NCBI GenBank assembly: GCA_005787345.1
Contig: SYBH01000141.1
Location: 1 to 47,056, forward strand
DNA length: 47,056 nt
Origin: Actinomycetota bacterium
Lineage (GTDB): Bacteria > Actinomycetota > Acidimicrobiia > Acidimicrobiales > Acidimicrobilacustridaceae
Direction of reading: 5' to 3'
In this document: positions 1-47,056 of the stretch, in pieces
Position numbering within the stretch: position 1 is the first letter of the stretch
Layout of the letters: each line of letters opens with the position of its first letter
Translations under genes and position numbers: made by a program
Notes under the pieces: generated by a model
Told to the model about the DNA's origin: nothing
Seen by the model: the letters and a program-made list of their open reading frames with translations, nothing else
The model's database searches: none

Positions 1-367
1 GATCGTGGTTCTCCCAGAAACACCGCAGTACTGCGTCGAGGTCAGTCTGGGTTCGGTCCCAGACCACAAGCACAACCTCGGTATGGCCGGTCAGACCCGA
101 GCAGGTCTCTTCATAGGTTGGATTCGGTGTGTAGCCGCCGGCGTAGCCAACTGCGGTTGTGTAGACGCCGGGCAGTTGCCAGAACTTTCGTTCCGCGCCC
201 CAGAAGCACCCCATGCCCACAACGATGGAATCGCAGTTCTCTGGAAACGGCGGAGTCATTGGCGTTCCGAACACAAGGTGCGCAGGAGCCACTGGCATCG
301 TTGCATCGCGCCCAGGAAGCGCTGCAGAAGGGTCGACCATTTCAGGGGTGCGGGATCCGAAGAACAT
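1..367 (-). CDS. msrA: Peptide-methionine (S)-S-oxide reductase MsrA, 3' part cut off by window edge
   Basis: Repairs oxidised proteins by reducing methionine-S-sulfoxide. Translating the minus strand from the ATG at 367 gives 122 residues before the window ends. They contain the MsrA active-site motif GCFWG with the catalytic Cys near residue 54, followed by GYAGG and the substrate-pocket segment GLTGHTEVV. MsrA proteins are usually about 170-220 residues, so roughly the C-terminal half lies outside. The start is supported by a -10-like TAGCCT six bases upstream, which implies a leaderless mRNA. It is divergent from the enolase-family gene at 421, with only 53 bases between them. The family call is very secure; any recycling cysteines at the C-terminus cannot be seen. 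Confidence 0.93.
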   Translation of the reverse strand, partial: MFFGSRTPEMVDPSAALPGRDATMPVAPAHLVFGTPMTPPFPENCDSIVVGMGCFWGAERKFWQLPGVYTTAVGYAGGYTPNPTYEETCSGLTGHTEVVLVVWDRTQTDLDAVLRCFWENHD

Positions 368-373
368 GAGCAA

Positions 374-379
374 AGGCTA
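374..379 (-). promoter_or_regulatory. Putative -10 box of msrA (leaderless)
   Basis: TAGCCT on the minus strand ends six bases before the msrA ATG, the spacing expected if transcription starts at the start codon. No convincing -35 is visible. It lies back to back with a matching box for the divergent gene. Confidence 0.4.
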
Positions 380-408
380 CCGCCGAGGTTCCCGATCTGC
401 CCGGGTCG

Positions 409-414
409 TAGGCT
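409..414 (+). promoter_or_regulatory. Putative -10 box of the enolase-family gene (leaderless)
   Basis: TAGGCT ends six bases before the ATG at 421, and no Shine-Dalgarno sequence precedes that ATG. This mirrors the arrangement at msrA and suggests a leaderless transcript. Confidence 0.4.
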
Positions 415-420
415 CGCCCT

Positions 421-1554
421 ATGCGTGTTGAGGCCGTTGAACTGCGAGTTATCGCCCTGCCGATGGTCTCGCCGTTTACTGCGTCGCACGGAACGGTGAG
501 CACCCGTACCGCAGTCATCGTCCGCATACTCGGGGGCGAGGACGAAGGGTGGGGCGAATGTGCCGCACTCCCCGAGCCGACATACAGCGAGGAATACGTC
601 GATGGCGCATACCTCGCGCTGCAGGAACTTCTCGTTCCACGACTACTCGCCACCGAAGGCCCCATCACCGCAACTGATCTTTCATCGCTCTTCGTCGACA
701 TCATCGGCCATCCGATGGCCAAAGCTTCGATTGAACTCGCGCTTCTCGATGCGCACGGCCGTCGGGCTTCAACATCGCTTGCGCAGTTCTTCGCACCCCA
801 CCCTCCCGGCCCCTCGTCGGTTGTGCCTGCCGGCGTTGCCATCGGACTGCTGGAAACTCCTGAAGCTCTTGCCACTGACGTTTCGACCCGTGTGGCCGAG
901 GGCTACGGGCGAATCAAAGTCAAAATCGCTCCTGGTCGTGACATTGCTTTCGTTCGCGCCGCCCGCGAAGCAGCCGGCGCTTCAATTGCACTTAGCGTCG
1001 ACGCGAACGGCGCCTACTCCCTTGGCGATGCAAAGACTCTCAGCGATCTTGATGCATTCAATCTCGCGTACATCGAGCAACCTCTTGCCGCCGACAACTT
1101 GCTCGATCACACGGAACTCGCGCGGCGCATTTCGACGCCGGTATGTCTTGACGAATCGCTCACATCAGCAGTTGTGACTCGCGAAGCACTTGACATGGGT
1201 GCGTGTTCCGTCGTTTGCGTAAAAGCTCCGCGCTATGGAAGTTGGCTCGAAGCTGCTTCCATTCTCGATCATTGCGCAGGCCTCGGTATCGACGCGTGGG
1301 TCGGTGGGATGCTCGATTGCGGAATCGGTCGCGCGGCAAACATCGCGCTCGCCGCCCATCCCGGCGCAACCTTCGCTGGCGACATTGCGGCTACCTCTCG
1401 CTTTTTTACCGAGGACATCTGCGCACCGTTCAACGTTTCAGTCCCCAGCGGTAACGGAACAATCACGGTTCCCGTTGGACCAGGGCTCGGCGTCACTATC
1501 GACTCTGGAGCTCTCTCGAAACTGACGATTCGCACCGACATCATGCGACGCTGA
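421..1554 (+). CDS. menC: o-Succinylbenzoate synthase / N-acylamino acid racemase family enzyme (enolase superfamily)
   Basis: 377 residues. Members dehydrate SHCHC to o-succinylbenzoate in menaquinone synthesis, and some also racemise N-acylamino acids. The muconate-lactonising subgroup residues are all present: KVK at 166-168, metal ligands D194, E219 and D244, and the second Lys K268. The spacings (25, 25 and 24 residues) match what I know of the MenC2/NSAR subgroup. The N-terminal capping domain covers about residues 1-125. No other men genes are nearby; an SDR follows after a short gap and a D-aminoacylase-type gene lies beyond it, so an acylamino-acid role is possible. The family is secure, but OSBS versus racemase activity cannot be separated by reading. 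Confidence 0.85.
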   Translation: MRVEAVELRVIALPMVSPFTASHGTVSTRTAVIVRILGGEDEGWGECAALPEPTYSEEYVDGAYLALQELLVPRLLATEGPITATDLSSLFVDIIGHPMAKASIELALLDAHGRRASTSLAQFFAPHPPGPSSVVPAGVAIGLLETPEALATDVSTRVAEGYGRIKVKIAPGRDIAFVRAAREAAGASIALSVDANGAYSLGDAKTLSDLDAFNLAYIEQPLAADNLLDHTELARRISTPVCLDESLTSAVVTREALDMGACSVVCVKAPRYGSWLEAASILDHCAGLGIDAWVGGMLDCGIGRAANIALAAHPGATFAGDIAATSRFFTEDICAPFNVSVPSGNGTITVPVGPGLGVTIDSGALSKLTIRTDIMRR

Positions 1555-1568
1555 GCCTCACCGGGCTC

Positions 1569-1574
1569 TAGTGT
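1569..1574 (+). promoter_or_regulatory. Possible -10 box for the SDR at 1583
   Basis: TAGTGT ends eight bases before the ATG at 1583, in the short gap after the enolase-family gene. The gene may also be read through from upstream, so this is only a candidate. Confidence 0.25.
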
Positions 1575-1582
1575 CTGCGGCC

Positions 1583-2371
1583 ATGAGTCTCCTTGATCGT
1601 TTCCGCGTTGATGGCAAAGTCGCCATCGTCACTGGTGCCGGACGTGGCATTGGTGCTGCATCTGCCCTTGCTCTTGCTGAAGCTGGCGCCGATGTCGCCA
1701 TCACTTCTCGCAGCGTCGACCAACTCGAAGAGATCGCAACCGCTATTCGCGGTTTCGGTCGTCGTGCGTTCGTCCTTCCCGGCGATGTCAATAAACTCGA
1801 GTTCCTCGACGAGTTCGCTAACGCCGCAATCGAAGAGCTCGGCAAGATCGACATCGTTGTGAACAACGCTGGCGGATCGCCTCCTGCAGCCATCACCGAC
1901 GTCACTGCCAAGTCGTTTGAAGCCGCGTTCCACTTCAATGTGACCACTGCCCTTGCCCTTACGCAGGCCTGCATTCCGCAGTTGGTTGAGAACCACGGCT
2001 GCGTCGTGAACATCTCCTCGATGGCCGGACGCACCGCCGCTCGAGGCCTCACCCAATATGGCGTAGCCAAGGCCGGGCTCAGCCACCTCACCCGCTACCT
2101 CGCCACCGACCTCAACCCAAAGGTCCGCGTGAACGGCATTGCGGTTGGTTCAACAGCAACTTCGGCACTCGAAACTGTTCTCGTGATGCCGGAAATCCGC
2201 GACGCCATGATCGCCAACACACCGCTTCGCTTCATCGGCGAACCAGAGGACATCGCTCTCGGCGTCCTGTACTTGTCGTCGCCCGCGGCGCGTTACGTCA
2301 CCGGCAAGATCATCGAGATCGATGGCGGTACCGAGTCGAGCACGCTCGACATTCCGATTCCCGATTTCTGA
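1583..2371 (+). CDS. Short-chain dehydrogenase/reductase (classical SDR)
   Basis: 262 residues from the ATG at 1583; an in-frame GTG at 1571 is the alternative. It is an NAD(P)-dependent oxidoreductase of unknown substrate. Visible are the cofactor glycine motif TGAGRGIG near residue 18, NNAG near 95, the catalytic Ser in NISS, YGVAK carrying the Tyr and Lys, and the C-terminal IDGG segment typical of FabG-like SDRs. Length is normal for the family. It follows the enolase-family gene on the same strand after 28 bases and may share its transcript. It converges on the amidohydrolase gene ending at 2387. Confidence 0.9.
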   Translation: MSLLDRFRVDGKVAIVTGAGRGIGAASALALAEAGADVAITSRSVDQLEEIATAIRGFGRRAFVLPGDVNKLEFLDEFANAAIEELGKIDIVVNNAGGSPPAAITDVTAKSFEAAFHFNVTTALALTQACIPQLVENHGCVVNISSMAGRTAARGLTQYGVAKAGLSHLTRYLATDLNPKVRVNGIAVGSTATSALETVLVMPEIRDAMIANTPLRFIGEPEDIALGVLYLSSPAARYVTGKIIEIDGGTESSTLDIPIPDF

Positions 2372-2386
2372 TTCGAGTTTCGAGGC

Positions 2387-4105
2387 TCAGATTGCGACGG
2401 TTTCGGTGTCGCGACCAGAACGCAGCGTGGTTCCTGGCGTATCGCCGGTGACCTTGCCGTCGCGAACAATCTCGACACCATTCACGATGGTGGCCTCTAT
2501 ACCCGTTGCTTCTGAGTAGAGACGCCAGCCGTTGGCCGGAAGATCTTGACGGGGCACGACTTCGCCAGGGCCAACTTTGTCCGGATCAAGAATGACGAGA
2601 TCAGCGAACCAGCCTTCGGCGACGCGTCCGCGATCGCGCACACCATAAAAGCGTGCCGGCGCATCGGTAAACAACTGCACCGCGCGTTCAAGCGAAATGA
2701 GCTGACGGTTGCGAACTGCTTCAGCCAAGAAACCGGTGTGGCACGCGAACGTCTTCATCATGTCGAGATGAGCACCCGCATCGGAACCACCAGCAATAAC
2801 CCGAGGGTCGTTTTCGAGAAGTCGCACACGCTCAACCCAGGACTCGTCGTCGGTACCGATGAAGCGTGGCTCGAGTCCGGTAAGCAGATCGTCGGCAACA
2901 ACGATGTCGAGGAGCGCGTCGATCGGTGCAATTCCCTTTTCGTTTGCAATGTCGACAACGAGTCGGCCGACGTACGGGCGCAGTTCATCTTTCGAAACAT
3001 CGATGATGCGATAGTCGGCAAGCGCGGCAAGCGAGTGCTGAGGTGGCATCTGTGAAAGTGCGGCAGCAATCGTTTCGCGTACTGCAGGATCAGTAAGTGC
3101 CGCTTTGCGTTCGGGCAGCGGCAAGTGAATGACGTCTTTAATCCCGGGAAGGATGTCGAGAACAAACCCGGTGGCGAAGCAGAGACGCATGCGCATTGGC
3201 TCGGGAAGACACAATCCAACGACATGACCGCCCTTGGCTGCAGCAACATCTGAAGCCGAAAGTTTGTTTGCGCGACCTTCCGCGGTAGCGGGATCAGAAG
3301 AAACAACCATCACGTTCCAGTTGAGCGAACGCTGGGCAGCGACGCTCATGTCGGCCATGAGATTCATTTCATCGTCATTGAAGAACGCCGAGGCCGATGA
3401 GATGAATTCAAGAGAGGTTCCTGCGTGCTGGCCAGCCGCAGTCGAAAGCGCAATGAATTCATCGCGCGTCGCCCAGCGCGATGGCACCGGGTTGCCTTGA
3501 TGGTCATTGTGTGTGTTCGACGCGGTGCTGGAGAAACCCATGCCACCTTCTTCAATGCTGCGATGAAGAAGTGCGACCATCGCGGCGATCTGCTCAGGAG
3601 TTGCCTCGTGTCCGACAGCATCCTCGCCCATAACAACTCGACGAAGCGCGCTGTGCCCGACCATGAATCCCGCGTTAACCGCAAGGTTTCCTTCAAGACG
3701 ATTCAACCATGAACCGAATCCATCCCACATGAGATCGAGCCCTGCTTCAAGAGACTCAACCGGCATACCTTCCACGCGAGCAAGCATGGGAATGAGGTAC
3801 TCCGCTGCTTCAGGAGTTACCGGTGCAATAGAGAAACCACAGTTGCCGCCGAATACTGACGTGACACCGTGCAACGACGAAGGAGTCGCCGCTGGGTCCC
3901 ACATGACCTGCGGGTCGTAGTGGGTATGGAGATCAATAAAGCCGGGGGTAACGACGCGCCCTTCGGCGTCGATCGTCTTGGCAGCCTGTTCATTGATGTC
4001 ACCGATGGCAACGATGCGGCCGTCGCGAACACCAACGTCGGCGCGGAATCGTTCACGGCCAGTTCCGTCTATAACGGATCCGCCTTTGATCAGAAGATCG
4101 AGCAT
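2387..4105 (-). CDS. N-acyl-D-amino-acid deacylase-type amidohydrolase
   Basis: 572 residues from the ATG at 4105, which has a run of Gs just upstream as ribosome-binding site; an in-frame ATG at 4159 would add 18 residues. D-aminoacylases hydrolyse N-acyl-D-amino acids. The TIM-barrel metal site is visible as LHTH (H60 and H62), Cys89 occurs 27 residues later as in characterised D-aminoacylases, and GGSDAGAHLD near residues 439-448 carries the catalytic Asp. The C-terminal beta-sandwich segment (GWFADLVILD) is present. It lies downstream of the SGNH-like gene on the same strand. Actinobacterial homologues are numerous and mostly uncharacterised, so the substrate is open. Confidence 0.87.
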   Translation of the reverse strand: MLDLLIKGGSVIDGTGRERFRADVGVRDGRIVAIGDINEQAAKTIDAEGRVVTPGFIDLHTHYDPQVMWDPAATPSSLHGVTSVFGGNCGFSIAPVTPEAAEYLIPMLARVEGMPVESLEAGLDLMWDGFGSWLNRLEGNLAVNAGFMVGHSALRRVVMGEDAVGHEATPEQIAAMVALLHRSIEEGGMGFSSTASNTHNDHQGNPVPSRWATRDEFIALSTAAGQHAGTSLEFISSASAFFNDDEMNLMADMSVAAQRSLNWNVMVVSSDPATAEGRANKLSASDVAAAKGGHVVGLCLPEPMRMRLCFATGFVLDILPGIKDVIHLPLPERKAALTDPAVRETIAAALSQMPPQHSLAALADYRIIDVSKDELRPYVGRLVVDIANEKGIAPIDALLDIVVADDLLTGLEPRFIGTDDESWVERVRLLENDPRVIAGGSDAGAHLDMMKTFACHTGFLAEAVRNRQLISLERAVQLFTDAPARFYGVRDRGRVAEGWFADLVILDPDKVGPGEVVPRQDLPANGWRLYSEATGIEATIVNGVEIVRDGKVTGDTPGTTLRSGRDTETVAI

Positions 4106-4218
4106 TTGAGTCCCCCCCATTTGGCCGCATGGGCCTTCGAACTTCCCCCATCCTGTCACCCATCAGCTGTAAGAGGAAACGCCGGCCCCACCGTCAGTAG
4201 GCGCTGACAAGCGAATCC

Positions 4219-5325
4219 CTAGACCCAGGCCTGGCGCTGGATAACTGCGATCGCCGCAGTGGCCATCAACTGCTGGAGCGAGGCACTTGGAACGGTTCCC
4301 AAACTCACCGGAGTGAAAGCCCGTTCGCTGGGGGTGGGTGAAGCCCCAGCTCCGCACCTCGACACAGGCGTGAACCACGTGCGGCCGAGAAGCCACGGGC
4401 CAGGAATGACCGGTAATGGGCAACGATCGGTCTGAAAGGACACTTCGACAACATCGATTCTCTTCGCCCATGCTGCTCCAGACTCGACCACCCCCTGTAC
4501 GGCTTGGCGAATCTGGATGTTGATCGCCTCGGCAAGAACGGTCTGTTGCCAAGGAACAAGAACACTGAACTGTGGCTCGGCAGGGAGATAGGTGGCGAAG
4601 AGAAGTTTTGCGTTTTGTGTGCTGGCCAAGACATCAAATGCGATCGCCATCACACGTTGTTTCACTAACTGCCGATCAAGAAGTGCGTTCACACATGAGA
4701 GAAACTGCGCTTTATCAATTCCGTCAACAGACCATTTCGCGCAGGTTCGAACTGCCCCCGCCGGCTGCTGCAGGATCGCTTCCCCGCCGATCGTCGCGAG
4801 GACAATGTCAGGATCATCGCGTTCGATGCGTTCAAGGAGATCGTGTTGCGCTCCTTCACTGGGAGCATCGTCATCCGGCGGAAGGTTCAACCAACTCGCA
4901 AGACTTGAGCCAGTGACTGCGTAGTTCGCGAAATCCACCGCACCCAGCTGACTCGCAACCTGTGCGGCCCACGACATCTTGTTCGCCATCCCAAAATCGG
5001 CGCTGAATGAGACCTCATCGACGGGCGAACCCGGCCCGTTCGCTCCGTTCGAGGAACAGCGAGTTCCTGCGGTCGTTGCAGTGCCGTCTCCGATCCACTT
5101 CGGACGACATTGCGTTGCGTCAGCGATTGGAAGCGCTGCACCAGAACGATCGACACCAAATCCGGCAGTAACGGCGTCACCAAACGCTCGAATCCGAAGT
5201 GAAGCAGGCACCACTCGCGGAGTGGTCGTCGCCGATTGCGCCTGCGCCAGGTTCGATGCACAAATGAGCGTTACGAAGCCGAGACCTACTGCAAGGGCAA
5301 ACCGAAACATCGACCGCTGGCGCAC
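4219..5325 (-). CDS. Secreted SGNH/GDSL-fold protein lacking its catalytic residues
   Basis: 368 residues from a GTG at 5325; ATGs at 5310 and 5403 are alternatives. The chosen start gives a basic n-region (RQR) followed by a hydrophobic stretch and ANLAQA-like cleavage region, so export is likely. The fold signature is clear: AFGDAVTAGFG (about 47-57) matches block I, RCSSNG and SADFGMANKMSWAAQ match actinobacterial SGNH hydrolases, and NYAVTGSSLASWL matches block II. The nucleophile position, normally Ser in GDS, is Ala51. Block III reads IGGEA instead of GGND, and no DxxH is visible near the C-terminus. I infer a non-catalytic, perhaps glycan- or ester-binding, protein. A -10-like TAGGGT precedes the GTG by eight bases. 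Confidence 0.75.
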   Translation of the reverse strand: MRQRSMFRFALAVGLGFVTLICASNLAQAQSATTTPRVVPASLRIRAFGDAVTAGFGVDRSGAALPIADATQCRPKWIGDGTATTAGTRCSSNGANGPGSPVDEVSFSADFGMANKMSWAAQVASQLGAVDFANYAVTGSSLASWLNLPPDDDAPSEGAQHDLLERIERDDPDIVLATIGGEAILQQPAGAVRTCAKWSVDGIDKAQFLSCVNALLDRQLVKQRVMAIAFDVLASTQNAKLLFATYLPAEPQFSVLVPWQQTVLAEAINIQIRQAVQGVVESGAAWAKRIDVVEVSFQTDRCPLPVIPGPWLLGRTWFTPVSRCGAGASPTPSERAFTPVSLGTVPSASLQQLMATAAIAVIQRQAWV

Positions 5326-5333
5326 GAGTTCTG

Positions 5334-5339
5334 ACCCTA
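5334..5339 (-). promoter_or_regulatory. Putative -10 box of the SGNH-like gene (leaderless GTG)
   Basis: TAGGGT on the minus strand ends eight bases before the GTG at 5325. This helps choose that start over the later ATG. Confidence 0.35.
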
Positions 5340-5375
5340 CCGGTGACGACCGAAAAGAGGACAGCGCAGGCCCCA

Positions 5376-5381
5376 TAGACT
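5376..5381 (+). promoter_or_regulatory. Putative -10 box of the first double-hotdog gene (leaderless GTG)
   Basis: TAGACT ends eight bases before the GTG at 5390 and supports that start over the ATG at 5450. It lies in the roughly 65-base region shared with the divergent SGNH-like gene. Confidence 0.4.
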
Positions 5382-5389
5382 CGCTCCTC

Positions 5390-6229
5390 GTGCCTGCCGA
5401 CAATGCCTCTAACGACTTTCGTCCGGCCTATCCCCCACCTCGACATGCGATGAGCCTTTTGGCACTTGAGTCCGAACAAGATAAAACGGGCGATGTACGC
5501 GGCTGGATGCCTGTCACCCCATTCACGTCAACTCCCGACGGGATGGCCCGGCTCGCCACAGTGGCCATGCTCGTTGACGCTCTCGGCGGAATGCGCTCCA
5601 TCACCGCTTCCGACCCTGACTGGGCCTTCACCGCCGACATGTCGATCCACCTGCTTCCTGCAGGCCCCACCGAACTACTTCAGGCCGACCTCCATGTTCG
5701 TCGTCGCGGACGGCGCACCCTCGTGATTGAGGCTGAATTACTCGCCGATGATGAGCGGCCCGCGGGATCAGCTCTTCTCACGTTCGCCGTTGTTCCCCGC
5801 CCCGAACACCTCGTGAACATCACGATCGACATGACACCCGGGCGTCGAAAGATGAATGCGAATTCGACCCACGAGAAACTTGAGATGAGCTATCTCGATG
5901 AACTCGAACTTCGCGTGAGCCAACCGGGAATCGCGTCGATCGAACTCCGACCAGCCGTGTGCAACACCGTCGGTGCGCTCCATGGTGCAATTCACGCGTC
6001 ACTCGTCGACGAAGCATCTGCATCGCTTGCTCGTTCATTCTTCGACGGCGGGGCGGTCACCACCGATATGCACTTGGCCTACCTCGATCTCGGTCGTGTG
6101 GGACCACTCGTCGCGACGGCAACCGCAATTGGTGGCCCATCAGGCGGACGGCTCACAGCCTCGGTCGATGTCCACGACGGCAACGGCGCACTTGTTTCCA
6201 CCGCCACAACCGAAGTGGTCGCGTTATGA
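5390..6229 (+). CDS. Double-hotdog acyl-CoA thioesterase-like protein 1
   Basis: 279 residues from the GTG at 5390; an ATG at 5450 would remove PAYPPPRHA, which looks conserved. Double-hotdog proteins of this size typically hydrolyse or bind acyl-CoA in the cytosol. The first hotdog is seen around GWMPVTPF and its helix DGMARLATVAMLVDALGG; the second has its helix in GALHGAIHASLVDEASA (about residues 195-210), with Asp and Glu in the usual active-site helix. It overlaps the next gene by ATGA. The two neighbours share architecture and are probably paralogues by old duplication. The substrate is unknown; the acyl-CoA ligase downstream suggests the same acyl-CoA pool. Confidence 0.72.
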   Translation: MPADNASNDFRPAYPPPRHAMSLLALESEQDKTGDVRGWMPVTPFTSTPDGMARLATVAMLVDALGGMRSITASDPDWAFTADMSIHLLPAGPTELLQADLHVRRRGRRTLVIEAELLADDERPAGSALLTFAVVPRPEHLVNITIDMTPGRRKMNANSTHEKLEMSYLDELELRVSQPGIASIELRPAVCNTVGALHGAIHASLVDEASASLARSFFDGGAVTTDMHLAYLDLGRVGPLVATATAIGGPSGGRLTASVDVHDGNGALVSTATTEVVAL

Positions 6230-7083
6230 GCGGATTCGGCAGTCCCGCAGACATCGGCGTTGCGCAGTACCTCCTCATGATGATCGAAGAGATCGGCGAC
6301 GGAACAGCCGCACTGCCACATACCGTCGGCCACTTTCCGGGAACACCCAACACGCTTGATGCGGATGGACGACTCGGCACTGACCTACTTACATGCATCA
6401 TCGATTCCATCGGCGGGATGACCTCTGGCCTTGCCAGCCTCCCGGACTGGATCGTCACCACCAACCTCATGATTCGTCGCGCGCCCGATGCATTGACCGG
6501 TGCGCACGGGACCGGAGAACTCACTCTGAATACACATGTCCTGCGTCGAGGTCGATCAGCGGTCGTCACCCGCGTTGAGGTCACTGACCTCAACGGCTCG
6601 GCGGTCGCCACGTCGTGGATGTCCTGCGCGATCCTCACCCCGGCCAATGGACCACCTGCGTTCAACCGCCCGGTCAAACCCATCGAGCGCGACGTTCCCG
6701 ACGATCCGATCTTTGCGGCACCCACCCACGAGTTCTTCAACCTGTCGGCAAGCGATACCCCCGGCGTGGTGCACCTTTCGATTGAGCAACGACTTCGAAA
6801 CCCATGGGGAATCCTCCATGGCGGTTCGAGCGCAGTCGCGCTTGATGCTGCAGCCCGAAGCCTTGTGGTTGGGCGATCGACGGTTGAACCGACGCCCGAA
6901 GCCATCGTCACCGACCTTGCCGTTCACTATCTGAGCCCCGGCCGAGTTGGGCCCATTGTCGCTACTGCGACGTCTGCCGGCAGGAGTGGCCCGGACCATT
7001 TGGTCCGTGTTGAAGTTCGGGACCAAGGGGCCGAAGACCGCCTCATGGCCCTCGCGATGACCACAGTTCATCAGCTCGATTGA
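6226..7083 (+). CDS. Double-hotdog acyl-CoA thioesterase-like protein 2
   Basis: 285 residues. The ATG at 6226 overlaps the TGA of the preceding gene (ATGA), so translation is probably coupled. Layout matches its neighbour: an N-terminal hotdog with HFPGTPNTLDADGRLGTD and a helix including DSIGGMTSGLA, and a C-terminal PaaI-like hotdog with NPWGILHGGSSAVALDAAA (about residues 190-208), including the HGG and Asp expected in this fold. The pair could form a heteromer; this is inference from coupling and matching length. No signal peptide or membrane segment is present. The acyl-CoA ligase follows after 78 bases and has its own possible promoter. Confidence 0.75.
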   Translation: MSGFGSPADIGVAQYLLMMIEEIGDGTAALPHTVGHFPGTPNTLDADGRLGTDLLTCIIDSIGGMTSGLASLPDWIVTTNLMIRRAPDALTGAHGTGELTLNTHVLRRGRSAVVTRVEVTDLNGSAVATSWMSCAILTPANGPPAFNRPVKPIERDVPDDPIFAAPTHEFFNLSASDTPGVVHLSIEQRLRNPWGILHGGSSAVALDAAARSLVVGRSTVEPTPEAIVTDLAVHYLSPGRVGPIVATATSAGRSGPDHLVRVEVRDQGAEDRLMALAMTTVHQLD

Positions 7084-7124
7084 CCAGCATTACCGACCGG
7101 TAGCAAAGCAGGCCGTCTGTCCCG

Positions 7125-7130
7125 TAGCGT
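7125..7130 (+). promoter_or_regulatory. Possible -10 box upstream of the acyl-CoA ligase
   Basis: TAGCGT lies about 31 bases before the GTG at 7162, leaving room for a leader that carries the strong GGAGGG ribosome-binding site. An identical hexamer precedes the acyl-CoA dehydrogenase gene at 27818. Confidence 0.3.
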
Positions 7131-7161
7131 CTCCTCCGTCAGACATCGGGAGGGAACCATC

Positions 7162-8865
7162 GTGGGAATGACATTCGAAGATGCAGTGGCGGTGCTTACC
7201 GGCCCCGGCGCACCATTCGAGATCACTGAAGCCGAGGTTCTGGGTCAACCCAGTCGCGTTTTTGCCAATCTTCCCCCAACACTTCGATCGCTCTTCGAGA
7301 TGCTCAAACAGCGTCCAGCCGACGATGTGTACATCGTCTTTGAAGATGAGCGCTGGACCAATGCCGAAGTACTCGCAAGTATCAACGAAATCGCGCACGT
7401 TCTCGTCGAGCGTTACGACGTCAAGAAGGGCGACCGTGTCGCCATCAACATGCGTAACTTTCCCGAATGGATTACCGCATTCGGCGCAGCAACCTCAATC
7501 GGTGCAATCGCCGTCTCGGTCAACGCTTGGTGGACCGGTCCGGAAATTGAATTCGGTCTCGTAGATGCTGGCGCAAAAGTTCTCATTACCGATCGCGAAC
7601 GAGTCGACCGTATTGGCGATCGACTTGCCGCACTAAACATCCACGGATTGGTCATTCGCGCTGAAGGCGAACTTCCTGCAGGCTGCGACCATCTCGCCGA
7701 TGTCGTTACGCCGGGTGCACCGATGCCGGCCGTCGATGTCGCTACTGACGATGACGCAACCATTCTTTTCACTTCAGGGACAACTGGTGTCCCCAAGGGT
7801 GCGGTTTCAACGAACCGAGGTGTGCTCTCAGGACTGTTCGCATTCGCGTGCAGAACAACAGTTGAAGCGATTCGCTGGGCTCCCGACACACCGCCTGATC
7901 CCGCAACTACCCCTGCGCCAGTCCCGCCCTGCTTCATCCTTACCGTGCCGTTGTTCCACGTCACTGGCTGCGTTCCAGTAATGCTTGGGTCTGTTGCAAC
8001 AGGCGCAAAACTTGTGATGATGCATAAATGGGATCCATTGCGCGCATTGCAGCTCATTGATCGCGAAAAAGTCACGAACTTCGTTGGCGTCCCGACGATG
8101 TCTCACGATCTCATCAGTCATCCTGATTTCGACAAGTACGACACTTCAAGCCTCAAGAACGTCGGCGGCGGTGGCGCACCGATGGCCCCCGAACTCGTTC
8201 GCAAGATCGAAGGTTCGTTCGCCGGTAAGGCAAGCCCGCAACTTGGCTATGGCCTCACTGAAACGAATGGTTATGGACCAGGAAACACTGGCCCCGACTA
8301 TATGGAGAAGCCATCAAGCACCGGTCGCGTTGTTCCGATCATGCAGGTCAAGATCGTTGATCCCAACGATTCCGAACAACCCAATGGTGAAGTCGGCGAA
8401 GTCTGTCTTGCTGGGCCAATGCTTATTCGTGGGTACTGGAATCGTCCTGAAGCAACTGCTGAAACCATTCGTAACGGATGGCTTCATACTGGCGATCTTG
8501 GCTACCTCGACGATGAAGGATTCCTGTACGTCGTCGACCGCATCAAAGACATGGTGATTCGCGGTGGAGAGAACGTCTACTGCTCCGAGGTTGAAGCAGC
8601 GATCTTCGAATACGAAGGCATTCACGAGGTTGCGGTCTTTGGACTTCCCCACGACCGTCTCGGCGAAGAAGTGGTTGCTGCAGTTCATCCCTCGCCGGGT
8701 ACCTCTATTGATCTTGATCAGCTCTCCGCATTCCTCGCCGAACGGATTGCACCATTCAAGATCCCTTCGCAGTGGTACATCCGTGAAGAGCCACTGCCTC
8801 GAGGCGCAACGGGCAAGATCCTCAAACGAGAAATCCGCGATCGCATCCTCGACGGCAATTTCTAG
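7162..8865 (+). CDS. AMP-forming acyl-CoA synthetase (long-chain fatty acid-CoA ligase type)
   Basis: 567 residues. It activates a carboxylic acid with ATP and CoA through an acyl-adenylate. The ATP-binding loop LFTSGTTGVPKG lies near residue 200, YGLTETNG near 370, the hinge/ATP motif TGDLGYLDDEGFLYVVDR near 445, IRGGENVYCSEVE after it, and the adenylation Lys in GATGKILKREIRDR close to the C-terminus. The GTG at 7162 is chosen because GGAGGG precedes it by seven bases; an ATG lies two codons later. It sits after the two thioesterase-like genes and ends at a strong terminator. Substrate chain type cannot be read. Confidence 0.92.
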   Translation: MGMTFEDAVAVLTGPGAPFEITEAEVLGQPSRVFANLPPTLRSLFEMLKQRPADDVYIVFEDERWTNAEVLASINEIAHVLVERYDVKKGDRVAINMRNFPEWITAFGAATSIGAIAVSVNAWWTGPEIEFGLVDAGAKVLITDRERVDRIGDRLAALNIHGLVIRAEGELPAGCDHLADVVTPGAPMPAVDVATDDDATILFTSGTTGVPKGAVSTNRGVLSGLFAFACRTTVEAIRWAPDTPPDPATTPAPVPPCFILTVPLFHVTGCVPVMLGSVATGAKLVMMHKWDPLRALQLIDREKVTNFVGVPTMSHDLISHPDFDKYDTSSLKNVGGGGAPMAPELVRKIEGSFAGKASPQLGYGLTETNGYGPGNTGPDYMEKPSSTGRVVPIMQVKIVDPNDSEQPNGEVGEVCLAGPMLIRGYWNRPEATAETIRNGWLHTGDLGYLDDEGFLYVVDRIKDMVIRGGENVYCSEVEAAIFEYEGIHEVAVFGLPHDRLGEEVVAAVHPSPGTSIDLDQLSAFLAERIAPFKIPSQWYIREEPLPRGATGKILKREIRDRILDGNF

Positions 8866-8911
8866 ATTGCCTCGCAATAACGCATCGCTACAGTTCTAAC
8901 TCCAGACGCGA

Positions 8912-8940
8912 CAAAGGCCTCCACATTGTGGAGGCCTTTG
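8912..8940. terminator. Bidirectional intrinsic terminator between convergent genes
   Basis: A perfect 13-bp stem (CAAAGGCCTCCAC with its complement) closes a 3-base loop, and an A-T pair just outside extends it. The outer bases supply a short T-rich end on both strands. It lies between the plus-strand acyl-CoA ligase and the end of the long minus-strand operon, so it probably stops transcription from both sides. Confidence 0.8.
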
Positions 8941-8983
8941 TACGTTCCCCCCGGAACAGCGACGGGCCGTAACGGCCCACCGA

Positions 8984-10174
8984 TCAGGCTGGTCGACGAG
9001 TATTCAGCTCGGTGACGTTGTCGCGCATGATCATCTTTTGCACGGCAGGTGAGAACTCCTTGAGTTCGTCGATGTAATCAAGTGGTTCCGGCATGCCCTC
9101 GATGTGGGGCCAATCGGAACCAAAGATCACGCGATCGGAACCCATAAGTTCAACAACCTCATGGACATCGTCTTCCCAGAATGGATTGATCCAGATGTTG
9201 CGACGGAAGGTTTCCGAAGGCTGCTCGGTGAACCAACCAGGCATCTTCTTTGCCGTGTTATCCAGCTTCTTGAGCAGACCGCGAAGGAACCCTGAACCGT
9301 TTTCGACTGATGCGACTCGGACGTTTGGGAAGCGGTCGAGCATCTTGTCGCAGACAAGCGAACCGAGGAAGTCTTCGATGGGACGATCAAACATCGTGGC
9401 CATACGCAATGGCTGCGGGCGTGTTTGCTGTCCAAACCCTGCGGAGAATCCGTTGTCTTCACCGTAACCATGTGCGGTGTAGCCGGAGTCGCCAGCATGA
9501 GCCACAACGGTGATACCCGATTCGTTCACAAGACCCCAGAACGGATCGAACATGGGATCGGCAGGTGAACGCTGACCATCGACGGTGGTCGGTGCAGCCG
9601 GGCGCATAACAACCGTGGTTGCACCGTTGTCGAGCGCAAACTTGAGTTCGTTCACTGCCCAATCAACATCGACAAGCGTGATGTAGGGAGCGGTGAAGAT
9701 GCGGTCCTTGTGATTGAACGACCAATCTTCGAGCATCCAACGGTTGAACGCGGTGAATACCTGCATGACTGCCCACGGATCTTTGTGGAGCGGTTCTTCG
9801 TAGATCATGCCAAGTGTTGGGAACAGCCAGCACTTTTCAAGACCGTGCTCGTCAAGCGTCGCAATACGTGCGTCCTTGTCGCGATACGCCGGACGAATTG
9901 GCTCGCGTTGCTTGAGAAGTTCGATCGGGTTTTCGTTATTCGGGTTGCCGCGGAAGTAATCCTTGAGCACACCAGGAAGCGCAACTGGATCGAAGGTCGG
10001 GTTCACCACTGCATGGCTGACCTTGCCGCCAATGACGTGGTACTGGCGGCCGTTGATTGTGCACCACTCGATGGTGCGTGATGCAGTACGAGGATCAAGA
10101 TGCCGAGTAAAGGCATCGACGGCCTCGTAGTAGTGGTTGTCGCAGTCGAAGACAGGGAAGTCGAGTTCGGTCAT
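8984..10174 (-). CDS. Amidohydrolase family 2 (ACMSD-type TIM-barrel) protein
   Basis: 396 residues from the ATG at 10174; an upstream in-frame start at 10195 is less likely because it would overlap the PaaX-like gene. The family includes decarboxylases and hydrolases acting on ring-derived acids. FDCDNHYYE near the N-terminus takes the place of the usual metal-binding DxHxH, VVAHAGDSGY supplies a mid-barrel His, and IFGSDWPHIEG near residue 355 carries the conserved Asp. The N-terminal motif has a single His in the usual HxH region, so the metal site may be altered. It is the last gene of the minus-strand operon, following the PaaX-like gene after 10 bases. Proteins of this type often accompany Rieske oxygenases. 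Confidence 0.85.
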   Translation of the reverse strand: MTELDFPVFDCDNHYYEAVDAFTRHLDPRTASRTIEWCTINGRQYHVIGGKVSHAVVNPTFDPVALPGVLKDYFRGNPNNENPIELLKQREPIRPAYRDKDARIATLDEHGLEKCWLFPTLGMIYEEPLHKDPWAVMQVFTAFNRWMLEDWSFNHKDRIFTAPYITLVDVDWAVNELKFALDNGATTVVMRPAAPTTVDGQRSPADPMFDPFWGLVNESGITVVAHAGDSGYTAHGYGEDNGFSAGFGQQTRPQPLRMATMFDRPIEDFLGSLVCDKMLDRFPNVRVASVENGSGFLRGLLKKLDNTAKKMPGWFTEQPSETFRRNIWINPFWEDDVHEVVELMGSDRVIFGSDWPHIEGMPEPLDYIDELKEFSPAVQKMIMRDNVTELNTRRPA

Positions 10175-10184
10175 GGGGACCAAT

Positions 10185-11033
10185 CTACGACACAACGGGC
10201 TCCTCTGACAACCTTATGTAGTACGACGTGGATGCTTCGGCCCACTGACCAAACTGGCGCTGGAAGACCTTTCGGGCCCGGGTCCCGATCCAGTCCTCCG
10301 GGAGCAATTCTGGGGGCAACGACGGGTCGACGCTCAGAAGATGGCGCCACTCATGAGCCATGCGGGTCCGGAGGGCAAAGGCCTCAGCGGCATCGGCCGG
10401 CACCGCGGTTTCGAATTGATCAACGAACGCCTCGTGCGCCGCAGCGGCGGTGGCTAGATCCCAGGCCATGGCCACGACTTCAGCCGGGGTCTCGGCGCCC
10501 TCAACGGTGGTGGCATGGAACAGCAGAGCCTCGTCTTGGAGTCCGCAGGCAGTGAGAACAACCTCGGCCCCTTCTCGCGACCCCTCACCCACCGCAACCC
10601 ACGTTCCGGTGCCAAGCGTGCCAAAACCTTCAAAGTCGAGGCCCACCGCCAATCGTTCTCTCGCCTCGCGATCAAGCGCAGTGCCAGTGAGCATCAGCAG
10701 CAAGAACGTTCCGTCCCACTTTTGATCGGCGACGATCGAACGCTGCACGCGAGGCACCGCCGAGCCAATCATTCGGCGACCGGAACTTGTGAGTCGCCAT
10801 CGGGTGTATCGACCAACTGACTCGCCTTCGAGCCATCCGTCGGCTGCGGTTCGGTTCACCGCTTGGCGCGCTGCCCGAGGTTCGATTCCGAGTGCTTCAA
10901 GCGCGCCAACCAACGTCGCTGTCCACACTGGCGTGTCTTTCGGGCCAACCCATTGCCCCAAGACGCTAATGAGCAGCGATCGCGCGCTCGGGCCTCCATC
11001 AGCCCGACGACGAGTTGCAGTCGCAACAACCAT
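10185..11033 (-). CDS. PaaX-like transcriptional regulator
   Basis: 282 residues. PaaX proteins are repressors that respond to aryl-CoA or related CoA esters, the model being phenylacetyl-CoA. The N-terminal winged-helix segment (SLLISVLGQWV through WRLTSSGRRMI, about 18-90), the central segment beginning KWDGTFLLLML and the C-terminal helical domain with FVDQFE and HEWRHLLSVDP follow the PaaX layout and length. Its ATG shares one base with the stop of the Rieske gene (TAATG), so the two are probably translationally coupled. No phenylacetate (paa) enzymes are present, so the ligand is probably another CoA ester made by this operon. The inverted repeat at 20372-20399 is a candidate operator. 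Confidence 0.87.
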   Translation of the reverse strand: MVVATATRRRADGGPSARSLLISVLGQWVGPKDTPVWTATLVGALEALGIEPRAARQAVNRTAADGWLEGESVGRYTRWRLTSSGRRMIGSAVPRVQRSIVADQKWDGTFLLLMLTGTALDREARERLAVGLDFEGFGTLGTGTWVAVGEGSREGAEVVLTACGLQDEALLFHATTVEGAETPAEVVAMAWDLATAAAAHEAFVDQFETAVPADAAEAFALRTRMAHEWRHLLSVDPSLPPELLPEDWIGTRARKVFQRQFGQWAEASTSYYIRLSEEPVVS

Positions 11034-12385
11034 TACGGAAGATCGCCCTCAATCTCACTCGGTGAAATTCCGAGGTAGCGCTCAAGCGCAAGTTGGTTAT
11101 TCAAAATACGACTTTCCTCTTGCGACAGCGTGATCCGCGTAAACCCTGGTTGATGCAAGCCTCGCTGGGCCGTTCGCAACATGTCGAAGTCTTGGTTGAA
11201 GACAGTGCCGAAGGCCATTGAATCAAGCGGGACTTCGAGTTTCATCGGCTTGTTGCGCGAAGCGCTCGCTCCAACTCGATCGAAATTGAAGATGTCGAGC
11301 CAGCATTCATCGGTCGAATCGCCCGGACGCGTGCGAAGAACCGAAAGGAGGTCTGGATGGATCAAGACGGTGATGTTGGGGAACACGTTGTGCTGATCCA
11401 TCATCATGATTTGCATATCGGTGTACTCGGAAAGATCAACACCCTTCGCGGCTTGCGCTTCGCGCACGCACTTGGCCATGACCTCGAAAAGACTTGAGCC
11501 CTCAGGAATGGCCGGTGCTGGGCCAGGTGCTGCGGCATCGAGCCCAGCGCGGGCCGAGTACACCGAAGCGAATGCTTCCCATACTTCTTGGTCGGTCGGC
11601 GTAGGACGAATTCGCGGAGACGGAACGCCGTAAAGCTGGCGACTACGGCCGACGTGATCCCAGAACACCTGATGGTTATCGAGATCAGCGAAAACCTTGA
11701 GCAACTCGGGATGCAACCCCTGCACGTGATAGGTCTCGCTGAATCCATCGGCGGCGGTTTTCCAATTCGCCGGCACCTTCACACTGATTTCAAACCGGCA
11801 ATGGAAATCGTCCAATTTGAGGTAGTCAGCATCAGTCGGTGCCCCACCTAAATAGGTGGCAAGGCTCATTGCATCGGTATCGAAGTTCACAAAAACAAGA
11901 GGACCCCATGAGTCGACAAGGACCGGAGGCAACCCGTAAGCGTCATTGTCGATAACCCCGAAATCTCGGCGGCTCGGGATCTCACTCAGAGAACCATCGA
12001 GGTTCCAGCACCAACGATGAAAGCCACAGCGAAGTTCGGTGCGGCCAGTGCCCGATCCTTCACAAAGTTCAATACCGCGATGCATGCAGACGTTTTGGAA
12101 GGCACGAAGAACGCCATTTTCATCGCGAAGAATGATCGCCGATAATTTTCCAACAGAAAACTCGACCCAGTCACCTGGATCGCAGACCGCGTCGATCGTT
12201 GTTGCCAATTGCCAAACCCGCGGCCACATGCGCTCTTCTTCAAGGGCGGCAAATTCAGGTGAGTAGTAGCGCTCTGCCGGAACCGTGATCGGACGGCGAG
12301 TTGTTGGTCCTGCGCCTTCGGCCCGGCTCCGCAGTGTTCCGATGTCTTTGACGGGAACTTCCGTTGGTTCTGTGAGATCAGTCAT
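11033..12385 (-). CDS. Rieske [2Fe-2S] ring-hydroxylating oxygenase, alpha subunit
   Basis: 450 residues from the ATG at 12385, which follows a GGGGGG run. It is the catalytic subunit of a Rieske oxygenase that inserts oxygen into rings or carries out oxidative demethylation. Cluster ligands are C100-M-H102 and C120-G-F-H123. The mononuclear iron site is ETYHVQGLH with H220 and H225; the residue three before the first His, often a bridging Asp, is Glu217. No beta subunit, ferredoxin or reductase is encoded in the window, so electron-transfer partners must be elsewhere and the enzyme is probably an alpha-only type. It lies between the methyltransferase and the PaaX-like gene in the operon. Confidence 0.92.
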   Translation of the reverse strand: MTDLTEPTEVPVKDIGTLRSRAEGAGPTTRRPITVPAERYYSPEFAALEEERMWPRVWQLATTIDAVCDPGDWVEFSVGKLSAIILRDENGVLRAFQNVCMHRGIELCEGSGTGRTELRCGFHRWCWNLDGSLSEIPSRRDFGVIDNDAYGLPPVLVDSWGPLVFVNFDTDAMSLATYLGGAPTDADYLKLDDFHCRFEISVKVPANWKTAADGFSETYHVQGLHPELLKVFADLDNHQVFWDHVGRSRQLYGVPSPRIRPTPTDQEVWEAFASVYSARAGLDAAAPGPAPAIPEGSSLFEVMAKCVREAQAAKGVDLSEYTDMQIMMMDQHNVFPNITVLIHPDLLSVLRTRPGDSTDECWLDIFNFDRVGASASRNKPMKLEVPLDSMAFGTVFNQDFDMLRTAQRGLHQPGFTRITLSQEESRILNNQLALERYLGISPSEIEGDLP

Positions 12386-12456
12386 CGTGTCGGCCCCCCG
12401 AATGGCGTGCGCCATGATCCTGCCACAGAGCAGTCAGTGCAATCGCAAGACCAAGC

Positions 12457-13059
12457 TCACGAGGTAGGACGCCGATGCACAGTTACGACGTAGTCCGGGC
12501 CCTCACCCAACACCTCGCCCTCCCACCCCGCCTTATGTTCGACCGGGACAAGACCTTCACCGGAACACCATTCATCAAACTCTTCAATCGTTGGCCACGT
12601 GGCCTTGAGTTGATTGCCCATCACCAACCACCCACCGGGAGCCACGTGCCGAGCACAGTTCTGCACTGCGAGGGAGCGCTCTGGAGCGTCAACGAAGCCG
12701 ATCACGTTTCCGGCGACCACGACGAGCTCAAACTGATGGCCGAGATCCACCGTTGCAAGATTTGCGAGTCGCCAATCGAGTTCCGGCGCCCGACGCTTTG
12801 CCCGCGCAAGCAAGTCGGGGTCGAGATCGACCCCGATGATTTCCACACCACGCGCATTGAGTTCGATACCAACCCGTCCGAATCCGCAGCCAGCATCAAG
12901 CGCCGTCTTCGGTTCGAACTGCATGACGAAATCGACTTCACCGTGCGGGTTCTCGCCATTTTCGGCCATGCGATCCCAGCGAGATTCGTAATCGTCGAGA
13001 TCAACCGCCTTGCGCCACTCAGCCCATTGCGTTGAACCGACTGTTGGGTCGTCAGCCAC
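12457..13059 (-). CDS. SAM-dependent class I methyltransferase
   Basis: 200 residues from a GTG at 13059 preceded by AAGGA five bases upstream; an ATG at 13101 would extend it 42 bases into the previous gene without a ribosome-binding site. The SAM-binding glycine loop ALDAGCGFGRVG lies at about 53-64, followed by the acidic residue at the end of strand 2 (VDLD, near 78) and a post-motif GGWLVMGNQ. The GTG overlaps the stop region of the crotonase gene, which supports coupled translation. The acceptor is unknown; no recognisable substrate domain is fused. It is an unusual member of an otherwise CoA-based operon. Confidence 0.85.
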   Translation of the reverse strand: MADDPTVGSTQWAEWRKAVDLDDYESRWDRMAENGENPHGEVDFVMQFEPKTALDAGCGFGRVGIELNARGVEIIGVDLDPDLLARAKRRAPELDWRLANLATVDLGHQFELVVVAGNVIGFVDAPERSLAVQNCARHVAPGGWLVMGNQLKATWPTIEEFDEWCSGEGLVPVEHKAGWEGEVLGEGPDYVVTVHRRPTS

Positions 13060-14131
13060 TGGTGTCCTTACCTTGTTCGAAAACTTGGGCATCGACGGCA
13101 TCGATCAAGCCCCATGCCATAGCGGTCGTGACATCAATTGGCCGACCACACAGTCCGAAATATGCGGCTCGATGCCTGCCGATCCGACGCGGGATGCTTG
13201 AGGTTCCGCCTGCTCCCGGAACGAGCCCCATCGAGATTTCCGGCAACAAGAACGTTGTGTCCGGGTGTGCCACTACTCGCGATGCAAACGCCGGCAACTC
13301 CACGCCAGCGCCGACACAGGTTCCGTGAACATGCGCCTCAACTCGTTGAGCAATCGCCGAAAGCGCAATTCCAGCATTACGTCGTGTTCGAATACTGTGC
13401 GCTTCGACTGGCGCGGGCGCAGTCCCAAACTCATCGAGGTCGCCGCCACTGCAGAACGACGGGCCGTTTCCGCAAAGCACTACCCGAGAGATCGTCTGAT
13501 CGACATCAACGAGTCGAAATGCCTCCACCAACTCGTCGCGCATTCGCGCGCCATACGCGTTGTGAACCTCGGGTCGATTCAACGTGATCCGCAATTCATC
13601 CCTGAAACGTTGCACGTTGACAACAGAATGCTCGGGTCGAGGCCTTGGCGTATGCGATGAGCGACCAGCAAGCCATGTCAAATAGCGCTCACCACCTTGC
13701 AAAAGGCTGTACACCCAAGATTCGGCAACAACTGCCTCGGCGGCAGAGGAATGTTCACTCACACGCAGCAATTGCGTCAGGCCCATTGCCGCATCCGGTG
13801 ACGCGGCAATCGAAGCGACCAGTGCAGCAACTGACTCGTTCAACAACGACCCGCAGGCCACCCAGGGAGAGGGAGCAACATCAGACGAACACAACAAAAC
13901 GTCCAGACCTAAAACTGCCGAGTCATCGGCCACCACATTTTCCGAAATACCAATAAGAACTACTGGTGCGGTCTGAAGAAGTTGGGTTGCACGCAATAGG
14001 TCAGTGACGCTGAACGGTGGAGTTAAATCAACGAGAACAGCCGGCCACGACAAAACCGAGTCCAACGCAGTGTCATCAAGCCCATCGGCAATGAGATTGA
14101 GGAGAGCCGAAGGCGTTTGAGCGGCGATCAT
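13052..14131 (-). CDS. Crotonase-family protein with rearranged domain order
   Basis: 359 residues. The ATG at 14131 overlaps the amidohydrolase stop as ATGA. The catalytic crotonase core is C-terminal (about 170-355): ITLNRPEVHNA, FCSGGDLDEFG and GTCVGAGVELPA form the oxyanion hole, and LLPEISMGLVPGAGGT retains one catalytic Glu. It stops right after AMAWGLIDAV, where ordinary crotonases continue with about 60 residues of helices. Those helices appear instead near residues 97-157 (SVAALVASIAASPDAA and ESWVYSLLQGGERY), preceded by about 95 residues like a worn crotonase core. I recall similar unstudied actinobacterial proteins. The reaction may be hydration, isomerisation or hydrolysis. Confidence 0.82.
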   Translation of the reverse strand: MIAAQTPSALLNLIADGLDDTALDSVLSWPAVLVDLTPPFSVTDLLRATQLLQTAPVVLIGISENVVADDSAVLGLDVLLCSSDVAPSPWVACGSLLNESVAALVASIAASPDAAMGLTQLLRVSEHSSAAEAVVAESWVYSLLQGGERYLTWLAGRSSHTPRPRPEHSVVNVQRFRDELRITLNRPEVHNAYGARMRDELVEAFRLVDVDQTISRVVLCGNGPSFCSGGDLDEFGTAPAPVEAHSIRTRRNAGIALSAIAQRVEAHVHGTCVGAGVELPAFASRVVAHPDTTFLLPEISMGLVPGAGGTSSIPRRIGRHRAAYFGLCGRPIDVTTAMAWGLIDAVDAQVFEQGKDTSG

Positions 14132-15513
14132 GAGTACACCAGCCTGCCTCCCACCCATGTGTTGCGCACATGCGATGCATTTGGGTCGGTGAGTACCTCG
14201 GCGAGTGACGCATCAAGGAGGCAAAGATCTGCCCGGGCACCAACCTTTACGCGACGAATGGGCCCACTCGGATCGAGGGGATCAGTGAGATACCAACCGA
14301 GCGCTGTCGCAGCCGGAACTCGCTCAGTCGCTCCCAAACGTTGACCCGTTCGTGTGGTTCGTGTCGACGCCGCAGCGATAGCGAGCCACGGATCGGCCGA
14401 TGTCACGGGCGCATCACTTCCCGCCGCCACCCGAACACCTGACTCAAGGAGCGACGCCGCCCGATGAAGAAACGGAAGATCTTCGCCGTCAACAACTTCC
14501 AAGTAGTGATCACCGCGCTCACTCACGAGCGCGGGCTGCACAATGACTGTCACTCCCCCCGCTGCGAGCAACGAGTCGAGATCGGTCGGAAGCACTGAAC
14601 CATGCTCGATGCGATCGCCAGGCATCATTCCCGCGAGTGCCATTGCGGTCGCCACCGTGACGGTTTCAGCTCGCGACACCGCGTGGACGGCGACGGCACG
14701 TCCAACGGAATGGTGAGCCTCGATGTGTTTGGCGAGCAGGTCAACATCAAGGCCAACGACTTCATCGACCAAAATCTTTACTGGGCCAACGGTTGCCCAC
14801 CCTTCAACAGACTCGCGCTCATCATCATTCACGCCGAGCAACGTCAGCGATTGCGGCAATGAACCGCTTTGCACCGCCTGCCGAAGTAACTCGGCACGGC
14901 CAGCCCCAAGGTTGTAGGTGGCGTCAGTAACGCCAGTAACTCCAAATGATGAGAGTTGGGCGCCAATTTTCTGAAGTGAGGGAGCACTCACTCCAACACG
15001 TTCGGCCAACCACGCATCGAGGCGAAGAAGGCGACCGGTCGGCCTCCCGTTGGCATCGAGTTCAACTCCTGTTGGGATGTCATCGCTGAGAACCGCGCCA
15101 AGACCTGCCGAGGACAACACCCACGCCAGTCCAGAACGGTGCTGAACACGAACCTTGGACGTCCCAACCAACACATCAAGACGATGGCAATCAAGCAGCC
15201 CATGCCGATGCTCGTCGTATCCCGACGCGCGTACCCAGCCATCGCCAGCTGAAGCCGCTGCAGTTGTCAAGGCGCGATCGAAAGCGTCAGCGTCTTCAAG
15301 AGCATCAAGATCCACGCCCTCGAGCCGCGCGGCCATCGCCAAAAGATGCACATGGTGATCATGAAGACCTGGGATGAGTGCTGCACCATTTGCATCGATG
15401 GCGCTGAATTCCCCCGAGGGCGCGCGGTCATCAATTGCGAGGATGATTTCGTCTTCGATCACGACCGATACCAGGCGACCATCAACCTCGGCATTAGAAA
15501 TCACCGTGCGCAT
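14128..15513 (-). CDS. YtcJ-type amidohydrolase (amidohydrolase family 3)
   Basis: 461 residues from the ATG at 15513; GTG codons at 15519 and 15522 are alternatives, the former overlapping the previous stop as GTGA. The metal-binding motif is GLHDHHVHLLAM near residue 55, a central His region is HAVSRAE, and AAGSDAPV carries the conserved Asp. The C-terminal RVKVGARADLCLLD segment is the usual end of the beta-sandwich. Family members hydrolyse amides or related bonds, but most are uncharacterised. The gene overlaps both neighbours, between the CoA transferase and the rearranged crotonase, which argues for a dedicated step in the same pathway, perhaps ring or amide opening (inference). Confidence 0.85.
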   Translation of the reverse strand: MRTVISNAEVDGRLVSVVIEDEIILAIDDRAPSGEFSAIDANGAALIPGLHDHHVHLLAMAARLEGVDLDALEDADAFDRALTTAAASAGDGWVRASGYDEHRHGLLDCHRLDVLVGTSKVRVQHRSGLAWVLSSAGLGAVLSDDIPTGVELDANGRPTGRLLRLDAWLAERVGVSAPSLQKIGAQLSSFGVTGVTDATYNLGAGRAELLRQAVQSGSLPQSLTLLGVNDDERESVEGWATVGPVKILVDEVVGLDVDLLAKHIEAHHSVGRAVAVHAVSRAETVTVATAMALAGMMPGDRIEHGSVLPTDLDSLLAAGGVTVIVQPALVSERGDHYLEVVDGEDLPFLHRAASLLESGVRVAAGSDAPVTSADPWLAIAAASTRTTRTGQRLGATERVPAATALGWYLTDPLDPSGPIRRVKVGARADLCLLDASLAEVLTDPNASHVRNTWVGGRLVYS

Positions 15514-15515
15514 AC

Positions 15516-16586
15516 TCACCACACAACTCTTGCTGCAGCAGCAGCACTGCGCGCCACTTCACGTAATGCCACATCGATCGTGACACCCCCACCACGACCG
15601 ACCGCGTCAGCGACAATTGCTGCCGCGAGCAAACCAGTCAATGGATCGGCGACGGCATCGCCAACGAAACTCGGAACTCCCGAAGCGGCGCGATCCACCA
15701 ATCCACCTGCAACTGCAGAGTCGTCGCCGAATCCCGCCCAATCGCGCCAAGGCCCGCAACGGCCATAAGCCGTAATCGATAACCAGACAGCGCCGGGACG
15801 CTTCGCGACAATCTCGGCCGGAACTATGCCAAGCCGATCAAGTGCTCGTGGGCGTGAACCTTCAATCACCACATCGGCCTGTTCGAGAAGAGCGACAAGA
15901 TCAGCGACACCGGAAGGGTCTTCGAGTGGCAGCGAAGTGAATTTCTGTCCCGCGTGAAGCCAATCGAAGAACGCTCGGTCGCCATCACGCGACGCGTCGG
16001 GCCGACTCGAGGATTCCACTTTCACAACCTTCGCCCCAGCCTCGGTGAGAATCCGAGAGCACAGAGGCCCGGCCCAAAGTGATGACAGATCAACAACGCG
16101 CGCACCGTCTAACGAAATGTCGTGCTGGCGCGTTCCCACCCGCCTTTGGATCCACGGACGAGCGGGATTCGTAGTGCCACGGTCTCGAAGTTGGTCATCT
16201 TCCTCAACGGGCAGCATCGAAATAGCCAGACCAAGTTCCTGGCCGGACTGCACAACCTCGCTGGCGGATCGCAATGAAAGCGCCGCTGCAATTGCCCCCC
16301 ACGGAATCTCGTCAATCTCCGCGTCGACTCCCAACCATGCGGGTAGAAGAGTGAGATCGTCACGCCGAGGAAGGTGCACTGCACACCAGCCGTCAGCGGT
16401 GCGAAGTAATTGACAGTGTCCGCCCATCGACACTTGGCGGCGAGTCGAAACATCGGTGAAGAGCGATCGTTGCGAAAGAAGTTCAGCCCCGGTGCCGATA
16501 GATGGGAGCCCTAACGCAACGTGTCGGTTGATCGCTTGATCAGCGAAGTCGACTGCGAGGTCCCAGCCTGATGACGCCGAACTCAC
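15516..16586 (-). CDS. Family III CoA transferase (CaiB/BaiF type) with permuted halves
   Basis: 356 residues from a GTG three bases after the crotonase stop. Family III enzymes move CoA between carboxylic acids through an aspartyl-CoA thioester. Residues 166-356 correspond to the N-terminal half of ordinary members: VVDLSSLWAGPLCSRIL, GAKVVKVES, LSITAYGRCGP, and GFGDDSAVAGGL with the likely catalytic Asp, ending at TIDVALREVA. Residues 40-150 (LLRTADGWCAVHL, DLTLLPAWLG and RSASEVVQSGQELGLA) match the C-terminal half. The order is therefore reversed compared with FRC or CaiB, as in a circular permutation. It probably works on the operon's acyl-CoA substrate. Confidence 0.83.
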   Translation of the reverse strand: MSSASSGWDLAVDFADQAINRHVALGLPSIGTGAELLSQRSLFTDVSTRRQVSMGGHCQLLRTADGWCAVHLPRRDDLTLLPAWLGVDAEIDEIPWGAIAAALSLRSASEVVQSGQELGLAISMLPVEEDDQLRDRGTTNPARPWIQRRVGTRQHDISLDGARVVDLSSLWAGPLCSRILTEAGAKVVKVESSSRPDASRDGDRAFFDWLHAGQKFTSLPLEDPSGVADLVALLEQADVVIEGSRPRALDRLGIVPAEIVAKRPGAVWLSITAYGRCGPWRDWAGFGDDSAVAGGLVDRAASGVPSFVGDAVADPLTGLLAAAIVADAVGRGGGVTIDVALREVARSAAAAARVVW

Positions 16587-16589
16587 CGT

Positions 16590-17387
16590 TCAGGACTTCG
16601 ATGCAATCTGAGCACGGAGCTTTGCCAATAACTCAACGAAGGCATCACCGCTCAAAGATGCAAGTTGAGGACCAAGTTCTGCTGAAACTGCGTCTTCAGA
16701 ATTCGTAATTGCGTCGTTGGCCAAAATCGTCGCTTTCATTGAACGGACGACAGCGGTCGGGCCGGCAGCAGCCTTCGCTGCCATGGTCTGCGCAACACCT
16801 AGAAGCTCCGCATCGGGGACGCATTTCCACGCCAACCCGATCTCCGCGGCACGAGCACCACCGACGACCTCGCCGAACAAGACAAGTGCCATCGTGGTCT
16901 GCAAGTCGGTAATACGACGAAGCCTCCAGGTGTTTCCGCCTCCGGGGTGCAGGCCTATCTGCAAGAAGCGCGTGTCGAACTTTGCTGATTCGCCAGCAAG
17001 GATCACATCGCAGGCCAATGCAAGATTTAGTCCTGCGCCAACGGCAGCGCCGTTTACCGCAGCGATTGTTGGCAGTGGCGAATCGGCCAGGCGCAGAAAT
17101 CCTGAGTAGATCGTGCGCAGCTTTTCCTCGGTATCGCATGCAGCCAGATCATCGAGGTCAGCACCTGCGCAGAAGGCTGGCGGTGCGCCGGTGACCACAA
17201 TGGCTCCGACATCATCTCGGGATTCGAGCTCGTCCATCCCTTCGGCAACCGCAGCGTTGAGAGCAGCCGAAACGATATTCCGACGTCCCGGGTCGTTCAG
17301 AGTGATGGTGGCAACTCGGTCGGTGACATCCAACGTGATCATGCCGTCATTGTTGCCGGTCTTAGACACTGATGCCGACCCTGTCAC
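16590..17387 (-). CDS. Enoyl-CoA hydratase/isomerase family protein (crotonase)
   Basis: 265 residues. The GTG at 17387 overlaps the acyl-CoA dehydrogenase stop (GTGA); an ATG at 17342 (MITLDV) is a credible shorter start. Canonical order: ITLNDPGRRN, FCAGADLDDL and GAAVGAGLNLAL form the CoA and oxyanion-hole motifs, followed by KFDTRFLQIGLHPGGG and a normal C-terminal helical part. The position of the usual first catalytic Glu does not carry an obvious PE motif, so hydratase activity is not assured; isomerase or other crotonase chemistry is possible. It sits directly after the acyl-CoA dehydrogenase, the order expected for oxidation followed by hydration of an acyl-CoA. Confidence 0.88.
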   Translation of the reverse strand: MTGSASVSKTGNNDGMITLDVTDRVATITLNDPGRRNIVSAALNAAVAEGMDELESRDDVGAIVVTGAPPAFCAGADLDDLAACDTEEKLRTIYSGFLRLADSPLPTIAAVNGAAVGAGLNLALACDVILAGESAKFDTRFLQIGLHPGGGNTWRLRRITDLQTTMALVLFGEVVGGARAAEIGLAWKCVPDAELLGVAQTMAAKAAAGPTAVVRSMKATILANDAITNSEDAVSAELGPQLASLSGDAFVELLAKLRAQIASKS

Positions 17388-18484
17388 CGAGGAAGGCCAA
17401 GTACCCGATCACCCAAGATGTTGCGCATGACATCCGAGGTCCCACCCATGATGGTGTAGGCCGGCGCGTAAGCGATTTCTGCGGACCAGTCCGAAAGCAA
17501 CATTGCCTCTGGCCCCAAGATCCGAGCGGCAAAGTCAGCTACACGCTGTTCGTATTCGGTGCAGACACATTTGGTACCCGCCGCGAAACCTGCCGGAGTT
17601 TGCCCCAACACACTGCGATACACCAACAGTCGTCCCACCGTGAATCCGATTTCGAGTTCGGCAATTTCCTGACGAACAACTGGATCGGAAGTGTCCGCCC
17701 GTTCGAGTACGTGAAGGTAAAGCGCTCGGTTCGACACCAAACGATCGATGCCCCCGCGCTCGTGTTCAAGTTGCTTCATGGTCTGCGAGAAGGCTTTGCC
17801 CTCGACCCCAACCAAATTGCCAACCGGAACACGAACGTTGTCGAACCACACCTCGTTGAAGTGCCGAGCATCGACCATGTCACGAATCGACCGAACTTCG
17901 ATACCCGGGGTGTCCATCGGAATGATGATTTCGCTAATTCCGAGATGCGGCTTTCCGGGAATCGATTCGGTTCGACAGATCAAATAGCAATAGTTCGATT
18001 CATGGGCGAACGAGGTCCAAATCTTCTGACCATTGATTACCCATTCATCGCCATCGCGAACTGCCGAGGTACTCAGCGAAGCAAGGTCCGAACCGCTATT
18101 GGGTTCAGACATGCCGATGCACCATGTGACATCGCCCGCAAGAATTTCAGGCAAATAGCGCTCGCACTGTTCAGCGGTTCCAAACGTGAAAAGGCCCGGA
18201 CCCATCTGACGATCAGCAAACCACGTTGCCCCGATCGGCACGCCAGCGGTGATAAGCGCTTCGCTCACAATTAATCGATCGACGGGCGAACGTCCGCCTC
18301 CGCCGAACTCTTCCGGCCAGGTCATGCCGATCCAACCGCGTGCCGCGAGTTCCTGCGAACACTCACGCGAAAACGAGCACAACCACGAATCGTTAAAGCG
18401 GCCGTACTTGGCGACCGCTGCAACTGCGAATTCCTCGGCCTCAGCCTTCAGCGCAATGTGCTCGTCGTCGAGAGTGAAGTCCAC
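17384..18484 (-). CDS. Acyl-CoA dehydrogenase
   Basis: 366 residues from a GTG at 18484, chosen because DFTLDDEH is a usual N-terminus for this family; a TTG at 18493 would add three residues. FAD-dependent alpha,beta-desaturation of an acyl-CoA is the family reaction. The N-terminal helical domain includes GWIGMTWPEEFGGGGRS, the central beta-domain has WCIGMSEPNSGSDLAS and WVINGQKIWTS, and the C-terminal domain ends in IMGGTSDVMRNILGDRVLGLPR. Length is typical of medium-size members. It overlaps the crotonase gene by GTGA and lies about 30 bases after the CoA ligase gene, so the three probably act in sequence. Confidence 0.92.
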   Translation of the reverse strand: MDFTLDDEHIALKAEAEEFAVAAVAKYGRFNDSWLCSFSRECSQELAARGWIGMTWPEEFGGGGRSPVDRLIVSEALITAGVPIGATWFADRQMGPGLFTFGTAEQCERYLPEILAGDVTWCIGMSEPNSGSDLASLSTSAVRDGDEWVINGQKIWTSFAHESNYCYLICRTESIPGKPHLGISEIIIPMDTPGIEVRSIRDMVDARHFNEVWFDNVRVPVGNLVGVEGKAFSQTMKQLEHERGGIDRLVSNRALYLHVLERADTSDPVVRQEIAELEIGFTVGRLLVYRSVLGQTPAGFAAGTKCVCTEYEQRVADFAARILGPEAMLLSDWSAEIAYAPAYTIMGGTSDVMRNILGDRVLGLPR

Positions 18485-18517
18485 GACGATCAATCTAGGA
18501 GAAAGTTGCCGAATTGC

Positions 18518-19999
18518 TCACCCCAAGAGGTCAGCAAGTACCTCTCGGCGAAGAAGTTTGCCGGTAGGCGTATGCGGCAGTTCGTCACGGAACTCGATGC
18601 GATAGGGCGTTTTCGAACTCCGCAGATGCAGCTGGCAATAGTCGTGAAGTTCGTCGACGCCAACCGACTTGCCCGGAGCAATAACAACTACCGCAGCGAT
18701 CTGCTGGCCCCATTCGTCGTCGGGGATTCCGACAACAGCGGCATCGACAACCGCTTCGTGGCGGCGAAGTACGTCTTCGATTTCGGCAGGGGCGATGTTC
18801 TCACCACCGCGAATAATCGTGTCGTCGGCACGGCCTTCAATAAAGAGGTACTCGTCTTCGTCGATCCAGCCGCGATCTTTGGTCGGAAACCAGCCCTCAG
18901 CGTCGACAACGCTTCCGCCTTCGTATTCGCCTGACACCTGCTCGCCACGCAAGAACACCAGACCGGGTTCGCCCACAGGAAGGACGTTGCCAGCCTCGTC
19001 ACGAACTTCAACCTCGATACCGGGGAGCACCTTGCCGACAGAACCAAGACGAACTTTGGCGACAGGATCACCAGCGAATGCGGCGTCGTGATCTTCGGGG
19101 CCAAGCAACGCGATAGTTGATGAGGTTTCCGTAAGGCCATAGGCATTCACGAAACCAGTTCCGACGAACAACTCGAGCGCCTGTTCAAGAACGGGCAGCG
19201 GCATACGAGCGCCGCCATAAGAAAGCGTTGCCAACATCGGAGCGTCGGCCGGTGAACCGTCGAGGTGTTGCACAACCCGAGCGAGCATCGTGGGAACAAC
19301 CATGGCTTGTGTAATACGTTCGTTTCGAAGAGTGTCGAGCCACAACTGCGCGTCGAACGACTCGAGATACACAATCCGGCGACCCGAGTACATATTCGAC
19401 AACAAGTTGGCGAGACCAGCAATGTGGTACGGCGGCACAGTTACAAGCGCGGCTTGGTCGGGTTCGGCGCCAGCAAACTCGACGGTGCCAATCACGTATG
19501 CAGTCAAATGGCGATGACGAAGCAACGCAGCTTTCGGAGTTCCTGAAGTACCCGAGGTGTAGAGCACAATGGCGACATCTTCAGGATCGACAAATGGCGG
19601 AAGTTCGATATCGGCTGAGGTTGAAAATGACGCATCAAGCAACGTTGAGCGAAGCACGACCATCTCAGGATCGGCCCCGGGAATCTTTGCCGTTTCAGCG
19701 ATGACAACCGCGCCACGATTCGCTTCAACTAGTGGCTGCAACTGCTCGTCACCCAAGCGATAGTTCAGTGGAATAAACGGAAGGCCGGCATAGGCAGCCC
19801 CAAAGACTGCGATCGGAAAACTTGCGTCATTCGTACCGCAATACACAACGCCGGTCGCACCCATCGACAAAAACTTCGCGGCACATCGACGTGCAGCTGC
19901 ATCGAGTTGGGCGTAACTGAGCGACCGAGTTCCAGAAGTAACAGCACGACGATCCTCGAGCGTCGATGCCGACATCTCGAGCAGGAGCGAAAGATTCAC
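18518..19999 (-). CDS. AMP-forming acyl-CoA ligase
   Basis: 493 residues from a GTG at 19999 with AAGG about eight bases upstream. It makes the CoA ester that feeds the rest of the operon. The ATP loop VLYTSGTSGTPKAA is near residue 150, AYGLTETSS near 285, the hinge region KDRGWIDEDEYLFIEGRADD near 370, IIRGGENIAPAEIE after it, and the C-terminal adenylation Lys in TPTGKLLRREV. It is shorter at the N-terminus than the ligase at 7162 and not a close copy. The preceding small gene ends 15 bases upstream, suggesting co-translation. The substrate is probably a carboxylic acid related to the operon's oxygenase steps (inference). Confidence 0.92.
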   Translation of the reverse strand: MNLSLLLEMSASTLEDRRAVTSGTRSLSYAQLDAAARRCAAKFLSMGATGVVYCGTNDASFPIAVFGAAYAGLPFIPLNYRLGDEQLQPLVEANRGAVVIAETAKIPGADPEMVVLRSTLLDASFSTSADIELPPFVDPEDVAIVLYTSGTSGTPKAALLRHRHLTAYVIGTVEFAGAEPDQAALVTVPPYHIAGLANLLSNMYSGRRIVYLESFDAQLWLDTLRNERITQAMVVPTMLARVVQHLDGSPADAPMLATLSYGGARMPLPVLEQALELFVGTGFVNAYGLTETSSTIALLGPEDHDAAFAGDPVAKVRLGSVGKVLPGIEVEVRDEAGNVLPVGEPGLVFLRGEQVSGEYEGGSVVDAEGWFPTKDRGWIDEDEYLFIEGRADDTIIRGGENIAPAEIEDVLRRHEAVVDAAVVGIPDDEWGQQIAAVVVIAPGKSVGVDELHDYCQLHLRSSKTPYRIEFRDELPHTPTGKLLRREVLADLLG

Positions 20000-20014
20000 G
20001 CGATGACCTTCAGA

Positions 20015-20320
20015 TCAGTCAGAGGACGGAAGCGGCTTGGCGCCCTTGATGGGGACCTCGCGGCCATCGGCAGCCAATGCACCCGGACCGGGCTTGGCAC
20101 ACAACACTTCCATTCCTGAGTCTTCATCGGCGTAACGCTTGCCAACCAGGGTGCCATCGCCACTGACGTCGGCATGGCCACCACCGGGACGATCGGCAGC
20201 GGCGTCGACTACTTCAACACCACCGCAGGTGAGAACGACAGCAGAGCTCGGGGGACGGACCACGACGAGTTCGACGCTGCACTCCGGGCAAGCGAGTCGG
20301 CTACCGGCCTTGATGTCCAT
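20015..20320 (-). CDS. Small four-cysteine protein, first gene of the operon
   Basis: 101 residues from an ATG with an excellent ribosome-binding site (GGAGAGGAG about seven bases upstream). I do not know a named function. Four cysteines are visible: CPEC at 11-14, C32 in LTCGG and C73 in EVLCAKPG, compatible with a small zinc or metal knuckle. A middle segment reads GTLVGKRYADEDSGMEVLC and the C-terminus is AKPLPSSD. I recall similar small hypothetical proteins beside acyl-CoA ligases in mycobacteria, but cannot check this here. Its place directly before the CoA ligase suggests a partner or accessory of that enzyme. Confidence 0.75.
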   Translation of the reverse strand: MDIKAGSRLACPECSVELVVVRPPSSAVVLTCGGVEVVDAAADRPGGGHADVSGDGTLVGKRYADEDSGMEVLCAKPGPGALAADGREVPIKGAKPLPSSD

Positions 20321-20368
20321 CTCAAGCTCCTCTCCCGCAGTGCCCCCTTGGCAGTGCAGCGCCTTGGC

Positions 20369-20374
20369 AACGTA
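20369..20374 (-). promoter_or_regulatory. Possible -10 box of the 11-gene operon
   Basis: On the minus strand TACGTT lies about 48 bases before the first gene's ATG and overlaps the left arm of the inverted repeat at 20372-20399. A regulator bound there would block it. No clear -35 is visible. Confidence 0.3.
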
Positions 20375-20399
20375 TCGCGACTGAACCACCTCGCGATAC
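20372..20399. promoter_or_regulatory. Perfect inverted repeat, candidate operator
   Basis: GTATCGCGA and its exact reverse complement TCGCGATAC are separated by 10 bases, so the arm centres are about two helical turns apart. It lies in the 151-base region between the divergent minus-strand operon and plus-strand SDR-P450 genes. A dimeric regulator bound here could control both directions; the operon's own PaaX-like protein is the obvious candidate (inference). Confidence 0.6.
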
Positions 20400-20471
20400 C
20401 TCGTCACTTCGACGGCCTGAAGTTCGCCAATGTGCGACGATCTCCGCCTGTCCACCCACGAGGAGACCGAC

Positions 20472-21239
20472 ATGCCGTATCTCGTTCCAGGCCGATTCAA
20501 CGACAAGGTTGCCTTTCTTACCGGCGCAGGCTCTGGGATTGGTCGAGCCACGGCTCTGCGACTGGCCGCCGAGGGTGCCGAGGTCTTCGTCCATGACGTA
20601 AACCCCGAGTCATTGGCCGAGTCGGTCTCAATGATCACTTCGGCTGGTGGGACCGCTGTCTCGCGAGTTGGCGATGTTTCCGAGCGTTCGGAATGTTTCG
20701 ATGCGATTGCCGAAGCGGTTGAGGCCTTCGGTCGACTTGATGTCCTCGTCAATGTGGCTGGAATCGCCGGAGCGTTTCATTTCGCTGACATGACCGAAGC
20801 GCAGTACCGACGTATGGCTGCGGTCAACATGGATGCGCCGTTTTTCTTTTGTCAGGCCGCCGTTCCCCATTTGCTCGCGTCTGACGGCAACATCGTCAAC
20901 ATCGCATCAAACGCAGGGCTCATGGGTCAGGCCTACACGACGGCCTATTGCATGACGAAGGGTGCTGTTGTCCAACTCACACGTTCGTTGGCCATGGAAT
21001 ACGCAAAGACGAAGATCCGGGTCAATGCAATCGCTCCAGGTGCAATCGAAACCAACCTCACACAGAATTTCCAGATCCCCGCCGACATCGACTTCGAGCT
21101 CATGACCCCATATATGGGTTACCGGGGGCAGGGTGAGGCCGATGACATCGCCGAACTCATCGCGCTCGTCGCTGCTCCTGGCTCAACCAACATCCACGGA
21201 GCGATCTTCTCGAGCGACCGGGGCGTCACCGCGGGCTAA
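20472..21239 (+). CDS. Short-chain dehydrogenase/reductase
   Basis: 255 residues from an ATG with AGGAG six bases upstream. It is an NAD(P)-dependent alcohol/ketone oxidoreductase. Visible are FLTGAGSGIGRATAL, VNVAGIAG (variant of NNAG), NIASNAG with the catalytic Ser, YCMTKGA with Tyr and Lys, and the C-terminal IFSSDRGVTAG. It is divergent from the long operon and upstream of the P450 pair. Its last 166 bases served as the left end of the tandem duplication: a damaged copy of them reappears between the two P450 genes. Its stop codon lies in the loop of a GC-rich hairpin. Confidence 0.9.
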   Translation: MPYLVPGRFNDKVAFLTGAGSGIGRATALRLAAEGAEVFVHDVNPESLAESVSMITSAGGTAVSRVGDVSERSECFDAIAEAVEAFGRLDVLVNVAGIAGAFHFADMTEAQYRRMAAVNMDAPFFFCQAAVPHLLASDGNIVNIASNAGLMGQAYTTAYCMTKGAVVQLTRSLAMEYAKTKIRVNAIAPGAIETNLTQNFQIPADIDFELMTPYMGYRGQGEADDIAELIALVAAPGSTNIHGAIFSSDRGVTAG

Positions 21240-21247
21240 GGCCCGCG
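21230..21247 (+). terminator. GC-rich hairpin around the SDR stop codon
   Basis: CGCGGGC and GCCCGCG form a perfect 7-bp stem whose four-base loop holds the TAA stop. There is no T-run after it, so it may weaken read-through into the P450 gene or do little. The equivalent site in the second unit keeps six of the seven pairs. Confidence 0.35.
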
Positions 21248-21346
21248 TTAGCCGATGGCCAAGACCCGCGGGACAATCGAACCGCGGACAGAGATACCAT
21301 GGAGTGTGCACAACTGATCGGTTGAGTTCATTGCCTTGGGGGGACC

Positions 21347-22534
21347 ATGGAACGGCTCGCAATAGATCTTCTCGCCCCTGAGTTGTACGGCGGCGACCCA
21401 TATCCCACGTACGCATGGATGCGCGCTAACGAACCGATCTACTGGGACGAAATCAACGAGCTCTGGGGTATCTCGCGCTATGACGACATCGTCGAGATCG
21501 CAAAGCGCAAGGACGTCTTCATCAACTCCGACAAGGAGAAGGGCGGCTACCGACCGAATATCCCGGCTCGCGACGCCATCATTGGTCTTGACGATCCGTT
21601 ACATCAAAAGCGCCGCAACTTGGTGTCGCGTCGTTTCACGCCACGTGCTGCGAACTCGTGGGAAGACGACATTCGGGCAAAGGTGAACGCAATTCTTGAT
21701 GCCGTTCGCGACAAAGGCGGTTCTGCCGAAATCATTAACGACGTCGCTGCTCCACTCCCCGCAATGATGATCGGCAAACTCCTCGGCTTCGACGAAGCCG
21801 ATTGGCCAAAATTGAAGCATTGGTCAGAAACCACCGTCGCTCTCGGTGGCGGTCCTCGTTATTTCAACGAAGTTGGGATGACTTCAGCAATTGAATTTGC
21901 TGGCGCCGCAGCCGAAGTCTTCGAATCTAAAAAGACCTGCCCCGCCGACGACATCTTTTCGCTCTACACAACCGCTGAAGTCGACGGATGCCCGTTCGAT
22001 CCCAACGATGCAATCGCCGACGCATTGCTTCTTCTCAATGGTGGCGCAGAAACCACGCGTACCGTGATCGCTTGGACGATTCTCAATCTCATCACCAACC
22101 CCGCCGAAGAAGCGAAACTCCGTAATGGCGCTGACTTCACCGTCGCGGTTGAAGAGATGATTCGCTACGTCACGCCGATTCACAACATGTGTCGAGTCGC
22201 AAATGTCGACGTCGAAGTCAATGGCGTCACCATCCCAAAGGGCAACCAGGTTGTACTCATGTACTCCTCAGCCAACCGTGACGAAAAGTACTTTGATCGG
22301 CCCGAGGAATTCCTCATCGATCGCACGCCGAACAACCACATCGCATTCGGTTTCGGCACACACTTCTGCTTGGGCGTATCGCTCGCTCGCCTCGAGATCC
22401 GTGTGTTTTTCGAGGAACTTCTTCGTCGCACCTCGGGTTGGAAGTTGACACCAGGCACGGCGCCGGTCGAAATGCCAAACGCATTCGTGCGCAGTATTGA
22501 GTCGGCTCATGTCGACTTCGACTTCATCGGATGA
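21347..22534 (+). CDS. Cytochrome P450, CYP142-like, copy 1
   Basis: 395 residues from an ATG with a GGGGGG ribosome-binding site. It is a soluble P450 monooxygenase. The I-helix oxygen-binding segment is LLNGGAETTRTVI (about 238-250), the ExxR motif is EEMIR, and the heme loop is FGFGTHFCLG with the Cys ligand near residue 347. IHNMCRV and the C-terminal NAFVRSIES resemble mycobacterial CYP142, a sterol side-chain hydroxylase, so a steroid-like or branched-chain substrate is plausible but not shown. About 29 of 395 residues differ from copy 2 by my count (roughly 93% identity). Its stop overlaps an ATG (ATGA) that now opens a chimeric reading frame. Confidence 0.93.
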   Translation: MERLAIDLLAPELYGGDPYPTYAWMRANEPIYWDEINELWGISRYDDIVEIAKRKDVFINSDKEKGGYRPNIPARDAIIGLDDPLHQKRRNLVSRRFTPRAANSWEDDIRAKVNAILDAVRDKGGSAEIINDVAAPLPAMMIGKLLGFDEADWPKLKHWSETTVALGGGPRYFNEVGMTSAIEFAGAAAEVFESKKTCPADDIFSLYTTAEVDGCPFDPNDAIADALLLLNGGAETTRTVIAWTILNLITNPAEEAKLRNGADFTVAVEEMIRYVTPIHNMCRVANVDVEVNGVTIPKGNQVVLMYSSANRDEKYFDRPEEFLIDRTPNNHIAFGFGTHFCLGVSLARLEIRVFFEELLRRTSGWKLTPGTAPVEMPNAFVRSIESAHVDFDFIG

Positions 22535-22758
22535 GCATCGATCCAACAGAAGTTCCGCTGCCGAGCCCCGCCGATATCGATTTCGAGGTCATGGCCTCAT
22601 ACATGGGTTACCGGGGCGTTACCGCGGGCTACTACCCGCGTCAGCCGATGACCAAGACCCGCGGAACCTTGGAACCGCAGACAGCGGTACCATCCGGTCT
22701 GCACAACCGATCGGTTGAGTTCATTGCCTTGGAGGGACCATGGAACGGCTCGCAATAG
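22531..22758 (+). CDS. Chimeric small reading frame at the duplication junction
   Basis: 75 codons. The first 11 residues (MSIDPTEVPLP) are the start of the cupin gene; from there it runs into the SDR C-terminal segment (ADIDFEVMASYMGYRG, VTAG). The old SDR stop TAA has become TAC, so it reads on into former non-coding leader and ends 19 bases inside the second P450. The ATG overlaps the first P450 stop exactly as the real cupin ATG overlaps the second P450 stop, so it is probably translated by coupling. It may be a by-product without function. It could also be treated as a pseudogene fusion. Confidence 0.5.
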   Translation: MSIDPTEVPLPSPADIDFEVMASYMGYRGVTAGYYPRQPMTKTRGTLEPQTAVPSGLHNRSVEFIALEGPWNGSQ

Positions 22759-23955
22759 ATCTTCTCGCCCCTGAGTTGTACGGCGGCGACCCATATCCCA
22801 CGTACGCATGGATGCGCGCCAACGAACCGGTCTACTGGGACGAAGTCAACGAGCTGTGGGGGATCTCGCGCTATGACGACATCGTCGAGATCGAAAAGCG
22901 CAAGGACGTCTTCATCAACTCCGACCAGGAAAAGGGCGGATACCGACCGAACCTTCCCGCCGACAACGCCATCATCGGCCTTGACGACCCGCTCCACATG
23001 AAGCGCCGCAACATGGTTTCTCGTCGGTTCACTCCACGTGCTGCAAGCGCATGGGAAGACGACATCCGGGCAAAGGTCACCGGAATTCTTGATGCCGTTC
23101 GCGACAAAGGCGGTTCTGCCGAAATCATCAACGACGTCGCTGCTCCACTCCCCGCAATGATGATCGGCAAACTCCTCGGCTTCGACGAAGCCGATTGGCC
23201 GAAATTGAAGCATTGGTCAGAAACCACCATTGCCCTTGGGGGTGGTCCTCGTTATTTCAACGAAGTTGGGATGACTTCAGCAATTGAATTTGCTGGCGCC
23301 GCAGCCGAACTCTTCGAATCTAAAAAGTCCTGTCCAGCCGACGATATTTTCTCGTTCTACACAACCGCTGAAGTCGACGGATGCCCGTTCGATCCCAACG
23401 ATGCAATCGCCGACGCGCTATTGCTCCTTGACGGTGGGGCCGAGACCACGAGAACTGTCATTGCCTGGACAATTCTCAATCTCATCAGCAATCCCGCTGA
23501 AATGATGAAGTTGCGAAATGGCGCCGACCTCACTGTTGCTGTCGAAGAAATGATTCGCTACGTCACGCCGATCCACAACATGTGTCGCGTTGCGAAGGTC
23601 GATGCCGAAGTAAATGGCGTCACCATCCCAAAGGGCAACCAGGTTGTACTCATGTACTCCTCAGCCAACCGTGACGAAAAGTACTTTGATCGGCCCGAGG
23701 AATTCCTCGTCGATCGCACGCCGAACAACCACATCGCATTCGGTTTCGGCACACACTTCTGTTTAGGAGCGTCACTTGCTCGTCTCGAGATCCGTGTATT
23801 TTTCGAAGAGCTTCTTCGTCGCACCTCGGGTTGGAAGCTGACACCAGGCACGGCGCCGGTCGAAATGGCAAACGCATTCGTGCGCGGCATCGAGTCGGCT
23901 CATGTCGACTTCGACTTCATCGCATGAGCATCGATCCAACAGAAGTTCCGCTACC
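22563..23955 (+). repeat. Tandem duplication, unit 2 (96 bases shorter)
   Basis: 1393 bases corresponding to unit 1. The whole length difference is one 96-base deletion in the SDR remnant between two copies of ACCGGGG (21121-21127 and 21217-21223 in unit 1). The intergenic part and the P450 gene have no other length change. Confidence 0.85.
22740..23927 (+). CDS. Cytochrome P450, CYP142-like, copy 2
   Basis: 395 residues with the same motifs as copy 1: LLDGGAETTRTVI, EEMIR, FGFGTHFCLGASLARLE. Differences cluster around residues 31-120 and 245-300, and include changes near positions that line P450 pockets (RD to DN at 75-76, LYT to FYT near 207, N to D in the I-helix). This leaves room for a changed substrate range. 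Its leader matches copy 1, with GGAGGGACC before the ATG. Its TGA overlaps the cupin ATG (ATGA), the ancestral arrangement. Long stretches are identical to copy 1 while others differ at many synonymous sites. Confidence 0.93.
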   Translation: MERLAIDLLAPELYGGDPYPTYAWMRANEPVYWDEVNELWGISRYDDIVEIEKRKDVFINSDQEKGGYRPNLPADNAIIGLDDPLHMKRRNMVSRRFTPRAASAWEDDIRAKVTGILDAVRDKGGSAEIINDVAAPLPAMMIGKLLGFDEADWPKLKHWSETTIALGGGPRYFNEVGMTSAIEFAGAAAELFESKKSCPADDIFSFYTTAEVDGCPFDPNDAIADALLLLDGGAETTRTVIAWTILNLISNPAEMMKLRNGADLTVAVEEMIRYVTPIHNMCRVAKVDAEVNGVTIPKGNQVVLMYSSANRDEKYFDRPEEFLVDRTPNNHIAFGFGTHFCLGASLARLEIRVFFEELLRRTSGWKLTPGTAPVEMANAFVRGIESAHVDFDFIA

Positions 23956-24457
23956 GATCCCCGGCAAAGAAGTCATCTTTCGCCACATGGACGACCCCGA
24001 TATGCCGTGGCAGTTGTGTCGCGCTCAGCAGAATGCCGACGGGTCAACCTCCTACGTGCGCGAGAAATGGTTCGCGTTCAGCCCCGACCCGCAGTACCTC
24101 TCGCTCTATGCCGAATACGACCCGGGCATGATGGTGCGTCGACACGGCCACTACTCGCCACACATCGTGTTTGTTATCGATGGTGGTCTTTGGTTCGGCG
24201 ATCGCTGGTGCCCGGCAGGCACGCATGTGGAACTTCCATTTGGTGCTGCGTTCGGGCCAATCCGAGCCGGCGAAGAAGGCGCAAAGTTGTACGAGGTCAT
24301 GATGGGCGACCCGCGCTCGTGGGGCGACCAGCCCGAGGTGTTCGAGGCTGCGCTCGCCGAACACGGCGTTACGCAGTTACCCGACCCACCGGTCGACTTT
24401 CCCGACTGGCTGGCCGACCTGCGAACCCATTGGGCGCCGGCAGCTGAAGAGAACTAA
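23924..24457 (+). CDS. Cupin-fold protein
   Basis: 177 residues, ATG overlapping the second P450 stop. The cupin barrel is suggested by YDPGMMVRRHGHYSPHIVFVIDGGLWFGDRWCPAGTHVELPFG (about residues 60-105, quoted in parts): a His-rich motif with HGHYSPH, a Gly turn and PAGTHVELP. The motif resembles but does not match the usual HxHxxxE, so metal binding is probable rather than certain. No signal peptide is present. It may be a dioxygenase-like enzyme or a small-molecule binding protein acting after the P450s. It is the intact parent of the chimeric frame at 22531. Confidence 0.7.
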   Translation: MSIDPTEVPLPIPGKEVIFRHMDDPDMPWQLCRAQQNADGSTSYVREKWFAFSPDPQYLSLYAEYDPGMMVRRHGHYSPHIVFVIDGGLWFGDRWCPAGTHVELPFGAAFGPIRAGEEGAKLYEVMMGDPRSWGDQPEVFEAALAEHGVTQLPDPPVDFPDWLADLRTHWAPAAEEN

Positions 24458-24479
24458 CTACTAGTCCCCCGTTAAGGAC

Positions 24480-25133
24480 TTAGGGCCACAGCGGTTCGTC
24501 GTCGCGGAAGCCGACGTCGGAGCCCCACTGATTGCGGAACGACACATCGTGCGCTGGCTGACGCGTCGCGACGCCCCACTTTCCCGTCGGGTAGCCAAGT
24601 GACACGCAGCCGAGCATGTTCCAGCCTTCGTCCTTCGGAACGCCGAGGATGTCGAGCACTTCGTCGTTATGGAACACGAGAACCTGAGTGAGTGATGTGC
24701 CGACTCCTTCAGCACGTGCTGCAAGTTGCGCGTTCCAGAGCGCGGGGTAGACCGACGAACCACTGGGGTCGTGCTGCGCAAAACCGAACATATACAGAGG
24801 GACCATTTCGAAGTTGTCGGCCAGCCATTGCGCTGACTTTTGAACACGAAGCATCGACTTCGATTCTTCAAGTTCAGGAGCAGCATGCGCTGCATCAATA
24901 CGATCCTTGTAATAAGAACCCCAAAGCACCGACATTGCTTGGCGATAGATCGGTCCGAGTTTCGACTTCACCTCGGGATCGTCAACAAGAAGGAACCGCC
25001 AGTTCTGTGTGTTGCCACCACTCGGCGCGCGAACAGCAGCATCCATGATCCGAGCTTGCACATCCATCGGAATTGGATCGGGCTTCACCCGACGCATGGC
25101 ACGAGTTGTGTAGAGCGCTTCACGAATATCCAT
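24480..25133 (-). CDS. Nitroreductase family flavoprotein
   Basis: 217 residues from the ATG at 25133, with AAGG about nine bases upstream. The FMN-dependent NAD(P)H oxidoreductase fold is marked by REALYTTRAMRRVKPDPIP, the FMN-binding APSGGNTQNWRFL (about 37-49), and late GCVSLGYPTGKWG. Length is typical. Substrates in this family range from nitroaromatics and quinones to enones. It converges with the cupin gene after only 22 bases and follows the SCO6745-type gene on the same strand with a five-base gap, so these two form an operon. Confidence 0.9.
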   Translation of the reverse strand: MDIREALYTTRAMRRVKPDPIPMDVQARIMDAAVRAPSGGNTQNWRFLLVDDPEVKSKLGPIYRQAMSVLWGSYYKDRIDAAHAAPELEESKSMLRVQKSAQWLADNFEMVPLYMFGFAQHDPSGSSVYPALWNAQLAARAEGVGTSLTQVLVFHNDEVLDILGVPKDEGWNMLGCVSLGYPTGKWGVATRQPAHDVSFRNQWGSDVGFRDDEPLWP

Positions 25134-25138
25134 AACGA

Positions 25139-25888
25139 TCAACCTTTCTTGGCGGCCTTCACAGCATTGTGTAGAGCAAGAACGAGTTTCTCGAATTCAG
25201 CACATTCTTCTGCCGTTAGCGCGTGCAATACACGCGCCATTGCAAGGTCAGTTCCTGCTTCTGCGGTCTTCCATTCACCCTTGGAGATGTCATCGACAGG
25301 AATGGTCGAAACATCCCAACCAAACACCGGTGCCATCCCGGGTGAATGCACAGCGACTGCTTCAGCAGGCGAAAGTCCCATTGCGAGAATCGCACCGCCG
25401 TGCAAGCCACCGCGAAGTTCGCGCAGGGAGTTGAGATAATGCTGCGCACGAGCCTTTGGGCGATCAACCCCGGGAACCGGAAGTGTCCGCCAACCTGCAA
25501 ACAGCGCAGCACCCGCAGGCGACGCGGCATCGCACACCTTCGCAGCAAGTTCGGAGAATCGGTTGAACCCATCAAAATCGGGAAGATGCGCCTCGCCATA
25601 GGCGTGACAGAGGTCGGCCCACTCAACCGCGGCCTTGGCTGGGTCCATTACCTTGCGCGCAAGTTCCCACTGCGTACGAACTTGTTCGGGATTCCAGAAA
25701 AAGAACGCTGACGACACCACATCGGCAACGGTGTCGCCCAAAACGCCACCTCGACCGAGTACGTAAAAGTCGATGCCCGAAAAGCCCAGTTCTGCACCTC
25801 GTGCGTAGGTGGCACCATCAAGCATGAAGGCTCCGCCCAGTTCGCCAACTGGCATAGCAATTGCTTTGGCGGTTTCGGCCTGCGTCAT
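25139..25888 (-). CDS. SCO6745-family protein (SalK-like)
   Basis: 249 residues. I recognise the pattern of a widespread actinobacterial family named after SCO6745: GGAFMLDGATYARGAELGFSG, FYVLGRGGVLGD, SSAFFFWNPEQV, LFAGWRTLPVP and LRELRGGLHGGAI. No biochemical role is established that I know of, and no membrane or secretion signal is present. The ATG at 25888 has GAGAGGAAG upstream. It is paired with the nitroreductase downstream and divergent from the PPOX gene. A GC-rich inverted repeat lies just upstream of its ribosome-binding site. Confidence 0.72.
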   Translation of the reverse strand: MTQAETAKAIAMPVGELGGAFMLDGATYARGAELGFSGIDFYVLGRGGVLGDTVADVVSSAFFFWNPEQVRTQWELARKVMDPAKAAVEWADLCHAYGEAHLPDFDGFNRFSELAAKVCDAASPAGAALFAGWRTLPVPGVDRPKARAQHYLNSLRELRGGLHGGAILAMGLSPAEAVAVHSPGMAPVFGWDVSTIPVDDISKGEWKTAEAGTDLAMARVLHALTAEECAEFEKLVLALHNAVKAAKKG

Positions 25889-25911
25889 GTGTTCTTCCTC
25901 TCAACCGGAGT

Positions 25912-25933
25912 CTGCGGCCCCTTTCGGCCGCAG
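25912..25933. promoter_or_regulatory. 8-bp inverted repeat in a divergent promoter
   Basis: CTGCGGCC and GGCCGCAG are separated by six bases, 24 bases upstream of the SCO6745-type start. It could be an operator or a leader hairpin for that gene. No T-run is present on either strand. Confidence 0.35.
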
Positions 25934-26022
25934 GCATGCGAACCCTACGCGCTCAGCGGCAGATGGTCATCTCCACCGGGCTCGGTGTTACCGTTCTCCG
26001 GTCCGCACAACGAGGGGGAACC

Positions 26023-26508
26023 ATGGCCGACGAAGAACCGCAGCGTGGCGTCAAGCAGCGCAACAAGATTGTGATGAGCCAGGAAGAAATCGACGAATTC
26101 CTCTCTGGTCGCCGTTCGATGACCATGTCGACCCTCAACTCCGACGGCAGCATCCACTCAATCGCGATGTGGTACGGATTCCTCGAAGGCTGCATCGGCA
26201 TTGAGTCCAAGGCCAAGGCCCAAAAGGTTATGAACCTTCGTCGTAACCCCAACCTCACGGTGCTTGTCGAGGACGGCGAAACTTACGAAACCCTTCGTGG
26301 CGTCACCCTCATCGGCAAAGCCGAAATCATCGATGATCCCGACCGCATGTTCGAACTGGGCATCAGCGTGTTCGATCGCTACATGGCGCCGTACACCGAA
26401 GAGATGAAGGGTGCAGTCGAGATGATGCTTCACAAGCGCGTTGTCGTGAAACTCAATGTCGAGCGCACCATCTCTTGGGATCACCGCAAACTCGGCGGCG
26501 GCTACTAA
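26023..26508 (+). CDS. PPOX-class flavin/F420-binding split-barrel protein
   Basis: 161 residues from the ATG at 26023 with a GAGGGGGAA ribosome-binding site. The split-barrel fold is suggested by MSQEEIDEFLSGRRSMTMSTLNSDGSIHSIAMWYGF and the following IGIESKAKAQKVMNLRRNPNLTVLVEDGE (read in parts), a standard PPOX layout. ERTISWDHRKL near the C-terminus recalls F420-type members. Enzymes of this class reduce enones or related compounds, or bind cofactors without known activity. It is monocistronic and converges with the acyl-CoA dehydrogenase gene after eight bases. Whether the cofactor is FMN or F420 cannot be decided by reading. Confidence 0.82.
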   Translation: MADEEPQRGVKQRNKIVMSQEEIDEFLSGRRSMTMSTLNSDGSIHSIAMWYGFLEGCIGIESKAKAQKVMNLRRNPNLTVLVEDGETYETLRGVTLIGKAEIIDDPDRMFELGISVFDRYMAPYTEEMKGAVEMMLHKRVVVKLNVERTISWDHRKLGGGY

Positions 26509-26516
26509 CCCTCCGA

Positions 26517-27818
26517 TTAACGATCGGCAGCAGAGCGTTCAAGTAGATCGAAATATTCAGCACGCGCGGCTGCTCTTCGTTCCGGAAGGTGCTCGCTCGG
26601 CCAATCACCTTCGGCCGGCGAATACTCTTTGAGTACTTCGCGCGCGACGGTGAACTTATGAACCTCAGTTGGTCCGTCGGCGATTCCCATCGTGACTGAC
26701 GCCATGAGCATGTTCGCCAATGGCATTTCATTTGAGACACCGAGCGCACCATGCAGTTGCATCGTCCGCAGAACTGCTTCGCGGTACACCTTCGGCGTTG
26801 CCACCTTTACTGCGGCGATTTCCTTCCGTGCCGCATGGCCGCCCTTTTGATCGACGACCCAGGCTGCATGAAGTACTTGGAGCTTGAATTGCAGAAGCTC
26901 AATAAATGAATCGGCAATCTTTTCCTGCGTCGCTTGTTTTCGGGCAAGGAGTTCACCCTGTGTGGTGCGACTGAGCGCACGCTCGCACAACATGTCGAGA
27001 CAACGCGACACTGCGCCAACCGTGCGCATGGCGTGATGTAAGCGTCCGCCGCCAAGCCGAGTCTGCGCAATCGCGAACGCTTGACCCTCGCCACCAAGAA
27101 GGTGGTCGGCCGGAACCCTCACGCTGTTATAGCGAACGTAGGCATGTCCGCCATGGCCATCATGTTCCTGGCCAACACCAACGTTACGAACAACTTCAAT
27201 TCCAGGTGAATCGGCCGGCACGAGAAACATTGATGCGCCCTTGTGCACTGCGACATCGGGATCAGTAATGACCATCACGATCAAGAACGAGGCGTAACGC
27301 AGCGACGAAGAGAACCATTTTTCGCCATCGATGACCCATTCCTCGCCATCTCGCACAGCACTACACGTGAAGACGCCGGGATCGGCCCCGCCTTGCGGTT
27401 CTGTCATCGAGTAACACGAAGAGATGCGGCCATCGAGCAACGGCTCGAGATACTTCACCTTCTGCTCGGGGGTTCCGTAATGAGCGATGATCTCGGCATT
27501 GCCCGAATCGGGGGCCTGATTTCCAAACACTGTCGGGCCGAACTGTGAACGGCCAAGAATTTCATTCATGTACGCCAACTGCACCTGCCCATATCCCTGT
27601 CCTCCAAACTCAGGAGTCAAGTGACAGGACCACAGACCACGTTCCTTTACCACTTGCTGCAGTGGGCGAATCGCCTCTTCATAGAACGCGCTGGCCTTGT
27701 TGTAGACCATATCCTCGCCGGCAAAAGCCAAATCAAGTGGCTCGACCTCGGTCTTTACGAACTCGCGAATCCAGTCGAGCTGCTCTTGGAATGCTGGATC
27801 GATACTGAAATCGGCCAT
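26517..27818 (-). CDS. Acyl-CoA dehydrogenase
   Basis: 433 residues with GAGGGG about nine bases before the ATG. FAD-dependent acyl-CoA desaturase family. Motifs: GLWSCHLTPEFGGQGYG, CYSMTEPQGGADPG in the flavin-binding middle domain, EEWVIDGEKWFSS, then a long C-terminal helical domain with RTMQLHGALGVSNEMPL and GPTEVHKFTVAREVLKEY. The RLGGGRLHHAMRT segment is typical of the larger ACAD10/11-like subgroup. It has its own promoter region (TAGCGT at 27849-27854) and no tight partner. It is not a close copy of the operon enzyme at 17384. Confidence 0.92.
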   Translation of the reverse strand: MADFSIDPAFQEQLDWIREFVKTEVEPLDLAFAGEDMVYNKASAFYEEAIRPLQQVVKERGLWSCHLTPEFGGQGYGQVQLAYMNEILGRSQFGPTVFGNQAPDSGNAEIIAHYGTPEQKVKYLEPLLDGRISSCYSMTEPQGGADPGVFTCSAVRDGEEWVIDGEKWFSSSLRYASFLIVMVITDPDVAVHKGASMFLVPADSPGIEVVRNVGVGQEHDGHGGHAYVRYNSVRVPADHLLGGEGQAFAIAQTRLGGGRLHHAMRTVGAVSRCLDMLCERALSRTTQGELLARKQATQEKIADSFIELLQFKLQVLHAAWVVDQKGGHAARKEIAAVKVATPKVYREAVLRTMQLHGALGVSNEMPLANMLMASVTMGIADGPTEVHKFTVAREVLKEYSPAEGDWPSEHLPERRAAARAEYFDLLERSAADR

Positions 27819-27885
27819 GACGTATTCCCCTCAGTGAAATCTGTTCACACGCTAGGCCCCGCAACCTGACACAGCGAAATGCAAC

Positions 27886-29076
27886 CTAGGAGTCCCACTC
27901 GCATCGGAGTGACGAAACTGAACGCAAATTGCATCCAGATGGAACTGCCCCCGCATCGTCGCCGGCCAGTTTCAACCCCGGAAGGCGATCGAGAAGTACG
28001 TCGAGAGCGGCGAGAAGTTGCTGTTTGGCCATATGAGTGCCGGGACAGAACTTGACGCCAAAACCGAACGTAAGAATGTCGGCATCGGGCCTATCGATAT
28101 CGAACTCATCAGGTTCGGCGAAACGATCAGGATCTCGATTCGCTGATGCAATCCCGGCAAGAATCATTGAGCCCGCAGGAATGTTCACGCCGCTAATTGT
28201 TCCCTCACGCAGCGCCATACGGGGCAGGAGCGGAACCGGTGGCTCCCAGCGCAGAAGTTCTCGAACGAGTGCCGGCCGAAGTTCGGGTGTCGACCGGATT
28301 CGATCGACAAGTTCCGGCCGGTGCAAGAGAGCCCAGAGAAGGTTGCTCAGCGCGTCGGATGTTGTCGTAGCCCCAACAGCAAAAAGCAAGCGAACATGCG
28401 AGTGCACCTCATCATCTGAGAGTTGCACTCCCTGAAATTCTCCGGAGACGAGTTGGGAAATCACGTCAGTCCCCGGATCTTTCCGCCGCAAAGCAACTAC
28501 TGGAGCAATGACTTCGGAAAGCTCATCAGCTGCCCGACGAGCACCCTCGGGGTTACTTGTTTCGGAAAGAATGGCGAGGGCCCACTCGCGTTGACGATCT
28601 TCGAAACCTTCGGGCAGACCGAGTTTTTGACTGATCGCCCAGAACGGAAGCCGATTTGTAAATTCAGCAATGAGGTCGGCTTCTCCCTTCCCAACCAACC
28701 CATTGAGAAGTTCGTGGGCCAAGGGCGTGAGCTCCTCATCGACGAATCGAATTGCAGCACGCGAACGGAATGCGGGAGTGACAAGGCGCCGATAGACGTC
28801 ATGGTCTGAACCGTCCATCGAAATAAACGTTCGACCTACTGTCTTTTCGAGTTGGTATTTGTAGACCTCGCCACCCGGAAATTCCTCGTTTGAGGCGAAG
28901 AACTCACGCAATGCATCCCAACTAAGGATGGCGAACGTTGGCATTCCGAAGAAGGTCACCGGAGCCACATCGCCACGCTCGGATCGCAAAGTTCGTAACA
29001 CCTCGTGGAGTTCAGCTCCGGGAAGCGGATTCAGCGCGAAATCAACCATTGATCCTGCATCGTGATTCTCTGACAT
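27886..29076 (-). CDS. Cytochrome P450 with an unusual I-helix
   Basis: 396 residues from an ATG with GAGGGGGAATCC upstream. The heme loop FGFGVKFCPG (Cys ligand near residue 346) and ExxR (RELLR) are intact, and SMDGSDHDVYRRLVTPAF is the normal C-helix region. The oxygen-activating I-helix reads LLFAVGATTTSDAL: the usual acidic residue before the conserved Thr pair is Thr. This change can alter proton delivery. The gene is divergent, over about 115 bases, from an epoxide-hydrolase-like gene. It is unrelated in detail to the tandem P450s at 21347 and 22740. Confidence 0.92.
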   Translation of the reverse strand: MSENHDAGSMVDFALNPLPGAELHEVLRTLRSERGDVAPVTFFGMPTFAILSWDALREFFASNEEFPGGEVYKYQLEKTVGRTFISMDGSDHDVYRRLVTPAFRSRAAIRFVDEELTPLAHELLNGLVGKGEADLIAEFTNRLPFWAISQKLGLPEGFEDRQREWALAILSETSNPEGARRAADELSEVIAPVVALRRKDPGTDVISQLVSGEFQGVQLSDDEVHSHVRLLFAVGATTTSDALSNLLWALLHRPELVDRIRSTPELRPALVRELLRWEPPVPLLPRMALREGTISGVNIPAGSMILAGIASANRDPDRFAEPDEFDIDRPDADILTFGFGVKFCPGTHMAKQQLLAALDVLLDRLPGLKLAGDDAGAVPSGCNLRSVSSLRCEWDS

Positions 29077-29191
29077 GGATTCCCCCTCACAAGGACCGTA
29101 GTCAATCGACAGGACAGCCGTTGCCTCAGAGTGTCAGGATGTGCTTCTCAACTGGCGAAGTGCCAGCTGCCTAAGACTGCGAAGGAACCCC

Positions 29192-29572
29192 ATGAGCGAC
29201 GGAGCGAAGTACGAAGCACTTGTTCAGGAATTTTGCGATGCCTGGGCCGAAGGCGACCACGACAAGGTCGTCGCGTTCTTCACCGAAGACGGCGTGTACC
29301 ACAACATTCCGGTCGATCCAATGGTCGGCCATGAAGCGATTCGAATGATGATTGAAGGCTTCACCGCCGGACTCAAGGTCAAGGTGTTCCGCATCGACAA
29401 TATGATTTCGAACGGACCGATGGTAGTCACCGAGCGCGTTGACATCTTCGAAAAAGAAGACGGCGGCGAAATTGAACTTCCGGTCCTCGGCATCTTTGAA
29501 TTCGAGGGCGACAAGATCGCGAAGTGGCGCGAGTACTTCGACCTCAATCAGTTTATGAATCAGATGGCGTAA
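29192..29572 (+). CDS. Limonene-1,2-epoxide hydrolase-like (SnoaL fold) protein
   Basis: 126 residues from an ATG preceded by GAAGGA. Small alpha+beta-barrel enzyme; the limonene-epoxide hydrolase branch opens epoxides with an Asp-Arg-Asp triad. Compatible residues are visible: VVTERVDIFE offers Arg and Asp two apart, and KWREYFDLNQF offers the second Asp. YHNIPVDPMVGHEAIR matches the family's N-terminal substrate-pocket segment. Its neighbour across the divergent promoter is a P450, and an epoxidation-then-hydrolysis pair is an attractive inference. A SnoaL-type isomerase or a non-enzymatic NTF2-like role remains possible. Confidence 0.8.
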   Translation: MSDGAKYEALVQEFCDAWAEGDHDKVVAFFTEDGVYHNIPVDPMVGHEAIRMMIEGFTAGLKVKVFRIDNMISNGPMVVTERVDIFEKEDGGEIELPVLGIFEFEGDKIAKWREYFDLNQFMNQMA

Positions 29573-29584
29573 GCCACCAGAAGT

Positions 29585-30379
29585 TCAATTTGCAAGAAAA
29601 CTGAAGATGTCCGGGAATGCCGTCGCATCTTGCGCGAAGAATCCGTGCCCACCCTCGTAGACGTGCAATTGCGCGTATGGAATCCGCTCGGCCATCGCTT
29701 CACTATTTGAAAGAGGAGCGATGCCGTCGTAGCGACCAGCTCCGATAAAGGTCGGAGCGGTAATCCGATCGAGACGACCCCATACGTCATGGACACTTCG
29801 CGCATTTAACTGTTCGATCTCACCCCGTTCAGCCTCTGTGCCTGCTTTGGCGCCGTACTGACCGCTAATACCATCGACGAACAATCGATCGGATGGGTGC
29901 TCATCGAGCCACTCAGGGGTAAACCGCGTATCCATAATTGTCATTGAAATTGCTGCTCGTTCCGCTGCATCCATGGAACGGATTTTGTGAAGCGGATAGG
30001 AAGAACCACCCTCGCCGCCAGGTGATGTGCACAGCAATGCCAACCGCTCGACTCGTTCGGGAACGGTGACCGCAAATTCTTGAGCCACCATGCCCCCAAA
30101 ACTGATCCCGATGACGTGAAAGGTGTCCCAGCCGAGAAAGTCAACGAGGGCAATGGCATCGGTCGCATAGTCCGCCATCGAATATGGACCTTCGGGGATT
30201 TCGGTTCGCCCAAGTCCGCGTTGATCATGCAGCACAACATCGAACTGAGTGGCGAGAACGTTGAACAGTGGCCGCATTCGCTCGATTGTCGAACCGGAGC
30301 CATTGAACATCAGCAATCGAGGCCCCTCGCCGGCTTGTTCCCAGTACAGATCAATACCGTTTAATCGTTGCGTAGGCAT
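29585..30379 (-). CDS. Alpha/beta-hydrolase
   Basis: 264 residues; the ATG follows the crotonase stop after one base, so translation is probably coupled. The nucleophile elbow is GISFGGM (Ser near residue 95), the acid is likely in GRYDGIAP and the catalytic His is in YEGGHGFFAQD near the C-terminus. The oxyanion region is MFNGSGST and DQRGLGRTEIP follows. This is the layout of small-molecule esterases, lactonases or C-C hydrolases of the 3-oxoadipate enol-lactonase type. No signal peptide. Pairing with a crotonase suggests acyl-CoA or ester catabolism. Confidence 0.9.
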   Translation of the reverse strand: MPTQRLNGIDLYWEQAGEGPRLLMFNGSGSTIERMRPLFNVLATQFDVVLHDQRGLGRTEIPEGPYSMADYATDAIALVDFLGWDTFHVIGISFGGMVAQEFAVTVPERVERLALLCTSPGGEGGSSYPLHKIRSMDAAERAAISMTIMDTRFTPEWLDEHPSDRLFVDGISGQYGAKAGTEAERGEIEQLNARSVHDVWGRLDRITAPTFIGAGRYDGIAPLSNSEAMAERIPYAQLHVYEGGHGFFAQDATAFPDIFSFLAN

Positions 30380-30380
30380 G

Positions 30381-31187
30381 TCACATCTGCTTCCACTCAG
30401 GCGTCCGCTTTTCCCGGAACGCTTCGCCCGCTTCGGTCATGTTGCCAGTGAAGGTGCCAAGAACCTGCGTGCGGTTTTCAAGTTCCATTGCTGCGCGCAA
30501 ACTCGACGCATCGAGATTGGCCCACATCCCGACTTTGGTCATGCGCACCCCGTACTCAGAGTTGTCAGCAATCATTCCTGCGAGCTCGAGAGCAGTCACC
30601 TGGAGCTCGTCTGAAGCTGTCACTCGATTCAGCACCCCGTACTCGCGCGCTTCATCTGCGCTGAACCGACGCCCGGTGAGCATGAGCTCCGCAGCGATCG
30701 TTGGCCCACAAATTCGCGGTAACCAGTAACTCGTTCCGAGATCGCAGGATGACAAACCCACGCGAATGAAATGTGACGCAAAGAACGCGTCAGCCGAAGC
30801 GACACGAAGGTCGCACGTAAGCGCTAAGGCCAATCCTCCACCCACAACAGCACCGTGAAGTGCAGCAACAACCGGCTGTGGAGTTTCATGGATTGCCAAT
30901 ACGACCTCCATCAGATGTTCTTGCATCTCATGGACAAATCCGACCGGCCCACGACCACGCGAACGATCGGGCACGCCACCGGTTCCACTCATATCGGCAC
31001 CAGCGCAGAAACCACGGCCATTTCCGTCCAGGATCACGACACGCACGTCACGATCTCGGCGGATTGCTGCAAAAGCGTCAGCAAGTCCATCGATAAGCGT
31101 TGGCGTGAGTGCGTTGTAACGATCGGGATCGTTCAGTGTCACCCGAGCGACACCGTCGCCGGCCATTGTTGTTTCAACGATTGCCAT
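30381..31187 (-). CDS. Enoyl-CoA hydratase/isomerase family protein
   Basis: 268 residues from the ATG at 31187, which has GGGGGA upstream; longer in-frame readings lack such a site. Crotonase motifs: VTLNDPDRYNALT, GFCAGADMSGTGG and HGAVVGGGLALAL for CoA binding and the oxyanion hole, then FFASHFIRVGLSSCDLG where many hydratases have PE. The catalytic glutamates are therefore not obvious, and the specific reaction is open. The C-terminus EAGEAFREKRTPEW is the canonical trimer-packing end. It is the first gene of a two-gene operon with the alpha/beta-hydrolase and is divergent from the permease. Confidence 0.88.
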   Translation of the reverse strand: MAIVETTMAGDGVARVTLNDPDRYNALTPTLIDGLADAFAAIRRDRDVRVVILDGNGRGFCAGADMSGTGGVPDRSRGRGPVGFVHEMQEHLMEVVLAIHETPQPVVAALHGAVVGGGLALALTCDLRVASADAFFASHFIRVGLSSCDLGTSYWLPRICGPTIAAELMLTGRRFSADEAREYGVLNRVTASDELQVTALELAGMIADNSEYGVRMTKVGMWANLDASSLRAAMELENRTQVLGTFTGNMTEAGEAFREKRTPEWKQM

Positions 31188-31249
31188 TCGATTCCCCCAC
31201 GAACTCAGGAAATCCAAGTCCACCACACCACCGGTGCTGACGCGCCCCG

Positions 31250-31255
31250 TACGAT
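31250..31255 (+). promoter_or_regulatory. Putative -10 box of the TauE/SafE permease (leaderless)
   Basis: TACGAT ends eight bases before the ATG at 31264, and no ribosome-binding site precedes that ATG. Confidence 0.35.
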
Positions 31256-31263
31256 CAAGACCC

Positions 31264-32046
31264 ATGGACAATCTGAGCGCCGGCGGCATCATCCTCCTCG
31301 CCGTTTCCGCTCTTCTTGCCGGCGGCATCAACGCTGTCGCCGGAGGCGGGACTCTTCTCACCTTTCCGGCACTCATTGCGGCCGGCTTTAGCCCCGTCAC
31401 CGCCAATGTCACCAACACCGTGGCGCTTGTACCCGGTTATGTAGGCGGCATCGCCGGCTACCGAAACGAACTCGAGGGACAACAAGCCCGTATCGGCAGG
31501 TTGCTCCCATTCGCCTTCGCTGGATCGGTGGTCGGCGCCGTCTTGCTCCTCACGACTTCCGAACGCATCTTCAAGTTCCTTGTGCCAATGCTCGTCTTGG
31601 TCGCTGCCCTCGCGCTCCTTCTACAACCTGTCATTCAGCGCCGGTTCGCGTCTGCCCAAACCGAACCCGGCGAGTCCACCAAAAATGATCACGAACTTGC
31701 TACGACGATCGGAGTTTTCATTGCGGCCATTTATGGCGGCTATTTCGGAGGAGTCCTTGGGATAATCCTCCTCGCCGTGTTGGGAATCACCCTGAGTGAT
31801 CACCTTCAGAAACTGAACGCACTGAAGAGCGTTTTGCAATTTGCAATCAACATCGCCGCCGTTGTGATCTTTGCATTGTGGGGCCCCGTGCAGTGGTGGA
31901 CCGTCTTGCTGATGGCACCGCTTTCACTCATCGGCGGATGGCTCGGCGCCCGCGTTGCGCTTGGTCTCAGGCCATCGGTTCTACGCGCCGTTGTCGGAAG
32001 CTACGGAATTGTGTGCGCTGTGGTTTTGGCTTTCACACTGCACTAA
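31264..32046 (+). CDS. TauE/SafE (TSUP) family permease
   Basis: 260 residues, integral membrane protein with about seven or eight hydrophobic segments. The family moves sulfite, sulfoacetate or other small organic anions across the inner membrane. The two inverted repeats are marked by GGINAVAGGGTLLTFPALIAAG near the N-terminus (read in parts) and AIYGGYFGGVLGIILLAVLG near the middle, with the usual Gly-rich pore motifs. IGGWLGARVALGLRPSVLRAVVG closes the C-terminal half. It is monocistronic, shares a short promoter region with the crotonase gene and converges with the amidohydrolase after 15 bases. The substrate is unknown. Confidence 0.9.
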   Translation: MDNLSAGGIILLAVSALLAGGINAVAGGGTLLTFPALIAAGFSPVTANVTNTVALVPGYVGGIAGYRNELEGQQARIGRLLPFAFAGSVVGAVLLLTTSERIFKFLVPMLVLVAALALLLQPVIQRRFASAQTEPGESTKNDHELATTIGVFIAAIYGGYFGGVLGIILLAVLGITLSDHLQKLNALKSVLQFAINIAAVVIFALWGPVQWWTVLLMAPLSLIGGWLGARVALGLRPSVLRAVVGSYGIVCAVVLAFTLH

Positions 32047-32061
32047 CGAGCGCTAGCGACA

Positions 32062-33777
32062 TCAGCAGCACTTACGTGGGATTGTCGCAAGATGCATATG
32101 TGGTTTCGGATCGATCACGCCTGCAGCTTTCTCAAACGCTAAAAGATCGATCTTCTCTCCCGACAACCAAGTACCCAGCACAGAGACCCCGTCGCTGAGA
32201 TCCATAGGGTCGACCGTGTAGGGATCAACCGACAACTGCACAAAATCGGCGAACTTTCCAACCTCAATCGAACCGATCTCGTGCTTTCGGCCAAGGATGA
32301 ATGCAGCATCGATCGTTTGCGCCCGAAGCGCTTGGTCGAGTGTCACTTTTTGTTCTGGGCCGCGCTCAACTCCTGAGTTGGTTGTGCGGGTCACGCAGGT
32401 CTTGATGTTGGCAAGCGGTGACGGCGGCGTTACCGAACCATCGTTGTGATACGAGGGACGAAGGCCTGCAACGGTCGCGTCCTTCACGCGACACCAAGGC
32501 GCACCATGTTCATGATCAAACACTTGACCATCGAGCAGATCACCCCAGTACTGGAACTGGACTGGGCCCATTGAGGCGTACACACCGAGTGTGGCCGCTC
32601 GAGCGAACTGGTCGGTGCGAGCAGCACCGAGATGCTCAATACGCCAACGATGGTCGGTGCCGAGAAGATTGAACTTCGTAAGCGCTGCTTCATAAGCGTC
32701 GAGCACAACATCGAGCGCGGCATCGCCGTTCACATGAAACGCCATTTGCCACCCTTGCGGCGCGTAGGTATCGAGAATTACATCGAGTTGCTCACGCGTG
32801 TAGTTCATGACTTCGATACCCGGTGTTCCCGGTTTGATCCCAGCCGCTTTCGTCGCCGGTGTATCGAGATACGGGAACGTGAGTGCGACGTTTCCAACCC
32901 ATGGCGAACCATCGGCCCACAACTTGATGCCCTTCTTGGTAAGCATCGATGCTGGAATCTTTGATTCGAACTTCTCGCCGCAGGTTGCATCGGTTGATAC
33001 GTGATAAAGCGAAATGCGCAGCGGGCAACTCGCAATACCCGCCATTGCCTCAAATGCCGGCTTCAGCGAGTCGTTGAATGTCATTTCCGATGTCGACGTA
33101 ATGCCATTTCCCGCCATCAACGAATACCACTGTGCCGCTGAAGCAAGAGGGTTTTTTACGACTTCACCCACCAATGGCATTGCTGCTTCCATCATGGCTG
33201 GAATCTCATAGGCAATACCGTTAAGCGAACCATCGGCATTGCGACCGAACGAACCGCCGACCGGGTCTGCTGGTGGTTTGGCGTCCCAACCCAATTTCTT
33301 GACGGCCGCGGTATTCAAATACACCGCGTGACCAGAGTTATCGGCAACAACGACAGGTCGATCGGGGAAGAACGCATCAAGCGCTTTGGCATCAGGGGCC
33401 TCGCAGCCATGCAACAAGCGGTCAAGGCCGTTGAACAACAACAATTGACCAGCGGGCTGTTCTTTCTGAAGCTTCGAGAAAAGATCTGTGACATCGCTCC
33501 ACTTCGGGTATCCCACATAGGGAGCGATCCAATACGCCGGGGATTGGGTCATGATGCCGCTCAGCACTGGATGCGAATGCGACTCAACAAATCCAGGCAG
33601 CAAGGCCGTATCGCCGAGGTTGACCACTGTGGCATCGGGTAGCGCCTTCTTGCACACATCAACGTCGCCAACTGCTGCAATCGTTCCGTCTGCTCGTACC
33701 GCGACCGCCGTTGCGCGCGGAGCCGCTTCGTTCATCGTGATGACGACCGATGCAGTGAAGATCTGATCCGTACCCAT
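32062..33777 (-). CDS. YtcJ-type amidohydrolase
   Basis: 571 residues from an ATG with AAGGAG upstream. Metal-dependent TIM-barrel hydrolase. PGFVESHSHP (about 63-72) carries the HxH metal ligands, HVNGDAALD has the central His, WRIEHLG the next one, and PSYHNDGSVTPP has the acidic residue in place of the usual S-D-x-P form. The C-terminal segment GSIEVGKFADFVQLS is standard. It is about 110 residues longer than the operon amidohydrolase at 14128 and closer to full-length YtcJ/formamidase-like enzymes. It lies downstream of the lipoprotein gene, separated by a hairpin. The substrate is unknown. Confidence 0.88.
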   Translation of the reverse strand: MGTDQIFTASVVITMNEAAPRATAVAVRADGTIAAVGDVDVCKKALPDATVVNLGDTALLPGFVESHSHPVLSGIMTQSPAYWIAPYVGYPKWSDVTDLFSKLQKEQPAGQLLLFNGLDRLLHGCEAPDAKALDAFFPDRPVVVADNSGHAVYLNTAAVKKLGWDAKPPADPVGGSFGRNADGSLNGIAYEIPAMMEAAMPLVGEVVKNPLASAAQWYSLMAGNGITSTSEMTFNDSLKPAFEAMAGIASCPLRISLYHVSTDATCGEKFESKIPASMLTKKGIKLWADGSPWVGNVALTFPYLDTPATKAAGIKPGTPGIEVMNYTREQLDVILDTYAPQGWQMAFHVNGDAALDVVLDAYEAALTKFNLLGTDHRWRIEHLGAARTDQFARAATLGVYASMGPVQFQYWGDLLDGQVFDHEHGAPWCRVKDATVAGLRPSYHNDGSVTPPSPLANIKTCVTRTTNSGVERGPEQKVTLDQALRAQTIDAAFILGRKHEIGSIEVGKFADFVQLSVDPYTVDPMDLSDGVSVLGTWLSGEKIDLLAFEKAAGVIDPKPHMHLATIPRKCC

Positions 33778-33849
33778 AGTGGCTCCTTGAAAAATGAATT
33801 CGTTCGGCCTGTAGAAAATTTAGAATGGCGTTAGGTGACCCTACGAGCT

Positions 33850-33875
33850 CGTGCCCGGCACCGTGGCCGGGCACG
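33850..33875 (-). terminator. Hairpin after the lipoprotein gene
   Basis: CGTGCCCGGC and GCCGGGCACG form a perfect 10-bp stem with a six-base loop, 38 bases past the lipoprotein stop. There is no T-run on the minus strand, so it may terminate weakly or protect the mRNA end. Confidence 0.5.
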
Positions 33876-33913
33876 AAGAAAATCTGTTGTAACGCAACGG
33901 ATTGGTCGAGTTC

Positions 33914-34474
33914 TCAACCAATACCGAGCGAGATATAGGCCGGATTTTGCGAATCGCTCGCCTGGTAAGGCTTTTTTGTGGAAAGCCCAAAGGCAACAAG
34001 GAGCGACCCGTTCGCACCGGCGACCACGTTGATCGACTCCACATAATCAAGTTGAAGCGGAAGCACAGTCGTGGGAGCGGCAGGGGTCCCGGTCCAGGTT
34101 CCTTCAGCAAGGGTGATGACCAGCGTCGCAGCACCCTGCGTTGCGACAGTTGCACCCGAAGCATCGACCACTGGTCCCGTTGCGTATGCAGCGGTCCAAG
34201 CACCCGTTGCACTACCCAATTTCAGTTGGATGTTGTCGACACATCCTTCCTTCGACGTGGTAATCGAACCTAAAGCTGACGGCGTTCCGGCATTGCCACC
34301 CGAACTGGTCTCAATAGTTCCGGTGAATGGACATGCGGTATCGGTAATCTGATCGCCGCTTGAGACCGTTGTTGAGGTCGTGCTGCTGGAGGATGAATCA
34401 CTCGAGCATGCGGCAATAGGAAGGAAAAGAGCCACTGCTGCTGCGGTGGCGATGACGGTGCGGCGAATCTTCAC
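33914..34474 (-). CDS. Lipoprotein with AMIN-like domain
   Basis: 186 residues from a GTG with AAGGAGA upstream. N-terminus MKIRRTVIATAAAVALF is a signal peptide and LPIAAC is a lipobox (Cys near residue 23), followed by a Ser/Thr-rich linker (about 24-40). The remaining domain, with DNIQLKLG, ATLVITLAEG, LDYVESINVVAGANGSLLVAFGL and PAYISLGIG, resembles the AMIN-like beta-domains of actinobacterial lipoproteins. Likely anchored outside the membrane and binding cell-wall material or another partner. Divergent from the SDR operon. The function is not established. Confidence 0.78.
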   Translation of the reverse strand: MKIRRTVIATAAAVALFLPIAACSSDSSSSSTTSTTVSSGDQITDTACPFTGTIETSSGGNAGTPSALGSITTSKEGCVDNIQLKLGSATGAWTAAYATGPVVDASGATVATQGAATLVITLAEGTWTGTPAAPTTVLPLQLDYVESINVVAGANGSLLVAFGLSTKKPYQASDSQNPAYISLGIG

Positions 34475-34624
34475 GGGTCTCCTTGGAAACAGATGTAGTT
34501 CCCAAAGTAGAACAGACAGCGCAGCTCCAAACCAACCACCGACCTTCGATCGGCGGCTCGGGCCTGTGATTCCCTACACTCCTACCGGCGCTCCCATCCG
34601 AGGAGCCGAGGATCAGGGGGAATC

Positions 34625-35425
34625 ATGGGTCGATTCGACGGCAAGGTTGTCATCGTTACCGGAGCAGCACGCGGGCAGGGCGAGGCCGAAGCTCGGCTCT
34701 TTGCCAGTGAAGGAGCCAAGGTCGTTCTGGCCGACGTGCTTGATACTGAGGGTCAGGCTGTCGCCGCCGACATCGGAGCAAACGCTCTCTACGTCCACCT
34801 CGACGTCAGCAGCGAAGCCGAATGGCAAGCGGCAATTGCTGCGACCAAAACATTCGGTGGCCGTCTTGATGCCCTCGTCAACAACGCCGCAATTATTTGG
34901 CCATCAGCAATTGAGGACACCTCACTTGAGGCCTACATGACAGTGATCAACGTGAATCAAGTTGGTTGCTTCTTGGGCATGAAGACCGCTCAGCCACTTT
35001 TGAAAGAATCCGGCGGCGGTTCCATCGTGAACATTTCATCAATCGATGGAATCGCTTCGAAAAACGGACTGATCTCCTACTCCGCATCAAAGTTTGCCAT
35101 CCGCGGGATGACAAAAACCGCGGCCATGGAGTGGGGTCGGTTTGGAATTCGTGTGAACTCGGTGCACCCCGGCGGCGTCAATACCGTCATGGGAAATCCA
35201 ATCAACGATCCAATCCTCGAAACGATGCCGTATCAGCAACAAGCGATTCAGCGCATCGGCTATCCGAACGAGATTGCTGCGGCAGTCGCATTTCTTGCTA
35301 GTGCGGAAGCCAGCTACATCACAGGCACGGAACTTGTCGTTGACGGAGGCTGGCTGACCGGACGTCTTGAACCCGGCCTTCCCGGCTCAAGCGCAACAAC
35401 TGAAGGATTCGGTTACAACGCATGA
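34625..35425 (+). CDS. SDR of the 3-alpha/20-beta-hydroxysteroid dehydrogenase type
   Basis: 266 residues from an ATG with GGGGGAATC upstream. NAD-dependent oxidoreductase. VTGAARGQGEAEARLF with the Gln in place of Ile is characteristic of the 3-alpha/20-beta-HSD branch; LDVSSEAEWQA, NNAAIIWP, NISSIDG and YSASKFAIRG give the coenzyme and catalytic residues. The steroid link is by family only. It overlaps the thioesterase gene (ATGA) and leads a three-gene operon ending with DUF2237. An extended Gly/Ser-rich tail (PGLPGSSATTEGF) follows the normal end of the fold. Confidence 0.9.
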   Translation: MGRFDGKVVIVTGAARGQGEAEARLFASEGAKVVLADVLDTEGQAVAADIGANALYVHLDVSSEAEWQAAIAATKTFGGRLDALVNNAAIIWPSAIEDTSLEAYMTVINVNQVGCFLGMKTAQPLLKESGGGSIVNISSIDGIASKNGLISYSASKFAIRGMTKTAAMEWGRFGIRVNSVHPGGVNTVMGNPINDPILETMPYQQQAIQRIGYPNEIAAAVAFLASAEASYITGTELVVDGGWLTGRLEPGLPGSSATTEGFGYNA

Positions 35426-36084
35426 CCAATGAAGAACCCGCTCCATTCACTGCGGGTTGGACACTTCAGGACGAGGCGGCCACCGAAACTGTGGCCGCCT
35501 CTACGCGCGCACTCATTACGTCACTTCGTCGCGCAAACGCACCGACTTCATTACTCGAGCGCGCTGCCGCTCTCATTGCTGAAGCCACTGCGTTACTCGA
35601 ACCACATCGCGTCGACGGCCTTCCCATGCAGGGCCGTTTGGGAGACCACGGACCAATAGGGGCTCAGGCCAACAAGCCACGTGTGTTCTTCCCGTGGAGC
35701 CCCATCATCGGACCTCTCAATCCACTTTCGGCCGATATTGATCTCAACGTTGTTGATGGCCGCACGACCGGTCGAGCATTCCTCGGTGCGCAATACAACG
35801 GGCCACCCGGAATGGTCCACGGCGGAATCATCGCCTTGTTGTTCGATGAATTGCTCGGCGCCACCAACGTCTGCAACGGACTCGGCGGGTTCACTGGAAC
35901 CTTGTCGATCCGCTACGAACGCCCAACCTGGATTGAGCGCGAACTCCAGCTTGAAAGTTGGGTCGACCGGGTCGAGGGCCGCAAGGTCTTCACGCTCGGG
36001 ACAATCTCGATCGACGGCGAAGTCACCGCTCGAGCCGAAGGAATTTTCCTCATGACCCAGGGCTGGAAAGCAGAGAACAAGTAA
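35422..36084 (+). CDS. PaaI-type hotdog thioesterase
   Basis: 220 residues, ATG overlapping the SDR stop. Single hotdog domain in the C-terminal two-thirds: GPPGMVHGGIIALLFDELLG (about 130-149) has the HGG and the catalytic-helix Asp/Glu, and TGTLSIRYERPTWI forms the paired strand. The first about 75 residues form a helical extension with LITSLRRANAPTSLLERAAALI, common in actinobacterial members. Probably hydrolyses an acyl-CoA made in this or a neighbouring pathway. It is followed by DUF2237 with a one-base TAATG overlap. Confidence 0.87.
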   Translation: MTNEEPAPFTAGWTLQDEAATETVAASTRALITSLRRANAPTSLLERAAALIAEATALLEPHRVDGLPMQGRLGDHGPIGAQANKPRVFFPWSPIIGPLNPLSADIDLNVVDGRTTGRAFLGAQYNGPPGMVHGGIIALLFDELLGATNVCNGLGGFTGTLSIRYERPTWIERELQLESWVDRVEGRKVFTLGTISIDGEVTARAEGIFLMTQGWKAENK

Positions 36085-36494
36085 TGCACCCCGATAACGC
36101 CGACCGCAATGTCCTTGGTGAAGCGCTTGAACCATGCGGCACTGACCCCATGACCGGATTCCTTCGAGACGGTTGTTGCACCACCGGTCCCGAAGACATC
36201 GGACTGCACACCATTTGTGCAGTCATGACTCCCGAGTTTCTTGAACACCAGCGATCAATCGGTAATGACCTCATCGCGCCGATGCCACAGCACCGATTCC
36301 CTGGTCTCGTTCCCGGTGATCGCTGGTGCGTCACCGCGCGCAACTGGGCCATCGCCTTCAACGACGGCTGCGCTGCGCCGGTTGTTCTTGCTTCAACCAA
36401 TCAGAAAACTCTCGAAGTCATTCCGCTCGAATGGTTACAGCAACTAGCGATCGATGTGCCGCCCGACCTCAGCAGCCTTCTTGATCCCGGCTGA
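36084..36494 (+). CDS. DUF2237 family protein
   Basis: 136 residues; ATG shares one base with the preceding stop. The signature NVLGEALEPCGTDPMTGFLRDGCC, then ICAVMTPEFLE, GNDL, FPGLVPGDRWC and APVVLASTNQKTLEVIPLEWL are those of DUF2237 (read in parts). Three conserved Cys and the FxRDGCC turn suggest a metal- or thiol-dependent role, but no function is established that I know of. It is soluble and without signal peptide. It closes the SDR-thioesterase operon and converges with a small monooxygenase gene after eight bases. Confidence 0.88.
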   Translation: MHPDNADRNVLGEALEPCGTDPMTGFLRDGCCTTGPEDIGLHTICAVMTPEFLEHQRSIGNDLIAPMPQHRFPGLVPGDRWCVTARNWAIAFNDGCAAPVVLASTNQKTLEVIPLEWLQQLAIDVPPDLSSLLDPG

Positions 36495-36502
36495 AGAAAC
36501 TC

Positions 36503-36799
36503 TCAGTCGAGTTCGGAATGAACTGACCCCATCACGGCACCACCGTCGGCCATAAACGGGCCAATCTTTGGGTACAGCGCCGCGAGTGTTTCGCTTCCCA
36601 TGTGCGCATCCATCGAAGACTGATCGGCGTACTGCTCAATCATGTAGATGGTGTCAGCATCGTCACCAGCGACGAGCGTGTAGATCTCGGTACCAGCTTC
36701 GGCGTTAGCAACAGCGAACATGTCAACAAACTGCGCCAGCAGTTCGTCGCGCTGTCCAGGATTTGCCTTCATTGTCGCGATCATCACGCGCTTTGCCAT
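36503..36799 (-). CDS. Antibiotic biosynthesis monooxygenase (ABM) domain protein
   Basis: 98 residues from an ATG with GAGGGGGATCA upstream. Dimeric ferredoxin-like alpha+beta fold: VMIATMKANPGQRDELLAQF, then AVANAEAGTEIYTLVAGDD, MIEQYADQSSMDAHMGSETLAAL. Family members are cofactor-free quinol monooxygenases or stress-related proteins, and many are uncharacterised. It stands alone, converging with DUF2237. A candidate -10 (TTATCGT region) lies about 30 bases upstream of the start. Confidence 0.87.
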   Translation of the reverse strand: MAKRVMIATMKANPGQRDELLAQFVDMFAVANAEAGTEIYTLVAGDDADTIYMIEQYADQSSMDAHMGSETLAALYPKIGPFMADGGAVMGSVHSELD

Positions 36800-36856
36800 T
36801 GATCCCCCTCGGGTTGCGGTCGACGAACGATAACCGGGACAACATGCAGACTGGAA

Positions 36857-38488
36857 TCAGAGAATTCCGTCATCGAGTGAGACCGCTTCGATCTCTTGAT
36901 CCCGAAGTTCCACGTCGTCGTCGGGTGTCCCCGGAGTCGACGGCAGAAATTTGGCCGTGAGAACGGCAGCGCCAAGCAGAATCAGTGCGCAGGTCCAGAC
37001 GCCCACCCTCATTCCTGAGACGTAGGCCTGCTTTGCATTCTCGAGGAGTGAAGTGGCTTCATCGGAGGGCAATGTACTTGCGACTTGTATGGCCTTTCCG
37101 ATCGAGTTCTGCGCGGCCGAAGCCACATCCGCTGGAAGTCCCGAAAGATCTGACAACGATGCCTGATAGCGCCAAGCGAACAAGCTTCCGATGACGGCGA
37201 CACCGAGAGCACCACCGATCTGACGAGTGGTGTCGTTGACCGCTGACCCAACACCGGCACGATCACGAGGAAGTGCACCCATGATGGATTCGGTCGCCGG
37301 CGTCGCCGTGAGAGCGAGTCCCACGCCAAAGATTGCGCGCACCACAACACCGCCGACGTCTGATGCAATGATCGTTTCAATGCCATAACAGAACATCACG
37401 CCCGAGCAAATCAGCAGCCCCAGAATGATCACCTTTGTCGTTCCCCATCGGGCGACATATTTATGTGTTTGCGGACTCGTCACCATGAGCCCGATCGCAA
37501 CTGGTGCTGTCATAACGCCAGCCTTTAGCGGTGAGTATCCAAGAACGAACTGGAAGTACTGCACGATTAAGAATGTCGATCCAAACATTACGAAGTAATT
37601 GATTGTGATTGTCATGCTCGCTGCACTGAAGCGAGGGTTTCGAAAGAAGTTGAGATCAAGCATCGGGTGATCACTTCGAAGTTCCCACCAGGTGAAGACC
37701 CCAAGGAACGCCAATCCAGAGATCACGGCGAAGAGCACTTCGGGACTTGACCAACCTTTTTCCGGGATCTCGATGATTCCGTACAACAAACCAACGAGCG
37801 CCACGATCGAAAGCAGGGCGCCTACCGGATCAAGGCGATGACCTTCATCCGCACTCTTTGAAGGCGGAACAAGAAACCAACCCATAGCAACAGCAATGAC
37901 GCAGATCGGGACATTGATGAGAAAGATTGATCCCCACCAAAAATGATCAAGAAGAAATCCGCCAAATAATGGGCCCGCTGCAACTCCAATGCCCGCAACT
38001 GCCGCCCAAATTCCGATTGCTTTCGATCGTTCTTTTCCTTCGAAGGTGTTGCTCAGAATTGCCAAGGTCGCCGGAAGGATGAGAGCGCCACCGATACCCA
38101 TCAAACCGCGGGCGAAAATAAGTGCGTCCGCGCTATCGGCTTGGCTTGCGAACGCCGAGAATCCACCGAAAATCACGAGCCCAATCATCAATGTGCGATG
38201 ACGGCCCCACTTGTCGCCGATCGCTCCCATTGTGAGGAGTAAACATGCGAACACGATGGTGTAAGAGTCGATCAGCCATTGAAGCTGCGCTTGCGACGCG
38301 CCCACCTCCCGCACGATCGATGGGAGACCCACGTTCATAATCGTGTTATCGATGGACGTAATCGTCACGGCGATGCAGATAGCAATGAGCGTGAACCAGC
38401 GCCGCTGGTGAATTTTTTCGGGCGTCCAACGACTCGGCATGTACTTTGATCTTCCGTTTCCTATTTGTTCGTTCCGGGCGGCAGTCAT
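36857..38488 (-). CDS. MFS drug/organic-compound exporter, DHA2 (14-TM) family
   Basis: 543 residues; the ATG at 38488 overlaps the MarR stop (ATGA), and an internal ATG at 38440 is possible. About 14 hydrophobic segments are visible. TSIDNTIMNVGLPSIVREV is the first-helix motif of DHA2 proteins, LLLTMGAIGDKWGRHRTLM the motif A loop, and GVAAGPLFGGFLLDHFWWGSIFLINVPI the motif C region (read in parts). It probably exports a toxic compound or metabolite by proton antiport. Coupling to the MarR gene suggests induction by its substrate. Confidence 0.93.
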   Translation of the reverse strand: MTAARNEQIGNGRSKYMPSRWTPEKIHQRRWFTLIAICIAVTITSIDNTIMNVGLPSIVREVGASQAQLQWLIDSYTIVFACLLLTMGAIGDKWGRHRTLMIGLVIFGGFSAFASQADSADALIFARGLMGIGGALILPATLAILSNTFEGKERSKAIGIWAAVAGIGVAAGPLFGGFLLDHFWWGSIFLINVPICVIAVAMGWFLVPPSKSADEGHRLDPVGALLSIVALVGLLYGIIEIPEKGWSSPEVLFAVISGLAFLGVFTWWELRSDHPMLDLNFFRNPRFSAASMTITINYFVMFGSTFLIVQYFQFVLGYSPLKAGVMTAPVAIGLMVTSPQTHKYVARWGTTKVIILGLLICSGVMFCYGIETIIASDVGGVVVRAIFGVGLALTATPATESIMGALPRDRAGVGSAVNDTTRQIGGALGVAVIGSLFAWRYQASLSDLSGLPADVASAAQNSIGKAIQVASTLPSDEATSLLENAKQAYVSGMRVGVWTCALILLGAAVLTAKFLPSTPGTPDDDVELRDQEIEAVSLDDGIL

Positions 38489-38919
38489 GGAGCGAGCATC
38501 TGCTCGAAGTTCTTACGGATGACCGCAATCGTTTTCACTGCAGCTTCGATGTCACTAGGACTAATTTCCGCAAACAATTGAGCCGCAAAACTGTCCAATG
38601 CTTTCTGCATATCGCTGCAGATCTCAATTCCCGAGTCGGTGAGTTCCACAAACGTCGCCCGACGATCAGAGGAATCAGGTCGACGCTCCACATAACCGGA
38701 ATCGACTAACCCGTCGACCAGCGCGGTTACCGCGCGGGGCGTGACCGCAAGCCGCTGGGCCAACTCGCTCGAACGCAGACGACCGCATTCGTGAAGGAAC
38801 ATCAGAAGTCGACGGCGCGGCAAGGTCAGATTTCGCCGGCGCAATCCATCGGCTCGGAGCCGATCAAAGAGCGGAGCAAGTTCTGCCAGTTCGCGGATGA
38901 GAGCGGTCGAGGGCTTCAT
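38485..38919 (-). CDS. MarR family transcriptional regulator
   Basis: 144 residues. Winged helix about 35-95: LTLPRRRLLMFLHECGRLRSSELAQRLAVTPRAVTALVDGLVDSGYVERRPDSSDRRATFVELT (read in parts), with the wing DSSDRRA typical of MarR. Terminal helices supply the dimer interface. It is the first gene of an operon with the exporter and very probably represses it. A -10-like TAGGGT ends eight bases before the ATG. The operator itself was not identified with confidence. Confidence 0.93.
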   Translation of the reverse strand: MKPSTALIRELAELAPLFDRLRADGLRRRNLTLPRRRLLMFLHECGRLRSSELAQRLAVTPRAVTALVDGLVDSGYVERRPDSSDRRATFVELTDSGIEICSDMQKALDSFAAQLFAEISPSDIEAAVKTIAVIRKNFEQMLAP

Positions 38920-38927
38920 TAGTAGAG

Positions 38928-38933
38928 ACCCTA
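38928..38933 (-). promoter_or_regulatory. Putative -10 box of the MarR-exporter operon (leaderless)
   Basis: TAGGGT on the minus strand ends eight bases before the ATG at 38919. Short CTAC/GTAG repeats flank it, but I do not call a specific operator. Confidence 0.35.
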
Positions 38934-39029
38934 CACAATGTCAGTAGTACACCATTTCCCTGCTCGGAACCTGCGTTCCCCTGCCTGCACTTGCATCAGA
39001 GTAACGAGGTGACTCATTGGCAATGCCGT

Positions 39030-39035
39030 TAACCT
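39030..39035 (+). promoter_or_regulatory. Possible -10 box of the lipase-like gene
   Basis: TAACCT ends nine bases before the GTG at 39045, which has no ribosome-binding site. Confidence 0.25.
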
Positions 39036-39044
39036 CTCCGCATT

Positions 39045-40682
39045 GTGATCACTACCCACACACTTCACGGTTCAACACCAACTCGCCTTCGAGGTCGCAC
39101 TTCTCGAGCGTTCGCGATCGCTCTTCTCATGTGCGCACTCGTCACGACCGGATGTTCAGTGCTCAACGCATCGGTACCGACCCCCCTTTCTGCCTTTCCC
39201 GCGCCAGCTGGCGTCCCCACAGCAGAACAAACAAACGTCAGTCCATTCCCACTCGCTCAACGTCTAGGAAAATGGAACGGGACCACGTTCACGGCAGTAG
39301 CTCCTGAATCAATCGCTGCAGGCAATGTTGTCGTGATGACACACGGTTGGGCCGCTGGACTGCTCGCGACCTACGAGGCCGCGCAAGCGACATCCGGCGA
39401 CCTGGTGACGATGTGGAATCCCGCATTGGTTGATCCCAAAACCGGGCAACCCTCCATCTCGTTATTTGCAAACCTCGCCACTTCGCTTCAAGCGGCTGAT
39501 CCCTCCGCAACGGTCCTTATGTACAGCTGGGTTGACCAGAGTTCGACCGATATGAGTGTGCTTGCGGCATACGCCCCCGAACGCGCCACCGAGGTGAACG
39601 GTCACCGGATGGCGACCGTGATCAACCAATCACTTCGTTCCGGATTCTCAACGAACGGAGGCAAGATCCACCTCATCGGTCACAGTTTCGGAGCGAATGT
39701 CGCAACGACCGCAGCGTTGGCGCTCGCAACTCCCCCGCGACAACTCACGTTGTTCGATTCACCCGAGGTGAACCTTGCCCGCATCGGTGGGGCGAAAAAT
39801 GACCTTCGGTACAAGCTCACGCGACTCGATATCGGTCGAGGCCCAAATCAAACCTTCGTCGACAACTACATCTCACTCGTGGGCGAGCCCTACGCCGGCT
39901 ACCCCGGACTCGGTCAGGTTGTTGACGTTCATCTGAAACCACCCTCCTCTGACCCCGGAGTCGACAAACATCAATACCCCATCGGGTGGTATGCCAACTC
40001 TGCTTCCACAAAGAGCTCGGGAGTCGGTCTGTGGTGGTCCCCCTTGGTTGGCGCCAATGTCTCTGCGCTGGCAACGACGTGGAACCAAACCTCTTCCGAC
40101 CCCTCAGAGGAACTGGTGCTCGTCGCCCAAGGAGTCGCTCCGTCGCCGACCTACAACTCGTCAGTGACCTATCTCTCAACTGCAATCGCCGACCAAGCCT
40201 CTGGCCCCTCGGTCTCAGCGACTCAAGGCGCTGTTTCGAACATCGTTTTCACAACCGACAAGGATTCGCTGTGGTTGACCTTTGATACGAGAATCGCTGG
40301 CGCACCAACAGACACCTTCCATCTCTTCATCGACGGACGGCTGCGCTCAACCTCCGCACCTCCTACTGAAGGAACCGGATCTGACGGAAGTTTCCTGATC
40401 CTTTACGACATCGGATCAGGTACGCATACCCTTTCTCTTGTTGCGGAGGGTCCAATCAGTGGGTCTGCTGCTTCCCCGAGCGCGTCAGCATCGCTCACGA
40501 ACCTTCGCATCTCGTCAACCACCGACATTCAAAGAAATCTGACCCCGACCCAAAGTAAGGAATTGATCGGCTGGGCAGTCGCACTCATCATCTTTGTGAT
40601 TGTCGTTCTCTTGGCACTGCTGATCTTTCTCATCATCTGGACAGTGAAGAAGGTGCGTCGAAAGTCTTCCTCTCACGAATAA
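39045..40682 (+). CDS. Surface-anchored lipase-like alpha/beta-hydrolase
   Basis: 545 residues from a GTG at 39045. The N-terminus has a basic stretch and a hydrophobic segment ending VTTGC (Cys37), a possible lipobox. The hydrolase domain has VVVMTHGW (oxyanion His100-Gly101), IGHSFGANVA with Ser214, TLFDSPEV with Asp238 and VDKHQYPIGWY with His309: a complete lipase-type triad. A Ser/Thr-rich beta-rich region (about 350-500) follows, then one strong membrane helix near residues 510-535 and a KKVRRK basic tail. I infer an extracytoplasmic esterase held at both ends. Divergent from the MarR operon. Confidence 0.78.
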   Translation: MITTHTLHGSTPTRLRGRTSRAFAIALLMCALVTTGCSVLNASVPTPLSAFPAPAGVPTAEQTNVSPFPLAQRLGKWNGTTFTAVAPESIAAGNVVVMTHGWAAGLLATYEAAQATSGDLVTMWNPALVDPKTGQPSISLFANLATSLQAADPSATVLMYSWVDQSSTDMSVLAAYAPERATEVNGHRMATVINQSLRSGFSTNGGKIHLIGHSFGANVATTAALALATPPRQLTLFDSPEVNLARIGGAKNDLRYKLTRLDIGRGPNQTFVDNYISLVGEPYAGYPGLGQVVDVHLKPPSSDPGVDKHQYPIGWYANSASTKSSGVGLWWSPLVGANVSALATTWNQTSSDPSEELVLVAQGVAPSPTYNSSVTYLSTAIADQASGPSVSATQGAVSNIVFTTDKDSLWLTFDTRIAGAPTDTFHLFIDGRLRSTSAPPTEGTGSDGSFLILYDIGSGTHTLSLVAEGPISGSAASPSASASLTNLRISSTTDIQRNLTPTQSKELIGWAVALIIFVIVVLLALLIFLIIWTVKKVRRKSSSHE

Positions 40683-40763
40683 CGAATTCGTGATGCCGGC
40701 TGATAGTTGGGACCAGCGGTTTCATCGGCGGATTTTCTGACCAGTCGGTACCAGGTGCCAAAA

Positions 40764-41822
40764 TCAGCTGCAGCGCACTTGTCGAACATTGGGACACGTC
40801 ATTGATCGCACGAGTGCGCTGTAATCAGGAATGAACCGCATTTCGACCCCGGGGCGGTACCGCTCCTGCGTGCCAAGTACGAGATGGTCGCTACTCGCAC
40901 CGCGATAGGTGACTCCGTCTGGCATCAAAAGACCATCCGGGTCGGTGTCTTGCCGCCCGATGGCGACGATTGTTTGCCAGGCCCCCGCACTCTCAGCGGG
41001 AGAGGTCGAACGTGGAAATGCCGATTGCGCGGATTGACCCCATGGTTTCGTTGGCTTGCGTCGCGATTCAATGACTTCACCAACCAGCACAAAGGAATCG
41101 GTGTGTAGTCCTTCAAGAGGTCGCCGATGTAGCGGTTCTTGACCTAAGAGAATCGACTCGCCAAGGCGTAGGTCATTTACACGCCCAATCGGAGCTCCAC
41201 TTGTGAGCCAATCAATATTTGCCGAGTTCCCACCCGAGACAACTTCGACACTGACGGAATGATCAGACTCAAGGCGATCGGCAAGACGCGAGAGTTCACC
41301 CATATTGGCGCCATCGGGAATGACCCCGCTTCGGCAGGCCAGATTTGTGCCAATGCCAGCAAAGTGAAGGTGCGGAAGATCAAGCACCCGCTTGAGCGCC
41401 TCATCCACTTCCTCAGGCATGAATCCCTCGCGTAAATCGCCAAGTTCAACCATGAGAACAATGCGATGGTGAACATCAAGATCTACGGCAAACTTTGAGA
41501 GCAACTCGATCGTTTCAATTTCAGTATTGAGCGAAAGATCAACTACTCGAACTACTCGTTGGGTCTGACTCGGAATCGGCGAACGAATCAAAACTGTTGG
41601 CGATTGAACACAGTCGGTTCGCATCCGTTCAAGATTCTCAATGCGCGAATCACCCAGAGCAGCGACACCAGCCCCGACAAGTGCTCTCGCAATATCGGGC
41701 CGACCACCGAATGCCTTCGTCACTGCCGTTACTTGAACTCCCTTTCCGGCAGTGAGTTCCACGAGGCGCGCGGCATTCGAGGCGATCTTGGAGAGATCAA
41801 TTTCAATCCTCAGGCCACTCAA
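40764..41822 (-). CDS. Alanine/ornithine racemase family PLP-dependent protein
   Basis: 352 residues; ATG overlaps the DUF1611 stop (ATGA). Fold type III PLP enzyme: IEIDLSKIASNAARLVEL, then VTAVTKAFGG with the PLP Lys (near residue 36), GVAALGDSRIENLERMR, and EVVSGGNSANIDWL for phosphate binding. It belongs to the shorter branch typified by clostridial ornithine racemase, not to classical Alr. Coupling to DUF1611 points to D-amino acid interconversion or breakdown. The amino acid handled is not readable from sequence. Confidence 0.87.
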   Translation of the reverse strand: MSGLRIEIDLSKIASNAARLVELTAGKGVQVTAVTKAFGGRPDIARALVGAGVAALGDSRIENLERMRTDCVQSPTVLIRSPIPSQTQRVVRVVDLSLNTEIETIELLSKFAVDLDVHHRIVLMVELGDLREGFMPEEVDEALKRVLDLPHLHFAGIGTNLACRSGVIPDGANMGELSRLADRLESDHSVSVEVVSGGNSANIDWLTSGAPIGRVNDLRLGESILLGQEPLHRRPLEGLHTDSFVLVGEVIESRRKPTKPWGQSAQSAFPRSTSPAESAGAWQTIVAIGRQDTDPDGLLMPDGVTYRGASSDHLVLGTQERYRPGVEMRFIPDYSALVRSMTCPNVRQVRCS

Positions 41823-42955
41823 TGGACATCAATTGGCGCGCCCGGATGAAGCGAAGGGAATGAGGCAAGAACCATTTCGACAAGACGATCTCCCGATCGC
41901 CACAACGCATCAGTCACCGGGATACCCAGTTCTAATTCGTAGAGTGTGATAGCCGCCACGACATCGTCATCGGTCATGAGTTCGTGATTGATCGTCAATC
42001 CAATCACTTTTGTTTTCGCGAAGAGTTCAATAAGTTTGATTTCACTCGCAGCGGTCGGCATCGGAAAATCCGGAAAGTCGCTGGCGCACTTCCTCGTTGG
42101 TGCGTGTTGGAGGACTACGCCTTGAGGTTGACTCCCCCTGAGGATTGCTGTGGAACTCAAGTACGTCGGGTGACTAAGGGCGCCCTGCCCTTCAACAATG
42201 ATCACATCGGGGTCTTCCTTGTCGAATGCTTCGAGGACAGCACCTTCTAACTCGCCAGTAACAAACTGTGCAGGCACCGCGTCGAGAGCCACGCCATAGC
42301 GAGCTCCTTGAATGAGTCCTGTCTGGCCAGTGCTCACCATGACCGCATGAATTCCATGATCATTCAGGGCCTTCGTCAGGATCGTCGCTGTTGTTCGCTT
42401 TCCAATTGCACCGTCTGTGCCAAGTACAGCAATCCTGGGGCAAGTGACATCTCGAATGCGACCGGTGAACATTCGGAGGTCTTTCTTCGCCCGAGGCATA
42501 CGCACATCAGTGATGAGCACGCCGAAAGCATGCGCGGCTGCGACGAACTCAGGGTCTTCAGTGAGGAATTCATGGAGCCCGCTCACGATATGAAGACCGC
42601 GAGCAATCGCTTGAAGAATCACGTTGCGCTCTTCATCAGAAAGAAGGCCGCTTGTTGGGGCCACACCGACAATGAAAATCTCAGGGTTGCCGTGCCCATG
42701 CGCAAGCGCTGCGTCGAGATCGCCGACGACACGAACGCCATTCGGCACTCCATCAAGAACCATCCCGGCATCGAGTCCGCGACATGTGCTGTCGATTACC
42801 GAAGCGATCACATAGGTTTCGCTCTGGCGGACAAGGCCGTTCGCTGTCTTGCCATCAATCTTTCCGAAGTTTCCTTCGCAATACACAACAGCGACCGGGC
42901 GAACAGGAACATGGCTAATGCCATCTAGAGCCTCAGAGGAGGAAGACGCAGACAT
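41819..42955 (-). CDS. DUF1611 (DgcN-like) protein
   Basis: 378 residues from the ATG at 42955, chosen because GAAGGG lies about seven bases upstream; an upstream in-frame start at 42985 lacks it. N-terminal Rossmann-like part (VAVVYCEGNFGKIDGKTANGLVR in parts) and a C-terminal nucleotide-loop domain with IAVLGTDGAIGKRTTAT (P-loop-like GKRTT, about 190-205), VIIVEGQGALSHP and VVLQHAPTRK. In D-glutamate catabolism a DUF1611 protein (DgcN) is reported as an N-acetyltransferase. The coupled racemase gene fits a D-amino acid role. The mechanism here is unproven. Confidence 0.85.
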   Translation of the reverse strand: MSASSSSEALDGISHVPVRPVAVVYCEGNFGKIDGKTANGLVRQSETYVIASVIDSTCRGLDAGMVLDGVPNGVRVVGDLDAALAHGHGNPEIFIVGVAPTSGLLSDEERNVILQAIARGLHIVSGLHEFLTEDPEFVAAAHAFGVLITDVRMPRAKKDLRMFTGRIRDVTCPRIAVLGTDGAIGKRTTATILTKALNDHGIHAVMVSTGQTGLIQGARYGVALDAVPAQFVTGELEGAVLEAFDKEDPDVIIVEGQGALSHPTYLSSTAILRGSQPQGVVLQHAPTRKCASDFPDFPMPTAASEIKLIELFAKTKVIGLTINHELMTDDDVVAAITLYELELGIPVTDALWRSGDRLVEMVLASFPSLHPGAPIDVH

Positions 42956-43022
42956 AACAATCCCTTCGTAAAGCCTCAAGGACACGAAGAGAACGTTTCA
43001 AAGAAGACAACAATCAATTGTC

Positions 43023-43059
43023 AAAAACGCAGTCCCCACAAGAAGCGGGTTTCTGCGTT
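43023..43059 (-). terminator. Intrinsic terminator after the aldehyde dehydrogenase gene
   Basis: On the minus strand AACGCAG and CTGCGTT pair, with an inner CCC/GGG pairing, and are followed directly by a run of Ts. It lies about 110 bases past the gene end and shields the DUF1611 operon from read-through. Confidence 0.65.
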
Positions 43060-43167
43060 CAGGGTACTCATCCGCTATCGAAAGCGTCGGCATAGTTGAA
43101 CGTGGAACTGAATCCCGGACTTCAACTGGTACTTCTGTGAGTGTGAAGAGTCTCCGATTGTGCTGAT

Positions 43168-44529
43168 TCAGAGAACTTTGCGGAAAATCTTCGCTTTTCG
43201 CTCGGTATAGGGCGGATAGGCGATCGATGGGTCCATCTTCGTGCTGCGCGTCAAAATCGGCTTCAAATGTTGGAACAAACGCACACCGGACTTTCCGTGG
43301 TAGCCGCCCATTCCGCTTTCGCCGATACCACCAAACGGAAGGTTCGGATTCGAGAAATGCATGATGGTTCCGTTGACAGTGACGCCGCCAGCAGTAGTTC
43401 GATTGACGACATCGGCGGCAACTCGCTTCTCACCAGTAAAGACATAGAGCGCGAGTGGATGCGGGTTCGCATTGATGTGATCAATCGCTTCATCTGTTGA
43501 CGCAATATCGATAATCGGAAGCAGCGGACCGAAGATTTCTTCTTTCATGATTTGCGAGGATGGATCGACATCGAGAAGAACTGTTGGAGCGATATAGCGC
43601 GTCGCGGAGTCGGTCTCGCCACCGATGACTGCGGTTCCGCCTTCCATGAGCGCCGAAACACGGGCGAAGTGATGTGGCGAAACGATCCGCCCGTAGCTCT
43701 CGCTCTCTTTTGGTTCAGACCCAAAAAATTCAGTGATCGCTTTGCCGAGCTCGTCCACAAAACCGTTGCGCACCGATGCATCCACCATCACATAGTCCGG
43801 AGCGATGCAGGTTTGTCCCGCGTTTAACCACTTACCCCAGGCAACTCGACGCGCAGCGACTCGAAGGTTTGCAGATGCATCAACAATCACCGGGCTCTTT
43901 CCGCCGAGTTCAAGCGTGACTGGAGTGAGGTTCTTCACTGCCGCCGCCATAACAACACGACCAACAGTTCCATTACCCGTATAGAAGATGTGATCGAAAT
44001 GTTGTTCAAGAAGATCGGTGGTTTCAGCGACTCCACCTTCGACAAGTGCAATTGCCGAGGAATCCAGATACTTCGGCACCAACGTTGCCAAAAGGGCAGA
44101 AATTGTCACCGTGACTTCAGAGGGCTTCATTACGACGGCGTTGCCGGCAGCAATTGCGCCAGCGACTGGGACCAGTAGGAGATGGATCGGATAATTCCAT
44201 GGGGCGATAACGAGAACAACGCCAACCGGTTCAGGGACCAAACGCGACTTTCCTGGCATCGCAACGATGGGAGTGCTTACTCGTTCCGGTTTATTCCACT
44301 TCTTTAGGTTCTTAATCATCGACTTCACTTCGCTCGTCACGAATGCAATGTCAGTGATGAACCCTTCAACACGCGGCTTACCTAAATCGACTGCAAGCGC
44401 GTCGAGGAACGCCGACTCGTTCTCCTCGAGCATCTTCACCATCTGCTCAAGTTGATGTTTGCGCCAGGCCAACGGCCGTGTACGCCCGCTGTTGTACGTC
44501 GTTCGAAGTTCGTCAGCCACAGAAGTCAT
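43168..44529 (-). CDS. Aldehyde dehydrogenase, class 3 (ALDH3)-like
   Basis: 453 residues from the ATG at 44529; a TTG at 44541 is in frame. NAD(P)-dependent oxidation of aldehydes to acids. IAPWNYP holds Asn112, FYTGNGTVGR the cofactor loop, LELGGKSP the general-base Glu207 and NAGQTCIAPDYV the nucleophile Cys241. EEIFGPLLPI and NPNLPFGGIGESGMGGYHG follow in normal positions. The short length and N-terminus match class 3 fatty-aldehyde dehydrogenases rather than 490-residue forms. It is monocistronic and ends at a terminator. Long-chain or aromatic aldehydes are plausible substrates. Confidence 0.93.
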   Translation of the reverse strand: MTSVADELRTTYNSGRTRPLAWRKHQLEQMVKMLEENESAFLDALAVDLGKPRVEGFITDIAFVTSEVKSMIKNLKKWNKPERVSTPIVAMPGKSRLVPEPVGVVLVIAPWNYPIHLLLVPVAGAIAAGNAVVMKPSEVTVTISALLATLVPKYLDSSAIALVEGGVAETTDLLEQHFDHIFYTGNGTVGRVVMAAAVKNLTPVTLELGGKSPVIVDASANLRVAARRVAWGKWLNAGQTCIAPDYVMVDASVRNGFVDELGKAITEFFGSEPKESESYGRIVSPHHFARVSALMEGGTAVIGGETDSATRYIAPTVLLDVDPSSQIMKEEIFGPLLPIIDIASTDEAIDHINANPHPLALYVFTGEKRVAADVVNRTTAGGVTVNGTIMHFSNPNLPFGGIGESGMGGYHGKSGVRLFQHLKPILTRSTKMDPSIAYPPYTERKAKIFRKVL

Positions 44530-44673
44530 GGGCGCATTCAAGCACCCATGACTCTCGGTGTCTCGTTACGCCCAAGATGCCTTACTTCGCCATGTACTGA
44601 TTCAGCGCAGCGACGCCAGCGAAATCCCTACTGCTATGTCGTAGATGAAGTTGACGTTGATCCGCACGAGCGT

Positions 44674-45360
44674 TTAGAGGCGGCGTTTGAGTTCAACAAA
44701 AACTTCGTTGCCTACGAGTTCAATCAGTTCCTCTGCCAACGACTCAATTACCGGTCGATCGCCCACGTAGGCCCGATCACCTTCAGTGCAACACCAGGCC
44801 ATCGTTGCTCCGTCATCTCCCCAATCAGCCCGAGACCATCGGCGAAGGGTGGCGGTTTCGGTCGTGGCTGAGGTTTCAACCCAATCGACCTTGATCGGCA
44901 ACTGCCAGCACACTGACGGCTTCCATTCCAATGGTGATTCGCCCGCGTCAACTGCGGCCAAGTGCAATGCACAACCGGCGCCACCATCAAACCCTGGTCG
45001 ATTCAAAAAGATGCAGGCGCCATCAACCAAACGGGTATTCGTCGCTTTTTCATTGGCGAACACTCCGCCTTCGACCGCCGCCTCGTGGAATTGAAACAGC
45101 GTCGGATCAATCATCGCTGCCATAGCGCTGATCATCCGAGACTCATCCTCGCCGTCGAGTTCAGCGCCAACGGAACAACAGCCTTGTTGCAGCTCTTCGG
45201 AAGGATCGTCGTGAATGCCCAGACAACCTCGACCCCAAATGCAGGTCCAATTCGAGGTGAGGAAGTCGGCATCGAAGGTCCAGGTGACCTCGCCATCGAC
45301 GATCACCGGATTCTTGGGATCTTCAGCGTCGAATGGAATCGGAGTCGACGCTTGAGTCAT
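44674..45360 (-). CDS. Cysteine-rich DUF3109-like protein
   Basis: 228 residues. The segment GACIFLNRPGFDGGAGCALHLAAVDAGESPLEWKPSVCWQLPIKV (about 112-156, read in parts) matches the pattern of DUF3109/YkgJ-like proteins, in which clustered Cys residues bind zinc or an Fe-S centre. Other Cys are in CIWGRGC, QGCCSV and MAWCCTEG. No signal peptide. The role is unknown. A -10-like TACGCT six bases before its ATG suggests a leaderless mRNA. It is divergent from the DUF2855-TetR genes across a perfect palindrome. Confidence 0.68.
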   Translation of the reverse strand: MTQASTPIPFDAEDPKNPVIVDGEVTWTFDADFLTSNWTCIWGRGCLGIHDDPSEELQQGCCSVGAELDGEDESRMISAMAAMIDPTLFQFHEAAVEGGVFANEKATNTRLVDGACIFLNRPGFDGGAGCALHLAAVDAGESPLEWKPSVCWQLPIKVDWVETSATTETATLRRWSRADWGDDGATMAWCCTEGDRAYVGDRPVIESLAEELIELVGNEVFVELKRRL

Positions 45361-45366
45361 TCAGAG

Positions 45367-45372
45367 AGCGTA
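45367..45372 (-). promoter_or_regulatory. Putative -10 box of the DUF3109-like gene (leaderless)
   Basis: TACGCT on the minus strand ends six bases before the ATG at 45360. TTGACA of the nearby palindrome lies 14 bases upstream, short of the usual 17. Confidence 0.35.
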
Positions 45373-45383
45373 ACGCCGAGGAA

Positions 45384-45406
45384 TTCTGTCAAGAAGATTG
45401 ACAGAA
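45384..45406. promoter_or_regulatory. Perfect palindrome, probable TetR operator
   Basis: Nine-base arms TTCTGTCAA and TTGACAGAA are exact complements around a five-base centre. Each arm contains TTGACA pointing outward, so the site covers likely -35 elements for both divergent genes. The plus-strand TTGACA is followed 17 bases later by TAAGAA. A TetR gene lies in the plus-strand operon, so autoregulation is expected. Confidence 0.7.
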
Positions 45407-45455
45407 CCATAGGGAGTCAGTAAGAAAGCCCTACCACTCGTTGAAAGTGCGGCCG

Positions 45456-46538
45456 ATGACTCTTGAGACCAATCGAACCGATCTCTCCTCCACTCGCTTC
45501 GTAGCCGACGTTCACGAACAACTCTCTCAAGGTCAGTGTCGACTTCGCATCGATCATTTCGCTCTGACCACGAACAACATCACCTACGGCGTCTTCGGCG
45601 ACATGCTGCGCTACTGGGATGTCTTCCCCGCTAGCGATTCAGGCTGGGGCCGCATCCCCACATGGGGTTTTGCTGAAGTCATCGAGAGTGCAAGCAACGA
45701 TCTCTTCGTTGGCGAGCGACTTTTCGGCTTTCTTCCGATGAGTTCTGAAACGATCATCGCCCCCGGCAAAGTCGACGAGCGCGGCGTCAGCGATGTTGCT
45801 ACGCATCGGGTCGGACTCGCCGGTGCGTACAACCGCTATCAGCGCTGTTCGGCAGACCCCGTCTATGACGCAAACCGCGAACCACAGCAAATGGTGCTGT
45901 ACCCGCTGTTCTTCACCAGTTTCGTTATCGATGACTTCCTCCTCGACAACGAAGACTTCGGTGCGACGCAAGCAGTGATCTCAAGCGCTTCAAGTAAAAC
46001 CGCAATTGGGTTCGCCCAATTAGCAAAGCAACGTGAACTGAAGACAGTCGGCCTCACCTCCTCGGGCAATCGGGCGTTCGTTGAATCGCTCGACGTGTAT
46101 TCAGAAGTAGTCACCTACGACGCCGTCGACTCCATCGCTCCCGTTTCTACGGTCTATGTCGACATCGCCGGCAACCAAGATCTCCTCCGGGACGTGCATA
46201 CCCACCTTGACGGATTCCTTGGCCACTCCATGGTGGTTGGCAATACGAACTGGGACCACAAGGCGACCAACACCAGTGCACTACCTGCGCCCACACCAGA
46301 GTTTCTCTTTGCGCCGACGCAGATCTCGAAGCGCACGAAGGAATGGGGTCGCGACGAACTCGACCAACGCATTGGGACCGCCTGGAAGAACTACTCCGAA
46401 TGGTGCGACTCCTGGCTGGAGTTTTCTCAGGCCGTGGGCAACGAAGAAGTCCTTGACGTCTACGAAACGCTGCGAAGCGGTCAGCCCGACCCGAAGCTTG
46501 GCTATATCTGTTCACTCCCTAACGAAGAAGCGAAATGA
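45456..46538 (+). CDS. DUF2855 family protein
   Basis: 360 residues from the ATG at 45456; a TTG at 45441 is in frame. LRIDHFALTTNNITYGVFGDMLRYWDVFP and WGRIPTWGFAEVIES followed by GERLFGFLPMS (read in parts) are characteristic of DUF2855 proteins, which have a medium-chain-reductase-like plan. A Rossmann region with ISSASSKTAIGFAQLAK is near residue 175, though a classical GxGxxG is not evident. The reaction is unknown. It is co-transcribed with the TetR gene (ATGA overlap), which probably regulates it. Confidence 0.85.
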   Translation: MTLETNRTDLSSTRFVADVHEQLSQGQCRLRIDHFALTTNNITYGVFGDMLRYWDVFPASDSGWGRIPTWGFAEVIESASNDLFVGERLFGFLPMSSETIIAPGKVDERGVSDVATHRVGLAGAYNRYQRCSADPVYDANREPQQMVLYPLFFTSFVIDDFLLDNEDFGATQAVISSASSKTAIGFAQLAKQRELKTVGLTSSGNRAFVESLDVYSEVVTYDAVDSIAPVSTVYVDIAGNQDLLRDVHTHLDGFLGHSMVVGNTNWDHKATNTSALPAPTPEFLFAPTQISKRTKEWGRDELDQRIGTAWKNYSEWCDSWLEFSQAVGNEEVLDVYETLRSGQPDPKLGYICSLPNEEAK

Positions 46539-47056
46539 ACACTCCACTTCTCCCCGAAACTTCGAACACGTTGTCAGTTGATGGGCGCACTGCCCGCCGA
46601 GACCGAGGCCGAACCGCCGTCCTCGAAGCTGCCCTCGACCTGTTTGAAGAAGAGAACCTCGAACCAACACCAGAGCAGATCGCTCTGCGAGCAGGTGTCT
46701 CAACGCGTTCGGTCTACCGCTATTTCCAGGATCGAGATGAACTCGTTCGAGCGATCATCGCTCACAAGCAGCTGAAGATCCTGCCCCTTTTCCACATTGA
46801 AAACATTGGGAAGGGAGACCTCGATTCGCGGCTGTCCAGACTGGTCGACTCCCGTCTCAGGGTGTACGACGCCATCGGTGCAACCGCTCGCGCCATGGCC
46901 ATCAAAGCATCGAGCGACCCTGTCATTAGCGAGCAGATCCAGTTCAGAAAATCAGTCTTCCGAGAGCAGATCGAAGTCAACTTCCGCCAGGAGTTCGACC
47001 GCATGACTTCTTCGCAACGGAACAAATCACTGAATGCAATCGATGCGCTTACGCAA
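46535..47056 (+). CDS. TetR family regulator, 3' end cut off by window edge
   Basis: 174 codons are visible. The ATG overlaps the DUF2855 stop (ATGA). The helix-turn-helix is TPEQIALRAGVSTRSVYRYF at about residues 45-64, preceded by a helix with TAVLEAALDLFEEE. The later part is the start of a helical ligand/dimer domain (RLVDSRLRVYDAIGATARAM, EQIQFRKSVFREQIE). TetR proteins are usually about 190-220 residues, so little is missing. The perfect palindrome at 45384-45406 is the likely operator. Confidence 0.9.
   Translation, partial: MNTPLLPETSNTLSVDGRTARRDRGRTAVLEAALDLFEEENLEPTPEQIALRAGVSTRSVYRYFQDRDELVRAIIAHKQLKILPLFHIENIGKGDLDSRLSRLVDSRLRVYDAIGATARAMAIKASSDPVISEQIQFRKSVFREQIEVNFRQEFDRMTSSQRNKSLNAIDALTQ

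Follow-up and report, generated by a model that had tools for sequence, protein, structure and literature searches.

What is the function of eleven tightly packed genes that together correspond to no recognised pathway? The genes occupy positions 8984-20320 of the window, by which we mean the whole analysed stretch of 47,056 nucleotides, in a host genome of 2.3 Mb assembled in 174 contigs. A sequence-only reading had described them as a tightly coupled run on one strand, devoted to CoA-dependent catabolism of no known substrate under a PaaX-like regulator. The list of open reading frames returned the same eleven minus-strand frames at the same positions, and the intergenic gaps (in gene order 15, 24, -4, 3, -7, -31, -50, 41, -1 and -11 nt) confirm the tight coupling, ranging from -50 to +41 nt. 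Starts at 14131 (ATG) for the second crotonase and at 13059 (GTG) for the methyltransferase, both backed by relatives, reduce the two long overlaps to a few bases. Internal promoters or terminators, named at the outset as what would break up the run, showed no excess over chance in a scan against shuffled sequence: 2 promoter-like sites were seen (3.6 expected; other promoter types lay outside the scan) and 9 terminator-like sites (12.6 expected). Since such sites are no commoner than chance, they give no hint of a split operon. Pfam families could be assigned to ten of the eleven products, the exception being a small Cys protein, and uphold the enzyme classes named in the sequence-only reading, as well as its statement that no known pathway is recognisable. 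The genes and one divergent neighbour are as follows.

20015-20320, minus strand: small Cys protein of 101 aa, partner in the core module (Pfam match only weak)
18518-19999, minus strand: acyl-CoA ligase, AMP-binding (Pfam 214 bits)
17384-18493, minus strand: acyl-CoA dehydrogenase (three Acyl-CoA_dh domains)
16590-17387, minus strand: first crotonase-family protein (ECH_1, 152 bits)
15516-16586, minus strand: class III CoA-transferase, core, circularly permuted as judged from model and profiles (PF02515, 136 bits)
14128-15522, minus strand: Amidohydro_3 metal hydrolase, the usual third member beside the permuted pair (Pfam 132 bits)
13052-14131 (longest frame to 14158), minus strand: second crotonase, core, circularly permuted as judged from model and profiles (ECH_1, 113.7 bits)
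12457-13059 (longest frame to 13101), minus strand: SAM methyltransferase, lineage-specific addition (Methyltransf_25, 58 bits)
11033-12415, minus strand: Rieske oxygenase alpha subunit, lineage-specific addition (Rieske and Ring_hydroxyl_A)
10185-11033, minus strand: PaaX-like regulator (three PaaX domains)
8984-10174 (longest frame to 10195), minus strand: Amidohydro_2 hydrolase (Pfam 73 bits)
20430-21239, plus strand: SDR dehydrogenase, divergent, beside the small gene (kept in L091 and L103-L106)

Several of these products carry features of their own. In the first crotonase both hydratase catalytic Glu positions are seemingly replaced, as judged by eye, and the protein may serve as an isomerase or as a structural partner. 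The Rieske protein has its Rieske and catalytic domains both above cut-off, with CxH/CxxH and ExYHx4H motifs recognised by eye. For the Amidohydro_2 protein the nearest PDB match is 4dzi (316 bits), followed by PtmU3 (82 bits), which we take to be a diterpenoid-CoA thioesterase and treat as a lead only. The window as a whole resembles a catabolic island: it holds three P450s (21347-22534, 22740-23927 and 27886-29076), two further Amidohydro_3 proteins (2387-4159 and 32062-33777), a second ligase (7162-8865), a second acyl-CoA dehydrogenase (26517-27818), a mandelate-racemase-like protein (421-1554) and an MFS transporter (36857-38488), together with two frames that have no Pfam match at E 0.001 (4219-5403, 394 aa, and 39045-40682, 545 aa).

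Recurrence of the gene order had been proposed as a check, and the order proved to be kept throughout the genus, with a core also present in other phyla. The close-match records come from MAGs that bear the titles Candidatus Microthrix, Microthrixaceae or Acidimicrobiales, with mostly freshwater names; the host genus is a freshwater one of Microthrixaceae/Acidimicrobiales, with genomes of about 2.3 Mb. The operon order is identical in every congeneric contig of sufficient length; it is complete in six long contigs, and six shorter ones are concordant as far as they reach. The order is shared by a more distant set within the genus, about 52-57% in the CoA-transferase, of which L105 shows it in full. 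The operon is retained in part in two further genera of the family: one (G321) keeps the SDR, small, ligase, CoA-transferase, Amidohydro_3, crotonase and PaaX genes, with the methyltransferase on the opposite strand, and the other (G023) keeps the crotonases, CoA-transferase, Amidohydro_3, Rieske and PaaX genes. When two relatives were compared, dN/dS fell within 0.004-0.16 for every gene with one and within 0.02-0.31 with the other, the value of 0.31 being that of the methyltransferase with a very low dS behind it. The CoA-transferase, Amidohydro_3 and second crotonase genes gave 0.12-0.16, compared with 0.004-0.03 for ligase, first crotonase and Amidohydro_2, such that the permuted pair and Amidohydro_3 evolve several times faster than the latter three; the Amidohydro_2 gene is the operon's most conserved (0.004-0.02). 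The module was also seen in three MAGs deposited as Bifidobacterium breve (L016, L017 and L026), two of which hold the congeneric operon; this label is apparently wrong.

The feature that sets the locus apart lies in two of its enzymes. In the CoA-transferase, the N-terminal half of the family (Pfam positions 1-200 of 366) is found at residues 159-346. PF02515 has 19 matches in the host genome, 14 of the others covering essentially the whole model, three lying at contig edges or in short frames and one being a fragment of a longer frame, whereas here the match ends at model position 202 within a complete frame of 357 codons. A profile made of residues 1-155 in 22 relatives matches columns 238-323 in a canonical CoA-transferase alignment of 35 sequences (E 1.2e-5, score 41.5; maximum of 16.3 in 40 column shuffles). 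The AlphaFold2 model (pLDDT 89, pTM 0.91) places residues 158-353 on residues 4-212 in formyl-CoA transferase and related proteins with a Z of 19. As to the hallmarks of class III, the catalytic Rossmann half with the conserved Asp is present and the collinear full-length domain order is absent. CaiB, the formyl-CoA transferase Frc, Rv3272 and BbsEF share the catalytic half (about 195 residues at about 2.2 A) and the Asp of the ADxxxG motif with this protein, which differs from them in having its halves swapped, with the C-terminal domain at the N-terminus.

The second crotonase presents the same picture. Its catalytic half (ECH_1 8-176) is found at residues 190-358, and in the model (pLDDT 87) four helices at residues 103-165 stand ahead of it; residues 176-363 match residues 2-195 of crotonases with a Z of 21-24. 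The catalytic spiral half with its two Glu is therefore present as the family requires, and the helices precede the spiral instead of following it. PaaF and ECHS1 share the catalytic half and both catalytic Glu; in comparison with them, the second crotonase has the C-terminal helices first and an extra degenerate beta segment ahead. In a blind search of 296 genomes, a profile of residues 108-170 retrieved the members of the module with E values of 1e-16 or lower and weakly matched ten other genomes, where the four matches inspected all fell within the helical C-terminal region that canonical crotonases have. Compared directly, profile against profile, the N-terminus and the canonical crotonases that we had assembled gave no significant match (E 0.11), and PDB searches with the N-terminal profiles of the two enzymes gave no match.

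Restoring the halves to canonical order changed the Pfam score of the CoA-transferase from 136.4 to 137.5 bits and gained about 6 bits for the crotonase. As these reordered scans raised the scores so little, profile comparison was used as proof instead, and the matches of the N-terminal profiles to canonical C-termini place the family's C-terminal part first in each protein; sequential fold comparisons of both enzymes confine the alignment to the catalytic halves. From profiles and models we conclude that both the CoA-transferase and the second crotonase are circularly permuted, the family's C-terminal part coming first and the catalytic part second. We found no description of permuted class III CoA-transferases or crotonases in the open-access literature searched. 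Asp314 of the former and Glu287 and Glu307 of the latter are invariant, which suggests, with the catalytic assignment made by eye, that both permuted enzymes are active.

The third unusual element is the small Cys protein. Its only Pfam match is weak and below cut-off (E 7e-4), there is no NCBIfam match above cut-off and none in the PDB. The sequence-only reading regarded this protein as one of the odd members of the operon, an assessment that has to be reversed: it and the CoA-transferase are the partners conserved most strictly. When 296 evenly sampled Actinomycetota genomes were compared, the same 12, from seven genera, proved to carry the N-terminus of the CoA-transferase, that of the crotonase and the small protein; for the crotonase N-terminus, a gap separates E 8e-17 from the next match at 1e-5. 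Two sets of 12 drawn at random would coincide with a probability of 1e-21 if kinship is ignored, and all co-occurrence counts given here are uncorrected for phylogeny. In five of the 12 (G113, G077, G063, G089 and G130) the small gene is unlinked: it either sits on a different contig or is separated from the permuted CoA-transferase by over 80 kb. Among 198 Sphingomonadales genomes the CoA-transferase occurs in eight, and the small protein in seven of these and nowhere else. Genomes found via the CoA-transferase contain the small protein in 16 of 18 cases, the other two being assemblies of 1.7-1.8 Mb. On plasmids, the CoA-transferase (match covering at least 80%) occurs on 15 records, all 15 of which have the small gene; overall, the small protein is found on 18 of 72,556 plasmid records.

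These counts bear on the simplest account of the locus, an ordinary genus-level beta-oxidation operon made of common parts, in which the permuted enzymes would be divergent paralogues and the small protein a passenger. All annotated families are indeed common in actinobacteria and the content of the neighbourhood varies. Passengers, however, would not be expected to accompany both permuted enzymes in one set of 12 genomes out of 296, including those with an unlinked small gene, nor to be present on every plasmid that carries the CoA-transferase, and we consider this account unlikely.

The permuted pair, mostly with Amidohydro_3 adjoining, is found in Mycolicibacterium, Mycolicibacter, Rhodococcus, Streptomyces and Desertimonas and also in Sphingomonas, Novosphingobium, Sphingobium and gammaproteobacterial MAGs. 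Amidohydro_3 does not adjoin the pair in L022, L024, L088 and L093 and so may not be obligate. The small gene adjoins a ligase about 50% identical to that of the operon at most loci, with R. gordoniae and G063 as exceptions. At the R. gordoniae locus (L050, 12001-12306) the small gene lies amid HsaA/HsaC-like genes with no adjoining ligase, and on a Streptomyces plasmid (L043, 18831-26324) a copy of the triad directly adjoins a mycofactocin cluster (mftA-mftG, mftR). The core is thus the small protein, the CoA ligase, the permuted CoA-transferase, the permuted crotonase and usually an amidohydrolase; the Rieske protein, PaaX-like regulator, methyltransferase and second amidohydrolase are additions of the lineage. 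It is possible, though doubtful, that small protein, ligase and permuted pair belong to a single multi-protein system not yet described. They might form a complex whose small protein would carry or gate the acyl group, the swapped order of domains letting both enzymes assemble with it.

The regulator contains all three PaaX domains (PF07848, PF20803 and PF08223) and reaches 151 bits with the PaaX equivalog TIGR02277, under the curated cut-off of 264.55. A possible binding site lies in the spacer that separates the small gene from the SDR gene, which is divergent and starts at 20430:

20365-20406, no strand: candidate operator, an inverted repeat with 9-bp perfect core arms GTATCGCGA / TCGCGATAC and a 10-nt spacer

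The block CGCGATACGTTGCCAAG of this repeat is invariant in nine congeners, with both arms intact in only four, and the 15-mer TCGCGATACGTTGCC has one exact occurrence in the host genome. At two mismatches the motif is not over-represented in the window, where nothing but the exact site with its repeat is conspicuous. We regard 20365-20406 as a candidate site for the PaaX-like protein, and the SDR gene probably belongs to the regulon of the operon. PaaX recognises and responds to phenylacetyl-CoA (PMC4424350), and by analogy release of the PaaX-like protein by a CoA ester is a reasonable assumption. As in the PaaX-regulated phenylacetate (paa) operon, a PaaX-family regulator sits within a CoA-dependent operon; the eleven genes differ in lacking a PaaABCDE phenylacetyl-CoA epoxidase. 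With no epoxidase genes and a regulator under the TIGR02277 cut-off, the phenylacetate pathway was set aside.

CoA-dependent catabolism with a PaaX-like regulator is therefore still a plausible description: operon structure and enzyme classes speak for it, and what it missed is the circular permutation of two enzymes. A cyclic or branched acid, as that reading proposed, may be the substrate. As the best explanation, which we hold with slightly less than even confidence, we propose a PaaX-controlled operon for CoA-dependent breakdown of a hydrophobic carboxylic acid, probably alicyclic or isoprenoid, built around a mobile core module. Sequence and model comparisons establish the families involved (ligase, dehydrogenase, hydratase, CoA-transferase and metal hydrolase), the predicted permutation of two of their members and the co-inheritance with the small Cys protein. 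The first CoA ester would be made by the ligase in partnership with the small protein. The permuted CoA-transferase would then recycle CoA from the product acid to fresh acid via Asp314, such that ATP would be spent solely on priming the cycle, as with CaiB in carnitine metabolism. The permuted crotonase would hydrate the enoyl-CoA at its two conserved Glu, the SDR would oxidise, and an amidohydrolase would open a lactone or thioester. In the host lineage, the dehydrogenase, a second crotonase and the Rieske oxygenase would lengthen the route, and a CoA-ester intermediate would lift repression by the PaaX-like protein at the inverted repeat. The order of these reactions is guesswork.

The type of acid is our best guess from the neighbour genes in other carriers. 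These include flavoproteins between KstD and 4-oxocyclohexanecarboxylate dehydrogenase, HsaA- and HsaC-like enzymes, a 3-carboxyethylcatechol dioxygenase, thiolases with OB-fold partners, P450s and mycofactocin genes, which indicate ring compounds and no one pathway. Clustering of neighbour genes across carriers gave no single companion pathway; the neighbours differ so widely between genomes that no single pathway is fixed.

Some of these neighbours recall steroid ring degradation (KstD, HsaA-D, FadD3/IpdAB), and the operon could be part of sterol or bile acid catabolism with the core acting on a ring fragment. This would agree with the HsaA-like (above curated cut-off) and HsaC-like (below it) proteins near the small gene in R. 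gordoniae, with the KstD-like flavoproteins that Rhodococcus and Sphingobium have close to the core, and with the P450s of the window. Five congeneric genomes, however, contain no HsaC-like extradiol dioxygenase at E 1e-10, which makes the usual, aromatising route unlikely in the host, and such a set of CoA-transferase and amidohydrolase is not named in the steroid literature searched. The KstD-like matches in the five congeners are at 40-42%, two of them partial at contig ends; KstD and 4-oxocyclohexanecarboxylate dehydrogenase could not be told apart. A role in steroid catabolism appears improbable to us, and the classical pathway was set aside for the host on the lack of an HsaC-like enzyme in the five congeners.

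A pathway like that for carnitine or betaine is very unlikely. The ligase, CoA-transferase, crotonase and dehydrogenase follow the logic of CaiC, CaiB, CaiD and CaiA in the E. coli caiTABCDE operon, and the best matches of the Rieske protein are carnitine monooxygenase in the PDB and glycine betaine monooxygenase in NCBIfam. These matches are nevertheless far under the curated cut-offs (103.6 of 670 bits) and biphenyl dioxygenase scores nearly as high, on which grounds the carnitine pathway was set aside. The cai operon, moreover, has no amidohydrolase, PaaX or small protein, its enzymes are only distantly related, and many carriers come from oil, sludge or soil and have aromatic-degradation genes. 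That the genes make a small molecule rather than degrade one, as the methyltransferase, the three P450s of the window, the hydrolases and the resemblance of the Amidohydro_2 protein to PtmU3 of platensimycin biosynthesis might suggest, is scarcely credible, with the methyltransferase outside the core and no scaffold synthase or synthetase found in the operon.

Beyond the breakdown of a hydrophobic acid that we favour, the locus is of interest for its two permuted enzymes, which are tied almost strictly to a small protein that is uncharacterised. It is unusual that two different CoA enzymes are circularly permuted and travel together, and their near-perfect co-inheritance with the small protein across phyla and on megaplasmids offers a handle on a protein family without a known function. 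The module marks carriers of an undescribed degradation route in lakes and soils, and cultured carriers in Rhodococcus, Novosphingobium, Sphingobium and Mycolicibacter make it testable now.
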